From: a virus
Reading direction: 5' to 3' (one strand)
Length of the DNA stretch: 51,528 nucleotides
Virus record (IMG/VR): IMGVR_UViG_3300025789_000052
Location: 1-51,528 of that record
The notes under the pieces: generated by a model
The model's database searches: none
The model's input: only the letters and a program-made list of their open reading frames with translations
What the model was told of the DNA's origin: nothing
In this document: positions 1-51,528 of the stretch, piece after piece
Position numbering within the stretch: the first letter of the stretch is position 1
How the letters are laid out: every line of letters begins with the position of its first letter
Translations under genes and position numbers: made by a program

Positions 1-67
1 CAATACCTTCATCTGAGTAGATAAACTGGATTGCATCAATTACTACTGGTTTTTTTCTAAACTTCAT
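1..67 (-). CDS. PGDYG-family-like phage protein (5' end only)
   Basis: Only the first 22 codons are in the window; the gene continues past the left edge. The N-terminus reads MKFRKKPVVIDAIQF, the typical opening of a widespread small phage/bacterial family (often annotated PGDYG protein). Start ATG overlaps the stop of the preceding membrane protein gene by 11 bases, so it belongs to the same minus-strand operon. Function of the family is unknown. Confidence 0.7.
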   Translation of the reverse strand, partial: MKFRKKPVVIDAIQFIYSDEGI

Positions 68-542
68 TTGTTTCCTCTATGCCTTCGTATTGGGCAAGTT
101 GCTTTTTGAAAGTTTCAAGTTGCTCAATCAAGTTAACAACACCACCGTGGTTCATAGTAATAGCACTATAACCCATTTTGAACTCTAGTCTGTTTTCGCT
201 AGTCATTCCTAACGAGTAATATGTTACACTTGGCTTTTTAGGTTCGGGAGGAAGATATCCACCACCGTCCCCGCCACCGTACTCTGTTTCCTCTTGTTTA
301 GGAAATGGTACAACATTATTAGGTTTCTTTTTAAACATATCAAACATATGATTCTCTTTCATATTAAGCCAACGAGCTAGCGGATTACACATTAACGGTA
401 GAGCCACCATAACAAGCCATACCAACTCTACAAGCATAGTATAGTCTCTATACGGGCTAAGAGCAACTAATACGGTTATACTAAGATAAAGAACACCGCT
501 CCAGAAGAGCCAATATCCTCCAGAGCGGCCAAATAACTTCAT
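57..542 (-). CDS. Small two-helix membrane protein with C-terminal soluble tail
   Basis: 161 aa. Two hydrophobic segments (about residues 10-28 and 36-53) form a hairpin in the inner membrane; then a charged linker, a Gly/Pro-rich stretch (residues 87-103) and a C-terminal domain of about 50 residues that ends in a predicted helix (VNLIEQLETFKKQL). I do not recognise a named family. It is translationally coupled to the next gene (11-base overlap) and follows a lipoprotein gene by one base, so the cluster may act at the envelope. Confidence 0.75.
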   Translation of the reverse strand: MKLFGRSGGYWLFWSGVLYLSITVLVALSPYRDYTMLVELVWLVMVALPLMCNPLARWLNMKENHMFDMFKKKPNNVVPFPKQEETEYGGGDGGGYLPPEPKKPSVTYYSLGMTSENRLEFKMGYSAITMNHGGVVNLIEQLETFKKQLAQYEGIEETNEV

Positions 543-543
543 A

Positions 544-1029
544 TCACTGAATTGGGAATGGTGATACTAAAATACGTGGTTCGATGTATACAGGCTTAGC
601 CTTGCCATCTTTATGATCCACACACAATACCCAAGTACCTTCAGCTGATGCTGGGCTATACAAACCGTTTGGATCTGCTTGTGGTAGTGTCACATAACCG
701 TGAGTACCATCACCGCCAACACGCATTGGGTTGGTGTACTGTGTAGCATACGGCAAACCAAAACCAATACTATCACATACCTTAGTCAATTGGTTATTCA
801 TACCGACCAAATAGGTTGTAGTAGGAGTATTCTTATCACGCAATTCAAGGATATCTTTGAACATACGCTTTTCAGCAAAGTTAGTGATAGCTGGCATGCC
901 AACTGATTGTACGGCCTGTAGGCTCAGTTCTTCTTGCTTACGGCGCTCAATCTGAGTTGATGTTTCATGCGGGGCATCACATGCTGTCAAAAGTGTTGCG
1001 ACAGCGGCAAGGGCTAGGATACGTTTCAT
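544..1029 (-). CDS. Lipoprotein (phage-conserved type)
   Basis: 161 aa. Signal peptide MKRILALAAVATLLTAC with a lipobox (LTAC, Cys17), so the mature protein is a lipid-anchored periplasmic or membrane protein. The mature part has two Cys later (CDSIG, WVLCVDH) that could form a disulfide in the periplasm, and a sequence (LPQADPNGLYSPASAEGTW) of the kind seen in small lipoproteins of T4-type phages. Overlaps the upstream gene by 4 bases. Role unknown; superinfection exclusion is a usual guess for phage lipoproteins but nothing here proves it. Confidence 0.8.
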   Translation of the reverse strand: MKRILALAAVATLLTACDAPHETSTQIERRKQEELSLQAVQSVGMPAITNFAEKRMFKDILELRDKNTPTTTYLVGMNNQLTKVCDSIGFGLPYATQYTNPMRVGGDGTHGYVTLPQADPNGLYSPASAEGTWVLCVDHKDGKAKPVYIEPRILVSPFPIQ

Positions 1030-1223
1030 TTTACAAACCTCGGAATTTTGGCTTCAGTGCCATGATATTGAAAATTATCTAACATTGGAACCAATGATTC
1101 CAACTCAGATGCTGGGTAACGTTCTATGACTTTATAGTCATTATCTATTAACATAAAATACAACTTGGTTGTACCTTCATCGATTTGCGGTTGAAAAATA
1201 TGTTTTAGATCATCTAAAATCAT
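1026..1223 (-). CDS. Hypothetical protein, 65 aa
   Basis: Small soluble protein with no recognised motif (starts MILDDLKHIF). ATGA-type overlaps on both sides tie it to the lipoprotein downstream and the membrane protein upstream. No function proposed. Confidence 0.65.
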   Translation of the reverse strand: MILDDLKHIFQPQIDEGTTKLYFMLIDNDYKVIERYPASELESLVPMLDNFQYHGTEAKIPRFVK

Positions 1224-1537
1224 TTTCCTGCTCGCAAGTCGTTGTAGAAGTTACGAAGGTTGGGAGGCAATTTGTCCTCAGGGTATACACTAAAACGGTG
1301 TAACACTATAGCACGGACAGCATCTTTATGATCCTTGTCCGCATTGATATAATCCATTTGGAGATTTTCCAAATCACGAATCATACCATCGTTGTACTGT
1401 TCACTTTGTTTGAACACTTCGTTGTCCACAGCACGATATTTGGGAGCAAAATAGCTGTAGGCAAAATAGCTACCAAACATACAAACTACGACAAATGCGA
1501 TCCAACCAATTACGATTGCTGAAAGTTCTTTAAACAT
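1220..1537 (-). CDS. Small single-pass membrane protein
   Basis: 105 aa from the ATG at 1537 (MFKELSAIV). That start is preferred over an upstream in-frame ATG because it lies 1 base after the stop of the lipoprotein gene upstream, like the other junctions here. One transmembrane helix (about residues 5-27, IVIGWIAFVVVCMFGSYFAY) is followed by a soluble, helical, charged domain. Not a recognised family; sits in the envelope-protein cluster. Confidence 0.75.
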   Translation of the reverse strand: MFKELSAIVIGWIAFVVVCMFGSYFAYSYFAPKYRAVDNEVFKQSEQYNDGMIRDLENLQMDYINADKDHKDAVRAIVLHRFSVYPEDKLPPNLRNFYNDLRAGK

Positions 1538-1538
1538 A

Positions 1539-2093
1539 TTAATTGTCCAATTCTTTAAATGCGTCAGGAGCACGACGAGCAGTGATTTCATTCATCTTTG
1601 CTTGTTCTTTTGCCTTGCGCAAAATGTTTGCATCACCGGTAGGCAATGCTACCAATACGTATACACGGAAACGATTTCCTTCTGCTACACGTTTGATTTC
1701 TTTAACCTCTACACCTGTAAGGTCAACCTTATCGCAACTTGTACGCAAGGCCATTTCTGACATTTCTGTACTAGCTCGATCAGTATCTGCACGATAGATC
1801 TTTGTACGTTGACTAGCAGTACCGCCAGCGGCCATACAAATCTTGCCATATGCATCTGCTTTAGCTTTGATATCTGCCATACTAAAATCACCGCTAACAG
1901 CACTACCTGATTCGTAGATGGCACTATTACTGATAGGAACTTCAGTCATCCACTTAGGAGCCTTGTCGATAGCTTTTTCAACATAACGTTCTTGACGTTC
2001 ACGTTCATTATCGGCACGCTTTTGATACGGATCAGTTGTACCACAAGCCGCCAAAATAGCTACAATAGGAACTAGCAATAGAATTTTTTTCAT
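1539..2093 (-). CDS. LPP20-like lipoprotein
   Basis: 184 aa from ATG 2093. Signal peptide MKKILLLVPIVAILAAC with lipobox LAAC. The mature region contains PKWMTEVPIS and a following Ala-rich alpha/beta segment with a C-terminal RVYVLVALP strand, the pattern of the LPP20 lipoprotein domain known from bacterial outer-membrane lipoproteins. The start is fixed by the TAATG overlap with the entericidin-like gene; the longer reading frame upstream overlaps that gene and has no signal peptide at its end. Function in a phage unknown. Confidence 0.8.
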   Translation of the reverse strand: MKKILLLVPIVAILAACGTTDPYQKRADNERERQERYVEKAIDKAPKWMTEVPISNSAIYESGSAVSGDFSMADIKAKADAYGKICMAAGGTASQRTKIYRADTDRASTEMSEMALRTSCDKVDLTGVEVKEIKRVAEGNRFRVYVLVALPTGDANILRKAKEQAKMNEITARRAPDAFKELDN

Positions 2094-2218
2094 TATTTTC
2101 CACCCATCTTTTCTTTTGTCCATTCTGCGGACGATTGAATATCCTTGCCAACACCTGCTACAGTGCCACAAGCAGTTAATAAAAAACCAACCAAAAATGC
2201 TACAATGATCAATTTCAT
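2093..2218 (-). CDS. Entericidin A/B-like small lipoprotein
   Basis: 41 aa: signal segment MKLIIVAFLVGFLLTAC with lipobox LTAC, then GTVAGVGKDIQSSAEWTK, which matches the entericidin pattern (C-N/G-T-V-x-G-x-G-x-D-I-Q). Entericidins are short membrane lipoproteins, in bacteria linked to a lysis-promoting/antidote pair. ATGA overlap with the upstream gene and TAATG overlap with the LPP20-like gene show translational coupling. Bacterial members are common; seeing one inside a phage lipoprotein operon is unusual. Confidence 0.85.
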   Translation of the reverse strand: MKLIIVAFLVGFLLTACGTVAGVGKDIQSSAEWTKEKMGGK

Positions 2219-2343
2219 TTTGCCAACTCCGAACTCTGTGTTTTAACTGTGTCTACGCCTTTGTCCAACATACGAGCAATACCGGAGAATCCAACAGTTG
2301 CTAGTACTAGTCCAAAAACTGTGCCTGCTATAAATGCCTTCAT
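2215..2343 (-). CDS. Small membrane protein, first gene of lipoprotein operon
   Basis: 42 aa from ATG 2343 (MKAFIAGTVFGLVLATVGF): one transmembrane helix then a short amphipathic tail (MLDKGVDTVKTQSSELAK). The start is preceded by a good ribosome-binding site (AGAGAGG) and lies about 30 bases after a strong promoter -10 box. Resembles small phage/bacterial proteins that sit next to entericidin genes. No function assigned. Confidence 0.75.
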   Translation of the reverse strand: MKAFIAGTVFGLVLATVGFSGIARMLDKGVDTVKTQSSELAK

Positions 2344-2373
2344 AAAAGCCTCTCTGTGTGTTAATGTATATGT

Positions 2374-2402
2374 ATTGTAACTGATCTGAGTAGAATCGTC
2401 AA
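2374..2402 (-). promoter_or_regulatory. Sigma70-type promoter
   Basis: -35 TTGACG and -10 TACAAT separated by exactly 17 bases, about 30 bases upstream of the start at 2343. It should drive the 2343-to-1 lipoprotein/membrane operon early in infection by host RNA polymerase. Confidence 0.85.
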
Positions 2403-2418
2403 CGATTAAGTTTGCCAA

Positions 2419-2814
2419 TTAGCTGTCTTTGCGTAGACATGCAATATTGGCTTGCGTATTAAAAGTCCCGCCCAAACTCAAAAGGAGATTTTTTCTAGCT
2501 CGTTCGGTTGCATAGTAGCAAAGGCTGTCCAATTGTTCCAAGCCAGTTTCTGTTTCTTCCAGATGGTGGGTTTCACCGTCTATAACAATATCAAAGTTTA
2601 CAGTACATTCACCCTTGTTGCCCCAATCAAACTTGTCCTTAACTAGGTTAGTTATAGCACCGACTTTATGTTCGGTTACTAGGGTACTAGATGTTTCAGT
2701 GACACATCCTTCTTTATCTGGTGTAATATATTTGACCTGAGGACTAGCAGTAGGTGCAGGAGTTGGGCCGCACCCTGCTAATAAAATAACAAGTAAAATT
2801 GGTAAGCATTTCAT
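2419..2814 (-). CDS. Lipoprotein, 131 aa
   Basis: Start ATG 2814 gives signal peptide MKCLPILLVILLAGC with lipobox LAGC, then a Pro/Thr/Ala-rich linker (PTPAPTAS) and a soluble domain with three or four further Cys (for example KEGCVTET, GECTVNF, SLCYYA, NIACL) that could pair as disulfides in the periplasm. Not recognised beyond that. Separate promoter upstream. Confidence 0.75.
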   Translation of the reverse strand: MKCLPILLVILLAGCGPTPAPTASPQVKYITPDKEGCVTETSSTLVTEHKVGAITNLVKDKFDWGNKGECTVNFDIVIDGETHHLEETETGLEQLDSLCYYATERARKNLLLSLGGTFNTQANIACLRKDS

Positions 2815-2844
2815 TGTACATACTTTCTCTGTTACGATATTAGC

Positions 2845-2873
2845 ATTGTACAACCATTAACGATACTTGTCAT
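2845..2873 (-). promoter_or_regulatory. Sigma70-type promoter
   Basis: -35 ATGACA, 17-base spacer, -10 TACAAT, ending about 31 bases before the lipoprotein start at 2814. Same geometry as the other promoters in the window. It overlaps the end of the gene at 2857. Confidence 0.7.
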
Positions 2874-3276
2874 CCAATTCGACGCTCGAAAGTCCAGCAA
2901 TAGTTTGGAACTTTTCCCAAGCCTTTTTAGCGGCAGGATTCTTTTCCAATTCGCTATTTGGTAGTACTGCTTCTAACCAAATTTCTGGACGGCGAACTGG
3001 GTGTGTACCAAATTTACGTGGCTGATGTAGCTTGCCTCTTTCCCAAAGTTCGACGCTTACGCTACGAAATTGATCTTCAGCATCATCTGGATAGTGAGCC
3101 CACTCTGGATTACTCCAGGCTGAAAATTTATGATAGCCTTCCCAAATGCCATCCCATTGCTTATCGTCATTTGGATCAAAATCCGTACGACTAATAACGA
3201 CTAGCACATCGTCAATGTCTACTACTCCGTCAACAATGTCTCGAACGCAACGACTAAAACTAAGTCCAATTTTCAT
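2857..3276 (-). CDS. Conserved phage hypothetical protein, 139 aa
   Basis: Start ATG 3276 (MKIGLSFSRCVRDIVDGVVD) chosen because the frame upstream overlaps the neighbouring gene and looks non-coding. The opening IGLSFSRCVRDIV and the DDVLVVISRTDFDP segment recall a family seen in many phages; function unknown. The gene lies one base from the previous gene's stop, so they are one operon. Confidence 0.7.
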   Translation of the reverse strand: MKIGLSFSRCVRDIVDGVVDIDDVLVVISRTDFDPNDDKQWDGIWEGYHKFSAWSNPEWAHYPDDAEDQFRSVSVELWERGKLHQPRKFGTHPVRRPEIWLEAVLPNSELEKNPAAKKAWEKFQTIAGLSSVELDDKYR

Positions 3277-3277
3277 A

Positions 3278-3469
3278 CTATCTTCCTGTGGATGTGCGAG
3301 TGACTTGCGGTCCTGCACTTTCGAAGTCCATACCAGCATTACGACCTTCGTAACACCGACCATTCCATTTCATACTAATCTTAACTGCCTTGCCAACGAT
3401 AACGTTCAGGATCTTGTGTTCTTCAAAATCCTGAACGACTGCTTCAGTCAGCTTGGCACTTTTTGCCAT
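3278..3469 (-). CDS. Hypothetical protein, 63 aa
   Basis: From ATG 3469 (MAKSAKLTEAVVQDFEEH). Short alpha/beta protein with basic C-terminus; no recognised domain. Lies between two coupled genes in the same direction. Confidence 0.6.
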   Translation of the reverse strand: MAKSAKLTEAVVQDFEEHKILNVIVGKAVKISMKWNGRCYEGRNAGMDFESAGPQVTRTSTGR

Positions 3470-3485
3470 TTTGATTTGGCAAGTA

Positions 3486-3800
3486 TCACTGTGCCTGAGT
3501 ATTGTTGCCAACTTCTTCCCCTAGGGTAAATGTTACCTTCTTAATACTATCCCAGCGAAAACTACGCCAAGCATCTGCTTCTAAATCAAATACTGGCATA
3601 ACATCTTCGTTTATTTTACGTTCTGCTTTAGATTCAAGTATAGTAGGATCTTTAAACAGAATATGAGTAGCACTAGTGGTACACTTCATGACACGTTCAG
3701 TACCGTCTTTTTTAGTAAAAGTTACAGTAACTGGACCAAAGTTAAGATGCCCCTTAAGCCATTTTTTAAATAGCGTTAGCTCTTTTTCATTTAAGGTCAT
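3486..3800 (-). CDS. SH3-like phage protein (DUF2693-like)
   Basis: 104 aa from ATG 3800 (MTLNEKELTLFKKWLKGHL). The segment PVTVTFTKKDGTERVMKC followed by a C-terminal MPVFDLEADAWRSFRWDSI is the pattern of a small SH3-barrel-like family common in T4-type phages (I recall it as DUF2693). No biochemical role is known. Overlaps the coiled-coil gene upstream by 14 bases. Confidence 0.7.
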   Translation of the reverse strand: MTLNEKELTLFKKWLKGHLNFGPVTVTFTKKDGTERVMKCTTSATHILFKDPTILESKAERKINEDVMPVFDLEADAWRSFRWDSIKKVTFTLGEEVGNNTQAQ

Positions 3801-3960
3801 TAACGTGCCTTTCCATTTCGGCAACACGTGCTTGAAGTTGTACTACAGCCGATTCTAGCTTTTCAATATGCTCAGCTACCTGACTCATAAACTCGGCTGT
3901 ATTTTGGCCGGTGATCCGTAGCATCTCTGGTACGCTAGGCGGTTTCAAATTTTCACTCAT
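3787..3960 (-). CDS. Short coiled-coil protein, 57 aa
   Basis: Starts MSENLKPPSVPEMLRITGQN; residues 21-57 form a clear amphipathic heptad pattern (VAEHIEKLESAVVQLQARV), so it probably dimerises or trimerises. Stop codon lies inside the next gene (14-base overlap); the start abuts the stop of the phosphoesterase gene. Function unknown. Confidence 0.75.
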   Translation of the reverse strand: MSENLKPPSVPEMLRITGQNTAEFMSQVAEHIEKLESAVVQLQARVAEMERHVNDLK

Positions 3961-4821
3961 TTAAATCTCCAATAAAATGTTAGGGTTCCAACCGGTGTCT
4001 TCGTTATAACCGTCGTTTTCGTAACCACGTGGGTTACAAACAATTCTTGTCCCACCAATCACGTAATCAAAAGGGTGATGTGTGTGACCATGTGTCCACA
4101 GTTTAACCTGTGGGTGATCTAAAATGAACTCACTCAAATCACTGTGGTAGCCACCGTTCATCAATGTGTCGCTACCATACATTGGATGGCAACTTTGAAA
4201 GCTAGGACTGTGATGTCCTACTACAACACACTTCTTATCTTTGTTTTGCTCAACTACAATTTTAATGTAGGCAAGAGTCTTGTCATGACGAATTGCAACA
4301 TCTAACGAACTCATAGGTGCGTAACTTCTAAATTCGTTACGAACAATTCGGAAGTCGTTCATCATACCTTCAATAGCATGCATAGTCAACGGATCACGCC
4401 GATTCATGTTAGTCCAAAGTGTTCCCCCGACAAACACTACATCATCAATAATTTTAGTGTCATTTTCTAACAAGTAGATGTTAGGAAACTTAGCCATTTC
4501 ATCACGCATGTAATCAATAGCCGCATAGAACTTGCCGTGATAGAATTCGTGATTACCCATTACGTAGATAACGTGTGGGAATTGAAAACTACAACGCTTA
4601 AAGAAATCTCTATAACGCTGTGCGGCTTGTTGTCTACGACCTAACCCAGTACCTTTGGCAATAGCCTCTTGGTCTGAAGTATTGTTAGGTTCTGGATGGT
4701 CGTGCAGATCCTGAGCAACACAAATGTCACCAGAAAGGATCAGGACATCATAGTCCTGATCGTTTTGAATGTTAATGTCACTGAACTCTAAATGTAGATC
4801 ACTGACTAATTTAATTTTCAT
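3961..4821 (-). CDS. Calcineurin-like metallophosphoesterase
   Basis: 286 aa, cytoplasmic. The full two-metal signature is visible: D8-L-H10 (DLH), G31-D32, G-N90-H91-E, a later GHH (about residue 203) and GHTHH (about residue 245). These ligands bind two divalent metals that hydrolyse a phosphomono- or diester. Length is normal for the family. The substrate cannot be read from sequence. Start is fixed by abutting neighbours (stop to start with no gap). Confidence 0.9.
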   Translation of the reverse strand: MKIKLVSDLHLEFSDINIQNDQDYDVLILSGDICVAQDLHDHPEPNNTSDQEAIAKGTGLGRRQQAAQRYRDFFKRCSFQFPHVIYVMGNHEFYHGKFYAAIDYMRDEMAKFPNIYLLENDTKIIDDVVFVGGTLWTNMNRRDPLTMHAIEGMMNDFRIVRNEFRSYAPMSSLDVAIRHDKTLAYIKIVVEQNKDKKCVVVGHHSPSFQSCHPMYGSDTLMNGGYHSDLSEFILDHPQVKLWTHGHTHHPFDYVIGGTRIVCNPRGYENDGYNEDTGWNPNILLEI

Positions 4822-5421
4822 TTAATCCTCTTCGGTTATCTCTTCCCCAAATTCATACTCAGGGTATTCTTTTTTAAACTTATCTGCATCTTCTTTAGTA
4901 TACTCGCCTTTTTCAACTTTGTCAACAAAATCTTTGAGCATCTTGTTCATCCAATCGTTGAATGTCATATTTTCAGCATGTGCGGCTTTGAACGCAAACA
5001 TTAGCAAATCGTCTGGCAAGTCTAGTGGAATGCTTACATCTGTACTGTATTCTCGACCTTCTTTGATTGCTAAACATTTTTGAATAAAGTCATCATCGAC
5101 TTCAAGGTCAACATACTCAACATCGTCCCAAGCCTCATTTAGATTAACATCACGGGCCTTTGCTTCTTTGATGTGTTTTTTACGTTTGTTCTCGGCAATC
5201 ATACGATAAGCACGATCATTGGTAAAGTCGCATACTGAAACTTCATAGACCTTTTGAGTCTTAGTGCTGAATACAATGTTGAAACTCCATCCACCCTTGT
5301 CGTGAAGTCCATTCCAACTAGATAGCTGATACGCATTTGAGCCGTAGCAATTCCAACCATAATCACCACCTTCAGTGATACGATAGTCAACTAGTTCCAT
5401 CCATTCTTTCATTGTAATCAT
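4822..5421 (-). CDS. Conserved phage hypothetical protein, 199 aa
   Basis: N-terminal domain rich in Trp/Tyr/Gly (DYGWNCYGSNAYQLSSWNG) and an acidic helical C-terminus (EYTKEDADKFKKEYPEYEF). Middle section LDLPDDLLMFAFKAAHAENM looks like a small ribbon-helix/arc-like helix-turn-helix often used in DNA-binding or antitoxin-like proteins, but this is weak. ATGA overlap with the upstream gene. No function assigned. Confidence 0.65.
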   Translation of the reverse strand: MITMKEWMELVDYRITEGGDYGWNCYGSNAYQLSSWNGLHDKGGWSFNIVFSTKTQKVYEVSVCDFTNDRAYRMIAENKRKKHIKEAKARDVNLNEAWDDVEYVDLEVDDDFIQKCLAIKEGREYSTDVSIPLDLPDDLLMFAFKAAHAENMTFNDWMNKMLKDFVDKVEKGEYTKEDADKFKKEYPEYEFGEEITEED

Positions 5422-5990
5422 TGCTCGAATCCTTCTTTGAGTAATCTTTTTTCTTCACATGAATTGCAAATGGATCTCATCCATCCGCCGTCATTTTGTA
5501 CTTCACTCGGGTTGCCACATGACTCACAAGTAACACCACTTAGGCTTTCTGCTAGGCTAACCATACCACGAATATAGTCATCGCCGCCTGTGTAGTAAAA
5601 CCGTAGTGTACCAAACTTTTCCTTAACCTGGTCCAATGTGACCTGCGGAATAGGTTCGGGAATAGCTATAGGATACCGATCAATAAGCTCTTGTCTACGC
5701 TTTTCTTTGTACTCTTGGTTAATCATATCCTTGTACTCTTCATCAAACAATGTAGAGTCTCCAGCTTTGAGCTGTTCAGACATTTGGTTAAATTTGATAG
5801 CAACTTCACGCTGTCGTTCTTTCCAATCAATGTGATGTTGAATATTACCCATAAGCTGATTGAGAATCTGGAACCAACCGTCTCCACAATCAAAGCCCCA
5901 GCACATACAAGTTTCCATCATGTTCTTGTCACGGTTCACCATCATCTTAGGATAAACCTTACATAAGTATTCGTCTAGTTCTCGTTTCAT
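5418..5990 (-). CDS. Phage protein with C-terminal zinc ribbon
   Basis: 190 aa. C-terminal four-Cys zinc site: CESCG (about residue 158) and CNSCE (about residue 178). Before it is the segment QVKEKFGTLRFYYTGGDD, conserved in a family found in many phages and some bacteria. N-terminal half is helical with a Cys/Trp-rich patch (CMCWGFDCGDGW). Likely a nucleic-acid or protein-binding protein; function unknown. Confidence 0.75.
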   Translation of the reverse strand: MKRELDEYLCKVYPKMMVNRDKNMMETCMCWGFDCGDGWFQILNQLMGNIQHHIDWKERQREVAIKFNQMSEQLKAGDSTLFDEEYKDMINQEYKEKRRQELIDRYPIAIPEPIPQVTLDQVKEKFGTLRFYYTGGDDYIRGMVSLAESLSGVTCESCGNPSEVQNDGGWMRSICNSCEEKRLLKEGFEQ

Positions 5991-6208
5991 ATAATCTTTC
6001 CTAAGCCTACATAAATCAGTTCATCTAACTCAGCTTGATAGTCTTGACCTTGCCTACGTTTGAGCCAAATGGCAGTTAGTAGTTCTCGACCATCACCGTA
6101 GTCTGTGGCACCAGCCCCACGGCTTTCTAATTCTTCAATTAGATCATCTGTATCAAAGTCGCCCAAGTCGACTTCTACTTCTACCTCGGTATATACTGTT
6201 TTATACAT
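5987..6208 (-). CDS. Hypothetical protein, 73 aa
   Basis: Acidic small protein (MYKTVYTEVEVEVDLGDFD). Overlaps by 4 bases with the gene downstream and by 1 base with the gene upstream, so it is translated as part of the operon. Similar small acidic proteins occur widely in phages; no function known. Confidence 0.7.
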   Translation of the reverse strand: MYKTVYTEVEVEVDLGDFDTDDLIEELESRGAGATDYGDGRELLTAIWLKRRQGQDYQAELDELIYVGLGKII

Positions 6209-6882
6209 TACTGAGCCGCCTTTACATAATTGAGTCTAGTAACATCGTTACCGTGTTTCCAATGTTTGGAATGATCCTTAACCTTAGCTTTGACGATAAC
6301 ACATGCACCTAATTGTAGATTAGTTTTGCTAATCCAAGAAGCCATTTTGTTGTTTATTATAGCAGAAGTATTGTAGCCCTCAAAGTTTTTTGACTTAACT
6401 GACTCGATTATTTCGCAGTCTAAGTCTACTAGCTGGGATCCGATAGTTCCTAGATATCCAACCTCAACTGTGCGTGAAACTTTTTTAATTCTATTTTGGA
6501 AAACATCACGAGCCTGAACACTAGGCAAACAAGCTATCCAACCAAATTCATTTTCTTTAACAGTGTCGCCACTAAGCAATGAATGTATTTTGGTTAGAAA
6601 TTCGTCTTCGCCTTCGATCGCGGCAAAAATTAATCGCTTGTAATAAGTTTTAATATCTTCAGCACGAGCAACATCTTCAGATTCGACTTTGAGTGCTTTA
6701 GTATCAGGAATGACCATCTTGTCATCTAATGTGTAAAGCATCAGAGTTTTGTTTGATTGCTTGTTATACATGAATACGCCATCATCTGCGTAAACTGGTT
6801 CAATGTCTTTAACATATGCCCCATTGATCCGTTGCGCGGCACAGGCCAATTCTAATACTTGCTGTGTAGGAAACTCTTTCAT
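6208..6882 (-). CDS. Conserved hypothetical protein, about 224 aa
   Basis: I take ATG 6882 (MKEFPTQQVLELACAAQ); an in-frame GTG at 6891 is possible. No recognised domain; mixed alpha/beta, cytoplasmic. A strong promoter with -10 TAAAAT lies about 30 bases upstream inside the end of the previous gene, so this is the first gene of the 6.9-to-4 kb early operon. Confidence 0.65.
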   Translation of the reverse strand: MKEFPTQQVLELACAAQRINGAYVKDIEPVYADDGVFMYNKQSNKTLMLYTLDDKMVIPDTKALKVESEDVARAEDIKTYYKRLIFAAIEGEDEFLTKIHSLLSGDTVKENEFGWIACLPSVQARDVFQNRIKKVSRTVEVGYLGTIGSQLVDLDCEIIESVKSKNFEGYNTSAIINNKMASWISKTNLQLGACVIVKAKVKDHSKHWKHGNDVTRLNYVKAAQ

Positions 6883-6912
6883 GTCGCTCACTCTATGAGT
6901 TAATATACAAGT

Positions 6913-6941
6913 ATTTTACATGAAAATCATATCTGTGTCAA
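6913..6941 (-). promoter_or_regulatory. Sigma70-type promoter inside preceding gene
   Basis: -35 TTGACA, 17 bases, -10 TAAAAT. It overlaps the 3' end of the metallopeptidase-like gene (6916 onward) and points at the gene starting at 6882. Confidence 0.75.
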
Positions 6942-7584
6942 CTTTTTGCAGGCGTACATACACCTTTTTGGCTAACCGTTTTAGTATTGGATGTTGGATA
7001 GAGTTGAATTGTCCAAAATAAGAACTCAGACAAGGGCTAACATAGCGGTCATTGAATTTGAGCTTGCATAGGCTTTCAAATCGTATCATGTATCGTAGTG
7101 CCCGATACTTGCCTAGGCTACGACATAGTTCAATAGCTATACTAACTGCATAAGCATCTAATTCATCTGGATCAGCTAGATACTCGTTATAGGGTGCCTT
7201 GTCATGATTAAAATATGAAATGTGTTTTCTTTTAAAACTTTGACGCTGATGTTTAAACTCATGTACTACTGCATCAAATACTTGAACTAGTAGTTCGGTT
7301 ACTTGTTTAACATCCCACAGTAGTGTTTTATCAAAGTTATGGTGGACCACTACTTCGATAGAAATATCGCCATTTTGATCGTCTTCAGAATCGTAGTAGG
7401 CATTAACATAAAATTCCTCAGTGTTGAGCTTCTTATCTCGATCTGATTTTATCTTAAGTGTTAGCCCGTGTTCTTTGAACTCTCTGCGTAACATAGTTAA
7501 CAAGTTTTGGAAACTAACTCCATGTTTGCTTTTATACCTAACCTGGCTACAAACAGAGCAAACTGTTTCCATTATACTGTTCAT
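6916..7584 (-). CDS. HExxH metallopeptidase-like protein
   Basis: 222 aa. Residues around 108-116 read AVVHEFKHQ: HEFKH is an HExxH zinc site on a helix, followed about 25 residues later by YLADPDELDAYA, a plausible third acidic ligand, as in minimal gluzincin-like or ImmA-like domains. An N-terminal CSVCSQ could bind metal too. Substrate unknown. A second in-frame start (METVCSV) lies 4 codons in. Confidence 0.65.
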   Translation of the reverse strand: MNSIMETVCSVCSQVRYKSKHGVSFQNLLTMLRREFKEHGLTLKIKSDRDKKLNTEEFYVNAYYDSEDDQNGDISIEVVVHHNFDKTLLWDVKQVTELLVQVFDAVVHEFKHQRQSFKRKHISYFNHDKAPYNEYLADPDELDAYAVSIAIELCRSLGKYRALRYMIRFESLCKLKFNDRYVSPCLSSYFGQFNSIQHPILKRLAKKVYVRLQKVDTDMIFM

Positions 7585-7585
7585 G

Positions 7586-7807
7586 TTACAACCTATAAGT
7601 TACACGACCCTTACTTAGATCATATGGGCTAACTTCAATCTTAACTGAGTCGCCTTCAATAATTCTAATCTTATGCTGTTTCAATTTTCCGCTAAGATAA
7701 CATATCAGCATGTGTGCTACATTATCTACAGATACCCTATACATGTTCCCGGGCAATACTTCTTTAACTAGTCCCGTTAATTCGATTACGTCTTCTTTGT
7801 TGCTCAT
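7586..7807 (-). CDS. infA: Translation initiation factor IF-1
   Basis: 73 aa, the same size as bacterial IF-1, a single OB-fold. Diagnostic segments: KEDVIELTGLVKEVLPGNMYRV, then LSGKLKQHKIRII, GDSVKIEVSPYDLSKGR and VTYRL at the C-terminus, all at the positions expected for InfA. IF-1 binds the ribosomal A site and helps IF-2/IF-3 form the initiation complex. Overlaps the AbrB-like gene by ATGA. A phage copy could replace or modify host initiation on phage mRNAs. Confidence 0.95.
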   Translation of the reverse strand: MSNKEDVIELTGLVKEVLPGNMYRVSVDNVAHMLICYLSGKLKQHKIRIIEGDSVKIEVSPYDLSKGRVTYRL

Positions 7808-7974
7808 ACTTTACTGATCACAATAGCACCATCCTCTATTTCAATGTTAAGAGTATCACCGTCTTTCCAACCAGTATGTTCCAACAACTCTGGAGGAAGT
7901 TTCATAATAACATTATCTGGATCCCCGGGAATGTCTTCAAATATATCTTCTGCGTTAAATGTTAATTTATCCAT
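7804..7974 (-). CDS. AbrB/MazE-type SpoVT domain protein
   Basis: 56 aa from ATG 7974 (MDKLTFNAEDIFEDIPGDPD). The C-terminal two-thirds is a swapped-hairpin AbrB fold: VIMKLPPELLEHTGWKDGD then TLNIEIEDGAIVISKV. The family binds DNA as dimers, as transition-state regulators or antitoxins. No toxin gene is adjacent; IF-1 is coupled behind it (ATGA). Probably a phage regulator. Confidence 0.85.
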   Translation of the reverse strand: MDKLTFNAEDIFEDIPGDPDNVIMKLPPELLEHTGWKDGDTLNIEIEDGAIVISKV

Positions 7975-7990
7975 GATTGTATTTACACTT

Positions 7991-8539
7991 TTAGTTGTCG
8001 TCATCATAAGGAATTGGTCTCCAACCTAAACGATTTAGATCCAATTCAATTTCTTCAGTAACTACACCTTCTGGCACATAGCCTTCTGGACCGTTGTCTT
8101 CCATACTTAGACCACCGCCAATACCGCTACAATACCAATCGATGTAGTCGCCTTTTTCTTGCATATCGGCAATTATACCGCCAGAATGTCTCCAAGAGCA
8201 ACTCCAAGTTTCACCTTTCATTTCTTGCCAAAACTCTCGACTTTGCCAAGTCATATTGCACATTGCGGCATATAAGTTTTGAGCATAGACATTACTGGCT
8301 TTGACTTTGTTGCAAAGTTCTTCAGAACTGCGAAGATCGTATTCCATGTTGTTCTTTTGCCAAGCAGGATCTTTTAGATTCTCTTCATCCTGTTCACGCC
8401 AAGTTTTGTACATGGCAACATAATCAGGATTAGGCTCTTTACCTTCTTCCTCACAGTGTTTGACATACCCTTCTTTTTGGAAGGTGTGTCGGTCTGGGCT
8501 TGATGCTACTTTTTTCAATGAAAACTTCCTTGGAAACAA
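7991..8539 (-). CDS. Conserved phage hypothetical protein, 182 aa
   Basis: The section NLYAAMCNMTWQSREFW, then SWRHSGGIIADM and DYIDWYCSGIGGG, is a conserved Trp/Cys-rich block seen in a family carried by many phages. C-terminal EEIELDLNRLGWRPIPYD completes it. Cytoplasmic; no function known. Overlaps the secreted protein gene upstream by 25 bases. Confidence 0.75.
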   Translation of the reverse strand: MFPRKFSLKKVASSPDRHTFQKEGYVKHCEEEGKEPNPDYVAMYKTWREQDEENLKDPAWQKNNMEYDLRSSEELCNKVKASNVYAQNLYAAMCNMTWQSREFWQEMKGETWSCSWRHSGGIIADMQEKGDYIDWYCSGIGGGLSMEDNGPEGYVPEGVVTEEIELDLNRLGWRPIPYDDDN

Positions 8540-8844
8540 TGTCTAGTCTCGTGACCTAGTTGATGCATTGTAGTTTTTGGCCCAGTAAAAATAGTACATT
8601 GATTTTCCACCCAAAAACTACAGGCGTCAACACTATATCCAAAACCGCCAAATCCGCGCTTTTTGCTCTCAGCATCACAGGTAGCATTGATGTTAGAAAC
8701 AACCACCCATTTAATAGTAGATGAGTTTACCTTGTTGTTTGACGCATTAAAATTAGCTTCGCCATTTTCCCAATTTGGATCCTTGACGTCTGCCAGTGCG
8801 TTTAACGATACTACTGCTAGGATAATTGCTAATGCCTTTTTCAT
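8515..8844 (-). CDS. Secreted small HExxH protein
   Basis: 109 aa with a signal peptide MKKALAIILAVVSLNALA (cleavage after ALA). The C-terminus reads MHQLGHETRHCFQGSFH: HETRH is an HExxH zinc motif with two more His nearby, and Cys residues (CDAE, CSFW, CTIF, HCFQ) that could form disulfides. Probably a small periplasmic zinc protein, maybe a peptidase; catalytic activity is not shown. Good ribosome-binding site (AGAAAGG) before the ATG. Confidence 0.75.
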   Translation of the reverse strand: MKKALAIILAVVSLNALADVKDPNWENGEANFNASNNKVNSSTIKWVVVSNINATCDAESKKRGFGGFGYSVDACSFWVENQCTIFTGPKTTMHQLGHETRHCFQGSFH

Positions 8845-8871
8845 ACGATGCCTTTCTGTGTGTGCCTAAAA

Positions 8872-8967
8872 TGGTGTAGACGGTAGGATTCGAACCTACA
8901 AAGCCACCCTAAGGGCAAGGCCCAAACCCGGCAAGCCGGAGGTATACCAAGTTCCACTCACGTCCAC
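8872..8967 (-). tRNA. Odd class-II tRNA, apparent anticodon GCC
   Basis: Acceptor GTGGACG/CGTCTAC pairs fully (one G-U), T-arm GTAGG-TTCGAAT-CCTAC is canonical and CCA is encoded. The anticodon loop reads TTGCCGG, so anticodon GCC (Gly), but the anticodon stem is weak (a mismatch and G-U pairs) and there is a long variable arm (GCC...CCCTTAGGG...GGC) as in Leu/Ser/Tyr tRNAs. Isotype therefore uncertain; possible degenerate or special-purpose tRNA. Confidence 0.6.
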
Positions 8968-8973
8968 ATAGTA

Positions 8974-9002
8974 ATTATACAGTCAGTTCAACTGCATGTC
9001 AA
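8974..9002 (-). promoter_or_regulatory. Sigma70-type promoter before the 8.9 kb tRNA
   Basis: -35 TTGACA, 17 bases, -10 TATAAT, about 7 bases before the mature 5' end of the tRNA at 8967. Consensus-strength; should transcribe the tRNA and the genes behind it. Confidence 0.9.
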
Positions 9003-9007
9003 CTGTA

Positions 9008-9751
9008 TTAGATAAAATGTATATGATTTAGATCCAATAAATCATCAAATTGGCTATAATCAATTTCTCCAAATATACGTATTGTAATTCTGTAGCCCGT
9101 TGTTTTTGGAACACCGTGCGGTGCTGAGTCGTTGAATATCATAGCATTGCCTGGAATGTCCAAAACTTTCTGCTCCTTGCCACTCCAAATTTTCATAGGG
9201 ACATTTCCGTCAGATGGGATAATACTCAATCCTAAGCAAACGTCATACTCATCACTAACATAGTTAATCGAAGCTTCTCTAGAATGATCTCGGTGGGTAA
9301 CTAAAAATGTGTTGTCCATCACAAACACTCTAACTATACTAATTTTTGTAAAATATTTTTCTACTACACTTTTAAGGTAGGGAATTTTATCAACTAGGTC
9401 ATCTCTCCATTTCCACAGATCTTTATTAAATGTTTTAGCTTTTCGATATGGATCATGATCAGTTGCTTCATTTGGATGAGATGTAAGATAAAAAATATAA
9501 GGCGCCGGTATGTCTTTTTTAATATTAACACGAATATTAGTGCCGACTCCGGTCTCTACGCTGTAGTCACAATTAGTATAGTCTTCAATGGTTGATGACA
9601 TAAAAATTTTGCCTTTTAGCCCATTATCTAATTGGTTGTCTCTTGCTGGGGTACAGACCCACGAGTCTTTGCAAGATAAAATTTCTTGTGTGATTTTATC
9701 ATTATCTATAGGTAAATTTAGTGTAGCGGCTAATATATTTTTATATTCCAT
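9008..9751 (-). CDS. 2OG-Fe(II) oxygenase-like protein
   Basis: 247 aa from ATG 9751 (MEYKNILAATL). Iron-binding facial triad visible as H-x-D in LVTHRDHSRE and a distal His in SAPHGVPKTTGYRITIRIF, whose Arg residues fit the 2-oxoglutarate salt bridge. A late box (AATAAATA) ends 4 bases before the ATG, so the mRNA may be leaderless. Such enzymes hydroxylate or desaturate a small molecule or side chain; substrate unknown. Confidence 0.75.
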   Translation of the reverse strand: MEYKNILAATLNLPIDNDKITQEILSCKDSWVCTPARDNQLDNGLKGKIFMSSTIEDYTNCDYSVETGVGTNIRVNIKKDIPAPYIFYLTSHPNEATDHDPYRKAKTFNKDLWKWRDDLVDKIPYLKSVVEKYFTKISIVRVFVMDNTFLVTHRDHSREASINYVSDEYDVCLGLSIIPSDGNVPMKIWSGKEQKVLDIPGNAMIFNDSAPHGVPKTTGYRITIRIFGEIDYSQFDDLLDLNHIHFI

Positions 9752-9755
9752 CTTA

Positions 9756-9763
9756 TATTTATT
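9756..9763 (-). promoter_or_regulatory. T4-type late promoter box
   Basis: AATAAATA followed by TAAG and the ATG at 9751. In T4 the transcript starts about 5-6 bases after this box, which would place the 5' end at the start codon. Confidence 0.55.
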
Positions 9764-9771
9764 GTGTAAAT

Positions 9772-10314
9772 ATGTCACGGAGCATATTTAAACACCCAAT
9801 TATGATAATTCACAGTATCTCAGACCTTACTAACATTCCGGTTATAACCTTATTAGAGGAAAATTTATCTAAAGTAGTTGATCCTAAGATTGCTATAAAT
9901 TACAATCCGGAGTACAGAGATAACAATGCTAATCTGTTTTACTTGTTGTCCGATGGAAGATTCAGTACGGGCAACTATTATGTTATGCAAACTGAATCTG
10001 GGGAATACGCAGGAAGTGCGGGATGGAACAAATATACCGATGATACAGCACTAGTATTTGTACGTGCATATGTTCCGCCAAAATTTAGGGTTAATTATTA
10101 TATGGCAAGATACTTGATGCCAAAAATATTAAAAGAAACTAATGAATACAGCAAATTGTGGCTTACTTGTAATGATTATAATAAAGCAATATATAATGGG
10201 CTAACTAAAACTGGATTATCCAGTGCGTGGCCTTTAGAGTACAAACTATTTAAACCAATTGGAAAGCATATGGTAAATTACGTAGAGCAGTACGTTGCTG
10301 AGTATGCTAGGTAA
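9772..10314 (+). CDS. GNAT-like acetyltransferase
   Basis: 180 aa (start could instead be ATG 9802, MIIHSISDL). Central strands ALVFVRAYVPPKFRVNYYMARYLMPK look like the beta4-alpha3 acetyl-CoA region of the GNAT fold, with a C-terminal NDYNKAIYNGLTKTGL helix-strand. The canonical Q/RxxGxG/A loop is not clear, so the call is moderate. Divergent from the oxygenase gene at 9751; opposite strand to both neighbours. Confidence 0.55.
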   Translation: MSRSIFKHPIMIIHSISDLTNIPVITLLEENLSKVVDPKIAINYNPEYRDNNANLFYLLSDGRFSTGNYYVMQTESGEYAGSAGWNKYTDDTALVFVRAYVPPKFRVNYYMARYLMPKILKETNEYSKLWLTCNDYNKAIYNGLTKTGLSSAWPLEYKLFKPIGKHMVNYVEQYVAEYAR

Positions 10315-10315
10315 T

Positions 10316-10633
10316 TTATTCTGGCCATTTAGAAATTTCTAAAACTTCTACAGTTTTTGTAATATTAACAGTTGCATGGTAATCTTCACGATCTTTATGC
10401 GTTCCATCTAACCGCGGGTCTGCAAGAAACTCTTCCATAGATTCGTTATCTTTGAAAACTGTAACTAATTTAACTTCAAGCAATCCAGTCGCATCATTTA
10501 CTCTTTGCAAATCTAATACTTTTCCAGTTGCAATATAAGTTTCATGGATATGCTCGCGTACTGGCGAACCATGAACCCAGAACGGTGTATCAACTGTTGG
10601 GCGTGTAAATGTTAAAGTTCTTTTGATAGGCAT
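10316..10633 (-). CDS. Hypothetical protein, 105 aa
   Basis: Start ATG 10633 (MPIKRTLTFTRP) with AGAGG upstream. Looks like a small ferredoxin-fold/dabb-like protein (KLVTVFKDNESMEEFLADP), a pattern common in phages. Role unknown. Late box lies 32 bases upstream. Confidence 0.6.
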   Translation of the reverse strand: MPIKRTLTFTRPTVDTPFWVHGSPVREHIHETYIATGKVLDLQRVNDATGLLEVKLVTVFKDNESMEEFLADPRLDGTHKDREDYHATVNITKTVEVLEISKWPE

Positions 10634-10664
10634 GATATGCAATCCTCTTAGGCAATAGTATAGC

Positions 10665-10672
10665 TATTTATC
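10665..10672 (-). promoter_or_regulatory. T4-type late promoter box
   Basis: GATAAATA in the minus orientation, 32 bases before the ATG at 10633, leaving space for a leader with an AGAGG site. Overlaps the end of the gene at 10668. Confidence 0.55.
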
Positions 10673-11837
10673 GTTTTGAGCTGGCAGTATTTTGTATTTT
10701 ACCAACGTAAAACTCGTGTGTAAATCTAGTCAAACTATCGGGATCCCCTTTACTGTTAAACACAATCATATCAGGCAGTTTATCAACTAGGTAAAATATT
10801 CCTCTGCGCCACTGTGCATGTTCTTTGGCAAATGCAGGGTTTTTCCTAAACCAATTATCAAATTCGCTGTGCCACCAACCAGTGCCTTTATCTGCTTGAT
10901 ACCAAGAATCGTCCCACGTTGTAGGATACAGCAGTCTACGCAATATACGTTCCTGATATAATCTGCTAGACGTAAAGCTAGTGTTCTTCCACATTTCTTG
11001 TTGACCTGTGTTAGCTTCAAGCCAATTCTTTACAGTATGTGCCTGTTTGCATACTAGCGGCGCTGTGTTTTTTGACCAGTAAAATAATTCAGTTTTTATA
11101 TTAGTATAATCTTTATTAAAATCGTTAACGCTTGCAACACTAGCAGTGTTATCATTAAAATACAAATAGAAATCATTGTTTTCTGAAATATAAGTTTTAA
11201 CTTTATCTACGCCCACAATAATAGCAATTTTTAAGTTTTTGTCAAATTGCTTCTTCATTTGGTTAAAATGAAAATAATTATATCTAAATAACTGCCCTAC
11301 AGAAAGATAATCATTCTTACCTAATACCCAACTGGCGTCATCGAATGATTTTAACGAATCCATGATAGTGTTACTAACATCAAGGACTGTTATTTTAGTA
11401 CGTGGTAAATGCTTGTTGATGTATTGTAATCTTGGGATTGCTTGTAGTTCATGTTCAGCCGCAAAATTCCAATTGTCTTTAACATTAGGATCTATAATAG
11501 TCATTGACTTAGTTGCATCAGTAATATGGTTTGTTAAGATTTCATCAATGTGCAAACCTTGCCTAATAAAACTTTCTAAAATATTATTTGTATCAGCACC
11601 ACCGCTATAACTTAAAATAATATAGTCGTATTGTTCTCTAAGTTCTCTAGATCGTTTATCATATAACTCGTCTAGTGTTTCTGTAGGTTCAATATTCCAC
11701 GGATAGGTTGCAAACTCATCTTGATGGAACATCCATTCAACTGGCTTGTTAACAACTTTTGAGTAGATACAAGCATCGATCTTAGATGCAAAACTAACAC
11801 CATTACATAGGTAATAACCTAAATCTTTATCAATCAT
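10668..11837 (-). CDS. PP-loop ATP-pyrophosphatase-like protein (Asn synthase type)
   Basis: 389 aa. PP-loop S78-G-G-A-D-T (YIILSYSGGADTNNI) is the ATP pyrophosphate-binding loop of N-type ATP pyrophosphatases such as the asparagine synthetase C-domain. These enzymes adenylate a carboxylate or carbonyl, then an amine attacks. There is no glutaminase domain. C-terminal 200 residues are specific to this protein. ATGA overlap with the paralogous gene upstream indicates co-expression. Confidence 0.75.
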   Translation of the reverse strand: MIDKDLGYYLCNGVSFASKIDACIYSKVVNKPVEWMFHQDEFATYPWNIEPTETLDELYDKRSRELREQYDYIILSYSGGADTNNILESFIRQGLHIDEILTNHITDATKSMTIIDPNVKDNWNFAAEHELQAIPRLQYINKHLPRTKITVLDVSNTIMDSLKSFDDASWVLGKNDYLSVGQLFRYNYFHFNQMKKQFDKNLKIAIIVGVDKVKTYISENNDFYLYFNDNTASVASVNDFNKDYTNIKTELFYWSKNTAPLVCKQAHTVKNWLEANTGQQEMWKNTSFTSSRLYQERILRRLLYPTTWDDSWYQADKGTGWWHSEFDNWFRKNPAFAKEHAQWRRGIFYLVDKLPDMIVFNSKGDPDSLTRFTHEFYVGKIQNTASSKR

Positions 11838-12724
11838 ACACCATCCGGGGAAAAAGTATTAATAGCATCGTTATATGGTATCTGCCATTCTCCAATAAAA
11901 TAAGGAAAGGTCGATAGAATTCTTTCACGCATAGGTATGTTAACTGATGCTAGTTTTTCAAATCCTGTATACTTCTGCCTTATTTCAAAATCTGGATAAT
12001 GTTTTTTATAAAATTCATGTTTAAATTTATCATTGCTCCAGTATGGAGTTTTATCATGTATCATATCTAAAGTTAATTCATCAGTTAAGCAACTTAGTAT
12101 TTGCTCTGGACTAAATTGGTGAAAGCCTGGAATCCCAGGTTTATTGTTAAAAATCCAATATTTGTTCCATGAGCATATACGTTCCTTTTCTTGAAAGCAC
12201 CACTCACCTAAATATTTTACTACAACTGGTTCACCTTGTCCTAAAATAGCAAAGTTAGGAATTTGTTTTGCCAACCACAAACTTGTTGCACGTTCGCAAG
12301 TGGTTTGATATTTACGAACAGTGTCTTCAAATTCGGTGCTGGCAAGATATGCAGTAACGTCTAGGTCATAAAAATCAATTGGTATATTATGTTTATTACA
12401 GAAGCTAACAGCATAGTCTATATCATGTTTATTACTATCATTTTTAAAACGCATCACAGCCGCTCTAAATGGGATCCCGGCATCGATAAACGCCCATGCA
12501 GTAATTTCGCTGTCTGCTCCGCCACTCAACATTATTGAAATATTATCGGTTGCAATTTGTTCTATGTAGTTGGCTGCATAGATGTTTGCATCTCTAAAGG
12601 TCATCACAGAGTCTGCCCGTCCATATTCACAGATAAAAGTTTCGTTAGGTGTTGTTCTGTTTTGAAACCATCCTGATTCTTTGTATCCAAATTTGAAATG
12701 ATTATTTTTAGTAAATTCGAACAT
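11834..12724 (-). CDS. PP-loop ATP-pyrophosphatase-like protein, paralogue
   Basis: 296 aa. PP-loop S67-G-G-A-D-S (IMLSGGADSEITAWAF). Its N-terminus (FTKNNHFKFGY) and a C-terminal motif K-x-x-GFE-x-L match the plus-strand paralogue at 16924, so both are from one duplication. Architecture equals the synthase half of asparagine or beta-lactam synthetases without glutaminase. Late box TATAAATA lies 29 bases upstream with AAAGG ribosome site. Confidence 0.8.
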   Translation of the reverse strand: MFEFTKNNHFKFGYKESGWFQNRTTPNETFICEYGRADSVMTFRDANIYAANYIEQIATDNISIMLSGGADSEITAWAFIDAGIPFRAAVMRFKNDSNKHDIDYAVSFCNKHNIPIDFYDLDVTAYLASTEFEDTVRKYQTTCERATSLWLAKQIPNFAILGQGEPVVVKYLGEWCFQEKERICSWNKYWIFNNKPGIPGFHQFSPEQILSCLTDELTLDMIHDKTPYWSNDKFKHEFYKKHYPDFEIRQKYTGFEKLASVNIPMRERILSTFPYFIGEWQIPYNDAINTFSPDGV

Positions 12725-12752
12725 GGTGCCTTTTTAATGATAAGTACTAGGA

Positions 12753-12760
12753 TATTTATA
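12753..12760 (-). promoter_or_regulatory. T4-type late promoter box (consensus)
   Basis: TATAAATA, the exact T4 late consensus, 28 bases before the ATG at 12724. It sits in the divergent gap between the minus-strand PP-loop pair and the plus-strand operon. Confidence 0.75.
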
Positions 12761-12774
12761 AGGTATTTTTTTAG

Positions 12775-13653
12775 ATGAAAAAATTCTACATTGCTGATGT
12801 ACCATTGTCGCATACAGTAACCAGTTGGCTTAAAGAACAAACTGATTGGGAAGCTCTTATGCAGACTGTTAAGCCTAGGCAAGAGTACCCACCTGTGCTA
12901 TGCTTTAATATGGCTGACTTTGATCCGACAGTATTAGCAAATAGTATTTTGGATGCTACTGGCATTTATGGAGATCACGGTTGGAAATCCGCAGAAGGTG
13001 AATCTCCAGGCTACACTGGATTCAGCCTAGTGTATAACCCATATCAGCAAGATGGGTTAGACCCACACTCAAGTACACTAGGTACTCCTAAAAATACAAT
13101 TAATGAATTCTTTTGGAACAAAACTGAAAAACATGAAATTTTAAAAAATAGTTATTTTGACGGATACGGATTTAACATTCCTACTCCTGCAAGCCAACAT
13201 ACTGCATTAGGTGATTTTTTAAGCAAAGAAAAACGCACTCGTATTAGAAGTAGACTTAGTATTATCAACGGAGCATACTATTGGGAAAGTCGTAAGGATG
13301 TACGAGGTTGGCACAAGGATGAGCCTATCTTTGAAAATCTACGTATTAATATTCCTATCACAACTAACGACTATTATAAATTTGAACTAGAAAAATTTGA
13401 ACCTGCACACTTAGATGTGGGGTGGGCCTATACCTGGGATACTTCAGTTCCGCATAGAGTTTATAATTCTGCGGCAGATCCTAGTAGAAGAATACATTTA
13501 GTATTGGGTTACAGTCCATGGTGGGATTTTTTACCCGAAGAACAAGCATGGGTACAAAATGAATTCTATGGAGTTAAACATCCGTTTGATATGCTAGCAG
13601 ACGGTGACATTTTTTTAGGACTTGTATTGGATCAAAATAAAAAGGTTTATTAA
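12775..13653 (+). CDS. Aspartyl/asparaginyl beta-hydroxylase-like oxygenase
   Basis: 292 aa. The C-terminal half has the Asp_Arg_Hydrox pattern: GWHKDEPIFENLRINIPI (His and acidic ligand), then YTWDTSVPHRVYN and RRIHLVL (second His and 2OG-binding Arg). This family hydroxylates Asp/Asn side chains. First gene of the plus-strand biosynthetic operon; shares its last base with the next gene. Confidence 0.8.
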   Translation: MKKFYIADVPLSHTVTSWLKEQTDWEALMQTVKPRQEYPPVLCFNMADFDPTVLANSILDATGIYGDHGWKSAEGESPGYTGFSLVYNPYQQDGLDPHSSTLGTPKNTINEFFWNKTEKHEILKNSYFDGYGFNIPTPASQHTALGDFLSKEKRTRIRSRLSIINGAYYWESRKDVRGWHKDEPIFENLRINIPITTNDYYKFELEKFEPAHLDVGWAYTWDTSVPHRVYNSAADPSRRIHLVLGYSPWWDFLPEEQAWVQNEFYGVKHPFDMLADGDIFLGLVLDQNKKVY

Positions 13654-14414
13654 TGCTAGCTAGAGATTTTAAGAAATTCTATAAACCTTATTTTTACAAC
13701 ACTGAACTAACAATAACACCTGTAGAAAATGCCACACCTGATCAAGCGAGAACGTGCGAGTTCTTATCAATGTTTGATTACTCTCAAGTAGAAGATTTGC
13801 CGTTACATGAACTAGTAGTAAAACACATACTTGATCTTCCTAAGGGTTTTACTTTTATCAGTGCTGGGCCGGATGCTGATCCTATGGATCGAGGATTCCG
13901 TCAACTAATATCAACAGTGCGTAACGATATTAGTTATATAACTCCAGACAGAGAAATGACAGCAGAGTGGGTTGATATTTCTGCAAACAAGTATTTTTCA
14001 ACTCATCCATTTTTAACACATACATTGAAAACAATGGATAGATTAGTCACTGCAGGAATACCTTGTGGCAGATTTGGGCCGTTTGTACGAGGCACAAAAC
14101 TTTTAAACCAATGGACTTTACAAGAAGTCTACGATACTGTACCATTGTATTTGTACGGATTAGAGCATGAAGACCTAGTAGTTCCAAACTTTGTTCTGCC
14201 ATTTACCCGAGCATTTGTTAAACATATACAGTTGCCTAATTGTATATACAATACTTCACAAATCGGACCTGTTATTTTAATGATGGCATTGACCGGGGAT
14301 ATTAACTTTTCTAAATCTTTTATCACTGATGGTGAAGATTGGAATTGGTATCCTAATTTAATTAACAGAAATTGGCAACGACCTAGCTATCACGCTTTAG
14401 AAAGGTTTTTATGA
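13653..14414 (+). CDS. Unrecognised protein in biosynthetic operon, 253 aa
   Basis: No domain recognised. Cytoplasmic, no signal peptide. Segments FISAGPDADPMDRGFRQLI and YNTSQIGPVILMMALTGD look structured. It starts on the last base of the oxygenase stop and ends with a 4-base overlap to a GNAT gene, so it is made in step with both; it may be a substrate-binding or condensing partner, but that is only context. Confidence 0.75.
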   Translation: MLARDFKKFYKPYFYNTELTITPVENATPDQARTCEFLSMFDYSQVEDLPLHELVVKHILDLPKGFTFISAGPDADPMDRGFRQLISTVRNDISYITPDREMTAEWVDISANKYFSTHPFLTHTLKTMDRLVTAGIPCGRFGPFVRGTKLLNQWTLQEVYDTVPLYLYGLEHEDLVVPNFVLPFTRAFVKHIQLPNCIYNTSQIGPVILMMALTGDINFSKSFITDGEDWNWYPNLINRNWQRPSYHALERFL

Positions 14415-14842
14415 TTTTTAGACAAAGTAATTACAATGAGTGTTTACCTCTGTTAAACACAGTGTGGCCTGACTCTTTCCACATATTCCCAATTGATAAT
14501 TCTTTAGGACTAGTAAATTGGACAGTATTGGAAATTGATAAAACAGACCCAAAGTTTTATGCAATAGAAATTGATAACAAAATTGTAGCCAGCTTACACG
14601 TATTTTATGCTAGCAGAGATACACTATGCTTAAGAGGGATCTCCGGAGAAGCATCTGAGGATCAATGGCAGGCTCTGTTTAATATAGCACTTAGTAACGC
14701 TGTAGGAATCAGAAGAGTGTATACTGTGTTTAAAGAGCCAATAAATACCCTAGTAGCATCTTTAGGATTTAAAGATGTTCAAGGTCCGTTTTGGACCAAT
14801 GATTGGCAAGTATTTTTAGCCTGGAAAGAATTGGATGATTGA
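14411..14842 (+). CDS. GNAT-like acetyltransferase
   Basis: 143 aa, the size of a minimal GNAT. N-terminal MIFRQSNYNECLPLLNTVW is a typical beta1-alpha1, FYAIEIDNKIVASLHVFYAS gives beta2-3, and EPINTLVASLGFKDVQGPFW the C-terminal helix-strand. The acetyl-CoA loop is poorly conserved. Overlaps both neighbours (4 and 8 bases). Confidence 0.65.
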   Translation: MIFRQSNYNECLPLLNTVWPDSFHIFPIDNSLGLVNWTVLEIDKTDPKFYAIEIDNKIVASLHVFYASRDTLCLRGISGEASEDQWQALFNIALSNAVGIRRVYTVFKEPINTLVASLGFKDVQGPFWTNDWQVFLAWKELDD

Positions 14843-15641
14843 CTACAGTAATATAGTATCAGCTAAACTAAACATAGAATATGATCGGGATCTCTTTATA
14901 TCAGAGTACGATCAGTATATCTTGCCGGCGTCAAAAACTATTCTCAATAATGTATTTTTAATCGATCAAACTGCAAAATTTAATGATTGGTGGGGAATGG
15001 TAGATGCTAACGTTTACCAACAAGCTGATGTTCGTAACAATGATGGAGTTATGATTAAACAAGGTTTTCCAAGTTGGCTCGGCACTAGTCTAGTATATCT
15101 TAATGTTAAGGATGATGAGCTAAGAGAAAACAGTAAAAATGGTAGCGTATCTGTTAGAAATCTAGTACTAGATTCAATGGGAGATTTTACATTCTTTCCA
15201 CAGTATGAAAATTTAGCCATTACTAAGTTTATCAAACAACTACCGCTAACTTCGATTATAGGAGTTAGATGTGTTAGTTTAAACAACTCATTTGCCCTGA
15301 TACACCGAGATAACAGCAACTACATGACTGCAAGTCAAAAGAGATTAAATTTTCAACCAATGACTGATAATCATTTATGGAAATCAGGATTTGTTCAAAT
15401 TACTATTAATCTAACAGATGCTAATGCTCCGTTGTATTATTGTGTGACTCCTACATTAAGTGAACAATACAGAACTATTAATGATCCTATATATTTGTTC
15501 AATGATTTCTTTTATCACGGAGTATCAATGACTTCAGGAGATTTACGCAGACAGATCAGGGTAACCGGTAGACCTACTCCTGAACTACAACAATATATTG
15601 ATAGCCTAACTATAGAAACAATAAAGGAATTACATGAGTGA
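14835..15641 (+). CDS. 2OG-Fe(II) oxygenase-like protein
   Basis: 268 aa. Facial triad: ALIHRDNSNYM (H-x-D) and DFFYHGVSMTSGDLRRQIRV (distal His and the Arg for 2OG). N-terminal 150 residues are variable. Overlaps the GNAT genes on both sides by 8 bases, so stoichiometry with them is likely tight. Substrate unknown. Confidence 0.75.
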   Translation: MIDYSNIVSAKLNIEYDRDLFISEYDQYILPASKTILNNVFLIDQTAKFNDWWGMVDANVYQQADVRNNDGVMIKQGFPSWLGTSLVYLNVKDDELRENSKNGSVSVRNLVLDSMGDFTFFPQYENLAITKFIKQLPLTSIIGVRCVSLNNSFALIHRDNSNYMTASQKRLNFQPMTDNHLWKSGFVQITINLTDANAPLYYCVTPTLSEQYRTINDPIYLFNDFFYHGVSMTSGDLRRQIRVTGRPTPELQQYIDSLTIETIKELHE

Positions 15642-16107
15642 TAACGCTGTTGACAAAAAGATGTGTGATGACGTTGACGCTAAAAACAATCCTGTAGAAA
15701 TATGGTACGGGGACACTCTAGCAGGATCTCGTGTTATGCCATTGTTTTTAAAAACATACGCTGAGATTTTAGAAAAAGGTCACGGGAGCTCATTAGTATC
15801 CTGGGACGGTAGTAATAAATTTAACGTGCTGTATTGCACAACTAGTTCAGGTGATATTCTAGGTGGGATTGCTTTTGAATATCGTCCGCTAGTGCGTGAA
15901 GGATGGATTATGTTGAGCTTTACTGATCCGGCGCATCGAGGAAAAGAAATTAATAAATTGTTGCATACTTATTTTGAAAGTATAGTACAGCAACGTGGTG
16001 GTAATAAGATCTGTAGTCATGTGCATGTTGACAATGCTCAGAGATTAAAGTCTGCGGCCAAAGTGGGATTAGCTCCACAGTTTTATAGAATGTATAAAGA
16101 GATATAA
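15634..16107 (+). CDS. GNAT acetyltransferase
   Basis: 157 aa. The strongest GNAT of the island: WIMLSFTDPAHRGKEINKLL is the beta4 strand and acetyl-CoA pyrophosphate loop (xxxRGxGxA-like, here HRGKEI), and DNAQRLKSAAKVGLAPQFYR is the beta5-alpha4 end. Transfers an acyl group from acyl-CoA to an amine; target unknown. Overlaps the upstream oxygenase by 8 bases, 2-base gap to the desaturase. Confidence 0.85.
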   Translation: MSDNAVDKKMCDDVDAKNNPVEIWYGDTLAGSRVMPLFLKTYAEILEKGHGSSLVSWDGSNKFNVLYCTTSSGDILGGIAFEYRPLVREGWIMLSFTDPAHRGKEINKLLHTYFESIVQQRGGNKICSHVHVDNAQRLKSAAKVGLAPQFYRMYKEI

Positions 16108-16109
16108 TC

Positions 16110-16946
16110 ATGCCAAAAATAAACAACTTCTTGTATTACGTGTTGTATCCTGTTCATGCTACTGCATGGTTAGGACTAATTCTATTCCACTGTTTTTTTG
16201 GGTTTGAATGGATTAACTTATTATATTTTGGTATTGGATGGATCTTGATAGAAGGTGTCGGTGTTGCAGTGATATTGCACAGATATGTCAGTCATAAGGC
16301 TTTTGAAGCTCGAGCTGGATTTAAACCAATACTGTTATGGCTTGCATGTCTTAGCCTCCAGGGTAGTCCATTAGGTTGGGCCGCAATACATAGAGGTAGC
16401 CACCACAGATATAGTGATACAGAAAAAGATGCACATAGTCCTAGTAAGGGAAAATGGTATGCATGGCATGCTTGGTTGCATGATTGGGATGAATATTTTA
16501 ATGCCAAGTATGCAATTGATTTGGTTAGAGACCCGATGCATATCTGGTTCGCTAAAAACTACAATTATATTATTCTAGTTACCTATCTTGTAGTTGGGTT
16601 AATCAGTTGGCAATTGTTGCTATTTGGATTCATGATTCCAGCGGCAGTAAGTTTATATCAAGAAAGCAATGTAAATGTATTTTGCCATCAAGCTGATGGC
16701 TTCGGTTACAGGAACTTTGAAACTAAAGATAACAGTCGTAATGTTCCGTTGTTAGCATGGATTACTTGGGGACAGGGTTGGCATAACAATCATCACCAAC
16801 GGGCTAGTGCATATGATTTCGGAACTACAGTCAGCGGCAATCCTAAAGAGTTTGATATGTCTTTATTACTACTACCATTAGTTGCTACTAAGGATAGCAG
16901 AAATCAAATTTATAAAGATCGTAATGACAAACTTCACTCACAATAA
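16110..16946 (+). CDS. Membrane fatty acid desaturase (acyl-CoA delta-9 type)
   Basis: 278 aa with four hydrophobic segments. All three histidine boxes of the di-iron desaturases are present: H57-RYVS-H62, H94-RGS-HH99, and WHNNHHQRA near residue 222. These enzymes insert a double bond in a fatty acyl chain using O2 and a ferredoxin-type donor. Length fits the cyanobacterial/bacterial DesC class. Lies inside the oxygenase operon; may desaturate host lipid or an acyl group used by the neighbouring GNATs. Confidence 0.9.
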   Translation: MPKINNFLYYVLYPVHATAWLGLILFHCFFGFEWINLLYFGIGWILIEGVGVAVILHRYVSHKAFEARAGFKPILLWLACLSLQGSPLGWAAIHRGSHHRYSDTEKDAHSPSKGKWYAWHAWLHDWDEYFNAKYAIDLVRDPMHIWFAKNYNYIILVTYLVVGLISWQLLLFGFMIPAAVSLYQESNVNVFCHQADGFGYRNFETKDNSRNVPLLAWITWGQGWHNNHHQRASAYDFGTTVSGNPKEFDMSLLLLPLVATKDSRNQIYKDRNDKLHSQ

Positions 16947-17844
16947 TCATCTAGTTTATACTATAGGTGGCAGGCCCTATGCATTTAGGCAAACTCCTAT
17001 AGAAAAATTTGAAGTGCAAGTTGGTGCTGTTGATCCTGATCAGTATAGAACTAGTAACTATGAAAATGAACTACGTAGAACTGCTGATGCAGTATGGCAA
17101 GAATTTGGTAGGGATTTAGTTGTATTCTTAAGTGGTGGTACTGATAGTGAAATTGTAATTAACAACTTTCTAAGCATTGGTATTAAACCTAGATGTGTAA
17201 TGATAAAGTTTAAAGATGATTATAACATTGGGGATGTTGCAGAAGCTGAAAGGTTGTCCACTGAGCTAGATTTTAAATTAGAAACTATTGATTTTGACAT
17301 CAAAGACTTTTACTACTCTGGACAGGCTACAGAATTCGGACAGCAGTTAGATTGTCATCAAATAACCTATAACATGGTATACTACAATGTATTCAAACTA
17401 GGAGCACCTAGTGTTATGGGCGGCGAGACACTACTAACTAGAAAAGTTACGCATAATGACAGCTACTGGTATTATACCTTTAGAGAAAACGAAGATGCTA
17501 GTGCTATGAGGTTTACTAACAAATTTAATATTCCTTTGGTTAACGAATGGTTTGCATATACACCTGAATTGCTGTTATACTACTTAGAGCATGAAGATAT
17601 AAAAGAAATGGTAGAAGATCGATTTAACTATAAGTTAACTAGTGTTTCTAGTAAAAATAAAATACTGCATAAATTATGTCCATACACAACTCCTAAACGT
17701 AAAACACACGGGTTTGAAAGTTTAATGGCATTTAACTATGAAAGTTATAAAGCAATTGGTGCAGATCAAATACACCGACTAGAGTCTAGTTTAGATGGCA
17801 TTCCTTATAACGAAGTTATAAAGCAACTTAGAGTACGTTTATGA
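16924..17844 (+). CDS. PP-loop ATP-pyrophosphatase-like protein, paralogue
   Basis: 306 aa from ATG 16924 (MTNFTHNNHLVYTIGGRPY), overlapping the desaturase gene by 23 bases. PP-loop S70-G-G-T-D-S (VVFLSGGTDSEIVINNF). Shares the FTxNNHxxY opening and a late KxxGFExL motif with the protein encoded at 11834. Likely adenylates a carboxylate to make an amide or lactam; no glutaminase domain. Confidence 0.8.
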   Translation: MTNFTHNNHLVYTIGGRPYAFRQTPIEKFEVQVGAVDPDQYRTSNYENELRRTADAVWQEFGRDLVVFLSGGTDSEIVINNFLSIGIKPRCVMIKFKDDYNIGDVAEAERLSTELDFKLETIDFDIKDFYYSGQATEFGQQLDCHQITYNMVYYNVFKLGAPSVMGGETLLTRKVTHNDSYWYYTFRENEDASAMRFTNKFNIPLVNEWFAYTPELLLYYLEHEDIKEMVEDRFNYKLTSVSSKNKILHKLCPYTTPKRKTHGFESLMAFNYESYKAIGADQIHRLESSLDGIPYNEVIKQLRVRL

Positions 17845-18434
17845 TTATTAAAAAATTAGATAGCACCCATGAGGATGGTTTAAAACGACTGTTTGATAAA
17901 AACAAGTATATGGGTACTGATATTTCAAAAGCAGACTTTTTCTTAAAGGATGCAATAGCTGAAGCGTACCATGCAGGATTTTGTACAACATACCTAACTG
18001 ATCTAAATAACTATCACGCATTTGGTGCATTTGATGACCAAGGTAATATTGTCGGAGCCATTGCCTGTTATCAAAGTCCTGACGAACCTAGCTGGTATGG
18101 TACCCAAGTTAGATCAAATGGTGACCGACAAGTTGCAAAAGATCTTTTAGATCATATGATTAGATTTAACGAAGAATGTGGAAGACTAAAGTTTTTTACA
18201 CTATGGAACGCTAAACATGCTAAATTACTTAGACGTTTTACGTTTAGTGAATGGGCCGATGAACGTTACGATTACTTTGACGAAATAATTGTGCCTGCAA
18301 AAACCAAATGCTTGTATACTAATCATTGGCATGTATTATTTAATAGGATATTGTTACCTACTGATACTATAATTCGTTGTACATTTCTTAAACAAAAATA
18401 CAGAACTGAACTACCCATTGGAGGAAACATATGA
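17841..18434 (+). CDS. GNAT-like acetyltransferase
   Basis: 197 aa. N-terminus MIIKKLDSTHEDGLKRLFDKN and central GAFDDQGNIVGAIACYQSPD fit beta1-3 of a GNAT; later DLLDHMIRFNEECGRLKFFTLW and AKLLRRFTFSEWADERYDYF fit the second half. C-terminal 40 residues are extra. ATGA overlaps on both sides. Confidence 0.65.
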   Translation: MIIKKLDSTHEDGLKRLFDKNKYMGTDISKADFFLKDAIAEAYHAGFCTTYLTDLNNYHAFGAFDDQGNIVGAIACYQSPDEPSWYGTQVRSNGDRQVAKDLLDHMIRFNEECGRLKFFTLWNAKHAKLLRRFTFSEWADERYDYFDEIIVPAKTKCLYTNHWHVLFNRILLPTDTIIRCTFLKQKYRTELPIGGNI

Positions 18435-19087
18435 TAATTGCAGGCGAACTCGACCTAGCTGTTCCAGAAATTAATTTAAATGATTTAAAATCATTTATGA
18501 TGCTGACTAAAGAAATGCACGATAATTCTTTAGCCGCTACTGAAGAAAAAGTCTATTTAGAACGTAACGGTAAACCATATCCATGGCAACGTAGACTACT
18601 AGAAAGAGACAGCAAGTCCTATTGGAGATATAAGGATCTTGCTGTGTTCAAACCATTGCTACCTCTTATAAATTCTTTACCCATTGATCACGAACATAGA
18701 TTTGTTGTTTTATTGTATCAAGAACAATCAGTTGAATATGATTTCAATTATCACTTTGATAATGTATTAGGTGTTGGATTTAGGATTTGTATAAATTTAG
18801 ATGTTGATAAACCTTTTGTACAATTATCTCAATTAAAACCTGAACATGTTGATAGTGCTCGTAAGAGAGAAAAAATTGAAAATGATATGGTTGAAGGAGA
18901 AGTGTACGATCTTACTCCTTCTAAGAAAAATACAGTATTATACCTTAATGGGACCAACTTTCCTCATAGAGTTCCTGTAGATCCAATTGGCGGCGCACGA
19001 TTAGTGTTACAGGTCATTGGTGCGCCGGTTGAAGATTTTAATAAAATTAATTGGTTACAAAAATTTGAAAAAGAAGTAGATGTATAA
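18431..19087 (+). CDS. 2OG-Fe(II) oxygenase-like protein
   Basis: 218 aa. FNYHFDNVLGVGFRICINL carries H-x-D, and GTNFPHRVPVDPIGGARLVL carries the distal His and Arg. Good size for a minimal double-stranded beta-helix oxygenase. Overlaps neighbours by 4 and 1 bases. Substrate unknown. Confidence 0.75.
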   Translation: MIIAGELDLAVPEINLNDLKSFMMLTKEMHDNSLAATEEKVYLERNGKPYPWQRRLLERDSKSYWRYKDLAVFKPLLPLINSLPIDHEHRFVVLLYQEQSVEYDFNYHFDNVLGVGFRICINLDVDKPFVQLSQLKPEHVDSARKREKIENDMVEGEVYDLTPSKKNTVLYLNGTNFPHRVPVDPIGGARLVLQVIGAPVEDFNKINWLQKFEKEVDV

Positions 19088-19617
19088 TGTATTTCCGACT
19101 TTTAGATTTAGATAACTGGCAACTAGTATCTAGTAAATTAAATGATTATATCAATAAACATCCTGATTTAATTGTTTCTAGAACTAGTCCGTGGGTAAAG
19201 TCTGATACCTCTGATGTGTTAAATGCAGTTCCAGAACTTGCCGAACTATTTAAACCAATCGGACTTACAATATCTAGAATAAGTTTTTTTGTTATGTGGA
19301 CTCGAGAGTGCGAGTTGCACGTAGATGATACTATATGTAATGCTAGAATTAATTTACCTATTCGTAACTGTGAAAATACTTGGACTAAGTTTTTCACACC
19401 TCCCACTTCTTCTGTTAGAAAATATCAACCAAATGGTGTATCATACATACACATCGAAGGTCCATTTACTGAAGTTGATAAATTTGAATTAATTGGTCCA
19501 GTTGTTTTCAAACCTAAAGAACCGCATCAAGTAGTAATGGAGCACGACAACTTTCCTAGGATATCTGTTACTATTGCTTTTAACGAGGACCCCTCTTCGT
19601 TAATTACCACCAAATAG
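19087..19617 (+). CDS. 2OG-Fe(II) oxygenase-like protein, last gene of operon
   Basis: 176 aa. ELHVDDTICNARINLPIRNC has H-x-D, PHQVVMEHDNFPRISVTIAF has the distal His and Arg. It is a paralogue of the protein at 33589 (same NAVPELAELF/EAIPELAVAC opening and GPVVFKPKEPH/APVVFSTRTPH ending). Ends convergent with, and overlapping by 14 bases, the minus-strand oxygenase gene. Confidence 0.8.
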   Translation: MYFRLLDLDNWQLVSSKLNDYINKHPDLIVSRTSPWVKSDTSDVLNAVPELAELFKPIGLTISRISFFVMWTRECELHVDDTICNARINLPIRNCENTWTKFFTPPTSSVRKYQPNGVSYIHIEGPFTEVDKFELIGPVVFKPKEPHQVVMEHDNFPRISVTIAFNEDPSSLITTK

Positions 19618-20404
19618 CGTGTTCTTTATATTTCTCTAAACTGCGGGTAAGTAACTCAGCGTATTTTACCGGATCAGTTTGGCAGATAATAAAAGCTGTA
19701 ATCCTAGTGTCATTGCTATCCGGAACAGTTTCAACACCGTGAGCCGCATGAGTTGTAGTCAGATGAAACGGAAAACACGGCTTAGGATAAGTTCCATAGA
19801 TTTTTTCATCTTCTACAAATTCATTCCACGGATGCTGTTTGAATCCATTAGGTCCATTGGTAATGTTTAGCAATCTACCTTCAGTAGGTGCTTTTGCTTT
19901 TTGAAAGAATATTTTTGCATCGCTACGATTAACAAGATAAAATCTTAGTCCAAACCAAATATCTGGGTCAGTATGTAAGCCTACATCTGTATTGGCTTTT
20001 TGATTTAAAAAACTAATGGTATAAAAGTTTTTAATTGGAAGCTGTTTAATATAATCAGCTAGCTCTGGAAACCACTCAACAAACTCGTCCCAATACTCCC
20101 AACCATCTTGTTTAAAGTCGCTACGCATCACATGAATCAGTCTCCATGGGTATGTGTCTTTTTCTTTTGACCAACTAGCTGTATATTTGAGCCACGGACT
20201 ATCTAAAGGAATCGGCCCAACCGCACCCGATACACTTCCTGCTAGTGTTCCTTTGTCTCTTTCAGTTCGCATAGTAATATACGCAAACATTTTTTCTTCG
20301 TCTATTGTCGGAGGATCAGGCAGATCTAGCGGACAGTAGATTAGACTTTTAAATGGTTCAAGTTCTTTTGGAAATACTCTAAGTAGCGATGGATCTCTAA
20401 TCAT
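19604..20404 (-). CDS. 2OG-Fe(II) oxygenase-like protein
   Basis: 266 aa. VGLHTDPDIWFGLRFYLVN holds H-x-D, TTHAAHGVETVPDSNDTRIT holds the distal His and the Arg. ATGA overlap with the TauD-like gene upstream, so the two are one minus-strand operon facing the plus-strand one. Confidence 0.8.
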   Translation of the reverse strand: MIRDPSLLRVFPKELEPFKSLIYCPLDLPDPPTIDEEKMFAYITMRTERDKGTLAGSVSGAVGPIPLDSPWLKYTASWSKEKDTYPWRLIHVMRSDFKQDGWEYWDEFVEWFPELADYIKQLPIKNFYTISFLNQKANTDVGLHTDPDIWFGLRFYLVNRSDAKIFFQKAKAPTEGRLLNITNGPNGFKQHPWNEFVEDEKIYGTYPKPCFPFHLTTTHAAHGVETVPDSNDTRITAFIICQTDPVKYAELLTRSLEKYKEHAIWW

Positions 20405-21291
20405 TTAAAATAACCATAGGTAGTTTGTTTATGAGTTTCCCAATCAGCATCATTAAGATGGTCAACGTTGGCTCTTTCAAACTTTCTTTCAAGTTCGGGA
20501 TCAAAAATTAATTCTGTACGATTATGTACAAACGGATAGTTATCATAAATTAAGATATCATAGTTATCCCAACGATGTACATACACCATATCGGGTTGGC
20601 TTTCTAAAAAGTCAATGTAGGGTTTGAGTACAGTGTAGGGTTCAACTTCAACCCCATCAAGTAATACTTTCTGTATCCATGCATGAGTTACATTATGTTC
20701 TTTATTGTTGTACCAATTTAAACGAAGACTTTTACCTCCGGTTACAGGATGTACTTTAACAAATGGAAATGTTTTAACACTATGCCCTTCGTTATGCCAG
20801 TCTTGCTGTACTATTTGTATTCGATCTAATTGTTCTTTTAAATTATCAGGTAATCGATCAATACCATCTTCTATATTAAGAAACCCTGTAAATCCAGAGT
20901 CTGGGTTCGGGTTACTGGTCATCCAAAGACTCCTCACTGGAAAGGGGTTGCGTTCATTGTTAGGAATGTCTGCGTGATACGGCATGGCTAACATTCTTAA
21001 CTTGTGACTAATTTTATTACTAATAGGTGCAATAAAAAATACTTTATCTTTTACACTAACTGGTGCAAATGCTTCCTTACTGCCAAAATAATCTTGAGCA
21101 TTCCAAGTTCTGCCAAATCTATTTAAGAAATTAACATAATCAATCTTAGACCAATTTACTTGTTTAAAGCATAAAAATTTTCTCGAGTACATTAAGTCTC
21201 GCCAAAAATTATCTGGTACTTCTAATATTTCATTAGGGTTATCAACGGTTATTTTAGATCCCCATGAAGGGTGTATATTTTCAATGTTCAT
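20401..21291 (-). CDS. TauD/TfdA-family dioxygenase
   Basis: 296 aa, normal for TauD. AMPYHADIPNNERNPFPVRS has the H-x-D; YDILIYDNYPFVHNRTEL has the distal His with Arg two residues on, and a WDNYD strand typical of the family. TauD enzymes hydroxylate a carbon next to a heteroatom (taurine, alkylsulfates, carnitine precursors) or act in natural-product paths. A late box ends 4 bases before the ATG (leaderless). Confidence 0.85.
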   Translation of the reverse strand: MNIENIHPSWGSKITVDNPNEILEVPDNFWRDLMYSRKFLCFKQVNWSKIDYVNFLNRFGRTWNAQDYFGSKEAFAPVSVKDKVFFIAPISNKISHKLRMLAMPYHADIPNNERNPFPVRSLWMTSNPNPDSGFTGFLNIEDGIDRLPDNLKEQLDRIQIVQQDWHNEGHSVKTFPFVKVHPVTGGKSLRLNWYNNKEHNVTHAWIQKVLLDGVEVEPYTVLKPYIDFLESQPDMVYVHRWDNYDILIYDNYPFVHNRTELIFDPELERKFERANVDHLNDADWETHKQTTYGYFK

Positions 21292-21295
21292 GAAT

Positions 21296-21303
21296 TATTT
21301 ATG
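21296..21303 (-). promoter_or_regulatory. T4-type late promoter box
   Basis: CATAAATA then ATTC then ATG at 21291: 4-base spacing, the same arrangement as at 9751, 31697, 35633, 38202 and 38889. Confidence 0.6.
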
Positions 21304-21319
21304 ATTGTGAATTTAATTC

Positions 21320-21347
21320 AAAAAAAAAGCACCCGAAGGTGCTTTTT
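21320..21347 (-). terminator. Intrinsic terminator with UUCG loop
   Basis: Stem AAAAGCACC-TTCG-GGTGCTTTT with a run of T after it on the minus strand. It overlaps the stop codon of the phosphoesterase gene at 21346 and would stop its operon; the A-run on the other side makes it weakly bidirectional. Confidence 0.9.
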
Positions 21348-21954
21348 AGTCGGCTGTGTTAAAGTTACCGTTCTTGAATCCAACGTTACCACCTTCTGCT
21401 TCGATGTTCTTGATGACATCTTCAAACAAGATAGGTGCAAAGTCTGGGGTTTGTTCTACGCAAACGCAATGATAACGAACATCGTTTTCATCGCTGTATA
21501 AAACTTCACCAGTCCTAGCATCTACCCCACGAGCCTTCTTAACACGGTTTGCGTGTAAGTGTCCGTGAATGTTAACACCAAAACGTCCAAGACTTTCTGC
21601 GTGAACAGGAATATGGCTAAGGATCATACCGTTCATAACGTGATAGGCTCTAAGTTCTCTAAAGTGAGCACGATAGTCCTCGTCCTTAAAGATATCGTGA
21701 TTACCACGAATCAAAACCTTGTCGCCGTTAAGTCTGCGCATAATTGCTAACGCTTTACGATTGATGACAACATCACCCAAATGGTAGACCTTGTCAGTGG
21801 GCTTTACCCGTTCGTTCCACGCCTTAACCATCGCTTCGTCCATTTCATCTGCATTGTCCCATGGACGTAATTTTGTCACACCGTCATTACGAGTAAAGCG
21901 GCAAACACCTGTGTGACCAAAGTGCGTGTCGCTTACTAAAAACACACTAGGCAT
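21346..21954 (-). CDS. Calcineurin-like metallophosphoesterase
   Basis: 202 aa. Signature: D9-T-H11, GD near 60 (YHLGDV), GNHD near 84, then SHIPVH and GHLH. A cytoplasmic two-metal phosphoesterase of a group frequent in phages and bacteria; nucleotide or small phosphodiester substrates are usual. Ends at its own terminator. Confidence 0.9.
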   Translation of the reverse strand: MPSVFLVSDTHFGHTGVCRFTRNDGVTKLRPWDNADEMDEAMVKAWNERVKPTDKVYHLGDVVINRKALAIMRRLNGDKVLIRGNHDIFKDEDYRAHFRELRAYHVMNGMILSHIPVHAESLGRFGVNIHGHLHANRVKKARGVDARTGEVLYSDENDVRYHCVCVEQTPDFAPILFEDVIKNIEAEGGNVGFKNGNFNTAD

Positions 21955-21969
21955 ATTGCACTCCTTTCT

Positions 21970-22143
21970 TTAGTAAGTTTCTTTTACAATGTTATACTCT
22001 TCAGCAGGCCATTTGGCCTTAAATTCATCAGTCTTTACATATTCATTAAATGATTTAGCATCAAAAAACACTTTTGTAAACTCTGTCTTAAATGAACCCT
22101 TTTTGGTTATCGTTAGATAAACCGATTTCGCTTTGCCAGCCAT
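21970..22143 (-). CDS. Hypothetical protein, 57 aa
   Basis: Basic small protein starting MAGKAKSVYLTITKKGSF and ending in YNIVKETY; a single beta-alpha unit. Ribosome site AGAAAGG and a consensus promoter precede it, so it is a real early gene despite its size. No family recognised. Confidence 0.75.
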   Translation of the reverse strand: MAGKAKSVYLTITKKGSFKTEFTKVFFDAKSFNEYVKTDEFKAKWPAEEYNIVKETY

Positions 22144-22168
22144 TGAGTACCTTTCTGTTTAATAAGTT

Positions 22169-22197
22169 ATTATAACACCTATTTAACAGTTAGTCAA
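22169..22197 (-). promoter_or_regulatory. Sigma70-type promoter
   Basis: -35 TTGACT, 17 bases, -10 TATAAT, 25 bases before the ATG at 22143; the -35 overlaps the end of the phosphatase gene. Confidence 0.85.
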
Positions 22198-22657
22198 CCG
22201 ATCTAAACGTGCGCCAATCGTCGAGGTTGGGCTTTTCGTTTTCATCGTAAGTCCACCCTAATGCCTTCATCATACGATGTTTAACCAAAAGATTTGGACT
22301 ACGGAATCGTTCTGTATCGTCGAAGCCCATCATGACTCCAAGCTCACAAACCGCACCCGAACGACAGATGCCTGCAAAGCAATGAACAACAACGTTCATA
22401 CGATTGTCTAATGCGTGTTGTAACAACCGAACAAGTTCGGCGGCCTGCTCATGGCTACACTTCATTGCTTCGTCCAAAACTTCGTCCTTTTCTTCTACAT
22501 CCAAAAACTCAAAGTCGTGACGCTCTTTGAATTGGTGCTTGGCTTCGGGACGCCAGCTTGCTGGATCGGTGATACTGATCAGCATACTATTAGGGCCGGC
22601 ATCGTGATGGAATCCAATTGGAATATCACTTGCGGCTACATTTTCAATCCAAGGCAT
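22190..22657 (-). CDS. Dual-specificity/tyrosine phosphatase-like protein
   Basis: 155 aa from ATG 22657 (MPWIENVAAS). Active-site loop H92-C93-FAGIC-R99-S-G is the CX5R signature of Cys-based phosphatases, with Ser after Arg. A general acid Asp may be D31 in ITDPASW. Could dephosphorylate protein Tyr/Ser/Thr or RNA 5' ends. One base from the kinase gene upstream. Confidence 0.85.
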   Translation of the reverse strand: MPWIENVAASDIPIGFHHDAGPNSMLISITDPASWRPEAKHQFKERHDFEFLDVEEKDEVLDEAMKCSHEQAAELVRLLQHALDNRMNVVVHCFAGICRSGAVCELGVMMGFDDTERFRSPNLLVKHRMMKALGWTYDENEKPNLDDWRTFRSVD

Positions 22658-22658
22658 A

Positions 22659-23120
22659 TTATACCCTCCAAATTTCTGTAAATCCTTCATCCTCTGTTGG
22701 CATTTCAAACCCGTCAATCATTGTACGCATAACGTGGTCTGGAATCACCTTGCCAGGACGGCTAGCCAATCTACGTGCCAACTCTTCTGGCTCGGGTGTC
22801 GTAAAGACTACAGCAATATGCTCATACCTAGGCAAGGTATTAAACTTGCGTTCACGGCTAGCTCGAGTAGTGCTAGTTTGATCCCAAATCAAATCCAAAC
22901 TGTTTGCTTCACAGATCTTTGCTTGGTTAGCCATTAGCTTAACAGCAATAGGCATGTATTCATCGAATACTTCGCTATAAGTCTTGCCTTGCTTTTTAGC
23001 ATAATCTTCTACAAATGTATCTGTACAGACTACAGGCATACCCAACATCCATGTTTGATTTTTGATCCAAGTACTTTTACCAGAACCAGGAACTCCAACT
23101 AATTGATAACACTTAGGCAT
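22659..23120 (-). CDS. P-loop kinase, polynucleotide-kinase-like
   Basis: 153 aa. Walker A G9-VPGSGKST17, then DTFVEDYAKKQGKTYSEVF and WDQTSTTRASRERKF (a lid-like Arg-rich helix), as in the 5'-kinase domain of T4 polynucleotide kinase. The 3'-phosphatase domain of T4 Pnk is absent. Paired with a Cys phosphatase, it could repair RNA/tRNA ends; this pairing is an inference. Confidence 0.8.
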   Translation of the reverse strand: MPKCYQLVGVPGSGKSTWIKNQTWMLGMPVVCTDTFVEDYAKKQGKTYSEVFDEYMPIAVKLMANQAKICEANSLDLIWDQTSTTRASRERKFNTLPRYEHIAVVFTTPEPEELARRLASRPGKVIPDHVMRTMIDGFEMPTEDEGFTEIWRV

Positions 23121-23287
23121 TAATGCACCATTTCCTTTACATCTACATCACATTCGACTACCCAGTTGTTAAATTGGGTAAACTTGTTTACTTCGACACC
23201 TAGCCCAACTGCTTCGTTTACAAAGTGCTGTAAGAGCGCATTGTACAATTCATCGGGCATAGTGTCTTTATCAAATTTAATTTTCAT
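23120..23287 (-). CDS. Hypothetical protein, 55 aa
   Basis: Starts MKIKFDKDTMPDELYNALLQ, an amphipathic helix, then VECDVDVKEMVH. TAATG overlap with the kinase start and a 4-base overlap upstream prove operon membership. Function unknown. Confidence 0.75.
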   Translation of the reverse strand: MKIKFDKDTMPDELYNALLQHFVNEAVGLGVEVNKFTQFNNWVVECDVDVKEMVH

Positions 23288-23631
23288 CGTGATACACTCA
23301 ATTCAGCGTCGGGGTTATCCCAACAGGCGTTACGGTAATTGTAGACAAAGTCGCAAAGACCTTCGTAGCTGCCCCAATCATTTCCAGGATTAAACTTTTT
23401 AAACTTCTCTGGATCACTTAATAAAATGTTCCAACCCTCATCCAACAAGTCTGCGATGTCCCTAGCAAACTTAAAATTAAGTTCTTCAGGACGCCACAAA
23501 ATAGTGTACAGGTCTATCTTAGCACCTATACCCACTTTTACCTCTTGAGCCATCTTACCCAAATTGTGTGTAATGTTTGCACTGTACACACTAGTGGGTT
23601 GAGTGACCATCAAATCTACATCTAAGCTCAT
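23284..23631 (-). CDS. Conserved hypothetical protein, 115 aa
   Basis: Matches by eye a widespread family (MSLDVDL..., ANITHNLGKMA, LWRPEE, NPGNDWGSYEGL, NPDAELSVSR) found in phages and bacteria with no known function. The ending NPDAELSVSR is the most conserved part. ATGA overlap with the next gene upstream. Confidence 0.85.
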   Translation of the reverse strand: MSLDVDLMVTQPTSVYSANITHNLGKMAQEVKVGIGAKIDLYTILWRPEELNFKFARDIADLLDEGWNILLSDPEKFKKFNPGNDWGSYEGLCDFVYNYRNACWDNPDAELSVSR

Positions 23632-23846
23632 TCTTCAACTCCGAAATGTTCTTTTGCTGTATCGATTTTGATAGTTTCTTTTTTGCGTTGTTTTGTTTTG
23701 GGATCAAAATAATCCAAAGTAAGCCCTTGTTTCAGGAGATTTTCAAATTGTCTACCTACATTAGAACAGCGTGAGCATAAAGGAATTCCAATCGAAACTT
23801 TTTTCATTTCACACCCACAATTGATACAATTAACTTGTTCGTTCAT
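23628..23846 (-). CDS. Small zinc-ribbon protein, 72 aa
   Basis: From ATG 23846 (MNEQVNCINCGCEM). CINCGC plus PLCSRCSN supply four Cys for a zinc ribbon; the rest is basic (KTKQRKKETIK). Probably nucleic-acid or protein binding. Its last codons (KEHFGVEE) are duplicated in the micro-gene at 23943. Confidence 0.75.
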   Translation of the reverse strand: MNEQVNCINCGCEMKKVSIGIPLCSRCSNVGRQFENLLKQGLTLDYFDPKTKQRKKETIKIDTAKEHFGVEE

Positions 23847-23847
23847 T

Positions 23848-23946
23848 TTAATTCCTTGTCCTTTTCCAGATTCTAAACATATCCCAACATGCCAAACCAA
23901 TAGCGAACCATGCTATCAATACTAACATTGCGATAATAGTGTTCAT
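23848..23946 (-). CDS. Single-helix membrane micropeptide, 32 aa
   Basis: MNTIIAMLVLIAWFAIGLACW then a short basic tail ending WKRTRN. ATGA overlap with the micro-gene upstream and only one base between its stop and the start of the next gene show it is translated. Membrane role unknown. Confidence 0.65.
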   Translation of the reverse strand: MNTIIAMLVLIAWFAIGLACWDMFRIWKRTRN

Positions 23947-24011
23947 TCTTCAACTCCGAAATGTTCTTCCAACTGTTCTGCCGCAAAATGGTCGTCCAGT
24001 TTGTCTTTCAT
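23943..24011 (-). CDS. Acidic micropeptide, 22 aa, from a local duplication
   Basis: Reads MKDKLDDHFAAEQLEEHFG then VEE and stop; the last residues and 25 bases of DNA repeat exactly the end of the gene at 23628. ATGA overlaps on both sides. May be a real micro-gene or only a duplication scar that keeps translational coupling. Confidence 0.5.
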   Translation of the reverse strand: MKDKLDDHFAAEQLEEHFGVEE

Positions 24012-24211
24012 TGTGTTCTCCGCTTCATCCAAGTGTAGTCTACACCATCTGGACACTTACCGTCTTTGACGCTGTCAGCACCAAAACGTCCCACAAGTTC
24101 CATACCATTTATTTTAATAGTAACAAACTTGTCCAATACCTTGGCCCATGCCATTGCTTGGGTCAAGTCTTCAAATTCTTTCGACACATTGTCGTAAACT
24201 ACTTCTATCAC
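24008..24211 (-). CDS. Hypothetical protein, 67 aa
   Basis: MIEVVYDNVSKEFEDLTQAM with a C-terminal PDGVDYTWMKRR. Two- or three-strand plus helix fold; phage-like. ATGA overlaps on both sides. Confidence 0.7.
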   Translation of the reverse strand: MIEVVYDNVSKEFEDLTQAMAWAKVLDKFVTIKINGMELVGRFGADSVKDGKCPDGVDYTWMKRRTQ

Positions 24212-24399
24212 ATCAAACCTACCATTCTAAAATATTCATCATGCGGCACGTAGAAATCCGTCTTTGGATTCCAGTACTTGCCTTCTTTTGGATCGTAATA
24301 CAATATACGTCCTGCAACCAAAAACGGGCCTTCAAGTTTAGGCAAAGGGCCGTAGCCTTGATACAAATCTGCTGTCTTACCTAAAATCTTAAATGCCAT
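24208..24399 (-). CDS. Hypothetical protein, 63 aa
   Basis: MAFKILGKTADLYQGYGPLP, aromatic-rich. First gene of the early operon driven by the 24431 promoter; ribosome site GGAGCGG before its ATG. Function unknown. Confidence 0.7.
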   Translation of the reverse strand: MAFKILGKTADLYQGYGPLPKLEGPFLVAGRILYYDPKEGKYWNPKTDFYVPHDEYFRMVGLM

Positions 24400-24430
24400 T
24401 GTCCGCTCCTGTTTGTGTTTCTATGTACTA

Positions 24431-24459
24431 ATTATAATGCCTTTTGGCAAATGCGTCAA
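24431..24459 (-). promoter_or_regulatory. Sigma70-type promoter
   Basis: -35 TTGACG, 17 bases, -10 TATAAT, 31 bases before the ATG at 24399. Confidence 0.85.
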
Positions 24460-24854
24460 TCAATTGCTCTACGAAATATTAACTCTTGTTTACTAAACGC
24501 ATCTATTTCCCAAGGTTGTTGCAAATATGCCACACGTTTTCCGTAGAGTTTTCCCTTCCACTTTAGCCCTTTTGGGCTAGGTTTTAGTGTACCTTTGGCA
24601 AATTGCGCTACGTGAGCCAATTCGTGTGCAAGTGTTACACCTAAATTTATTTTGTTGCGTGTTGACTTTAGAACTACAAGGATAGTGTCAATACCCATCA
24701 ATGGGATTGTTGTTCCACTAGCGTCTAGTTCCTTGTCAATTTTTATATGTAAAAGTTTTTTACTTTTGGTTAATTTTAATTGCGATAACATTGAAGGCAA
24801 CAATGTTTCAATGTACTGTTTGGTTTTAGAACCAGCTTCAATATAAAATTCCAT
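24456..24854 (-). CDS. SprT/Zincin-like metallopeptidase domain protein
   Basis: 132 aa. TLAHELAHVAQF is an HExxH zinc helix (HELAH), and PWEIDAFSKQELIFRRAI supplies a later acidic ligand. Minimal zincin of the kind found in many phages; might process a phage or host protein. Leader contains a 10-base inverted repeat. Confidence 0.8.
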   Translation of the reverse strand: MEFYIEAGSKTKQYIETLLPSMLSQLKLTKSKKLLHIKIDKELDASGTTIPLMGIDTILVVLKSTRNKINLGVTLAHELAHVAQFAKGTLKPSPKGLKWKGKLYGKRVAYLQQPWEIDAFSKQELIFRRAID

Positions 24855-24856
24855 TT

Positions 24857-24896
24857 TGATACCTGTTTGCTAATATGTGTATATTGTAACAGGTAT
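24857..24896 (-). promoter_or_regulatory. 10-bp inverted repeat in leader/promoter
   Basis: GATACCTGTT and its exact complement AACAGGTATC, 20 bases apart. One arm spans the spacer/-10 of the promoter, the other the ribosome-binding region (AGG) of the gene at 24854. Could be an operator or an RNA hairpin that hides the ribosome site. Confidence 0.6.
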
Positions 24897-24911
24897 CAGC
24901 AGAGCTGTCAA
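24883..24911 (-). promoter_or_regulatory. Sigma70-type promoter
   Basis: -35 TTGACA, 17 bases, -10 TACAAT, 29 bases before ATG 24854. The -35 box overlaps the halogenase-like stop codon region. Confidence 0.85.
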
Positions 24912-26443
24912 TCGTTAAATCCTGCTTGAGCTCGTTGCTTTCTAAGATGTGCAATATAGTCATCGTATGTATATTGGTCTGCAAACTGCGTGTCCAATTG
25001 AAACCTAAATTTTTTATAATTATCTCTAGTAATAAGGAATTCAGTGTTACTTGTAAATTCATTTAAGGCAGCTTGCTTGTTCAAAACACCTACGCCAGCC
25101 ATAACATAACTCCATAGTGGCCAACCGGCATTACCCCAAAACTTTGTAAAGTCGTTGGTACTAGGTAATCGAACTTTGGCAGTTTCAAGAATATCTCGAA
25201 CAAAATCAGTTTTAGTTGCACCTGTTGCAATATATCTCCAAAACTCACTATCAGTGCGTCCGCCCATATAGTGCATGACTAAGAAGTCTTTTAGTGTGTC
25301 GTACATCGTAGCCATACGGTTGTTATACAAATTCATTGATCCTGAATTCATAGTTTCATTTAGTGTAGGTCTTAGATATTCATTTACAAATGCTTTAATT
25401 TGTAAAATACTTGTATGAATACTTGTAGCTTCTAAGGGTTCTAAAAATGCATAGCTTAGTCCAATGCACACACAATTTTTAACCCAGGCGTTTTCTTGCC
25501 TGCCAGATTCAAATTTTAAAATTTTAATAGGCTCAATCGGGTTACCCAATAGCGTTTCAATTTCTTCCTGTGCTTTGTCTACTGTGGTAAAGTTATCATC
25601 AAAGATGTATCCGTTACCGGTACGATCCATTAGAGTAGTTTGCCAAAGCCACCCATTCTTCTGTGCCCATGCTAGCGAATAGGGAACAGGCTTTTCACCC
25701 GGTTTGTATTTTTGTAAAAACGGCATGCCTGTATTAACTGGCAAGTGTTTTTTATAACTGGTCCACTTACCACCAAGCTCGTTCATTAGTACACGACTAA
25801 AGCCCGAGCAATCAATAAAGAAGTCTGCTTGTAGTGTAGAACCGTTTGATAAACTCAATGAACTAATTAAGCCTTGTTCATTTAGATTAACTTTAGTTAT
25901 TTCGCTGTCGATGTGTTTAACGTTTGGTTTCTTTAAACACAATTTTTTAAAGTATTGACCTACTAGTTGTCCATTTACTTGTAGTGCGTGTGTATGTTTT
26001 GTAAAACGTTTACCAGCACCCCAATTACATGTACCAGCATCTATAATAGATCCAGTGTAGGTAATCGATGTTAATTTTTCTTTAGGTAACTGTGTAAGCG
26101 CATAGGCAAACATTATATCAGGAGACTCGTGACTAGTAAAGCTACCGTCGATTGGTCCAATGTAATGATCATCTAAGTTCGGAGTCCAACCTTTATGCTT
26201 AATACCAAACTTAAGAGTAGAGCCTGTTTCAATCATAAACTCGTCATGATTGGCTCCAAAGTCTTTGCTTAGTTCATGTACAATAATATCTGTAAAGAAT
26301 CCTGTAGTAGCTTCGCCGACTCCGATAATACCAAACTTACTAGATTCTAAAATAGTAACAGTATGGGTACCAGGGTGTTTATTAATTAACAAGGAAGCCG
26401 CTAGCCAACCAGCAGTGCCTCCTCCGACAATAACTATATGCAT
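24908..26443 (-). CDS. FAD-dependent tryptophan halogenase-like protein
   Basis: 511 aa. FAD-binding GGGTAGWLAA at residues 7-16; the active-site Lys region LKFGIKHKGW (Lys78/Lys82); the NGWLWQTTL stretch, which corresponds to the WxWxIP signature but has TT in place of IP; and SYAFLEPLEATSIH, typical of flavin-dependent halogenases. It needs reduced FAD from a partner reductase, not seen here. Halogenase or another flavin monooxygenase; the altered motif leaves this open. Similar genes occur in T4-type marine phages. Confidence 0.85.
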   Translation of the reverse strand: MHIVIVGGGTAGWLAASLLINKHPGTHTVTILESSKFGIIGVGEATTGFFTDIIVHELSKDFGANHDEFMIETGSTLKFGIKHKGWTPNLDDHYIGPIDGSFTSHESPDIMFAYALTQLPKEKLTSITYTGSIIDAGTCNWGAGKRFTKHTHALQVNGQLVGQYFKKLCLKKPNVKHIDSEITKVNLNEQGLISSLSLSNGSTLQADFFIDCSGFSRVLMNELGGKWTSYKKHLPVNTGMPFLQKYKPGEKPVPYSLAWAQKNGWLWQTTLMDRTGNGYIFDDNFTTVDKAQEEIETLLGNPIEPIKILKFESGRQENAWVKNCVCIGLSYAFLEPLEATSIHTSILQIKAFVNEYLRPTLNETMNSGSMNLYNNRMATMYDTLKDFLVMHYMGGRTDSEFWRYIATGATKTDFVRDILETAKVRLPSTNDFTKFWGNAGWPLWSYVMAGVGVLNKQAALNEFTSNTEFLITRDNYKKFRFQLDTQFADQYTYDDYIAHLRKQRAQAGFND

Positions 26444-26459
26444 ACACTATTCCTTAATA

Positions 26460-26537
26460 TGGAGGAACGGGAGGGATTTGAACCCCCGGTTTTACGGATT
26501 TGCAATCCGGTGCATTGGGCCTCTCTGCCACCGTTCC
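26460..26537 (-). tRNA. tRNA-Cys (GCA)
   Basis: Full cloverleaf: acceptor GGAACGG/CCGTTCC, discriminator U, anticodon loop TTGCAAA, T-loop TTCAAAT, encoded CCA. Discriminator U73 and GCA anticodon are the Cys identity elements. Confidence 0.95.
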
Positions 26538-26542
26538 ATATT

Positions 26543-26618
26543 TGGTAGGACCTGCCAGGTTCGAACTGACGACATTCTGCGTGTAAGGCAGACGCTCTAC
26601 CAACTGAGCTAAGGTCCT
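26543..26618 (-). tRNA. tRNA-Val (UAC)
   Basis: Acceptor AGGACCT, D-arm TAGCTCAGTTGGTAGAGC, anticodon loop CTTACAC, T-arm and encoded CCA all canonical. Five bases from tRNA-Cys. Confidence 0.95.
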
Positions 26619-26624
26619 AAAATC

Positions 26625-26921
26625 TTATCTATACTTTGCGTTGTGATCACGTCGACGATCACTTGGATCTTCAAACTTAATTTTCTTGAGATAATCTAGA
26701 CCAATCTTACCTGATTGAATTTCAAGCAGAGCTGTGATGTTACTATGCACATGTTCACGAGCATCACTTTCGCGATTTTGTCGTTTGATTTCACGTGCCC
26801 GAGCCGCGGCAATTAAAACCATATTAAATCTGTTGCCAATTTGATCAACACATTTTTCAGTGTCAATAGTTGGCCCACGACTGAGGTCAAGCGGCTTACG
26901 TAAATCGTTTAATCTAATCAT
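26625..26921 (-). CDS. rpoZ: RNA polymerase omega subunit
   Basis: 98 aa. VDQIGNRFNMVLIAAARARE matches the core of bacterial RpoZ (VxxIGNRFxLVLxAAxRAR) and NITALLEIQSGKIG matches the conserved second helix. Omega holds beta-prime together and tunes promoter use and ppGpp response. A phage copy may swap into host RNA polymerase during infection. Own consensus promoter upstream; tRNA genes follow. Confidence 0.9.
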   Translation of the reverse strand: MIRLNDLRKPLDLSRGPTIDTEKCVDQIGNRFNMVLIAAARAREIKRQNRESDAREHVHSNITALLEIQSGKIGLDYLKKIKFEDPSDRRRDHNAKYR

Positions 26922-26941
26922 ATATATCCCGTTAAAAATGT

Positions 26942-26970
26942 ATTATACAATAAAATTATTGTGATGTCAA
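26942..26970 (-). promoter_or_regulatory. Sigma70-type promoter for omega gene
   Basis: -35 TTGACA, 17 bases, -10 TATAAT, 20 bases before ATG 26921. Confidence 0.9.
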
Positions 26971-27489
26971 GATATTTTCTAGCCACGGCTTGCAGGCTTC
27001 CCAAGTTCGATACTCGTGTGCTTGTCCGCCGGCACTTCGCCATTCCGAACAGTTAGAGTGTCTATCATCAATTAAGATGTCACCTGGCTTACAATGCTTA
27101 TGTTTGTCAAAGCTATATGGTCCAAAGAACACAGGGATGCCTTCAAAGTGTCTATGTGCCCAGAACACTTTATCACTAGCGGCCCACTGAACAGCATCAT
27201 CGTGTGGCAGAGCTGTTAAGAACGCTAGACCTTTGGCTTTGCCATTGCTCACAGCATCACGACAATATTGTACAAGTTCGTGTGCGCCAGGCTTTAATGG
27301 CAAGTCGCGGTAGAAGCGTTCTTTGGCTTTGACCTTGTCCCAATCTTCTGCTGGAATACGTTCACCATACTCCCAGTTGCGATTAACTATAGCACGGGCT
27401 GTGACCATCCAGTCAGCTACAACATCGTCCATATCTAAGTAGATCAAGGGTAGTGCCGCAATGCGGTCTTCTGTTGTAAAAGTTGTCAT
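26956..27489 (-). CDS. 5'(3')-deoxyribonucleotidase (NT5C-type HAD)
   Basis: 177 aa. HAD motif I YLDMDDVVADW, motif II FLTALPH, and C-terminal ILIDDRHSNCSEWRSAGG fit the NT5C deoxyribonucleotidase family, which dephosphorylates dNMPs. T4-type phages use such enzymes to shape nucleotide pools. Abuts the oxygenase gene upstream (1-base overlap). Confidence 0.85.
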   Translation of the reverse strand: MTTFTTEDRIAALPLIYLDMDDVVADWMVTARAIVNRNWEYGERIPAEDWDKVKAKERFYRDLPLKPGAHELVQYCRDAVSNGKAKGLAFLTALPHDDAVQWAASDKVFWAHRHFEGIPVFFGPYSFDKHKHCKPGDILIDDRHSNCSEWRSAGGQAHEYRTWEACKPWLENILTSQ

Positions 27490-28055
27490 TATTGATATTC
27501 TACGTCTGCTGCCAAAATAAACCGATGCTTGTCACTTTGTGCAATACCGGGCCTATGCCATAGTTTACTAGGATATATCAGCCAAGTATAGTAACTTGGG
27601 CGAATAAAAAATTTGCCAGGACCTTCTGGACCATTAGGAGCCATTTCAGTTCCACAAGTATCAAAATCTTTGACATCATCTGGAATATGCAAATACATAA
27701 TACCACTGATGCTAGTCCAATGATGCTTTTCATGATGATGCCATTGGTTGTCTCTATTGACTTGTGTTTGTTGATTAGTCATAAATGACCAAGCCATCAT
27801 ATTACTTACTTTGTGCTCTTTCCCTAAGTACATAAACACACTGGCTAAAAATGTCATACGTAGCTTTAACCAAATAGGCTCGGACCTTTGAAACAAATTT
27901 TGATTAGTTTGAAAGGGAGGACTATTTTTAAAGTAGTTGCCGGCGTCAATTACGCTTTGAATATCACTGATAGCAGACGCATTTTCTTCAGCAGTGATCA
28001 AACTACTGTAATCATACTTACGGCAAACTTCGTTTTGATCTACGATTATATTCAT
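27489..28055 (-). CDS. 2OG-Fe(II) oxygenase-like protein
   Basis: 188 aa. WHHHEKHHWTSISGIMYLHI (metal His and acidic ligand) and SKLWHRPGIAQSDKHRFILA (distal His, Arg) match the cyanophage-type 2OG-Fe(II) oxygenase family (putative Oxy_5). Substrate unknown. Confidence 0.75.
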   Translation of the reverse strand: MNIIVDQNEVCRKYDYSSLITAEENASAISDIQSVIDAGNYFKNSPPFQTNQNLFQRSEPIWLKLRMTFLASVFMYLGKEHKVSNMMAWSFMTNQQTQVNRDNQWHHHEKHHWTSISGIMYLHIPDDVKDFDTCGTEMAPNGPEGPGKFFIRPSYYTWLIYPSKLWHRPGIAQSDKHRFILAADVEYQ

Positions 28056-28059
28056 TAGA

Positions 28060-28320
28060 TTAACCAGTACGATGAATCAAGTGATAGCCGAACTGTGTTT
28101 GTACAGGCGTACTAATAGATCCAACTGGAGTTGCTAATGTGGCATCTTCAAAAGGTTTAACCATCATGCCGGGACCGAATTCACCTAAGTCTCCACCACG
28201 AGCTTTACTTGGGCATTTGCTGTGTTGCATAGCGAGTTGTCCAAAGTTTAGCGCAGTAGCTTCTGCTAAAATTATTTCTGCTTGTGCAATAGTATCTACT
28301 AAAATATGACTTGCTTTCAT
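28060..28320 (-). CDS. Parvulin-type peptidyl-prolyl isomerase
   Basis: 86 aa, a single rotamase domain. KASHILVDTIAQAE opening, then GGDLGEFGPGMMVKPFEDA and a GYHLIHRTG ending are the parvulin/PpiC signatures. No signal peptide, so cytoplasmic. Isomerises Xaa-Pro bonds; a folding helper for phage or oxygenase-modified proteins. Confidence 0.9.
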   Translation of the reverse strand: MKASHILVDTIAQAEIILAEATALNFGQLAMQHSKCPSKARGGDLGEFGPGMMVKPFEDATLATPVGSISTPVQTQFGYHLIHRTG

Positions 28321-28331
28321 GTGTTTTTCCT

Positions 28332-28910
28332 TTATGTTGAATAATTAATATTCATTACCACACGCCTAGCAGTTGTAACTGGCAATGTACCTGTGTGATA
28401 ATGCAATCCGTTAAACCAAACTAATCTATTTTCTTTAGGTTCTATAGTAGTTAGTGCAGTTAATGTTTCGGGTAAAAATTTCTTACGATAATCTATAGCA
28501 TTGTTATTAAATGCTGAATCAAATTGTTCGTTATAAATGACAGTATCACCGTCGCTATCGTTAAGATATAGTAATGCTGTATTGTGCAGGAAATCAAAAT
28601 CTACATGCTCGCCATTTAGTCTCGGTTGATCAGATGCTGTGTTTAGTACCAGGCGAACACGATGAATTGTTTTCACCTGATGCCCAGTTGCATCTAATGC
28701 GTTAAGAATGGCCAACTCTAGAGGCTCCCACAATCTACCAACCGGCCTTCCTTCATCAAATAATGTATGACTCCAACCGTATAGCGATTGATGCATATTA
28801 GGATCTTCAGTAACAACCCTACCCCAAAACCAAGGAAATGCCCAACCCATTACTTCTCGTTGTAGTTTTTGAAAAACTAATTTAGATAATGCGTTATCAA
28901 TAATTTCCAT
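28332..28910 (-). CDS. 2OG-Fe(II) oxygenase-like protein (P4H type)
   Basis: 192 aa. GEHVDFDFLHNTALLYLND has H-x-D; NGLHYHTGTLPVTTARRVVM has distal His and Arg. Prolyl-4-hydroxylase-like beta-helix core. Sits between the parvulin and a tRNA-Pro gene. Confidence 0.8.
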   Translation of the reverse strand: MEIIDNALSKLVFQKLQREVMGWAFPWFWGRVVTEDPNMHQSLYGWSHTLFDEGRPVGRLWEPLELAILNALDATGHQVKTIHRVRLVLNTASDQPRLNGEHVDFDFLHNTALLYLNDSDGDTVIYNEQFDSAFNNNAIDYRKKFLPETLTALTTIEPKENRLVWFNGLHYHTGTLPVTTARRVVMNINYST

Positions 28911-28926
28911 AGTTTCCTTTTATAAT

Positions 28927-29003
28927 TGGTCGGAGTACAAGGATTCGAACCTTGGACCCCCTGGTCCCAAACCAGGTGCGCTACCAGACTGCGCTACACT
29001 CCG
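28927..29003 (-). tRNA. tRNA-Pro (UGG)
   Basis: Acceptor CGGAGTG, D-arm and anticodon loop TTTGGGA, T-loop TTCGAAT and CCA canonical. Confidence 0.95.
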
Positions 29004-29013
29004 AAAAAATGCG

Positions 29014-29087
29014 TGGAGCGGAATATCAGAATCGAACTGATGACCGAAGATTGGAAATCTGCTGTTTTACCATTAAACTAATCCCGC
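29014..29087 (-). tRNA. tRNA-Gly (UCC)
   Basis: Acceptor GCGGGAT, anticodon loop TTTCCAA, T-loop TTCGATT, encoded CCA. Confidence 0.95.
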
Positions 29088-29098
29088 ACACTTTATAG

Positions 29099-29426
29099 GT
29101 GCTCTCTGTTGGAATCGAACCAAACTGTTCTGCTCCGTATCTTCCTGGCACTTTCGGTAGTTAGTCGACTTAGTACCTAACTCGTGTTATCCAGTGTAGC
29201 AAAACTTCAGAAAGCATTTATAAAGTGTCTAGCTACCTACACCACATAGGCCCTAGACTGAGCTGTTACTCTGTCCACGTTCTTTTCCATCTAGACGGGA
29301 CAACGCCCCCGCCTTTGTGATTTCTCAAGTCGCCCCTAAGGGGGGCCTTGCGGTAGATCCAATGCACCGTACAGTTATCGTTACTGTAATGACGCTACTT
29401 AGGTAACGGCCAGTAGTTCCGGGGTT
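29099..29426 (-). ncRNA. Candidate structured non-coding RNA, type unknown
   Basis: 328 bases with no ORF between tRNA-Gly and the radical SAM gene, rich in perfect local hairpins on the minus strand (CTACT/AGTAG, ACAGT/ACTGT, CCCC-TTA-GGGG, CCTA-TGTGGTG-TAGG, AGTTAG/CTAACT). The 3' end carries a T-arm-like GGTTCGATTCC followed by GAGAGCACC, and GGTGC 240 bases upstream can pair with GCACC. Not matched to tmRNA (found elsewhere), RNase P or group I intron cores. Confidence 0.45.
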
Positions 29427-30887
29427 CTATAATGCTAGTAACTTACTTATGTAATTTTGTATCATAGCCTTACGTTTTATTTTTAAATCGTCAATGTCGA
29501 TCCAACGGCTTAGATCTTTTTTAAACAAACTAGGATCAATATTGTATTGTAACATCATCATTATTTGCCAGCTACCATGCGGAGCAGATATATCTTTCCA
29601 AATAGGATTAATATCAGTTTTAATAAACTCAACAACTTGATTACTATTCCAATAACCAGTTTCCCAATAAGTTGGATCTGTTTCATCCGGAAAACTAAAT
29701 CCATACTTTTCAGTATTTAGATCAAATTCACTAGGATGTCTGTTCAATGCCGCTTTATAAATTCCTAACATGTGTACTGCTTGATGATAAAGATCGTTGT
29801 CTTTAAACCATGCCATCATATCCAGTATTGACTCCCTAGTATCTCCAGGTAAGCCTACAATAAAACTTAGTGTCTGATGAACTTCGTCTTTCCAAATATC
29901 ATGATACAATTTTGGTATAAACTCTCTTGCTGACTTTCCAGACCAGCCTTTACCAATAATAGTAGATGCTTCTCTGCCTAGACTTTCAATACCGTGAAAT
30001 CCTGTAAATAGACCTGTGTCTTTTAACATATAGGGAACATCAGGAAACTTGTCTAACAAGTCTGCTCTTAGATATGCTGTATACTTAATTTTAAATGGCA
30101 AGCTGTTAACCATATCATACCATGCTTTCATTTTGTATTCAGTATCATTAAATGTGTCGCAAATGATATAGTAGTTAGTAGTTCCCCATTTGGCATAGTT
30201 ATGTAACATTTCTTCTTTGACTAATTCAAAGTCTCTAAGATAGTCTAACTTTTTTCTACCTAAATTTAAATGATTACAAAACTTGCATTTAAAAATGCAC
30301 CCTCTACTAATTTCAATAGGTAGTGTTTCATTTGGTAGTATGCAATCTTGATCTGTAAATTTAAAATTATCACATTCAATATTATACAATGTATTAATGG
30401 CTGTTTTATATTCATTAATTCTGTTGTGTCTGTCATTAAGATCAATAAACGGCTTAGTGCCTTTACCAGCTTTCCAATGCAGTAGATCTAAAAATATATC
30501 TTCACCGTATCCGGGAATAATAGACACATTCTTTTTGTTCAAATATTTTAAAAATACTTTTGAACTCATAACGCTGTATCCGCCGAAGACAATTTCCAAG
30601 TTTGGATACAGTGTATTAAAACTATTCAGAATACTAATAAGATTAGGAGGTAATATATGATCTTCAACTAAGAATGTAGTGCTAATGCCTAAAATCTTTG
30701 TGTTAGCATCAATAAATTTTGTAGTACACTGAAATAGGTCTTCTCTAGACATTAGATTAACATGATCTATAACCTGCGCACTATAACCGGCCTGACGTAC
30801 AGTGTGTGCAATTTTATAAGATCCTAATGACCTATAAGCAGTAAAGTCATTGGTCTTAGCTCCAGAGTTCCACAGTACAACGTCCAT
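29427..30887 (-). CDS. B12-binding-type radical SAM protein
   Basis: 486 aa. N-terminal 150 residues resemble a Rossmann cobalamin-binding domain (LGISTTFLVEDHILPPNL, VFGGYSVMSS). Radical SAM cluster motif C197-IFK-C201-KF-C204, preceded by EISRG. Middle/late LSFIVGLPGDTRESI is typical of the B12-rSAM class. Makes a 5'-deoxyadenosyl radical, often used for methylation or ring formation. Substrate unknown; flanked by tRNA genes. Confidence 0.85.
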   Translation of the reverse strand: MDVVLWNSGAKTNDFTAYRSLGSYKIAHTVRQAGYSAQVIDHVNLMSREDLFQCTTKFIDANTKILGISTTFLVEDHILPPNLISILNSFNTLYPNLEIVFGGYSVMSSKVFLKYLNKKNVSIIPGYGEDIFLDLLHWKAGKGTKPFIDLNDRHNRINEYKTAINTLYNIECDNFKFTDQDCILPNETLPIEISRGCIFKCKFCNHLNLGRKKLDYLRDFELVKEEMLHNYAKWGTTNYYIICDTFNDTEYKMKAWYDMVNSLPFKIKYTAYLRADLLDKFPDVPYMLKDTGLFTGFHGIESLGREASTIIGKGWSGKSAREFIPKLYHDIWKDEVHQTLSFIVGLPGDTRESILDMMAWFKDNDLYHQAVHMLGIYKAALNRHPSEFDLNTEKYGFSFPDETDPTYWETGYWNSNQVVEFIKTDINPIWKDISAPHGSWQIMMMLQYNIDPSLFKKDLSRWIDIDDLKIKRKAMIQNYISKLLAL

Positions 30888-30904
30888 TGATGTTTCTTTA
30901 TAGT

Positions 30905-30980
30905 TGGTGCCCCCACCATGATTCGAACACGGGACCTACGGTTTACAAAACCGTTGCTCTACCAGCTGAGCTAAAGGGGC
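30905..30980 (-). tRNA. tRNA-Thr (UGU)
   Basis: Acceptor GCCCCTT, D-arm TAGCTCAGCTGGTAGAGC, anticodon loop TTTGTAA, T-loop TTCGAAT, encoded CCA. Confidence 0.95.
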
Positions 30981-30986
30981 AAAATT

Positions 30987-31211
30987 TTATTCTGCTTTAA
31001 ATGTTTCTACAACTTTTATTTTACCAATGTTTAATTTCTTCTTAAGAATTTTAACACGATTAGCAATTTTTGCCTTATCTTTTGGCTTACTAGATTTTTC
31101 TAACAGTTCTGTTAGCTGTGCTAGACTTAGTGGGCCAAGACGAGTCTTGCCAGTTTTAGTTTTTAATGAATCTGCCATACGAGTTTTTTGATTACTTCCT
31201 TTTGTTGCCAT
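30987..31211 (-). CDS. Small basic hypothetical protein, 74 aa
   Basis: MATKGSNQKTRMADSLKTKT, strongly basic with a lysine-rich helix (KAKIANRVKILKKKLNI). May bind nucleic acid. Lies alone between two tRNA genes. No family recognised. Confidence 0.65.
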   Translation of the reverse strand: MATKGSNQKTRMADSLKTKTGKTRLGPLSLAQLTELLEKSSKPKDKAKIANRVKILKKKLNIGKIKVVETFKAE

Positions 31212-31247
31212 AATAACATGTCCTTGTCTGTTATGTACTGCATTGTT

Positions 31248-31323
31248 TGGTGGAGGTGACAGGACTTGAACCCGCTACCTTGACCTTGCAAAGGTCCTGC
31301 TCTACCAGATGAGCTACACCCCC
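31248..31323 (-). tRNA. tRNA-Ala (UGC)
   Basis: Acceptor GGGGGTG, D-arm TAGCTCATCTGGTAGAGC, anticodon loop TTTGCAA, T-loop TTCAAGT, encoded CCA. Confidence 0.93.
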
Positions 31324-31330
31324 AAATTCT

Positions 31331-31555
31331 TTATTCTACGCTTACTGCACTTGTTTCAGTAACTTGATAGTTACTTGTTCCACGTGGCGCACTCTTATCG
31401 CGTGTAGGAGTCTTAATTACAACTTCACTGCATAGCTGAGCATCGATCATCATACGCTTGTATTGATTACGCTGTTCTGCTGTACAACCTTTCATTAAAC
31501 CGATCATTCGTTTTGTTGTCTTACTCAACTTGAATGTCTTGTGTGCTTTTAACAT
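31331..31555 (-). CDS. Small basic hypothetical protein, 74 aa
   Basis: MLKAHKTFKLSKTTKRMIGL, basic N-terminal helix then EQRNQYKRMMIDAQL and a Thr/Ser-rich tail. Located between tRNA-Ala and tRNA-Ser with no other genes. Unknown function. Confidence 0.65.
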   Translation of the reverse strand: MLKAHKTFKLSKTTKRMIGLMKGCTAEQRNQYKRMMIDAQLCSEVVIKTPTRDKSAPRGTSNYQVTETSAVSVE

Positions 31556-31574
31556 AAATTCCCTTTTAAATTTT

Positions 31575-31662
31575 TGGCGGAAAGTATAGGATTCGAACCT
31601 ATGCGCCCCTTTCGGAACGACAGTTTAGCAAACTGCTGCCTTAACCACTCGGCCAACTTTCC
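31575..31662 (-). tRNA. tRNA-Ser (GCU)
   Basis: Class II with long variable arm, acceptor GGAAAGT, anticodon loop TTGCTAA, T-loop TTCGAAT, encoded CCA. Confidence 0.93.
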
Positions 31663-31683
31663 AAATACTTTATAATACTACCT

Positions 31684-31691
31684 GATAAATA
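31684..31691 (+). promoter_or_regulatory. T4-type late promoter box
   Basis: GATAAATA, TTTAC, ATG at 31697: 5-base spacing, implying a leaderless mRNA. Confidence 0.6.
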
Positions 31692-31696
31692 TTTAC

Positions 31697-32305
31697 ATGA
31701 ATACCTACTCTATACCCCTTAACTTTGATTTGCCTCTTTTTAACACACCACTTAGCCCAGTAGACTTTTTAAAAAGTCAATCAGCGTGGGCTGACAATGT
31801 TAAAACAAATCCAAGACTAGCTACTCACTTTAAACTTAATTGGCAAACTGATCTAAGCGATGAACTGAAACAGTTTTTTCTAGACCATGGACAAGAAGTT
31901 CGTCTTTGCGAAATCTTTTATAGATATCGCAATACTGTTAGTGGCATACACAGTGACGACAAAGAAGTAGGTGACTATTCTAAAATGAATTGGATCTTAG
32001 GTGGAGAAGATAGTGAAATGCATTGGTACACTATTAATGATTCTCACTATACTAAACTTGAAGCTAAACCGTTAAATGAAACACCGATTGCTTCACATTC
32101 AATCTTGTATCTACCAGAAGATGTTACTGTAGCATACTCTGAAAATGTTAGGGGTCCTGCTCTTGTACAAGTAGGTGTACCACATAACATCAGAAATGGC
32201 AGTCAAGAACGCTGGTGTGTTAGCGTAGTATTTAGAGATAATAAATTTGGACGACGTCCAACTATGCTAGAAGCTAAAGAGATATTTAAACAATATCTAT
32301 CCTAA
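31697..32305 (+). CDS. 2OG-Fe(II) oxygenase-like protein
   Basis: 202 aa. SGIHSDDKEVGDYSKMNWIL has H-x-D, GVPHNIRNGSQERWCVSVVF has distal His and Arg. Only plus-strand protein gene in this stretch of minus-strand tRNAs, with its own late box. Confidence 0.75.
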   Translation: MNTYSIPLNFDLPLFNTPLSPVDFLKSQSAWADNVKTNPRLATHFKLNWQTDLSDELKQFFLDHGQEVRLCEIFYRYRNTVSGIHSDDKEVGDYSKMNWILGGEDSEMHWYTINDSHYTKLEAKPLNETPIASHSILYLPEDVTVAYSENVRGPALVQVGVPHNIRNGSQERWCVSVVFRDNKFGRRPTMLEAKEIFKQYLS

Positions 32306-32306
32306 T

Positions 32307-32391
32307 TGGTGCGAGTACCCGGAGTCGAACCGGGACACCTTGCGGCGAGAGATTTTAAGTCTCTTGTGTCTACCAATTTCACCATACTCGC
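32307..32391 (-). tRNA. tRNA-Leu (UAA)
   Basis: Class II, acceptor GCGAGTA, anticodon loop CTTAAAA, long variable arm, T-loop TTCGACT, encoded CCA. Confidence 0.94.
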
Positions 32392-32401
32392 AATTTAATC
32401 T

Positions 32402-32475
32402 TGGCGTCCCCCTAGGGACTCGAACCCCAACGAACGGTTTTGGAGACCGCTATGCTGCCATTACATCAGAGAGAC
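32402..32475 (-). tRNA. tRNA-Trp (CCA)
   Basis: Acceptor GTCTCTC with two G-U pairs, anticodon loop CTCCAAA, T-loop TTCGAGT, encoded CCA. Confidence 0.9.
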
Positions 32476-32481
32476 TCTACT

Positions 32482-32571
32482 TGGCGGAAACGGTGAGATT
32501 TGAACTCACGGTGCCTTTCGACACGACAGTTTTCAAGACTGTTGCAATAAGCCGGACTCTGCCACATTTCC
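32482..32571 (-). tRNA. tRNA-Ser (UGA)
   Basis: Class II, acceptor GGAAATG, anticodon loop CTTGAAA, long variable arm, T-loop TTCAAAT, encoded CCA. Confidence 0.93.
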
Positions 32572-32645
32572 ATATAGAAATACACTAGGGACTAGGTCAC
32601 CTTACTATTCGGACAAGGCCGATGTTGCCTAATGTATTTTTATAT
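32572..32645 (-). ncRNA. Spacer hairpin element, type C
   Basis: Between tRNA-Leu(UAG) and tRNA-Ser(UGA). Outer arms ATATAAAAATACATTAGG and CCTAGTGTATTTCTATAT pair nearly end to end (one mismatch plus G-U); the inner part contains GTAAGG. A homologous element sits at 39668. Could be a processing hairpin or small RNA. Confidence 0.5.
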
Positions 32646-32727
32646 GGTGCCCCAAGAGAGACTCGAACTCTCACGCTTGCGCACTGGCTTCTAAGACCAG
32701 CGTGTCTACCAATTCCACCATCGGGGC
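32645..32727 (-). tRNA. tRNA-Leu (UAG)
   Basis: Class II, acceptor GCCCCGA, anticodon loop CTTAGAA, long variable arm, T-loop TTCGAGT, encoded CCA. Confidence 0.94.
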
Positions 32728-32787
32728 ATTACTTTTAATTTTTTAAAGAACGTTTTTACTAATTGCTTAGTATGTATGTATCTATCT

Positions 32788-32816
32788 ATTATACAACTAA
32801 ATCATCTTTGCGTCAA
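32788..32816 (-). promoter_or_regulatory. Sigma70-type promoter for tRNA/protein cluster
   Basis: -35 TTGACG, 17 bases, -10 TATAAT, about 60 bases before the tRNA-Leu(UAG) 5' end. Confidence 0.85.
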
Positions 32817-32867
32817 CCTATTTATTGTCAAATAAATAAAATTATGAACTATTAGATCAATCTAGTT

Positions 32868-33503
32868 TTAAAATTCTAACGAAACCATAGGATCATTTGG
32901 GCCAGTCTTTCCAGACCAAAATGTGTTAAATGCTAGACTGCGTCTTTCAGTTGCAGGACGATCGTGTATTACATAATGATTAACTGTAGATAGAAATAGT
33001 ACCATATGATGCTTTAATCCATTTTCAATTTCAGTAAATCTACTAGCTATTGATCCTACCGGTAAGAATTGTTCTTTATCAAACAGATGAAAAGGGATAG
33101 TTCTATTCATAGTTTCTATAAAGAAATTTAAGTTAGCCGGATGATCGTCTAAAAATAATACTCCGCTGACTACACTAAACGGATGATTATGCGGATCCTG
33201 TCTATCAGTATTAGGGCGTGTTATATTAGCCCAACTATGTGTCATACGCAATTTTGTAAACTCTGTGGTATTCTGCGCATACCTTAGATAATTTTCGCAC
33301 TCATTGACAATAGCATCTTGCTCTGCTTTTAGAGATTTCGAATCAAAAAAATCGTAAGTTTTACTTATGTTGTTTGTAGGCAATCGACCGTTCGTTGCAA
33401 ATTCAGTTTTCTTAAATTCAAAATCAATTTTATCAAAGTCTAATAAGTCAGACATATCCTTGATTAGGATACCGTCGTTTGCAATGTTAATTATAGCGTC
33501 CAT
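32868..33503 (-). CDS. 2OG-Fe(II) oxygenase-like protein
   Basis: 211 aa. DPHNHPFSVVSGVLFLDDHP (His/acidic ligands) and NHYVIHDRPATERRSLAFNT (distal His, Arg) match the putative 2OG-Fe(II) oxygenase_5 family common in T4-type phages of aquatic hosts. Flanked by tRNA genes; no near-consensus promoter. Confidence 0.8.
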   Translation of the reverse strand: MDAIINIANDGILIKDMSDLLDFDKIDFEFKKTEFATNGRLPTNNISKTYDFFDSKSLKAEQDAIVNECENYLRYAQNTTEFTKLRMTHSWANITRPNTDRQDPHNHPFSVVSGVLFLDDHPANLNFFIETMNRTIPFHLFDKEQFLPVGSIASRFTEIENGLKHHMVLFLSTVNHYVIHDRPATERRSLAFNTFWSGKTGPNDPMVSLEF

Positions 33504-33513
33504 TTATATTCCT

Positions 33514-33588
33514 TGGCCGGCCTTGCAGGAATCGAACCCACACCACTTGTTTCGAAGACAAGCATGATATCCATTTCACCAAAGGCCG
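33514..33588 (-). tRNA. tRNA-Arg (UCG)
   Basis: Acceptor CGGCCTT, anticodon loop CTTCGAA, T-loop TTCGATT, encoded CCA; its 5' end abuts the stop of the gene at 33589. Confidence 0.92.
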
Positions 33589-34131
33589 TTAAAATAATTG
33601 TTCTAGTGGAAATTTTCCAAACCCTAGTGTTGCTGTTAATCTTGATTCAGTGCATTTGGGATTAGTAAACACACCATGCGGAGTTCTAGTACTAAACACT
33701 ACAGGTGCCGTTAGTTCTACAGCATCTATCTCTATTAACGGATTCTTTTTTTCAATAGTTAAAAATGTATCACCTTCAGCGCCTATTGCTTCAACTAGTT
33801 TATTTCCATTTAGATCAAAAAATCTAGTATACGATCCTTGACAATTAGCCACAGGCCATAACACTCTGTAATCGTAGTTGCCTACATCAACATGTACTCC
33901 GCCACTCGCCCCAGGGGATCTATGCACTATAGAAATCATTGTAATTGGATGATCGATAATCTGTGAACATGCTACAGCCAATTCTGGAATAGCCTCTAGC
34001 ACTGCATTTCGATCAAGAGTATTCCAATCCCATTTCTTTTCTAGGATATCTGTGTGATTGATTACATACTCATAGAGCTTTTTAGTAATAAGCTCATGAT
34101 CTGCAATGGATAGAAATTTATAAGTCTTCAT
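33589..34131 (-). CDS. 2OG-Fe(II) oxygenase-like protein
   Basis: 180 aa from ATG 34131 (MKTYKFLSIADHELIT); the longer frame would run into a tRNA gene. GVHVDVGNYDYRVLWPVANC has H-x-D; TPHGVFTNPKCTESRLTATL has distal His and Arg. Paralogue of the protein at 19087. Confidence 0.75.
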   Translation of the reverse strand: MKTYKFLSIADHELITKKLYEYVINHTDILEKKWDWNTLDRNAVLEAIPELAVACSQIIDHPITMISIVHRSPGASGGVHVDVGNYDYRVLWPVANCQGSYTRFFDLNGNKLVEAIGAEGDTFLTIEKKNPLIEIDAVELTAPVVFSTRTPHGVFTNPKCTESRLTATLGFGKFPLEQLF

Positions 34132-34134
34132 ATA

Positions 34135-34209
34135 TGGAGCAGGATATCGGGTTCGAACCGATGACATTCTCGTTGGCAACGAGACATTCTACCACTGAAT
34201 TAATCCTGC
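34135..34209 (-). tRNA. tRNA-Gly (GCC)
   Basis: Acceptor GCAGGAT, anticodon loop TTGCCAA, T-loop TTCGAAC, encoded CCA. A canonical Gly(GCC) tRNA, unlike the odd one at 8872. Confidence 0.94.
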
Positions 34210-34210
34210 A

Positions 34211-34831
34211 TTAATCTTTAAATGTGCCTCTATCAAATACTACATTAAAACTTAAACTGATTCTATCATGATCAGTAGTGTTAGTAGTAGTACCGTGTGC
34301 AATCCAACCTGGAAATAGAACAACTCTACCTTCTATAGGTTCGTATGCAACACGGCTAGGAATATGTTCAAAACAGTGGCTACTTTCAATTAGTGGATTT
34401 GGACTGTTTAGATAGATGTTGCCATCCACCTGATTTGATTTAAAATAGTACACACCACTTAAATCAGTTGATCCATGTGTATGTACCGGAGCATACTGTC
34501 CACTACTAGTTTTAGTTAACCAAGAATGTAAAATTTTAAAATTATGTACTTTAACTTTTGGTGCTTCAATCTCTATCATGTAGTTTCGTATATGACGATG
34601 GATCTCATCGTTGACTACTTTGAGTATTGGATCGTCCAGCAAGTTAGAGTTAAATTGTGGATCAGTTAACAAATGTGTGTTTGGTTCAGCACGTTTGTGA
34701 CGTTCAAACATACCGATGTTTTCCATTCTTTCTACCATGAGTGCTAGCGCAGTCTGCATTTTGCTAAACACAGGATCTTCAACCTGTGCATGATATACTG
34801 GTGTAAAAAATAATTGTTCAATAGCCATCAT
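34211..34831 (-). CDS. 2OG-Fe(II) oxygenase-like protein
   Basis: 206 aa. APVHTHGSTDLSGVYYFKSN and PGWIAHGTTTNTTDHDRISL carry the metal and Arg positions of the phage 2OG-Fe(II) oxygenase_5 family. Opens MMAIEQLFFTPVYHAQV, a typical start for that family. AAAGG ribosome site. Confidence 0.82.
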   Translation of the reverse strand: MMAIEQLFFTPVYHAQVEDPVFSKMQTALALMVERMENIGMFERHKRAEPNTHLLTDPQFNSNLLDDPILKVVNDEIHRHIRNYMIEIEAPKVKVHNFKILHSWLTKTSSGQYAPVHTHGSTDLSGVYYFKSNQVDGNIYLNSPNPLIESSHCFEHIPSRVAYEPIEGRVVLFPGWIAHGTTTNTTDHDRISLSFNVVFDRGTFKD

Positions 34832-34841
34832 TTACCTTTTT

Positions 34842-35090
34842 ATTAGTAGAAAACACTTAGAGGTTTTGGTCCATTTAAGAAACATGCCTACCCGAGATCT
34901 ACAGTCTCGCCTCATTTGTCTAGCAAACATGGAGCATCTTCACTGAACTCAAAATCGCCCAGGCTGTAAACCCTGATTTATATCGCCAGCTCGCATACAG
35001 TTTATAACTGTCTTTTCTCCGCAACTTTCCGGGTTACAAATACTTGTTCTTTCGAAATGCTTGTATGCCTTGTGCTCTCTACTAATAATT
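34842..35090 (-). ncRNA. Candidate structured RNA closed by long stem
   Basis: 249 bases with no ORF. The two ends ATTAGTAGAGAGCAC and GTGTTTTCTACTAAT can form a near-perfect 15-bp stem. Inside are clean hairpins on the minus strand: ACAGTT-ATA-AACTGT, CAGG-GTTTACAG-CCTG, CGAGA-CTGTAGAT-CTCG. No known family recognised. Confidence 0.55.
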
Positions 35091-35633
35091 TTATTTAATA
35101 CCAATTATCATAAATCGAGTAAAACTCCATTCGGGATAATTAAAATCTTTACTGCCTTTATATGCAATACTTGTTAATTTATACAAATCTACAAAACTTT
35201 GCAAGTCTTTTGAATGAACATGATGATCATCATGCGGCATGTTGTTGCCTTGCAATACTACTCTAGTGCCTTTAGGGATACGATTGAACCATTCCATACT
35301 TTCAAAATGTTCAGTGCTAGTATTGATGATCAAGTCACCAAACTGTCCTTCGTAATTATTACAATCTTGGGTGAAGGCTTTAAATTGCCATTCTTTAATG
35401 ATCCAGTTTTCGTTAATCATATCAGCGATAGGCTGGCAAGCGGGATCTATATCCAAACTTCTAATCTTGTCAACTTGAAACTTACCTCGGCTCAATAATA
35501 AGAACGCAGTAATACCATACCACCCTGCGTAGATGTATGTTAGCTTGCTAGTCCAACCTAAGTTTTCTAATTCTTCGCACAGCCAAATTTTACTGCTAAT
35601 CTGGCCGCTACTAAAAGCATCTTTATTAATCAT
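35091..35633 (-). CDS. Class I SAM-methyltransferase-like protein
   Basis: 180 aa. YIYAGWYGITAFLLLSRGKF followed by RSLDIDPACQPIADM resembles the motif I/II region of Rossmann methyltransferases, with a late GDLIINTSTEHF and TRFMIIGIK. Similar proteins occur in cyanophages. Late box AATAAGTA ends 4 bases before the ATG. Confidence 0.7.
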   Translation of the reverse strand: MINKDAFSSGQISSKIWLCEELENLGWTSKLTYIYAGWYGITAFLLLSRGKFQVDKIRSLDIDPACQPIADMINENWIIKEWQFKAFTQDCNNYEGQFGDLIINTSTEHFESMEWFNRIPKGTRVVLQGNNMPHDDHHVHSKDLQSFVDLYKLTSIAYKGSKDFNYPEWSFTRFMIIGIK

Positions 35634-35637
35634 GCAG

Positions 35638-35645
35638 TACTTATT
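35638..35645 (-). promoter_or_regulatory. T4-type late promoter box (G variant)
   Basis: AATAAGTA, CTGC, ATG at 35633. Variant of the late box with G for A, same 4-base spacing. Confidence 0.5.
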
Positions 35646-35654
35646 AAAAACAAC

Positions 35655-35729
35655 TGGCCCGGCCTACAGGAATCGAACCCATATTCACGGTGTAGAAGAC
35701 CGCTGTATTATCCATTATACTAAGGCCGG
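35655..35729 (-). tRNA. tRNA-Arg (UCU)
   Basis: Acceptor CCGGCCT, anticodon loop CTTCTAC, T-loop TTCGATT, encoded CCA. Confidence 0.92.
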
Positions 35730-35736
35730 ATGTACC

Positions 35737-35812
35737 TGGTGCTCCTAGATAGAATCGAACTATCATTGCCTCCATACCAAAGAGGAGTTTTACCATTAAA
35801 ACTATGGGAGCA
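35737..35812 (-). tRNA. tRNA-Gln-like (UUG), enlarged anticodon loop
   Basis: Acceptor TGCTCCC, T-arm ATAG-TTCGATT-CTAT, CCA encoded. The anticodon loop reads CTTTGGTA with only a 4-bp clean stem (CTCC/GGAG) plus a U-U, so the loop can be drawn as 8 bases; anticodon UUG (Gln) or, if shifted, UGG (Pro). U1-A72 favours Gln. Confidence 0.7.
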
Positions 35813-35850
35813 AAAACTCCCAGGGGACCTTATAGGAACAACTCTGGGAG
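35811..35850 (-). terminator. Intrinsic terminator
   Basis: Stem CTCCCAG/CTGGGAG with a 20-base loop and TTTTTG after it on the minus strand; ends transcripts coming from the TROVE gene. Confidence 0.7.
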
Positions 35851-35862
35851 CAAATATTTGGT

Positions 35863-35885
35863 GTGGGTGTTTATAGTACACCCAC
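35863..35885 (-). other. Perfect 8-bp hairpin after TROVE gene
   Basis: GTGGGTGT-ACTATAA-ACACCCAC, no U-run. Just downstream of the TROVE stop codon; may be an mRNA 3'-end stabiliser or pause. Confidence 0.6.
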
Positions 35886-35892
35886 AAAACTT

Positions 35893-37305
35893 TTAAAGAA
35901 CGTAACGATCACTCATTACAGTCTTAAGCATGATGCCTTCTGGAGTGAATTGATCCAAATCAGCGGCTAGCAAGCTAGTCATGATTGATGGACTAAATCC
36001 ACTTACCAAAGCGGCACCACTCTTGTCTGCCTTAACAGGTACGTTGTCTGAACTGTTTAGGTTCCAGAAAACAATCTGTGGCACAGAGTAGCCTGCGGCT
36101 TCGAACTTACGTTCGATCATTTCCATCGCGCTGTCGTCGTAACGGGCGCATTGGTTGAACTGCATGTCTGACAAGATTAGCAACATGGCTGGCATGTCGC
36201 TGGCTGGGACATTGCCCTTAACTGCAACCGATAGGATCTTGTCCATAGCGGCATACAAGTTAGTGCTCATATCCCAATTACTCTTAGACATTTGATCAAC
36301 CTTTTGAACGATGTTACCCTTTAGAGTAACAAGTTCTGGCTTGTCTGAGAAAGTTAAGAATGTGTCCTTGAACACGCCCTTGTTCTTGTCTGCTAGGTAC
36401 AAGCCCAAGCTGATCGAAACGTCCATGCAAGTTACGCCAGTGTTCTTTCCTGCTGGGCAAGACATAGAACCGCTAACGTCTACAATTGGCATGATGCTAG
36501 CATCTCCAACGTAGTTTGGCAAGGCATCCCATTGTGCGATCACATGGTCTGTTTCTGTCTTGTCAAAATTTGCACGGTAGCTACCAATCACACCCTTCAA
36601 CACATCATGTGGGAAGATTGCAGAGGCGTTAACCTTAACAGTCTTATCACCACTTACCAACTTGGCAACATACTCAGCAAACGCTGGGCTGTGACGGTTG
36701 AAAGCCTTCTTGTAGATTCGAGAAGCTACAGAGGGAACGTGACTGAAGTTGATGTTATCCCAATCTCCAGCACACATTTGGGTTTCAACAACCTTTGTAA
36801 GTGCCACAAGGCTCTTACGGTATTGCTTTGGAGTCATGCCAAAGAAGGCACGAACTTCAGCGGCAATTTGACCCTTACGAGGAGTCCACTTTGCGGCCAA
36901 ACCGTTCTTAGCACGTAGGGCATCGCCCAACATGGTATAAGCGGCTGACTTTAACACTGGTGATTGGAAAACAAAGATATCGTCCCAACGGCCGATTTCA
37001 GGAATCTTCTTCAACAGAGCCAAAGCGGCGTCTGGGTCACGCTTTTCTAGATGTACTAGAATATCGCGGAACAATTGACGTTCACCTGCACCACCACGGA
37101 CATCACGTGCCCATTGTGCAATGCGTAGTGCTACATCACTGTTTTCTACGTAAGCGGCTGTAAAGTCGCCTACGATGTTCTTACCACGGCTTGCACCGAT
37201 TTTGTAGAACAAGTCAACTGTAGCCTTAGCTGTTGACTTACGTGCCTTCATACCGTTTGCGGTACGGGCTTCTTGATTTGCTACTGCTTGAACAAATGCG
37301 TTCAT
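35893..37305 (-). CDS. Ro60-like (TROVE/DUF2828-type) RNA-binding protein
   Basis: 470 aa. N-terminal helical-repeat ring region with RDVRGGAGERQLFRDILVHL and IGRWDDIFVF, then C-terminal von Willebrand A domain with MIDAS DVSGSMS (near residue 276) and LLILSDMQFN. Ro60-class proteins bind misfolded RNAs and Y RNAs. Upstream lie at least three structured RNAs with shared terminal stems, one in its own leader. In bacteria and phages Ro-like genes sit next to Y RNA genes, which fits here. Confidence 0.85.
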   Translation of the reverse strand: MNAFVQAVANQEARTANGMKARKSTAKATVDLFYKIGASRGKNIVGDFTAAYVENSDVALRIAQWARDVRGGAGERQLFRDILVHLEKRDPDAALALLKKIPEIGRWDDIFVFQSPVLKSAAYTMLGDALRAKNGLAAKWTPRKGQIAAEVRAFFGMTPKQYRKSLVALTKVVETQMCAGDWDNINFSHVPSVASRIYKKAFNRHSPAFAEYVAKLVSGDKTVKVNASAIFPHDVLKGVIGSYRANFDKTETDHVIAQWDALPNYVGDASIMPIVDVSGSMSCPAGKNTGVTCMDVSISLGLYLADKNKGVFKDTFLTFSDKPELVTLKGNIVQKVDQMSKSNWDMSTNLYAAMDKILSVAVKGNVPASDMPAMLLILSDMQFNQCARYDDSAMEMIERKFEAAGYSVPQIVFWNLNSSDNVPVKADKSGAALVSGFSPSIMTSLLAADLDQFTPEGIMLKTVMSDRYVL

Positions 37306-37318
37306 GATATTTCCTTTA

Positions 37319-37376
37319 CAGAATGTATTTTGGTTTCAGATTATGGATTGAAATTAAAAATTGCTGTTAACATTCT
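37319..37376 (-). ncRNA. Y RNA-like stem element E3 in TROVE leader
   Basis: 58 bases ending 14 bases before the TROVE start codon. Terminal stem AGAATGT...ACATTCT with the shared TTAACAGCAA just inside the 5' arm. The ribosome site AAAGG follows directly, so folding or protein binding here could control TROVE translation. Confidence 0.6.
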
Positions 37377-37384
37377 AAATTTAA

Positions 37385-37592
37385 CAGGATGGACGGGACA
37401 GTGAAAGTTTATCGACTAGCCCCTATCCCCAGTATATCGGTTCAAGTCCCACTAGTCTATTCATCGCATTCTGCGTTGAAACCTATCTTGTTTCTACAAG
37501 CACTATCTAGTATTCTACTAGCACTAGCCCTTTAACGTCTTTCGACAATTATCATGGCAGTTCAGGTATAGTAAAGTTGCTGTATCCATCCT
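37385..37592 (-). ncRNA. Y RNA-like element E2 (208 nt)
   Basis: Terminal stem AGGATGG/CCATCCT and ATACAGCAAC inside the 5' arm. Insert holds several perfect hairpins with small loops: CTAGTA-GAA-TACTAG, CTTGT-AGAA-ACAAG, CGCA-GAA-TGCG, GTC-GAAA-GAC and an outer GACTAG/CTAGTC. No ORF. Confidence 0.65.
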
Positions 37593-37603
37593 AAGAATAC
37601 AAA

Positions 37604-37752
37604 CAGGATCGTTTTTGTCGATTTGATTAGCCTGGATCTCCACACCAGGTTGAGCGAACCGCATATGATAATAACCTTCAAAGCCGTTAAGCTCCAGTTA
37701 TTATCGCTAAGTTCGTTCCTTCATAGTATATGAATGTTGCTGAACCGATCCT
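37604..37752 (-). ncRNA. Y RNA-like element E1 (149 nt, cloverleaf-like)
   Basis: Terminal stem AGGATCG/CGATCCT with GTTCAGCAAC inside the 5' arm. Arms: TTCATA-TAC-TATGAA; a 9-bp stem GATAATAAC/GTTATTATC capped by a loop, like a closed acceptor stem; and CCTGG-TGTGGAGAT-CCAGG. This order (capped long stem in the middle) resembles a permuted tRNA mimic. Confidence 0.65.
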
Positions 37753-37762
37753 AAAACTGTCT

Positions 37763-37782
37763 ACAAGCATTTCTGCTTGCTA
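37763..37782 (-). other. GNRA-tetraloop hairpin
   Basis: CAAGCA-GAAA-TGCTTG: 6-bp stem with GAAA loop, just upstream of E1. Approximate ends; likely part of the E1 transcript's 5' region. Confidence 0.55.
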
Positions 37783-37849
37783 TGTGTCTATTATATTATA
37801 TTTCTCTATGAGAGTCTATACATTTTGGCAAAACTGCTAAAATATAATT

Positions 37850-37927
37850 TGGTACCCTACCCCTGATTCGAACAGGGAGAACTTCTCCTTTTGAGAGAGA
37901 TGACTTTACCAATTTGTCTAGTAGGGC
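37850..37927 (-). tRNA. tRNA with CAA anticodon (Leu codon), short variable loop
   Basis: Acceptor GCCCTAC/GTAGGGT, D-arm GAC...GTC, anticodon loop CTCAAAA, T-arm CCCTG-TTCGAAT-CAGGG and CCA all pair. CAA reads UUG (Leu), but the variable region is only about 6 bases, whereas Leu tRNAs are class II; true charging is uncertain. Confidence 0.75.
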
Positions 37928-37929
37928 AT

Positions 37930-38021
37930 TGGTACCAGCGGAGGGAATCGAACCCTCTCAAGAACGCTAATCTGGCGCTAAAAGGCTTATAAGACCTCTC
38001 TGACTTCCAAGTCTCGCTGGC
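37930..38021 (-). tRNA. Odd class-II tRNA with UAU anticodon
   Basis: Acceptor GCCAGCG/CGCTGGT, T-arm GAGGG-TTCGATT-CCCTC and CCA are sound. Anticodon loop CTTATAA gives UAU (Ile, AUA). The D-arm is a tight GACTT-GG-AAGTC hairpin and there is a 24-base variable arm with a second stem AGCGC/GCGTT, not expected of an Ile tRNA. Confidence 0.6.
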
Positions 38022-38028
38022 AGTGTAT

Positions 38029-38104
38029 TGGTGCCGCCTTGAGGGATCGAACCTCATTCCTCGGTGCTTCAAACCGGTGCTATGACCACATCAGCTAAAG
38101 CGGC
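38029..38104 (-). tRNA. tRNA-Phe (GAA)
   Basis: Acceptor GCCGCTT, anticodon loop TTGAAGC, T-loop TTCGATC, encoded CCA. Confidence 0.88.
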
Positions 38105-38109
38105 AAATT

Positions 38110-38185
38110 TGGGGTGTTAGATGGGGAACGATCCCATACTATCGCTTTCACAGAGCAATGTGCAGACCACTACACTACTAACACC
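38110..38185 (-). tRNA. tRNA-His (GUG)
   Basis: Anticodon loop CTGTGAA; extra 5' G(-1) opposite C73, the His hallmark; encoded CCA. The T-loop is unusual (ATCGTTC in place of TTCGANT). Confidence 0.88.
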
Positions 38186-38189
38186 ATAG

Positions 38190-38197
38190 AATAAATA
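38190..38197 (+). promoter_or_regulatory. T4-type late promoter box
   Basis: AATAAATA, TTGT, ATG at 38202: 4-base spacing, leaderless layout. Confidence 0.6.
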
Positions 38198-38201
38198 TTG
38201 T

Positions 38202-38369
38202 ATGGAAAATGATTATACTGAATTTTTGAAACTGTACAAGCTCAGCAATAAACCTTATAGCCCGTCAAAAACTTGGACTACTGAAAAAGAGTTTACGCCG
38301 TCATACGAGTTACCAGCAAAACCAGTATTTGTTCTTGAAGAACTTAAGAAAATAAACACCAACCAGTAA
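38202..38369 (+). CDS. Hypothetical protein, 55 aa, plus strand
   Basis: MENDYTEFLKLYKLSNKPYS then SPSKTWTTEKEF and a C-terminal VLEELKKINTNQ. Own late box 4 bases upstream. Converges with the oxygenase gene on the other strand (26-base 3' overlap). No family recognised. Confidence 0.65.
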   Translation: MENDYTEFLKLYKLSNKPYSPSKTWTTEKEFTPSYELPAKPVFVLEELKKINTNQ

Positions 38370-38889
38370 CAATATACTTGGTATCTTCAGGAGCAACTAT
38401 GCCCCTATGATAGTGTGTCCATTCAGCGGGCCATACAAGTGTAAGTCCTTTACGTGCGGGTGTAACTAGTTTTTGATTTAAAAACTCAGTGCCGCCACCT
38501 AGTTCAATATCATTCAGATATGTCATGTAGGCAAGATGTCGATTCCTAAATTGAGGATTGCCATTGTTTTCACAGTGGGCATCGGCATAATATTTTCCAG
38601 GTTCGTATCGTTGAATCCTGGGCATAGATAATCCCCACATCTGCAAATCTTCAAAACAAAGCGGATACATTTTCTTGTATAGCTCAATCACTGGCCACAG
38701 GTTGCTACAATACTGATCAAAAAGTTCTTTATCAAACTTATCAAAATTTATATCTGTGTACTGTTTAGTACCGGATAAAAATACACTAGTATCTAATTCA
38801 CCTTTGGCTACAATAGCATCGCACAGTTGTGTATCAATATACCAACCTGCAATAAAATTGTTTAAATGATTGTTTTCGTAATCTTGCAT
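38344..38889 (-). CDS. Prolyl-4-hydroxylase-like 2OG-Fe(II) oxygenase
   Basis: 181 aa. YADAHCENNGNPQFRNRHLA (H-x-E in place of H-x-D), then YMTYLNDIELGGGTEF and WTHYHRGIVAPEDTKYIVTG (distal His, Lys for 2OG), the P4H pattern. Late box GATAAGTA ends 5 bases before ATG. Sits alone in the tRNA array. Confidence 0.85.
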   Translation of the reverse strand: MQDYENNHLNNFIAGWYIDTQLCDAIVAKGELDTSVFLSGTKQYTDINFDKFDKELFDQYCSNLWPVIELYKKMYPLCFEDLQMWGLSMPRIQRYEPGKYYADAHCENNGNPQFRNRHLAYMTYLNDIELGGGTEFLNQKLVTPARKGLTLVWPAEWTHYHRGIVAPEDTKYIVTGWCLFS

Positions 38890-38894
38890 ACGAG

Positions 38895-38902
38895 TACTTA
38901 TC
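38895..38902 (-). promoter_or_regulatory. T4-type late promoter box (G variant)
   Basis: GATAAGTA, CTCGT, ATG at 38889. Confidence 0.5.
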
Positions 38903-38910
38903 TAGTACAG

Positions 38911-38985
38911 TGGTACCGCCAAAAGGAATCGAACCTCTATTCCCACGTTCGTAGCGTAGTGTATTATCCATTATACTATAGCGAT
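38911..38985 (-). tRNA. tRNA-Arg (ACG)
   Basis: Acceptor ATCGCTA with G-U pairs, anticodon loop CTACGAA, T-loop TTCGATT, encoded CCA. A34 would need editing to inosine by the host. Confidence 0.88.
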
Positions 38986-38991
38986 ATAAAT

Positions 38992-39068
38992 TGGCAGGGG
39001 TTATCGGATTCGAACCGATGATACTAATTTCAAAGACTAGTGCTTTAGGCCGGACTAAGCTAAACCCC
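38992..39068 (-). tRNA. tRNA-Gln (UUG)
   Basis: Acceptor GGGGTTT, anticodon loop CTTTGAA, T-loop TTCGAAT, encoded CCA. Confidence 0.9.
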
Positions 39069-39079
39069 AACAGAAAAAA

Positions 39080-39196
39080 CAGGATACATTTTATAGCGCA
39101 CTACCAATTGTGCTATTCACGCATGAAGCGTAAAACAGGATTCGAACCTGTAACCTCTCGATTTGCAGTCGAAAAATTGTTTGCTGTTAGTATCCT
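39080..39196 (-). ncRNA. Y RNA-like element carrying a circularly permuted tRNA-Cys
   Basis: Outer stem AGGATAC/GTATCCT with CTAACAGCAAAC inside the 5' arm, as in its relatives. Inside, read 5' to 3' on the minus strand: anticodon arm TTCGA-CTGCAAA-TCGAG (GCA, Cys), variable AGGTT, T-arm ACAGG-TTCGAAT-CCTGT, acceptor 3' strand TTTACGC, a 5-base cap TTCAT, acceptor 5' strand GCGTGAA, D-arm GCAC-AATTGGTA-GTGC. The base after the 3' acceptor strand is U, the Cys discriminator. So the 3' half precedes the 5' half. Confidence 0.8.
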
Positions 39197-39201
39197 AAAC
39201 T

Positions 39202-39275
39202 TGGTGCTCCATCGAGGAATCGAACCACGATTACCGGACTACAAAACCGGTGTATTACCATTATACTAATAGAGC
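39202..39275 (-). tRNA. tRNA-Thr (UGU), second copy
   Basis: Acceptor GCTCTAT, loop TTTGTAG closed by a U-U opposite, T-loop TTCGATT, encoded CCA. Different backbone from the Thr tRNA at 30905. GUA (Tyr) is a less likely reading. Confidence 0.8.
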
Positions 39276-39283
39276 AAATAAAA

Positions 39284-39345
39284 CAGGATGTATTTTTACG
39301 GTTTTGATTAAAAGTCAAATGTATAAATTTTGCTGTTAACATCCT
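39284..39345 (-). ncRNA. Short Y RNA-like stem element B
   Basis: 62 bases: AGGATGT/ACATCCT with TTAACAGCAAAA inside the 5' arm; the AU-rich insert holds TTTGACTTTTAATCAAA hairpin only. Confidence 0.65.
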
Positions 39346-39350
39346 TAAAC

Positions 39351-39424
39351 TGGTACCTCGTTGGAGAATCGAACTCCCATTAGCGGTATGTAACACCGCA
39401 GTTCTACCATTAAACTACCGAGGC
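39351..39424 (-). tRNA. tRNA-Val (UAC), second copy
   Basis: Acceptor GCCTCGG, anticodon loop GTTACAT, T-loop TTCGATT, encoded CCA; unrelated in sequence to the Val tRNA at 26543. Confidence 0.88.
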
Positions 39425-39430
39425 ATAAAT

Positions 39431-39506
39431 TGGTCTCCATGCTAGGATTCGAACCTAGACTCTACCGCCCCAAACGGCAAGTGCAACCTGGTAACACTTC
39501 ACAGAG
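39431..39506 (-). tRNA. tRNA-Pro (UGG), second copy
   Basis: Acceptor CTCTGTG/CATGGAG with G-U pairs, anticodon loop TTTGGGG, T-loop TTCGAAT, encoded CCA. Confidence 0.85.
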
Positions 39507-39513
39507 ATAAAAT

Positions 39514-39588
39514 TGGTGGAGACCGAGGAAATCGAATCCTTCTAGACAAGATGCTTGCAAGGCAACTCCGTAGCCCACTACTGCCCCC
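39514..39588 (-). tRNA. Degenerate tRNA, anticodon UGC (Ala)
   Basis: CCA encoded and anticodon loop CTTGCAA clear, but the acceptor has G-U pairs and a mismatch, the D-arm is a short GTAG-TGGG-CTAC hairpin, and the anticodon and T stems each have a mismatch. May be a decaying copy of tRNA-Ala or a mimic. Confidence 0.55.
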
Positions 39589-39593
39589 AATTT

Positions 39594-39668
39594 TGGTAGT
39601 AACGGTGAGAATCGAACTCACTTGGGACACCGTATGAAGGTGTTGCATTACCTCAATGCTACGTTACC
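39594..39668 (-). tRNA. tRNA-Met (CAU)
   Basis: Acceptor GGTAACG, anticodon loop TTCATAC, T-loop TTCGATT, encoded CCA. Could be elongator Met or lysidine-type Ile2. Confidence 0.88.
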
Positions 39669-39757
39669 ATATAGAAACACACTCGGACCGTTTTCATCAA
39701 AAGACGGCGGCCTTACCTCATGCAGACTATGTCTTACATCGAATATGTTTTTATATG
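39668..39757 (-). ncRNA. Spacer hairpin element, type D
   Basis: Homologue of the element at 32572: arms ATATAAAAACATATTCG and CGAGTGTGTTTCTATAT pair; inner region shares GTAAGG and GTCCG. Lies exactly between tRNA-Lys(UUU) and tRNA-Met. Confidence 0.5.
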
Positions 39758-39830
39758 GTAGGGGCACAGGGACTCGAACCCTGATTGACCGGTTAAAAGC
39801 CGGATATTCTAGCCTTTGAATTATACCCCC
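39756..39830 (-). tRNA. tRNA-Lys (UUU)
   Basis: Acceptor GGGGGTA, anticodon loop CTTTTAA, T-loop TTCGAGT, encoded CCA. Confidence 0.9.
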
Positions 39831-39833
39831 ATA

Positions 39834-39910
39834 TGGTCCACTCAGTCGGATTCGAACCGACACCTCATTGATTAAGAGTCAAGTGCGCTACCATTAACGC
39901 TACGAGTGGA
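39834..39910 (-). tRNA. tRNA-Lys (CUU)
   Basis: Acceptor TCCACTC/GAGTGGA, anticodon loop CTCTTAA, T-loop TTCGAAT, encoded CCA. Confidence 0.88.
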
Positions 39911-40282
39911 TGGATCCGTAATTAATTTCTTTTACGTGCCATCCTAGACCATACGGGGTGCTAAGATGACACTAACGTTTAGCACGTTTCATGTCATTCT
40001 CCTATGTTGAATTTGTACAAGTTGTTCGCCGCACAACTTGTAAAGCGGGGGTCTGTTAAATTTGTTAAAGTAGTACCACCATCGTTATTGGTACCATTCA
40101 CCCATGTATATAAAGCCGGCTGGGACTCGGTACGTCACTTGGGATACTAGTCCAGTTTAGCAACCTGTATGCTTCCGTCCTTCCGGGCGGCCGGGAGTTG
40201 AACCCGTTAACCTTTTACTACCTCGGTCCTTCGAAGAAACCTTATTAGCATGACATTCTCTTGCTGACACTCTAACAAAACT
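39911..40282 (-). ncRNA. Structured RNA block with tRNA-like module and two micro-ORFs
   Basis: 372 bases between tRNA-Lys(CUU) and tRNA-Asp. Minus-strand order: GTGTCAGCAAGAG (recalls the shared CAGCAA), T-arm-like CGGG-TTCAACT-CCCG (40191-40207), a capped stem CCGCCC-GGAA-GGACGG (40175-40190), D-arm-like AGC-ATACAGGTT-GCT (40159-40173); then ACATGGGTGAATGG, a perfect hairpin TACAAGTTGT/ACAACTTGTA, and AGGAG followed by tiny ORFs MKRAKR (39972-39992) and MARKRN (39922-39942). Looks like another Y RNA-type tRNA mimic. Confidence 0.6.
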
Positions 40283-40358
40283 TGGCGCCGTGGACGGGAA
40301 TCGAACCCGCCTAGGTCTCATCGACAGTGAGGTGCCCTACCCAGAGAGCTACCACGGC
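40283..40358 (-). tRNA. tRNA-Asp (GUC)
   Basis: Acceptor GCCGTGG, anticodon loop CTGTCGA, T-loop TTCGATT, encoded CCA (discriminator G). Confidence 0.88.
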
Positions 40359-40363
40359 ATGTT

Positions 40364-40439
40364 TGGCATCGCGTACGGGATTCAAACCCGTGTCCATAAG
40401 TTGAAAGCCTACGTGTCCTGTCCAGTAGACGAACGCGAT
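40364..40439 (-). tRNA. tRNA-Glu (UUC)
   Basis: Acceptor ATCGCGT, anticodon loop CTTTCAA, T-loop TTTGAAT, encoded CCA. Confidence 0.85.
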
Positions 40440-40448
40440 ATAATAAAA

Positions 40449-40505
40449 CAGGATGCATTTTGTTTTCACCAAAAGAAAAGTTTTTAACTTTGCTGTTAGC
40501 ATCCT
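40449..40505 (-). ncRNA. Short Y RNA-like stem element A
   Basis: 57 bases: AGGATGC/GCATCCT with TAACAGCAAAG inside the 5' arm, AU-rich insert. Confidence 0.65.
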
Positions 40506-40510
40506 AAACT

Positions 40511-40584
40511 TGGTTCCTCCAACAAGAATTGAACTTGTAATGACCGGTTATCAGCCGATTGTTATACCATTTAACTATAGAGGA
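40511..40584 (-). tRNA. tRNA-Ile (GAU)
   Basis: Acceptor TCCTCTA, anticodon loop CTGATAA, T-loop TTCAATT, encoded CCA. Confidence 0.9.
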
Positions 40585-40589
40585 ATAAT

Positions 40590-40663
40590 TGGTTGCGGGT
40601 GATGGAATCGAACCACCAACTGGAGCTTATGAGACTCCCGAGATACCGTTTCTCTAACCCGCT
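40590..40663 (-). tRNA. tRNA-Met (CAU), 1-72 mismatch
   Basis: Acceptor AGCGGGT against ACCCGCA leaves A1-A72 unpaired, an initiator-like feature; anticodon loop CTCATAA; T-loop TTCGATT; encoded CCA. The anticodon stem lacks the three G-C pairs of tRNA-fMet, so initiator status is doubtful. Confidence 0.85.
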
Positions 40664-40669
40664 ATTGAT

Positions 40670-40745
40670 TGGCTCCCCAGGGTGGGATCGAACCACCGAC
40701 ACCTTGATTAACAGTCAAGTGCAACTACCGCTGTGCTACTAGGGA
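40670..40745 (-). tRNA. tRNA-Asn (GUU)
   Basis: Acceptor TCCCTAG, anticodon loop CTGTTAA, T-loop TTCGATC, encoded CCA. Confidence 0.92.
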
Positions 40746-40751
40746 ATAACT

Positions 40752-40826
40752 TGGTACACCTAAGGAGAATCGAACTCCTCTTACTCACGTGAAAGGCGAG
40801 TGTCCTAACCGATAGACGATAGGTGC
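40752..40826 (-). tRNA. tRNA-Glu (UUC), second copy
   Basis: Acceptor GCACCTA, anticodon loop CTTTCAC, T-loop TTCGATT, encoded CCA. Confidence 0.92.
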
Positions 40827-40832
40827 ATAAAT

Positions 40833-40909
40833 TGGCGGAATAGACGGGACTCGAACCCGCGACCCCATGCGTGACAGGCATGTGCGCTAACCAACTGCGC
40901 CACTATTCC
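40833..40909 (-). tRNA. tRNA-Asp (GUC), second copy
   Basis: Acceptor GGAATAG, D-arm GGCGCAGTTGGTTAGCGC, anticodon loop CTGTCAC, T-loop TTCGAGT, encoded CCA; the best canonical Asp. Confidence 0.95.
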
Positions 40910-40914
40910 AAATT

Positions 40915-40998
40915 TGGTGGAGCATCTCGGGATCGAACCAAGCGTGTCAAAGACGGCGGATTTACAGTCCACTGCATCACCATTGATGCTTCTGCTCC
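40915..40998 (-). tRNA. tRNA-Tyr (GUA)
   Basis: Class II, acceptor GGAGCAG, anticodon loop CTGTAAA, long variable arm, T-loop TTCGATC, encoded CCA. First tRNA behind the array promoter. Confidence 0.93.
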
Positions 40999-41006
40999 AT
41001 GTTTTA

Positions 41007-41035
41007 ATTGTAACACTCTCCCTTGACTATGTCAA
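41007..41035 (-). promoter_or_regulatory. Sigma70-type promoter of the main tRNA array
   Basis: -35 TTGACA, 17 bases, -10 TACAAT, 9 bases before the tRNA-Tyr 5' end. Likely drives the 41 to 38.9 kb tRNA array. Confidence 0.9.
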
Positions 41036-41044
41036 CAACTATTT

Positions 41045-41225
41045 CAGGTAGTTTGGGAAAGTGTGTATTAAAAAGTTCTTTAATATATTTTTACAAATTA
41101 AAGAACACTTTAATACGCTACCATTTTCTTCACACAAGAGTGAATGCCATCCGGTAGGCCGCCCATTCGCCCATGTTTTAAGTGCAGGCTAGGATCTCGT
41201 TTCCTATACACACTATTTCGAAAGT
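41045..41225 (-). ncRNA. Structured leader/ncRNA block upstream of tRNA array
   Basis: No ORF. Contains a long AU-rich hairpin (TATTAAA-GTGTTCTTTAAT against ATTAAAGAAC-TTTTTAATA), GGTAG/CTACC outer pairs, and ACATGGGCGAATGG (41162-41176), a motif also in the 39.9-40.3 kb RNA block. Transcript limits unclear. Confidence 0.4.
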
Positions 41226-41231
41226 CTAAAA

Positions 41232-41264
41232 ACAAAAAACCCCAGGAGTGTTAATCCTAGGGTC
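41232..41264 (-). terminator. Intrinsic terminator
   Basis: CCCTAGGA-TTAACAC-TCCTGGGG then TTTTTTGTTTTT on the minus strand, just after the small gene at 41291. Confidence 0.9.
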
Positions 41265-41290
41265 CTTGAAGTTTGTTGTGTAAATTTGTG

Positions 41291-41437
41291 TTACACTACA
41301 GTCCTCCGGACCCTACTATTAATCTCTGGTGTGCGATCATATGATAAACTTCCACTATTAATCGCTGACCAAGAACAGGCTATTACACCTGCCAGTTTGG
41401 GCATCGTATTAAATTGATGTCTATGATTTGATTGCAT
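41291..41437 (-). CDS. Hypothetical small protein, 48 aa
   Basis: MQSNHRHQFNTMPKLAGVIA then CSWSAINSGSLSY and a basic end (NSRVRRTVV). Two consensus promoters upstream and a strong terminator right after make a complete one-gene unit. Ribosome site weak (ACGAGAAAC). No family recognised. Confidence 0.6.
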   Translation of the reverse strand: MQSNHRHQFNTMPKLAGVIACSWSAINSGSLSYDRTPEINSRVRRTVV

Positions 41438-41494
41438 TTTGTTTCTCGTTAATCTCTTTTTAAAATTAGCTAGCGGAATTGCTAACTAGTCTCT

Positions 41495-41523
41495 ATTGTA
41501 GCACCTTGCTACCATGTTGTCAA
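41495..41523 (-). promoter_or_regulatory. Sigma70-type promoter (proximal)
   Basis: -35 TTGACA, 17 bases, -10 TACAAT, 58 bases before ATG 41437. Confidence 0.85.
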
Positions 41524-41577
41524 CACTTTTTAAAAAATATTTTGAAAATTTTTCTGAAGCACTAACAACATGTCTTT

Positions 41578-41606
41578 ATTGTATGTTTATTTAGTCTCTT
41601 TGTCAA
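41578..41606 (-). promoter_or_regulatory. Sigma70-type promoter (distal)
   Basis: -35 TTGACA, 17 bases, -10 TACAAT; tandem with the 41495 promoter, same direction. Confidence 0.85.
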
Positions 41607-41630
41607 CTACTTGATTGAAATGTTGTATTT

Positions 41631-42467
41631 TTACGACATTCCAAGATCTTTTCTGATTTTAGTAGCACTGATGTCAGTAATACTGTTATCAAAAGTTTCT
41701 TGTTCAATTCGGTAGCCAACATCTCGACCGTATGTTATGTTTACAATGTTAGGCACTACCTGTATAGTATACTGTCCCTGATACAACATGTCAAGATCTC
41801 TTTGAATAAATTTCTTTACTTGCTCAATTGCAAACGGATTACTACCTTGCCAACCTTGGCAATCGCGAATCATAATACACACTTGTCCTGTTTTGGCAAT
41901 CGCACGGTCGAACAATGCTCTATGTCCTTCATGCCAAGGTTGCCAACGACCTAACATTTGTACAGTTTCTTTTTGCCAATTGAATGTGGGTCTACGTCTA
42001 TTTTCAATTATATGATCACCGATAAATTCTGCCCATTTCTCAGCATTTTGTTCAGTGATTCTAAAATCGTATTCTGTCGGTTCGACAAACATAGCATTGG
42101 TATCAGCATATCTGCCTTCACGTATAGTGTCCACCCATATTGTCCAGTCTGCTTTAAAATTGTTGCGCATCTCAACCAATGGAGCGACAAAATCACAGAT
42201 AACATAATCACCACCTGCTTCCATACTAAATTGAAACATGCGGATACTTTGACGAATACGGCCGTCATTGCTAAAATCCCAGTCATTATATTTGCGTCGA
42301 ATATCATCTGCGTTAAACCATGTCACTTGTACTGATGAATCTAATGGCTCCATAGATGCTCGAGCATAGCTAATAGATCCGTTTATTTCGAGATATTTCT
42401 TTAATGCACTTGCTAGAGTAGTTTTGCCAGATCCTGGTAAACCCATAATCAAAATACGTTGTGTCAT
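41631..42467 (-). CDS. Fusion: APS-kinase-like plus nucleotidyltransferase
   Basis: 278 aa. N-terminal P-loop GLPGSGKTTLA and NADDIRRKYNDWDFS...GRIRQS pattern of adenylylsulfate (APS) kinases; C-terminal HxGH-type nucleotidyltransferase with GRWQPWHEGHRALF (HEGH) and ISATKIRKDLG. The pairing occurs in aquatic T4-type phages. It may activate a phospho-sugar or a sulfur/nucleotide cofactor; product unknown. Lies behind a terminator, ribosome site GAGGATAAT. Confidence 0.8.
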   Translation of the reverse strand: MTQRILIMGLPGSGKTTLASALKKYLEINGSISYARASMEPLDSSVQVTWFNADDIRRKYNDWDFSNDGRIRQSIRMFQFSMEAGGDYVICDFVAPLVEMRNNFKADWTIWVDTIREGRYADTNAMFVEPTEYDFRITEQNAEKWAEFIGDHIIENRRRPTFNWQKETVQMLGRWQPWHEGHRALFDRAIAKTGQVCIMIRDCQGWQGSNPFAIEQVKKFIQRDLDMLYQGQYTIQVVPNIVNITYGRDVGYRIEQETFDNSITDISATKIRKDLGMS

Positions 42468-42477
42468 ATTATCCTCA

Positions 42478-42506
42478 TAAAAATAGGGAACATTTAGTTC
42501 CCTATA
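42478..42506 (-). terminator. Intrinsic terminator
   Basis: ATAGGGAAC-TAAAT-GTTCCCTAT then TTTTTA: 9-bp stem directly after the rubredoxin gene; partial read-through would feed the kinase fusion gene. Confidence 0.8.
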
Positions 42507-42527
42507 TTTACTATTGTTTAGACGAGC

Positions 42528-42662
42528 TTAGATAATTTCGTATTCGTCTTTACCTACACCACATTCTGGGCAGACAAAATCTGCTGGAAGTTCATCCCAT
42601 TTACCTTCTGTAGCTTCGTCGTGCTCGTGTCCGCAGACTACACAAATATGTACTTGTTCCAT
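42528..42662 (-). CDS. Rubredoxin
   Basis: 44 aa. CVVCG (residues 7-11) and CPECGVGKDEYEII (31-44) supply four Cys for one iron. One-electron carrier; TAATG overlap with rubrerythrin, its usual electron acceptor. Confidence 0.9.
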   Translation of the reverse strand: MEQVHICVVCGHEHDEATEGKWDELPADFVCPECGVGKDEYEII

Positions 42663-43111
42663 TATAGTGACTCCAACACATTCTTGTAAGCATCGGCATG
42701 ACGTTGCTCAACTTTCTTTAAAGCATTGAAACGTTTCTCTGCTTTAGCAAGAATTGCGGCAAACTGTTCTGCATGCTCTTTGCTTTCTGTTGCTTGATTC
42801 TGTGCTTCGATTGCAGCATGATCATTGCCTTCAGCAATAGCTTCAGCTTGCATAGTTGGATACATGTGTGTGAACTCATATGTTTCACCTTCGATGGCTT
42901 TTTCCAAACATTCTGTAGTTGTTGGCTTGCCAATTAGCAACTCTAAGTGACCCCATGCATGTAGCAATTCTTGATCTGCTGTGTGTTCAAAATGTTTTGC
43001 AACATCTTCGAATCCTTCTGCTCTTGCCAGTCGGGCAAAGTAGCGATACTTGATGTGAGCTTGTGACTCACCGGCAAGTGCCGATTCTAAGTTTTTAATT
43101 GTGATAGACAT
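42662..43111 (-). CDS. Rubrerythrin (diiron domain only)
   Basis: 149 aa from ATG 43111 (MSITIKNLESALAGESQAHI). Diiron ligands: LAGESQAHIKY, HTADQELLHAWGH, EGETYEF, ESKEHAEQF pattern of a four-helix rubrerythrin. The fused rubredoxin domain is missing and instead is a separate overlapping gene. Reduces hydrogen peroxide. A phage peroxidase may protect oxygen-sensitive iron enzymes such as the 2OG and radical SAM proteins nearby. Confidence 0.92.
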   Translation of the reverse strand: MSITIKNLESALAGESQAHIKYRYFARLARAEGFEDVAKHFEHTADQELLHAWGHLELLIGKPTTTECLEKAIEGETYEFTHMYPTMQAEAIAEGNDHAAIEAQNQATESKEHAEQFAAILAKAEKRFNALKKVEQRHADAYKNVLESL

Positions 43112-43145
43112 TTTTCTCCTTTGTGTGTGTTGTCTTACAAGTTTT

Positions 43146-43174
43146 ATTGTAATAGTATTTACCACTAAGATCAA
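43146..43174 (-). promoter_or_regulatory. Sigma70-type promoter for rubrerythrin operon
   Basis: -35 TTGATC, 17 bases, -10 TACAAT, 35 bases before ATG 43111. Confidence 0.75.
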
Positions 43175-43244
43175 GTGGTTTAATAGGTTTTTTCAATAAT
43201 TATTTTAATAACGATAATAGAAAAAATCAATAACAGTTAGTGGT

Positions 43245-43272
43245 AAAAAAAGGCTCCGAAGAGCCTTTTTTA
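43245..43272 (-). terminator. Intrinsic terminator with UUCG loop
   Basis: AAAAAAGGCTC-TTCG-GAGCCTTTTTTT; follows the outer-membrane gene. Confidence 0.92.
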
Positions 43273-43286
43273 GTTCTAATCTAAAA

Positions 43287-43751
43287 TTAGAATGCGTACT
43301 TGATACCAACCAATGCTTGGTTACCAGTTTGGCTACTAATGCGATCTTGTGCTTTAGCATAACGATAATCAGCAGTTGCTGAAATTTTTGCTGTAACTGG
43401 AATAGTTACACCAGCACCAACTAGAGCTTCGTAACCATTTGGGTGACCGCTACGAGAATCAACATAACCAACACCAGCTTTTAGGCCAACACTTGCTGAA
43501 CCCAACTTGGCTACTTCATAAGAACCGACTAGGTTGAAGTTATTAGCTTCTGTTGAGTTTTTCTTTTTGAAGTTATGTTCAATTTCAGCTGTTACGCCAA
43601 ATTTTCCAAACGATTGTCCAACTGTAATACCAGCTGGGTTGTTTGTGTGGTTACTTGATTGGAAAGTTTCTCCGCCAATGATACCAACTTCTACTGCGCT
43701 TGCTGAAATAGCCGCTAAGGCCAACATTGATGCAATTGCGATTTTCTTCAT
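43287..43751 (-). CDS. Small outer-membrane beta-barrel protein
   Basis: 154 aa with signal peptide MKKIAIASMLALAAISASA. The mature chain alternates hydrophobic/polar strands (GQSFGKFGVTAEIEHNF, GYEALVGAGVTIPV) and ends in VGIKYAF, with the terminal Phe recognised by the BAM machinery. About 135 residues suit an 8-strand barrel (OmpX/Opa-like). Own promoter and terminator. May alter host surface against other phages, or be a cargo gene from a bacterium. Confidence 0.8.
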   Translation of the reverse strand: MKKIAIASMLALAAISASAVEVGIIGGETFQSSNHTNNPAGITVGQSFGKFGVTAEIEHNFKKKNSTEANNFNLVGSYEVAKLGSASVGLKAGVGYVDSRSGHPNGYEALVGAGVTIPVTAKISATADYRYAKAQDRISSQTGNQALVGIKYAF

Positions 43752-43797
43752 AATTTACTTCCTTTTAATATTAAAGCATGACATAGTGTCATTGACT

Positions 43798-43826
43798 AGT
43801 ATATAGCTTAAATCTCAGCTAGTCAA
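43798..43826 (-). promoter_or_regulatory. Sigma70-type promoter for outer-membrane gene
   Basis: -35 TTGACT, 17 bases, -10 TATACT, 46 bases before ATG 43751. Confidence 0.8.
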
Positions 43827-43873
43827 GAAATATTTAAGTCAAAAACAAGCCCAGATAACTGAGCTTATTACTT

Positions 43874-44785
43874 TTAAGCCGGGATAAAATCAATACCGCT
43901 TGCAGCCAGTACTCCAGTTGTGGCTGGAGCAACACCTACTAGGCCAATTGTTTGCTGAAAGGTTGTCAAATGTGCAGCAGAATTTAATAAAGCAGCTTCG
44001 TTTGTAGATCCTGTTGCTAATGCTGAAACATAAGGCAATGCTTGCGTTGGTGTTGGTGCAACACCCATTATATTTGTGTAAACATTGTTAACAAATGTAG
44101 CAAAGTCAGGGTTGGCTGTTTTGAAAGGAGTGCTGTTGACAATTGCTTGAGCAACCTGTGCGCTGGTTGTGCCACTATCTTCCATCTTGATGCCAAGACC
44201 TTCATATGTGGTACTAACAGTACCACCAAAACCTGCTGACAACAATGCATATACATCGCCAGCTGTTCCTGTAATATCAAACGCTGTGGCTTTATCTGTA
44301 AAAACTACTCTCTCATGTTGTTCCAACTTGAATGATACTGTGGTATTCAAAGTACTTGTTACATTAATAGCCTTATTAGTAGTGTCGTTAACTATTGTGT
44401 AATTGGCGCTTTTGTCATTAAATGTATATGTGTCAATACCCGATGTACCGGTTACATCAATGACTGTATTAACAATACCGTTACCAATAGCACCTACACC
44501 TGCTGTAGCAAATGTTTTAATTGTACCGCCTGTTCCAATACCTGTTACAATTACTACATCATTATTTACTGGCGCAGATCCACCGAGACTGGTGCCTGCG
44601 ATAGTAACAGTGTCACCTAGCGCATAGCCTGTACCTGCATTGGCAGTTTCAATTGCTGTTGTATAAACACCGCTGGTTTTAGTTACATCAAATTTAGCAC
44701 CTGTACCAGCACCGGTTGTGGTGCCTGTAACTGCTGTATAGGTTGCGTTGATTGGGGTTACCCCGATAGTTACTGTTGTTGTCAT
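43874..44785 (-). CDS. DUF4214-like secreted/adhesin-type protein
   Basis: 303 aa. Gly/Thr-rich repeats in the first 110 residues (TGYALGDTVTIAG, GTGGTIKTF), then EQHERVVFTDKATAFDITGTA and a C-terminal FATFVNNVYTNIMGVAPT typical of DUF4214 linkers in large bacterial surface proteins. No signal peptide; type I secretion or virion decoration are options. Unusual cargo for a phage early unit. Confidence 0.65.
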   Translation of the reverse strand: MTTTVTIGVTPINATYTAVTGTTTGAGTGAKFDVTKTSGVYTTAIETANAGTGYALGDTVTIAGTSLGGSAPVNNDVVIVTGIGTGGTIKTFATAGVGAIGNGIVNTVIDVTGTSGIDTYTFNDKSANYTIVNDTTNKAINVTSTLNTTVSFKLEQHERVVFTDKATAFDITGTAGDVYALLSAGFGGTVSTTYEGLGIKMEDSGTTSAQVAQAIVNSTPFKTANPDFATFVNNVYTNIMGVAPTPTQALPYVSALATGSTNEAALLNSAAHLTTFQQTIGLVGVAPATTGVLAASGIDFIPA

Positions 44786-44823
44786 AGTGATCCTTATAAA
44801 ATGACTTGTTTTAAGAAATTCTT

Positions 44824-44851
44824 ATTATATACTAAAAAGTATATTAGTCAA
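44824..44851 (-). promoter_or_regulatory. Sigma70-type promoter
   Basis: -35 TTGACT, 16-base spacer, -10 TATAAT, 39 bases before ATG 44785. Confidence 0.75.
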
Positions 44852-44868
44852 CATTTAAATAACTCAAA

Positions 44869-46008
44869 CTACTGTTTACGGAATATATAGATACCTTCGC
44901 TTTTGTAAGCGTTTTGTAATTTGCCGTTACCTACTCCTGGCCTTACGTTCAGCATCATTTGAACAGTTTCCACATGTTTAAATCCCAGCTTTTGACTGAG
45001 TTCTAACCAAGTATCTACAATCTTAGTCTGTGTTTTGCCAACATTGTAATCGGCAATGTTCACAGCATAAACACCGTCGTCGGCTAGACCTTTATGTAGG
45101 ATACGCAAGGTAGGCTCCACATAATGCTCAAACCATGCTTCTCTGTTTGAATAACGATTCATGCATTGTGTTGGCTCATCGCTGTAGATTTCCAAATTGA
45201 AATAAGGCGGGCTACTAAATGCTGCATCAAAATATGCTGGAATAACATTGAAGTCTTCACTGCCACAATGGTGCATTTCAAACTCAGTACCAATTACATC
45301 ATTGATCAACTCGCCCAGTGCTACTAACCCATTGTATGTTTTTGTATTTGGATCTATTCCAGTATAATGGTAACGCATACCGCTAGTCATTGCACCCAAC
45401 ATGCGGCCGCCATAACCGCTACTGAAATCCAGTACACGCCCAAACATACTTGGACATATGTATTCCCAAACGGCTGTGGCATTTAGAGGTTTGAAGTTTT
45501 GTATTGTGCCGCCGCTGACTAATTCTAAAGCACGACGGATATTAACAGGCAATACAGTTTTCTCACCCTCGTCTCTATGTTTGTAACATAATTTTATTGC
45601 ACGGCGTAATTTTTTATCATCGTTGAATCTACTGGTTAGACTTACTGTTTTACTACCAGCTGTAGTAGCTTCCTGCATATTAGGAAACCAAAAACGACTT
45701 AGTCCCAAACCAGCTGTGTTGCCTACTGGAATGGTTTTATTTTTTACTGTAGGACTACGACCTCTAAGGTTGAGTATCTGTTCTCGGCAACCATCCAGAC
45801 TATAATATGTAATTGGCAATATATCAATGCCGCGATACAAATCAAAAACATCTTGTTCTATTGCCAATTTACCTGCGTCATTTTCCTTAACCCATCGGTC
45901 TTTTGTTAGTTTCATTAAATCAGGATACACCGACTCGTATCCTGTAGATTCTAACTCAGACGATGTATAATTCCATTCGCTACAAAGATAGTTATAGTAA
46001 TTACTCAT
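44869..46008 (-). CDS. DNA methyltransferase
   Basis: 379 aa from ATG 46008 (MSNYYNYLCSEWNY). Catalytic motif SSPPYFNLE ([DNS]PPY, motif IV) and SAM-binding motif LDFSSGYGGRMLGAM (motif I) are clear, order I-IV as in beta/gamma class N6-adenine or N4-cytosine methylases. Ends an operon with a GIY-YIG-like and a ParB-like gene. Confidence 0.85.
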   Translation of the reverse strand: MSNYYNYLCSEWNYTSSELESTGYESVYPDLMKLTKDRWVKENDAGKLAIEQDVFDLYRGIDILPITYYSLDGCREQILNLRGRSPTVKNKTIPVGNTAGLGLSRFWFPNMQEATTAGSKTVSLTSRFNDDKKLRRAIKLCYKHRDEGEKTVLPVNIRRALELVSGGTIQNFKPLNATAVWEYICPSMFGRVLDFSSGYGGRMLGAMTSGMRYHYTGIDPNTKTYNGLVALGELINDVIGTEFEMHHCGSEDFNVIPAYFDAAFSSPPYFNLEIYSDEPTQCMNRYSNREAWFEHYVEPTLRILHKGLADDGVYAVNIADYNVGKTQTKIVDTWLELSQKLGFKHVETVQMMLNVRPGVGNGKLQNAYKSEGIYIFRKQ

Positions 46009-46420
46009 CAAATGGTCGGTTTTGTTCATACCACTCTGCAAGTTTTTCGCATAGTGGCATTGTTAGTGGCAAAAATTCCACAGGAGCATCTATGAATTTA
46101 AGATAGTGTTCATCACGCAGTTCATCAATAAATGCCAACATTTCATCCAATGTGATTTCGCAGATCCACTCACTGAGTCCTGCTTCTGCACTTTGTATTT
46201 TATCTTTGAAGTGACGTTTGAATTGTTTTTCGGCAATACGAATTTGATTCTCATCGCCGATCCACACACGGATAAAACTTTCTTCCCAAACAGGACCTAC
46301 AGCATTTTGATATGTTGCAAGTCGTGTACGGGTTTTTAGCAAAGCCGCGATGCCTACTTTGAAATGCCGGGGATCGGTGACCCCTGGACATTTTTTAAAA
46401 TAAAGAGTATAATCTTTCAT
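46001..46420 (-). CDS. GIY-YIG-like nuclease domain protein
   Basis: 139 aa. YTLYFKKCPGVTDPRHFKVG then TRTRLATYQNAVG fits a T5orf172/GIY-YIG type domain (aromatic strand, KVGI, R, YQ spacing). Coupled to the ParB-like and methylase genes by short overlaps. Endonuclease activity unproven. Confidence 0.6.
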   Translation of the reverse strand: MKDYTLYFKKCPGVTDPRHFKVGIAALLKTRTRLATYQNAVGPVWEESFIRVWIGDENQIRIAEKQFKRHFKDKIQSAEAGLSEWICEITLDEMLAFIDELRDEHYLKFIDAPVEFLPLTMPLCEKLAEWYEQNRPFDE

Positions 46421-47523
46421 TTTACGTCGTAAGAACTTTCAGGTTGTGAAAGTTTGTAGCCGCCTTTGCCGTGTTTGAGGTAAGTTAGAATCAAACCACT
46501 TGTAACAACTTCTGGATGTCCAGCAAGCGATCCAAAATGTTTAATGTACTGTGCCTTAAAGCCGCTGGTTTCATCATGAACTGCTTCAGCAGGTCCATAT
46601 TTCTTTTTCAGTATTGTTCCAAGCTCGTCATCAAATGCTTGCGGAAGTAATACTCCAGTTTGCACTTCTGTTTGTTGATACAGTCGAGCCATACCTAACA
46701 TTACAATCGCACGAATTTCTTCTTTAGGCCAAGTAGTTCGGTGGAACTTTAATGCACGAGCAAGATACACACCTTTAATGCCACTACTTGCTTGTACTAG
46801 ATTATAAGCACCATACAAGTGCTCAATGTGACTAATGTCACCAGGTTTTGAACTTGCACGTTTGATTGTAACATCGTTTGCATCACAGATACTTTGAACA
46901 ATAATACTTTCGTGTTCGCCGCATTCAACTGACACCATATGCTCATCATAACGACTCACTGGACGCTTATTCTTTTTATTAATTGTAAGGAAACTACGAC
47001 CTGCATGTAACACAAGAATCTTTGTGGCTTCTTCGATACTGTGCTCATCGTCGATTTCAGCTTCTGTAAACCAAACTGGAATATGACTCCATCCCATTCT
47101 TTCGCATACTTGACGTGTATGGTTGCCATCCCACAACAAATATTTTCCTGTGCTTGGATCTTTTACAGCACATGGAACAATAATCATGTCAGGTTGAAAA
47201 TCTGGTTCAATCTTTGCACAATGATTTGGTGCAATGTCACGCTGAAAACGTGGGTCAATACCTACGTCATCAATTGGTGCCCATGCAAATTGCGGGACAC
47301 GAAGTTTCCTAGGATCAACACTGCCCCGTGGCAAAGTGGGCACACCTAATACTGCATTAACAGCATCTGTGATGTCTTTGCTAGGAATAATACCGTCAGC
47401 ATAATTGAGAGCCATTGTGCGCAAATCAATTGCGGCATCTTCCATATCAAAATGAATTTGGTAATTTGCCAAAAAATTTCGAATACGTTGCTCTTTCAGT
47501 TTAGTTTTGGATACTGTAGCCAT
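46417..47523 (-). CDS. ParB/sulfiredoxin-domain protein
   Basis: 368 aa from ATG 47523 (MATVSKTKLKEQRIRNFL). Central DPRFQRDIAPNH and YLLWDGNHTRQVCERMGW give the ParB N-terminal CTPase/nuclease-like pattern (GNHR box variant GNHT). C-terminal part unique. With methylase and GIY-YIG partner resembles phage DNA-modification modules. Confidence 0.8.
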   Translation of the reverse strand: MATVSKTKLKEQRIRNFLANYQIHFDMEDAAIDLRTMALNYADGIIPSKDITDAVNAVLGVPTLPRGSVDPRKLRVPQFAWAPIDDVGIDPRFQRDIAPNHCAKIEPDFQPDMIIVPCAVKDPSTGKYLLWDGNHTRQVCERMGWSHIPVWFTEAEIDDEHSIEEATKILVLHAGRSFLTINKKNKRPVSRYDEHMVSVECGEHESIIVQSICDANDVTIKRASSKPGDISHIEHLYGAYNLVQASSGIKGVYLARALKFHRTTWPKEEIRAIVMLGMARLYQQTEVQTGVLLPQAFDDELGTILKKKYGPAEAVHDETSGFKAQYIKHFGSLAGHPEVVTSGLILTYLKHGKGGYKLSQPESSYDVK

Positions 47524-47560
47524 ATTTGTGTCTTTCTGTGTTGTGTTTAAAACAGTTACT

Positions 47561-47589
47561 ATTATAACGCCAATCATAACAGTTGTCAA
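47561..47589 (-). promoter_or_regulatory. Sigma70-type promoter for ParB-methylase operon
   Basis: -35 TTGACA, 17 bases, -10 TATAAT, 38 bases before ATG 47523. Confidence 0.9.
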
Positions 47590-47590
47590 C

Positions 47591-47619
47591 CATAAAAATG
47601 GCTACCGAAGTAGCCATTT
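47591..47619 (-). terminator. Intrinsic terminator with UUCG loop
   Basis: AAATGGCTAC-TTCG-GTAGCCATTT then TTA; ends the tmRNA transcript on the minus strand. Confidence 0.9.
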
Positions 47620-47639
47620 GGTTAAGTTGGGTGATAAGG

Positions 47640-47946
47640 ATTAACCAATCCTCACGAGGGCAGTTTTTTAGGCTGCGATTGCAAATTCTGCATCATCGTT
47701 CATTGCTGAAACGCTGACTGGAACTTGGAAATACTCGAATGTAGATGCTTTTGCATTTACTAATTTTGCTTGATTTACGGTCATCGCCTACCGAGTTGCC
47801 GTCTCTACTATCTAGCCCAATCGATTACCGGAGCATCCCCACCTAAATATACACCATACACTTAGGTGGAGATGAGGGGATTCGAACCCCTGTCTTGAAC
47901 TCCTTCGCTTTGAAGGGATTACAACTATAACGCTTATTATAGCGTC
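47640..47946 (-). ncRNA. ssrA: Two-piece (permuted) tmRNA
   Basis: Minus-strand order: T-arm GGGG-TTCGAAT-CCCC, acceptor 3' strand CATCTCC, intervening loop (about 24 bases, TTAGG/CCTAA pairs), acceptor 5' strand GGGGATG at 47840, then GGTAATCGATTGGG and the tag reading frame. Resume codon GCA at 47754 (context AATTAGTAAAT-GCA like bacterial tmRNAs), 28-residue tag starting AKASTFEYFQVPV and ending NDDAEFAIAA, stop at 47668. Late box GATAAATA upstream (47951-47958). Confidence 0.82.
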
Positions 47947-47950
47947 TTTG

Positions 47951-47958
47951 TATTTATC
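47951..47958 (-). promoter_or_regulatory. T4-type late promoter box before tmRNA
   Basis: GATAAATA, about 5 bases before the presumed 5' end of the tmRNA precursor. Confidence 0.55.
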
Positions 47959-47983
47959 ATACAAGTATTTTGGTAAAAAAGAA

Positions 47984-47991
47984 TATAAATA
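47984..47991 (+). promoter_or_regulatory. T4-type late promoter box (consensus)
   Basis: TATAAATA on the plus strand, 31 bases before ATG 48023, with GGGAG ribosome site between them. Confidence 0.75.
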
Positions 47992-48022
47992 CTAGTACAT
48001 TAAACAAGCCGGGAGCGAATCA

Positions 48023-48613
48023 ATGGCCTTATTAGACTCAATGTTGAACCTAATCAACAAACAACCAAAAGATCCCAACGAACCAAAACCTCCAGTAGGT
48101 AGTCGTAGCGAACGTGAAGCTAAATTGAAAGACAAAGCAGGTATGGTAATCTCTGTATTTGCATTGTTATTAGCAGTTAACAGCTGGTACGGCGGCACAC
48201 TCAGCAGTAAGGTATTGAACAACACTATTGCTTCCAACAATGTTTGGGCATTTTACCAAGCTAAAAGTATTAAACAAACTCTAGCCGAGCAAAGCCTCGA
48301 CGATGCTACATATCGTAACGAAAAAGATAAAATGGCTAAACTACAAGCCAAAATTGATCGTTATGAAAGCGATCCTACTACAGGCGAAGGCAAGAAAGAA
48401 TTAATGGCCAAAGCTAAAAAGTTAGAAGAAGAACGCGATGAAGCTAAAAAGCGTAGCCCGTGGATCGGTTATGCAAGTACAATGTATCAGTTAAGCATTG
48501 TTGTCCTTTCAGCAAGTATTTTAGCTGTTAGTATGTCAATGTTCTGGGGAAGTTTCTTTGTTGCTGGATTAGGCTTACTATTATCAGCACAAGGCGTATT
48601 CCTCTGGTTTTAA
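48023..48613 (+). CDS. DUF4337-like membrane protein
   Basis: 196 aa. Transmembrane helices at about residues 40-57 and near the C-terminus (LSIVVLSASILAVSMSMFWG, FFVAGLGLLLSAQGVFLWF), with a charged coiled-coil between (KLEEERDEAKK). Matches DUF4337 membrane proteins by layout. Late gene; might be a structural or host-membrane protein. Confidence 0.7.
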   Translation: MALLDSMLNLINKQPKDPNEPKPPVGSRSEREAKLKDKAGMVISVFALLLAVNSWYGGTLSSKVLNNTIASNNVWAFYQAKSIKQTLAEQSLDDATYRNEKDKMAKLQAKIDRYESDPTTGEGKKELMAKAKKLEEERDEAKKRSPWIGYASTMYQLSIVVLSASILAVSMSMFWGSFFVAGLGLLLSAQGVFLWF

Positions 48614-48630
48614 ACTACAGTTCGTAGTTT
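48612..48630 (+). other. Intergenic hairpin
   Basis: AAACTAC-AGTTC-GTAGTTT, 7-bp stem right after the stop codon of the 48023 gene; no U-run, likely mRNA stabiliser. Confidence 0.5.
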
Positions 48631-48654
48631 AACTACGGATCATGGAGCGGCATC

Positions 48655-49473
48655 ATGGATCCAATTACCCTATTTGCAATGGCAAATGCCGCTGTTTCAG
48701 CGGTAAAGAAAGGGTGTCAGCTTTATAAAGACATCAAGGGTGCAGCTGGTGATATCAAAGGCGTACTTAAGGATCTTGACGAACAGTTTGCCAATAATCA
48801 CAAAGATAAACCTGCTACTGTAGCACAGAAAAATGCCTACATAGAAGAAAAAAATCGTGTAATTGAACTGAACAAAAAGCAAGGTGAAACAGCCGGCATT
48901 TATCAAGAGCTGGCCAATTATCTTGGCGACTTCTTTGACAACATGAACAAGTGCATGGCTGTAATCGAAGAAGAAGAACGCAAGAATCGTGAAGAAATAT
49001 ACGAAGGAGAAGAAAGTCTAGGTCGTCGTGCTTTACAATTGGTTATAATGAAAAAACAACTTGAACAGATGAAAGTCGAGTTGCGTGAGATGATGGTTTA
49101 CCAAGCTCCTCCTGAGTTGGGTGCACTATGGACCGATGTTAGTGAAATGATGAAGGAAATGGGGGCACAACAAAAAGTTCTTCTTACTAAAAAAATGCGA
49201 GCAGACGAAGTAATTGCTAAAAGACGCAGAGCCATGATGAAACAACTTCGAGATGAAGCATGGGCAGGAGCCGCCATATTAGTTTTTATGTTTGTATTTG
49301 CAGGAATGATGGCAGTAGTAATAAATGATAGAATCAAAAAATATCCAGAATTGGGCAGAGACATTGTACCTCATGTTAGTGATGAATACAAAGCCTCTAG
49401 AGAAGATCATAAAAAAGAAAAATTGTTAAATATGATTGAACGACACAAAGACGAATTACAAGATTCACCTTAG
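48655..49473 (+). CDS. Coiled-coil protein with one transmembrane helix
   Basis: 272 aa. N-terminal helical MDPITLFAMANAAVSAVKKG, long charged coiled coil (residues 90-200), one transmembrane helix AWAGAAILVFMFVFAGMMAV and a short C-terminal tail. Known as unassigned late proteins in T4-type aquatic phages. Possibly spanin/virion-associated; not shown. Confidence 0.7.
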   Translation: MDPITLFAMANAAVSAVKKGCQLYKDIKGAAGDIKGVLKDLDEQFANNHKDKPATVAQKNAYIEEKNRVIELNKKQGETAGIYQELANYLGDFFDNMNKCMAVIEEEERKNREEIYEGEESLGRRALQLVIMKKQLEQMKVELREMMVYQAPPELGALWTDVSEMMKEMGAQQKVLLTKKMRADEVIAKRRRAMMKQLRDEAWAGAAILVFMFVFAGMMAVVINDRIKKYPELGRDIVPHVSDEYKASREDHKKEKLLNMIERHKDELQDSP

Positions 49474-49476
49474 GAC

Positions 49477-49545
49477 CGGTACTCGTTACCGTGGTGATAG
49501 GCGGGTGCTGCCTTGGTAATCCGATTCGCTACCGGAACCCTAAAA
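49477..49545 (+). other. Nested hairpin structure between late genes
   Basis: Three nested stems: CCGGTA/TACCGG, TTACC/GGTAA, AGGC-GGGTGCT-GCCT. In the gap between two late genes; may be a terminator-like pause, RNA stabiliser or ncRNA. No U-run directly after. Confidence 0.55.
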
Positions 49546-49617
49546 CGACCAATTTCTATTGTAATCTTAATGTAGTAGTTTAATGGCTAAATACCTAGAT
49601 AACAGTAGCGAGAAACC

Positions 49618-50670
49618 ATGTCCCGAGTCCTATTCCTTTTAAAACGTCGAGAAGACTATAATGCCATAACACATAGCCATGTGGGTATGAGCACAGGCTT
49701 ATATAACAGCGCAAAATTCATGAATGATATGTTAGTGCAAAACGGCATTGAAAGTCATTTAGAAGTTGTAGCAGATTATAATCGTATAGATAAACAATGT
49801 TGGTTATATAGACCAACGCATTGTATCATTGAAGCCATTTGGGTGGTTCCACAAAAATTTACCGAGCTAGCCAGATTACATCCTAATATTACATGGGTGA
49901 TCCGTGTGCATAGTGAAATGCCGTTTTTGGCCGGCGAAGGCAGAGCTTTAGACTGGATTGCAGACTACACAGACAATAAGAATGTTGTGCTAGCAATCAA
50001 TGCACCTCGTATGCTTGGTGAACTTAGAACATTTTTACAGCATAGAAACAGTTGGTCTGATGCTGAAACTGAACGTCGTGTAATTTATCTTCCTAACTTT
50101 TATCCGCAGACTTATAAAACTAAAAAGTTTAACCGTGATAAAGATACAATAGACATTGGCTGTTTTGGAGCTATTCGTCCATTAAAAAATCATTTGTTGC
50201 AGGCGTTTGCAGCCATAGGATTTGCTAATGAAATTGGTAAAAAATTAAGATTTCACGTTAATGCTGGACGTATTGAAATGCAGGGACAACCTGCTATTAA
50301 TAATCTTAAAAATGTATTTCAGCAAATACATGGTAAGGGACACGAACTAGTAAATCATTCATGGCGTCCTCGTGAAGAATTTCTAGAGTTGTGTAGTGAA
50401 ATGGATATTGGATTACAAGTTAGTTTTAGCGAAACATTTAATATCGTAGGAGCTGATATTATAAGCCAAGGTGTTCCTCTAATAGGAACCGCTAACGAAA
50501 TTCCATGGGCTGTACATGCATTTTGTGCAGATCCTACAACTAGCACTGATATAATTAAAAAATTACATTTTGCTTATAACTGGCCCCAGTTAAACGTTCG
50601 TACACAACAGTGGAGTCTTACGAACTATACTAACAAAACCGCTAAGATTTGGACTAAATACTTCAGTTAA
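49618..50670 (+). CDS. GT-B-fold glycosyltransferase (GT4-like)
   Basis: 350 aa. N-terminal MSRVLFLLKRREDYNAITHS with GMSTGLYNSAKFM, C-terminal DIGCFGAIRPLKNHL and GLQVSFSETFNIVGADIIS then GVPLIGT fit the second Rossmann domain with the Glu-rich donor-sugar site (SFSETF) of GT4 enzymes. Could glycosylate phage DNA, virion protein or host LPS. Late box TAAATA 25 bases upstream. Confidence 0.8.
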   Translation: MSRVLFLLKRREDYNAITHSHVGMSTGLYNSAKFMNDMLVQNGIESHLEVVADYNRIDKQCWLYRPTHCIIEAIWVVPQKFTELARLHPNITWVIRVHSEMPFLAGEGRALDWIADYTDNKNVVLAINAPRMLGELRTFLQHRNSWSDAETERRVIYLPNFYPQTYKTKKFNRDKDTIDIGCFGAIRPLKNHLLQAFAAIGFANEIGKKLRFHVNAGRIEMQGQPAINNLKNVFQQIHGKGHELVNHSWRPREEFLELCSEMDIGLQVSFSETFNIVGADIISQGVPLIGTANEIPWAVHAFCADPTTSTDIIKKLHFAYNWPQLNVRTQQWSLTNYTNKTAKIWTKYFS

Positions 50671-50680
50671 GGAGACATTC

Positions 50681-51043
50681 ATGGGCAACAAGCACAGAGT
50701 TAAAACACATCGTTGGGAACGCGGTGTATTACAAACACTAGAACACTGGTTCGACTCGTTGGAAGAAGCACAATTATTTTCAGGCAATGTAAATGCACAT
50801 GCTGTAAAAGTGTATAATCCAGATGGCGAAATCATTGAATCTAGAACAATGGGTACATTACCAGAACAAATCAATGTAAGAAAACTTCCACAAAATGAAG
50901 ATATTTCAGTTGATTTAGATGATGACGAAGATGATGGATATTCTTATCCAGATGATGAAGACGATGAAGATGACGGTTATTCATACCCGGATGATGAAGA
51001 TGACGGTTATTCATACCCGGATGATGAAGACGACGATCTTTAA
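50681..51043 (+). CDS. Acidic tandem-repeat protein
   Basis: 120 aa. N-terminal globular 75 residues, then at least three copies of a 10-14 residue acidic repeat (DGYSYPDDEDD) ending in EDDDL. At DNA level 30-base units at 50971-51000 and 51001-51030 are identical. Similar acidic tails occur in scaffolding or DNA-mimic proteins. Slippage-prone. Confidence 0.75.
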   Translation: MGNKHRVKTHRWERGVLQTLEHWFDSLEEAQLFSGNVNAHAVKVYNPDGEIIESRTMGTLPEQINVRKLPQNEDISVDLDDDEDDGYSYPDDEDDEDDGYSYPDDEDDGYSYPDDEDDDL

Positions 51044-51068
51044 TTAGTCGGTTACCCAGGAGCGAAAA

Positions 51069-51347
51069 ATGGGTGAATTTTTTAAACTAGTGGGCGAACT
51101 AGGATTTCCTATAGCCGGCGCCATGGCAGCTGGCTATTTTGTTTTCCTTACACTAAAATTTATTCTGGCTGGAGTGACCAGTAGTGTAACTGGCATGGGC
51201 GGAATTATTAAAGGTCTAGACAGTCGTGTAGACACCATGACAAACCAATTACAACGTATTGATGTTAAAGTTAGTCATGCGTTGGGCTTACAACCAGATT
51301 ACGATCGTATAGCTCGTGCTGAACAAGCAGATCAAAGGAAAGACTAA
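51069..51347 (+). CDS. Holin-like small membrane protein
   Basis: 92 aa. One transmembrane segment (about residues 10-33, FPIAGAMAAGYFVFLTLKF), then a coiled-coil tail (RVDTMTNQLQRIDVKVS), the layout of small phage holins of the BhlA/YvrJ type. Short cytoplasmic N-terminus. Activity unproven. Confidence 0.6.
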   Translation: MGEFFKLVGELGFPIAGAMAAGYFVFLTLKFILAGVTSSVTGMGGIIKGLDSRVDTMTNQLQRIDVKVSHALGLQPDYDRIARAEQADQRKD

Positions 51348-51528
51348 TGTTACACATTGACTATGTGTGGGATCTTAGAGAAGATGGTATTCTGCTTGAC
51401 AAAGAACTTAAGACAGCAAGATTAGGTTGGGAAGACGGCGATGTTTTTAAATTAGTCACAGTTAATGGGCGTAGAAAATTAGTTAAAATGGAAGAAGTAG
51501 AAGCTTTTGCTAGAGGACATAAGGTAAA
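51347..51528 (+). CDS. Conserved late phage protein (5' part)
   Basis: First 60 codons only; gene runs off the right edge. MLHIDYVWDLREDGILLDKE then ARLGWEDGDVFKL and LVKMEEVEAFARGH match a small late protein present in many T4-type phages. TAATG overlap with the holin-like gene. Confidence 0.7.
   Translation, partial: MLHIDYVWDLREDGILLDKELKTARLGWEDGDVFKLVTVNGRRKLVKMEEVEAFARGHKV

What the first reader, a model, noticed from the sequence alone, without database searches (positions are those of the whole stretch)
39080..39196. Circularly permuted tRNA-Cys sequence inside a conserved RNA stem
The 3' half (anticodon arm GCA, T-arm, acceptor 3' strand) comes before the 5' half (acceptor 5' strand, D-arm), joined by a TTCAT cap; every stem pairs and the base after the 3' strand is the Cys discriminator U. 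The permutation point is next to the anticodon stem and is flanked by a 7-bp outer stem. Bacterial Y RNAs are known to carry tRNA-like modules with a loop-capped acceptor, but a near-perfect permuted tRNA with a full anticodon arm would be unusual.
Basis: partly seen in the sequence, partly recalled or inferred. Interest (0 to 1): 0.92.

Follow-up and report, generated by a model that had tools for sequence, protein, structure and literature searches.

The report
Phage Y RNA with permuted tRNA
A virus of bacteria carries a small RNA shaped like a complete transfer RNA cut open and re-joined in the wrong order, one of a set of RNAs encoded near a Ro-like protein gene, many of which display the anticodon arm of different tRNAs, possibly as bait for bacterial enzymes that cut tRNAs.

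Summary
Confirmed and extended. On the minus strand, 39197-39078 folds exactly as described: a 7-bp outer stem enclosing anticodon arm, T arm, UUCAU-capped acceptor and D arm, i.e. a tRNA opened between nucleotides 26 and 27. Re-ordered, ARAGORN calls it tRNA-Cys. Homologues show 99.6% pairing and strong covariation. It is most likely not a tRNA gene but a YrlA-type Y RNA: the outer module (GGAUnnnnnCAGCAA...AUCCUGUU) recurs in 257 distinct RNAs, several per phage (five others in this window), and a gene 1.8 kb downstream encodes a protein whose predicted fold matches only Ro60/TROVE structures in the PDB at E<0.001. Known YrlA RNAs are already permuted tRNA mimics, but with D, T and acceptor arms only. 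New here is a complete anticodon arm, swapped on one constant scaffold (GCA, UCU, UAU, UUG), so U73 is no Cys signal. Sister RNAs show only an anticodon arm (Lys, Thr, Arg, Ser, Tyr...). Three bacterial genomes carry the same variant beside a TROVE gene. Best mechanism: Ro-tethered bait for proteins that grip anticodon arms, most likely anticodon nucleases. That step is inferred.

The parts
39078..39197 (-). the RNA of the finding: Y RNA with a complete circularly permuted tRNA
   Evidence: fold; covariation; model R1 141 bits (part of its own training set); Rfam YrlA 30.8 bits, E 5.1e-5 (gathering 69)
39190..39196 (-). outer stem, 5' strand AGGAUAC, followed by UAACAGCAA
   Evidence: invariant in A1
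39081..39087 (-). outer stem, 3' strand GUAUCCU, followed by GUU
39157..39173 (-). anticodon arm UUCGA-CUGCAAA-UCGAG, anticodon GCA at 39166-39164
39135..39151 (-). T arm ACAGG-UUCGAAU-CCUGU
39116..39134 (-). acceptor stem closed by the UUCAU cap (39127-39123)
39098..39113 (-). D arm GCAC-AAUUGGUA-GUGC
39282..39346 (-). short sister RNA: same outer module, only an anticodon arm UUUGA-CUUUUAA-UCAAA (39319-39303), the tRNA-Lys(UUU) loop
   Evidence: R2 88 bits (part of its own training set)
40447..40506 (-). short sister RNA, hairpin UUUUC-UUUUGGU-GAAAA, not a canonical anticodon arm
   Evidence: R2 50.6 bits
37602..37753 (-). long sister RNA of the GGAUCG class
   Evidence: R2 21.8 bits
37383..37593 (-). 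long sister RNA of the GGAUGG class (ends read by eye)
   Evidence: sequence; only a partial R2 match at 37561-37593, 12.5 bits, E 1
37317..37377 (-). short sister RNA directly upstream of the Ro-like gene
   Evidence: R2 42 bits
35893..37305 (-). Ro-like protein, 470 aa: DUF2828 plus DUF7788 (vWA with DxSxS MIDAS)
   Evidence: Pfam; phrog_850 'RNA-binding protein'; best fold matches are Ro60
39202..39275 (-). tRNA-Thr(UGU), whose CCA end lies 4 nt before the RNA
38992..39069 (-). tRNA-Gln(UUG), 8 nt after the RNA

Best explanation
It is a Ro-associated Y RNA of the YrlA type whose effector domain is a complete, circularly permuted tRNA. Shown: the fold, its conservation, the shared terminal module, the nearby Ro-like gene, and a constant scaffold with interchangeable anticodon arms. 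Inferred: the outer module binds the phage Ro-like ring. The permuted tRNA, with its acceptor end closed by a loop so that it should not be chargeable, acts as bait. It offers a host-type anticodon arm to proteins that recognise such arms, most likely host anticodon nucleases set off by infection, and keeps them away from the working tRNAs or brings them to the Ro ring and its partners. Different RNAs of one phage offer different anticodon arms. Identity as a Ro/Y RNA: about 0.9. The bait function: about 0.4.
For: Identity: fold and covariation; Rfam YrlA aligns to the T arm, capped acceptor and D arm in the same order; terminal module shared with RNAs without any tRNA; Ro-like gene downstream, with Foldseek hits below 1e-3 only to 9kop TROVE, 9l5y Ro60 of Thermus phage phiLo and 1yvr Ro. 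Ro-like gene in 18 of 26 records chosen for pattern matches to these RNAs against 2 of 17 comparison records. In a sample of 385 bacterial genomes, three RNAs with this fold and a canonical anticodon arm (L409, L412, L413) lie within about 1.5 kb of a TROVE gene, as does a fourth with a weak arm (L414); the 13 other genomes with hits, mostly ordinary tandem tRNAs where readable, have no TROVE match; L395 shows three YrlA matches in tandem, below gathering. Bait: perfect 5-bp, 7-nt anticodon arms in 74 of 132 short and 16 of 48 permuted RNAs, against 1.4 and 0.2 in shuffles; loops equal those of tRNAs while stems covary and are rarely copies of phage tRNAs; anticodon swapped on a fixed scaffold. 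Lys/Thr/Asn arms carry U36-A37-A38-U39, the motif common to AriB targets (PMC12409363), in 40 of 41 RNAs against 93 of 179 phage tRNAs (13 of 14 against 43 of 87 distinct arms, p=0.003). The sister RNA's Lys arm equals E. coli tRNA-Lys over positions 28-42; the phage's own tRNA-Lys(UUU) arm does not.
Against: No binding, cleavage or expression data. Thirty of 48 permuted relatives lack a recognised anticodon arm, so the arm is not needed for whatever the core does. Many short RNAs show other hairpins. Position 36 is A or U in nearly all canonical arms (44 of 47 distinct), which could reflect a modification enzyme or the ANN/UNN tRNAs favoured by AT-rich phages. The host and its nucleases are unknown. 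Counts of related sequences are not independent.
Confidence: 0.5

Rival explanations
1. Ordinary YrlA work: the tRNA-like domain tethers the Ro ring to PNPase or another nuclease for structured-RNA decay, and the anticodon arm only helps the core fold like a tRNA.
For: Described for YrlA/Rsr/PNPase (PMC8394870, PMC7790460); most permuted relatives lack a recognised anticodon arm.
Against: Does not explain arms with exact tRNA loops of many anticodons, nor short RNAs with an anticodon arm and no tRNA core.
Confidence: 0.27
2. The anticodon arm and core are substrates or baits for tRNA-modifying enzymes (A37 modification, TruB, DusA), helping fold, protection or control of modification during infection.
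For: Nearly all canonical arms have U36-A37 or A36-A37-A38, the t6A and i6A classes (enzyme rules from general knowledge); YrlA is modified by DusA and TruB (PMC8394870).
Against: Modification alone would not need a range of different anticodons; several sister RNAs lack the motif.
Confidence: 0.14
3. Sensor: cleavage of the displayed anticodon loop by an active anticodon nuclease is the signal, and the cut Y RNA changes the state of the Ro-like ring or its partners, such as repair enzymes.
For: RNA ligase or RtcB genes near the Ro-like gene in Serratia phage BF and Listeria phage LP-048; Ro and Y RNA sit in RNA repair operons (PMC7790460).
Against: YrlA was not cut in Salmonella when tRNAs were (PMC7790460), although that RNA is described without an anticodon arm; no ligase among the window proteins searched.
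Confidence: 0.1
4. A true permuted tRNA gene: the transcript is circularised at the 26/27 junction and trimmed to a working tRNA.
For: All arms and core positions are present and ARAGORN calls the re-ordered sequence tRNA-Cys.
Against: Same acceptor stem and U73 with UCU, UAU, UUG or GCA anticodons; the flanking stem is shared with RNAs that hold no tRNA; the phage already has tRNA-Cys.
Confidence: 0.04

Closest known systems
YrlA bacterial Y RNA (Rfam RF02553; structure 6CU1)
   Same: Circularly permuted tRNA mimic in the order T arm, loop-capped acceptor, D arm, on a long terminal stem, near a Ro gene
   Different: Below Rfam's gathering score (30.8 of 69 bits); adds a complete anticodon arm between the terminal stem and the variable loop; sits in a phage tRNA array with several sister RNAs
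Ro60/Rsr (TROVE) proteins, including phage Ro-like proteins
   Same: Fold match to 9kop, 9l5y and 1yvr, vWA domain with MIDAS residues, Y RNA genes close by; homologues annotated 'Ro-like RNA binding protein' in mycobacteriophages
   Different: No PF05731 match; Pfam places it in DUF2828/DUF7788; 12-16% identity to the solved structures
Permuted tRNA genes of red algae (general knowledge)
   Same: 3' half before 5' half
   Different: Opened at 26/27 with no sign of splicing; anticodon independent of acceptor; cap of 5 nt
Phage tRNAs that resist or titrate tRNA-cutting defences (PMC10264068, PMC12409363)
   Same: Anticodon arms of targeted tRNAs, encoded in the same tRNA arrays
   Different: Here probably not chargeable, with host-like rather than altered arms, and carried on a Y RNA

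Membership tests
Bacterial Y RNA, YrlA type | tRNA-like domain in permuted order: T arm, loop-capped acceptor, D arm | tested here: met
Bacterial Y RNA, YrlA type | terminal stem formed by the 5' and 3' ends | tested here: met
   7-bp stem, invariant in 16 homologues, covarying in the short sister RNAs
Bacterial Y RNA, YrlA type | encoded near a Ro60 orthologue | tested here: met
   Ro-like gene 1.8 kb downstream; in bacteria within 1.5 kb of TROVE
Bacterial Y RNA, YrlA type | Rfam RF02553 score at or above gathering (69 bits) | tested here: not met
   30.8 bits, E 5.1e-5, model positions 24-84 only
Bacterial Y RNA, YrlA type | binds the Ro protein | not testable with these tools
   needs pull-down or binding assay
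Ro60 / TROVE protein | fold of Ro: helical-repeat ring plus vWA domain | tested here: met
   AlphaFold pTM 0.77; Foldseek E 1.2e-7 to 1.3e-6 to three Ro structures, TM about 0.5, rmsd 7.6-8.8
Ro60 / TROVE protein | Pfam PF05731 | tested here: not met
Ro60 / TROVE protein | MIDAS residues DxSxS, T, D | tested here: met
   D276, S278, S280, T348, D380 invariant in 17 homologues
Functional permuted tRNA gene | acceptor identity elements agree with the anticodon | tested here: not met
   same acceptor and U73 with four anticodons
Functional permuted tRNA gene | processing to a linear tRNA | not testable with these tools
   needs RNA sequencing

The most novel reading that the evidence does not exclude
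Phage and some bacterial Ro particles carry an exchangeable set of Y RNAs, each presenting the anticodon arm of a chosen tRNA, either alone or in a complete permuted tRNA that cannot be charged, as a protein-bound bait system against anticodon nucleases.
Probability: 0.4. Interest if true: 0.93.

Novelty: new variant of a known kind. Interest (0 to 1): 0.82.

Why it matters
Ro60 and Y RNAs have no settled role in phages, and what the tRNA mimicry of Y RNAs is for remains open. An anticodon arm that varies on a fixed scaffold suggests that something reads the anticodon loop of these RNAs, and makes the question testable with known anticodon nucleases (AriB, PrrC, Cas13a). If true, it is a protein-tethered decoy form of counter-defence distinct from resistant phage tRNAs and from tRNA repair. 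It also warns annotators that tRNA-rich phages hide unannotated tRNA-like RNAs.

Tried and rejected
Working tRNA-Cys: rejected because acceptor and U73 do not follow the anticodon. Recent duplication of a phage tRNA: the best alignment score to any window tRNA is about 40 for a sequence of some 73 nt, and anticodon arms are rarely copies. Chance: Markov copies and shuffles. TROVE by Pfam: no hit; single-sequence PDB search: none; profile search: only weak hits, E 0.02 to 0.5, four Ro/TROVE and one ribosomal protein; only the fold search was clear. Tandem tRNAs with a TTCAT spacer imitate the pattern in bacterial genomes: 19 of 20 pattern matches there lack a fully complementary acceptor. The position-36 bias shrinks when only loops of the same form are compared and again with distinct arms, but stays. 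One search failed on size. Key papers on YrlA (Chen 2014; Wang 2018; Sim 2020) were not held, so I could not check whether anticodon arms in Y RNAs were noted before. Two guessed E. coli regions held no tRNA and were replaced (106, 107).

Full report
What was checked. The window is a whole 51,528-base virus record. ARAGORN finds no tRNA there, but if the halves are put back in normal order and CCA added, it reports a 76-nt tRNA-Cys; all 18 RNAs with an anticodon arm, this one included, are called tRNAs in this way. A search for a perfect T arm, capped 7-bp acceptor and D arm in permuted order finds this one place and none in 200 Markov copies of the window. In 16 relatives, 99.6% of pair cells are standard pairs and 11 pairs change on both sides; no shuffle reaches this.

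A family, not a single RNA. The outer module, GGAUnnnnnCAGCAA at the 5' end and AUCC(U/C)GUU (with small variations) at the 3' end, recurs. From 305 sequences I collected 257 distinct RNAs with it. Some hold a permuted tRNA (48), many are short hairpins (132), others are long (77). The window holds six: this one, 39282-39346, 40447-40506, 37602-37753, 37593-37383 and 37377-37317 (the fifth is read by eye). This RNA lies in a dense tRNA array: it starts right after the CCA of tRNA-Thr(UGU) and ends just before tRNA-Gln.

The protein. The gene at 35893-37305 encodes DUF2828 plus DUF7788, phrog_850 'RNA-binding protein'. It lacks a TROVE match in Pfam, and a profile search of the PDB gives only weak hits, mostly to TROVE and Ro60. 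An AlphaFold model (pLDDT 78.7, pTM 0.77) has three Foldseek hits below E 0.001, all Ro: a TROVE domain (9kop), Ro60 of Thermus phage phiLo (9l5y) and the Ro autoantigen (1yvr). MIDAS residues are invariant. Homologues occur in 682 of 50,697 phage records, named 'Ro-like RNA binding protein' in several mycobacteriophages. In mycobacteriophage LeBron an RNA with the permuted core, but no anticodon arm, lies just after the gene.

What it is. Bacterial YrlA RNA is a known permuted tRNA mimic (PMC11472068, structure 6CU1) with D, T and acceptor arms (PMC8394870). Rfam's YrlA model aligns to 39158-39095 in the same order, E 5.1e-5, but only 30.8 bits against a gathering score of 69. The RNA is therefore a YrlA-type Y RNA in architecture and gene neighbourhood, with one addition: a complete anticodon arm between the terminal stem and the variable loop.

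The anticodon arm is swapped. One and the same scaffold carries UCU in L211, UAU in L235, UUG in L209 and GCA in the window. Hence the acceptor stem and U73 say nothing about cysteine. The short RNAs often consist of the terminal stem and an anticodon arm only: 74 of 132 have a perfect 5-bp stem and 7-nt loop with U33, against 1.4 in shuffles. In an alignment of 36 of them the stem covaries while the loop keeps its form. The loops equal those of phage tRNAs with the same anticodon; the stems are rarely copies. The window's second RNA shows UUUGA-CUUUUAA-UCAAA, identical over positions 28-42 to E. coli tRNA-Lys; the phage's own tRNA-Lys(UUU) has UCCGG-CUUUUAA-CCGGU. In cultured phages I saw such arms in EfV12-phi1 (GAA, in a permuted tRNA), Serratia BF (UUU), Milchi (UUU, read from the reverse strand by eye) and APT65 (CCU, CAU; outermost stem pair mismatched).

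Bacteria. A scan of bacterial genomes with the exact cap pattern gave 20 matches; 19 lack a fully complementary acceptor and most are tandem tRNAs, and one, L395, is a true case with anticodon GUU in a tandem array of YrlA-like RNAs just upstream of a TROVE gene. In 385 genomes of that class, 17 had model matches. The four that fold as permuted tRNAs with a short cap all lie near a TROVE gene, three with canonical anticodon arms (GUU, CAU, GUU), one weak; the other 13 genomes had no TROVE match, and their hits, where the sequence could be read, look like ordinary tRNAs.

How it may work. Inferred: the terminal module binds the Ro-like ring; the capped acceptor prevents charging; the anticodon arm is offered to proteins that read it. 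Anticodon nucleases are the best candidates. [quoted passage not shown] Cas13a cuts U-rich anticodons (PMC11042736). Lys, Thr and Asn arms here carry that motif in 40 of 41 RNAs against 93 of 179 phage tRNAs; with distinct arms, 13 of 14 against 43 of 87, p=0.003. Nearly all canonical arms have A or U at position 36 (101 of 104; 44 of 47 distinct), more than loop-matched tRNAs. This also fits A37-modifying enzymes, so it does not decide between the rivals. A decoy role for the YrlA tRNA-like domain against an anticodon nuclease was suggested before for Salmonella (PMC7790460).

Limits. Nothing was measured in cells. Sequence counts are not independent. Thirty permuted relatives lack a recognised anticodon arm, so the core presumably has a role without it. 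The host is unknown. Some records chosen by pattern for may not hold a true family member, so 18 of 26 is a rough figure. The main YrlA papers could not be read here, so the claim that the anticodon arm is new rests on a review (PMC8394870) and on searches that found nothing.

Noticed in passing
47595-47977 (-): Phage-encoded permuted (two-piece) tmRNA of the betaproteobacterial type (RF01850 145.8 bits; RF04321 125.3 bits).
   Followed up: no
37602-37753 (-) and relatives such as L008:9396-9562: A long (150-175 nt), well-conserved RNA class with outer stem GGAUCG...CGAUCC close upstream of the Ro-like gene in many phages; fold and role unknown.
   Followed up: partly
L308:3396-3638 (Cronobacter phage S13): Two adjacent tRNAs (annotated Ser, 121 nt, and 'other', 113 nt) carry nearly the same inserted hairpin CGCAAACUGAYAAGUUUGUAUUCAGCA.
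   Followed up: no
26460-40909 (-): 34 of the window's 35 ARAGORN tRNAs lie in this stretch, interspersed with genes for several 2OG-Fe(II) oxygenases and a radical SAM protein; a tryptophan halogenase gene lies just beyond.
   Followed up: no
40918-40998 (-): A borderline tRNA (Rfam 30.9 bits, cut-off 29) not called by ARAGORN.
   Followed up: no
L395:446-1054 (-): Tandem array of YrlA-like RNAs beside a TROVE gene in a Proteobacteria MAG, one with a complete permuted tRNA with anticodon GUU.
   Followed up: partly
L034:3377-3498, L064:3287-3407, L158:11181-11297: Permuted relatives with a plain hairpin in place of the anticodon arm and an extra hairpin after the D arm.
   Followed up: no
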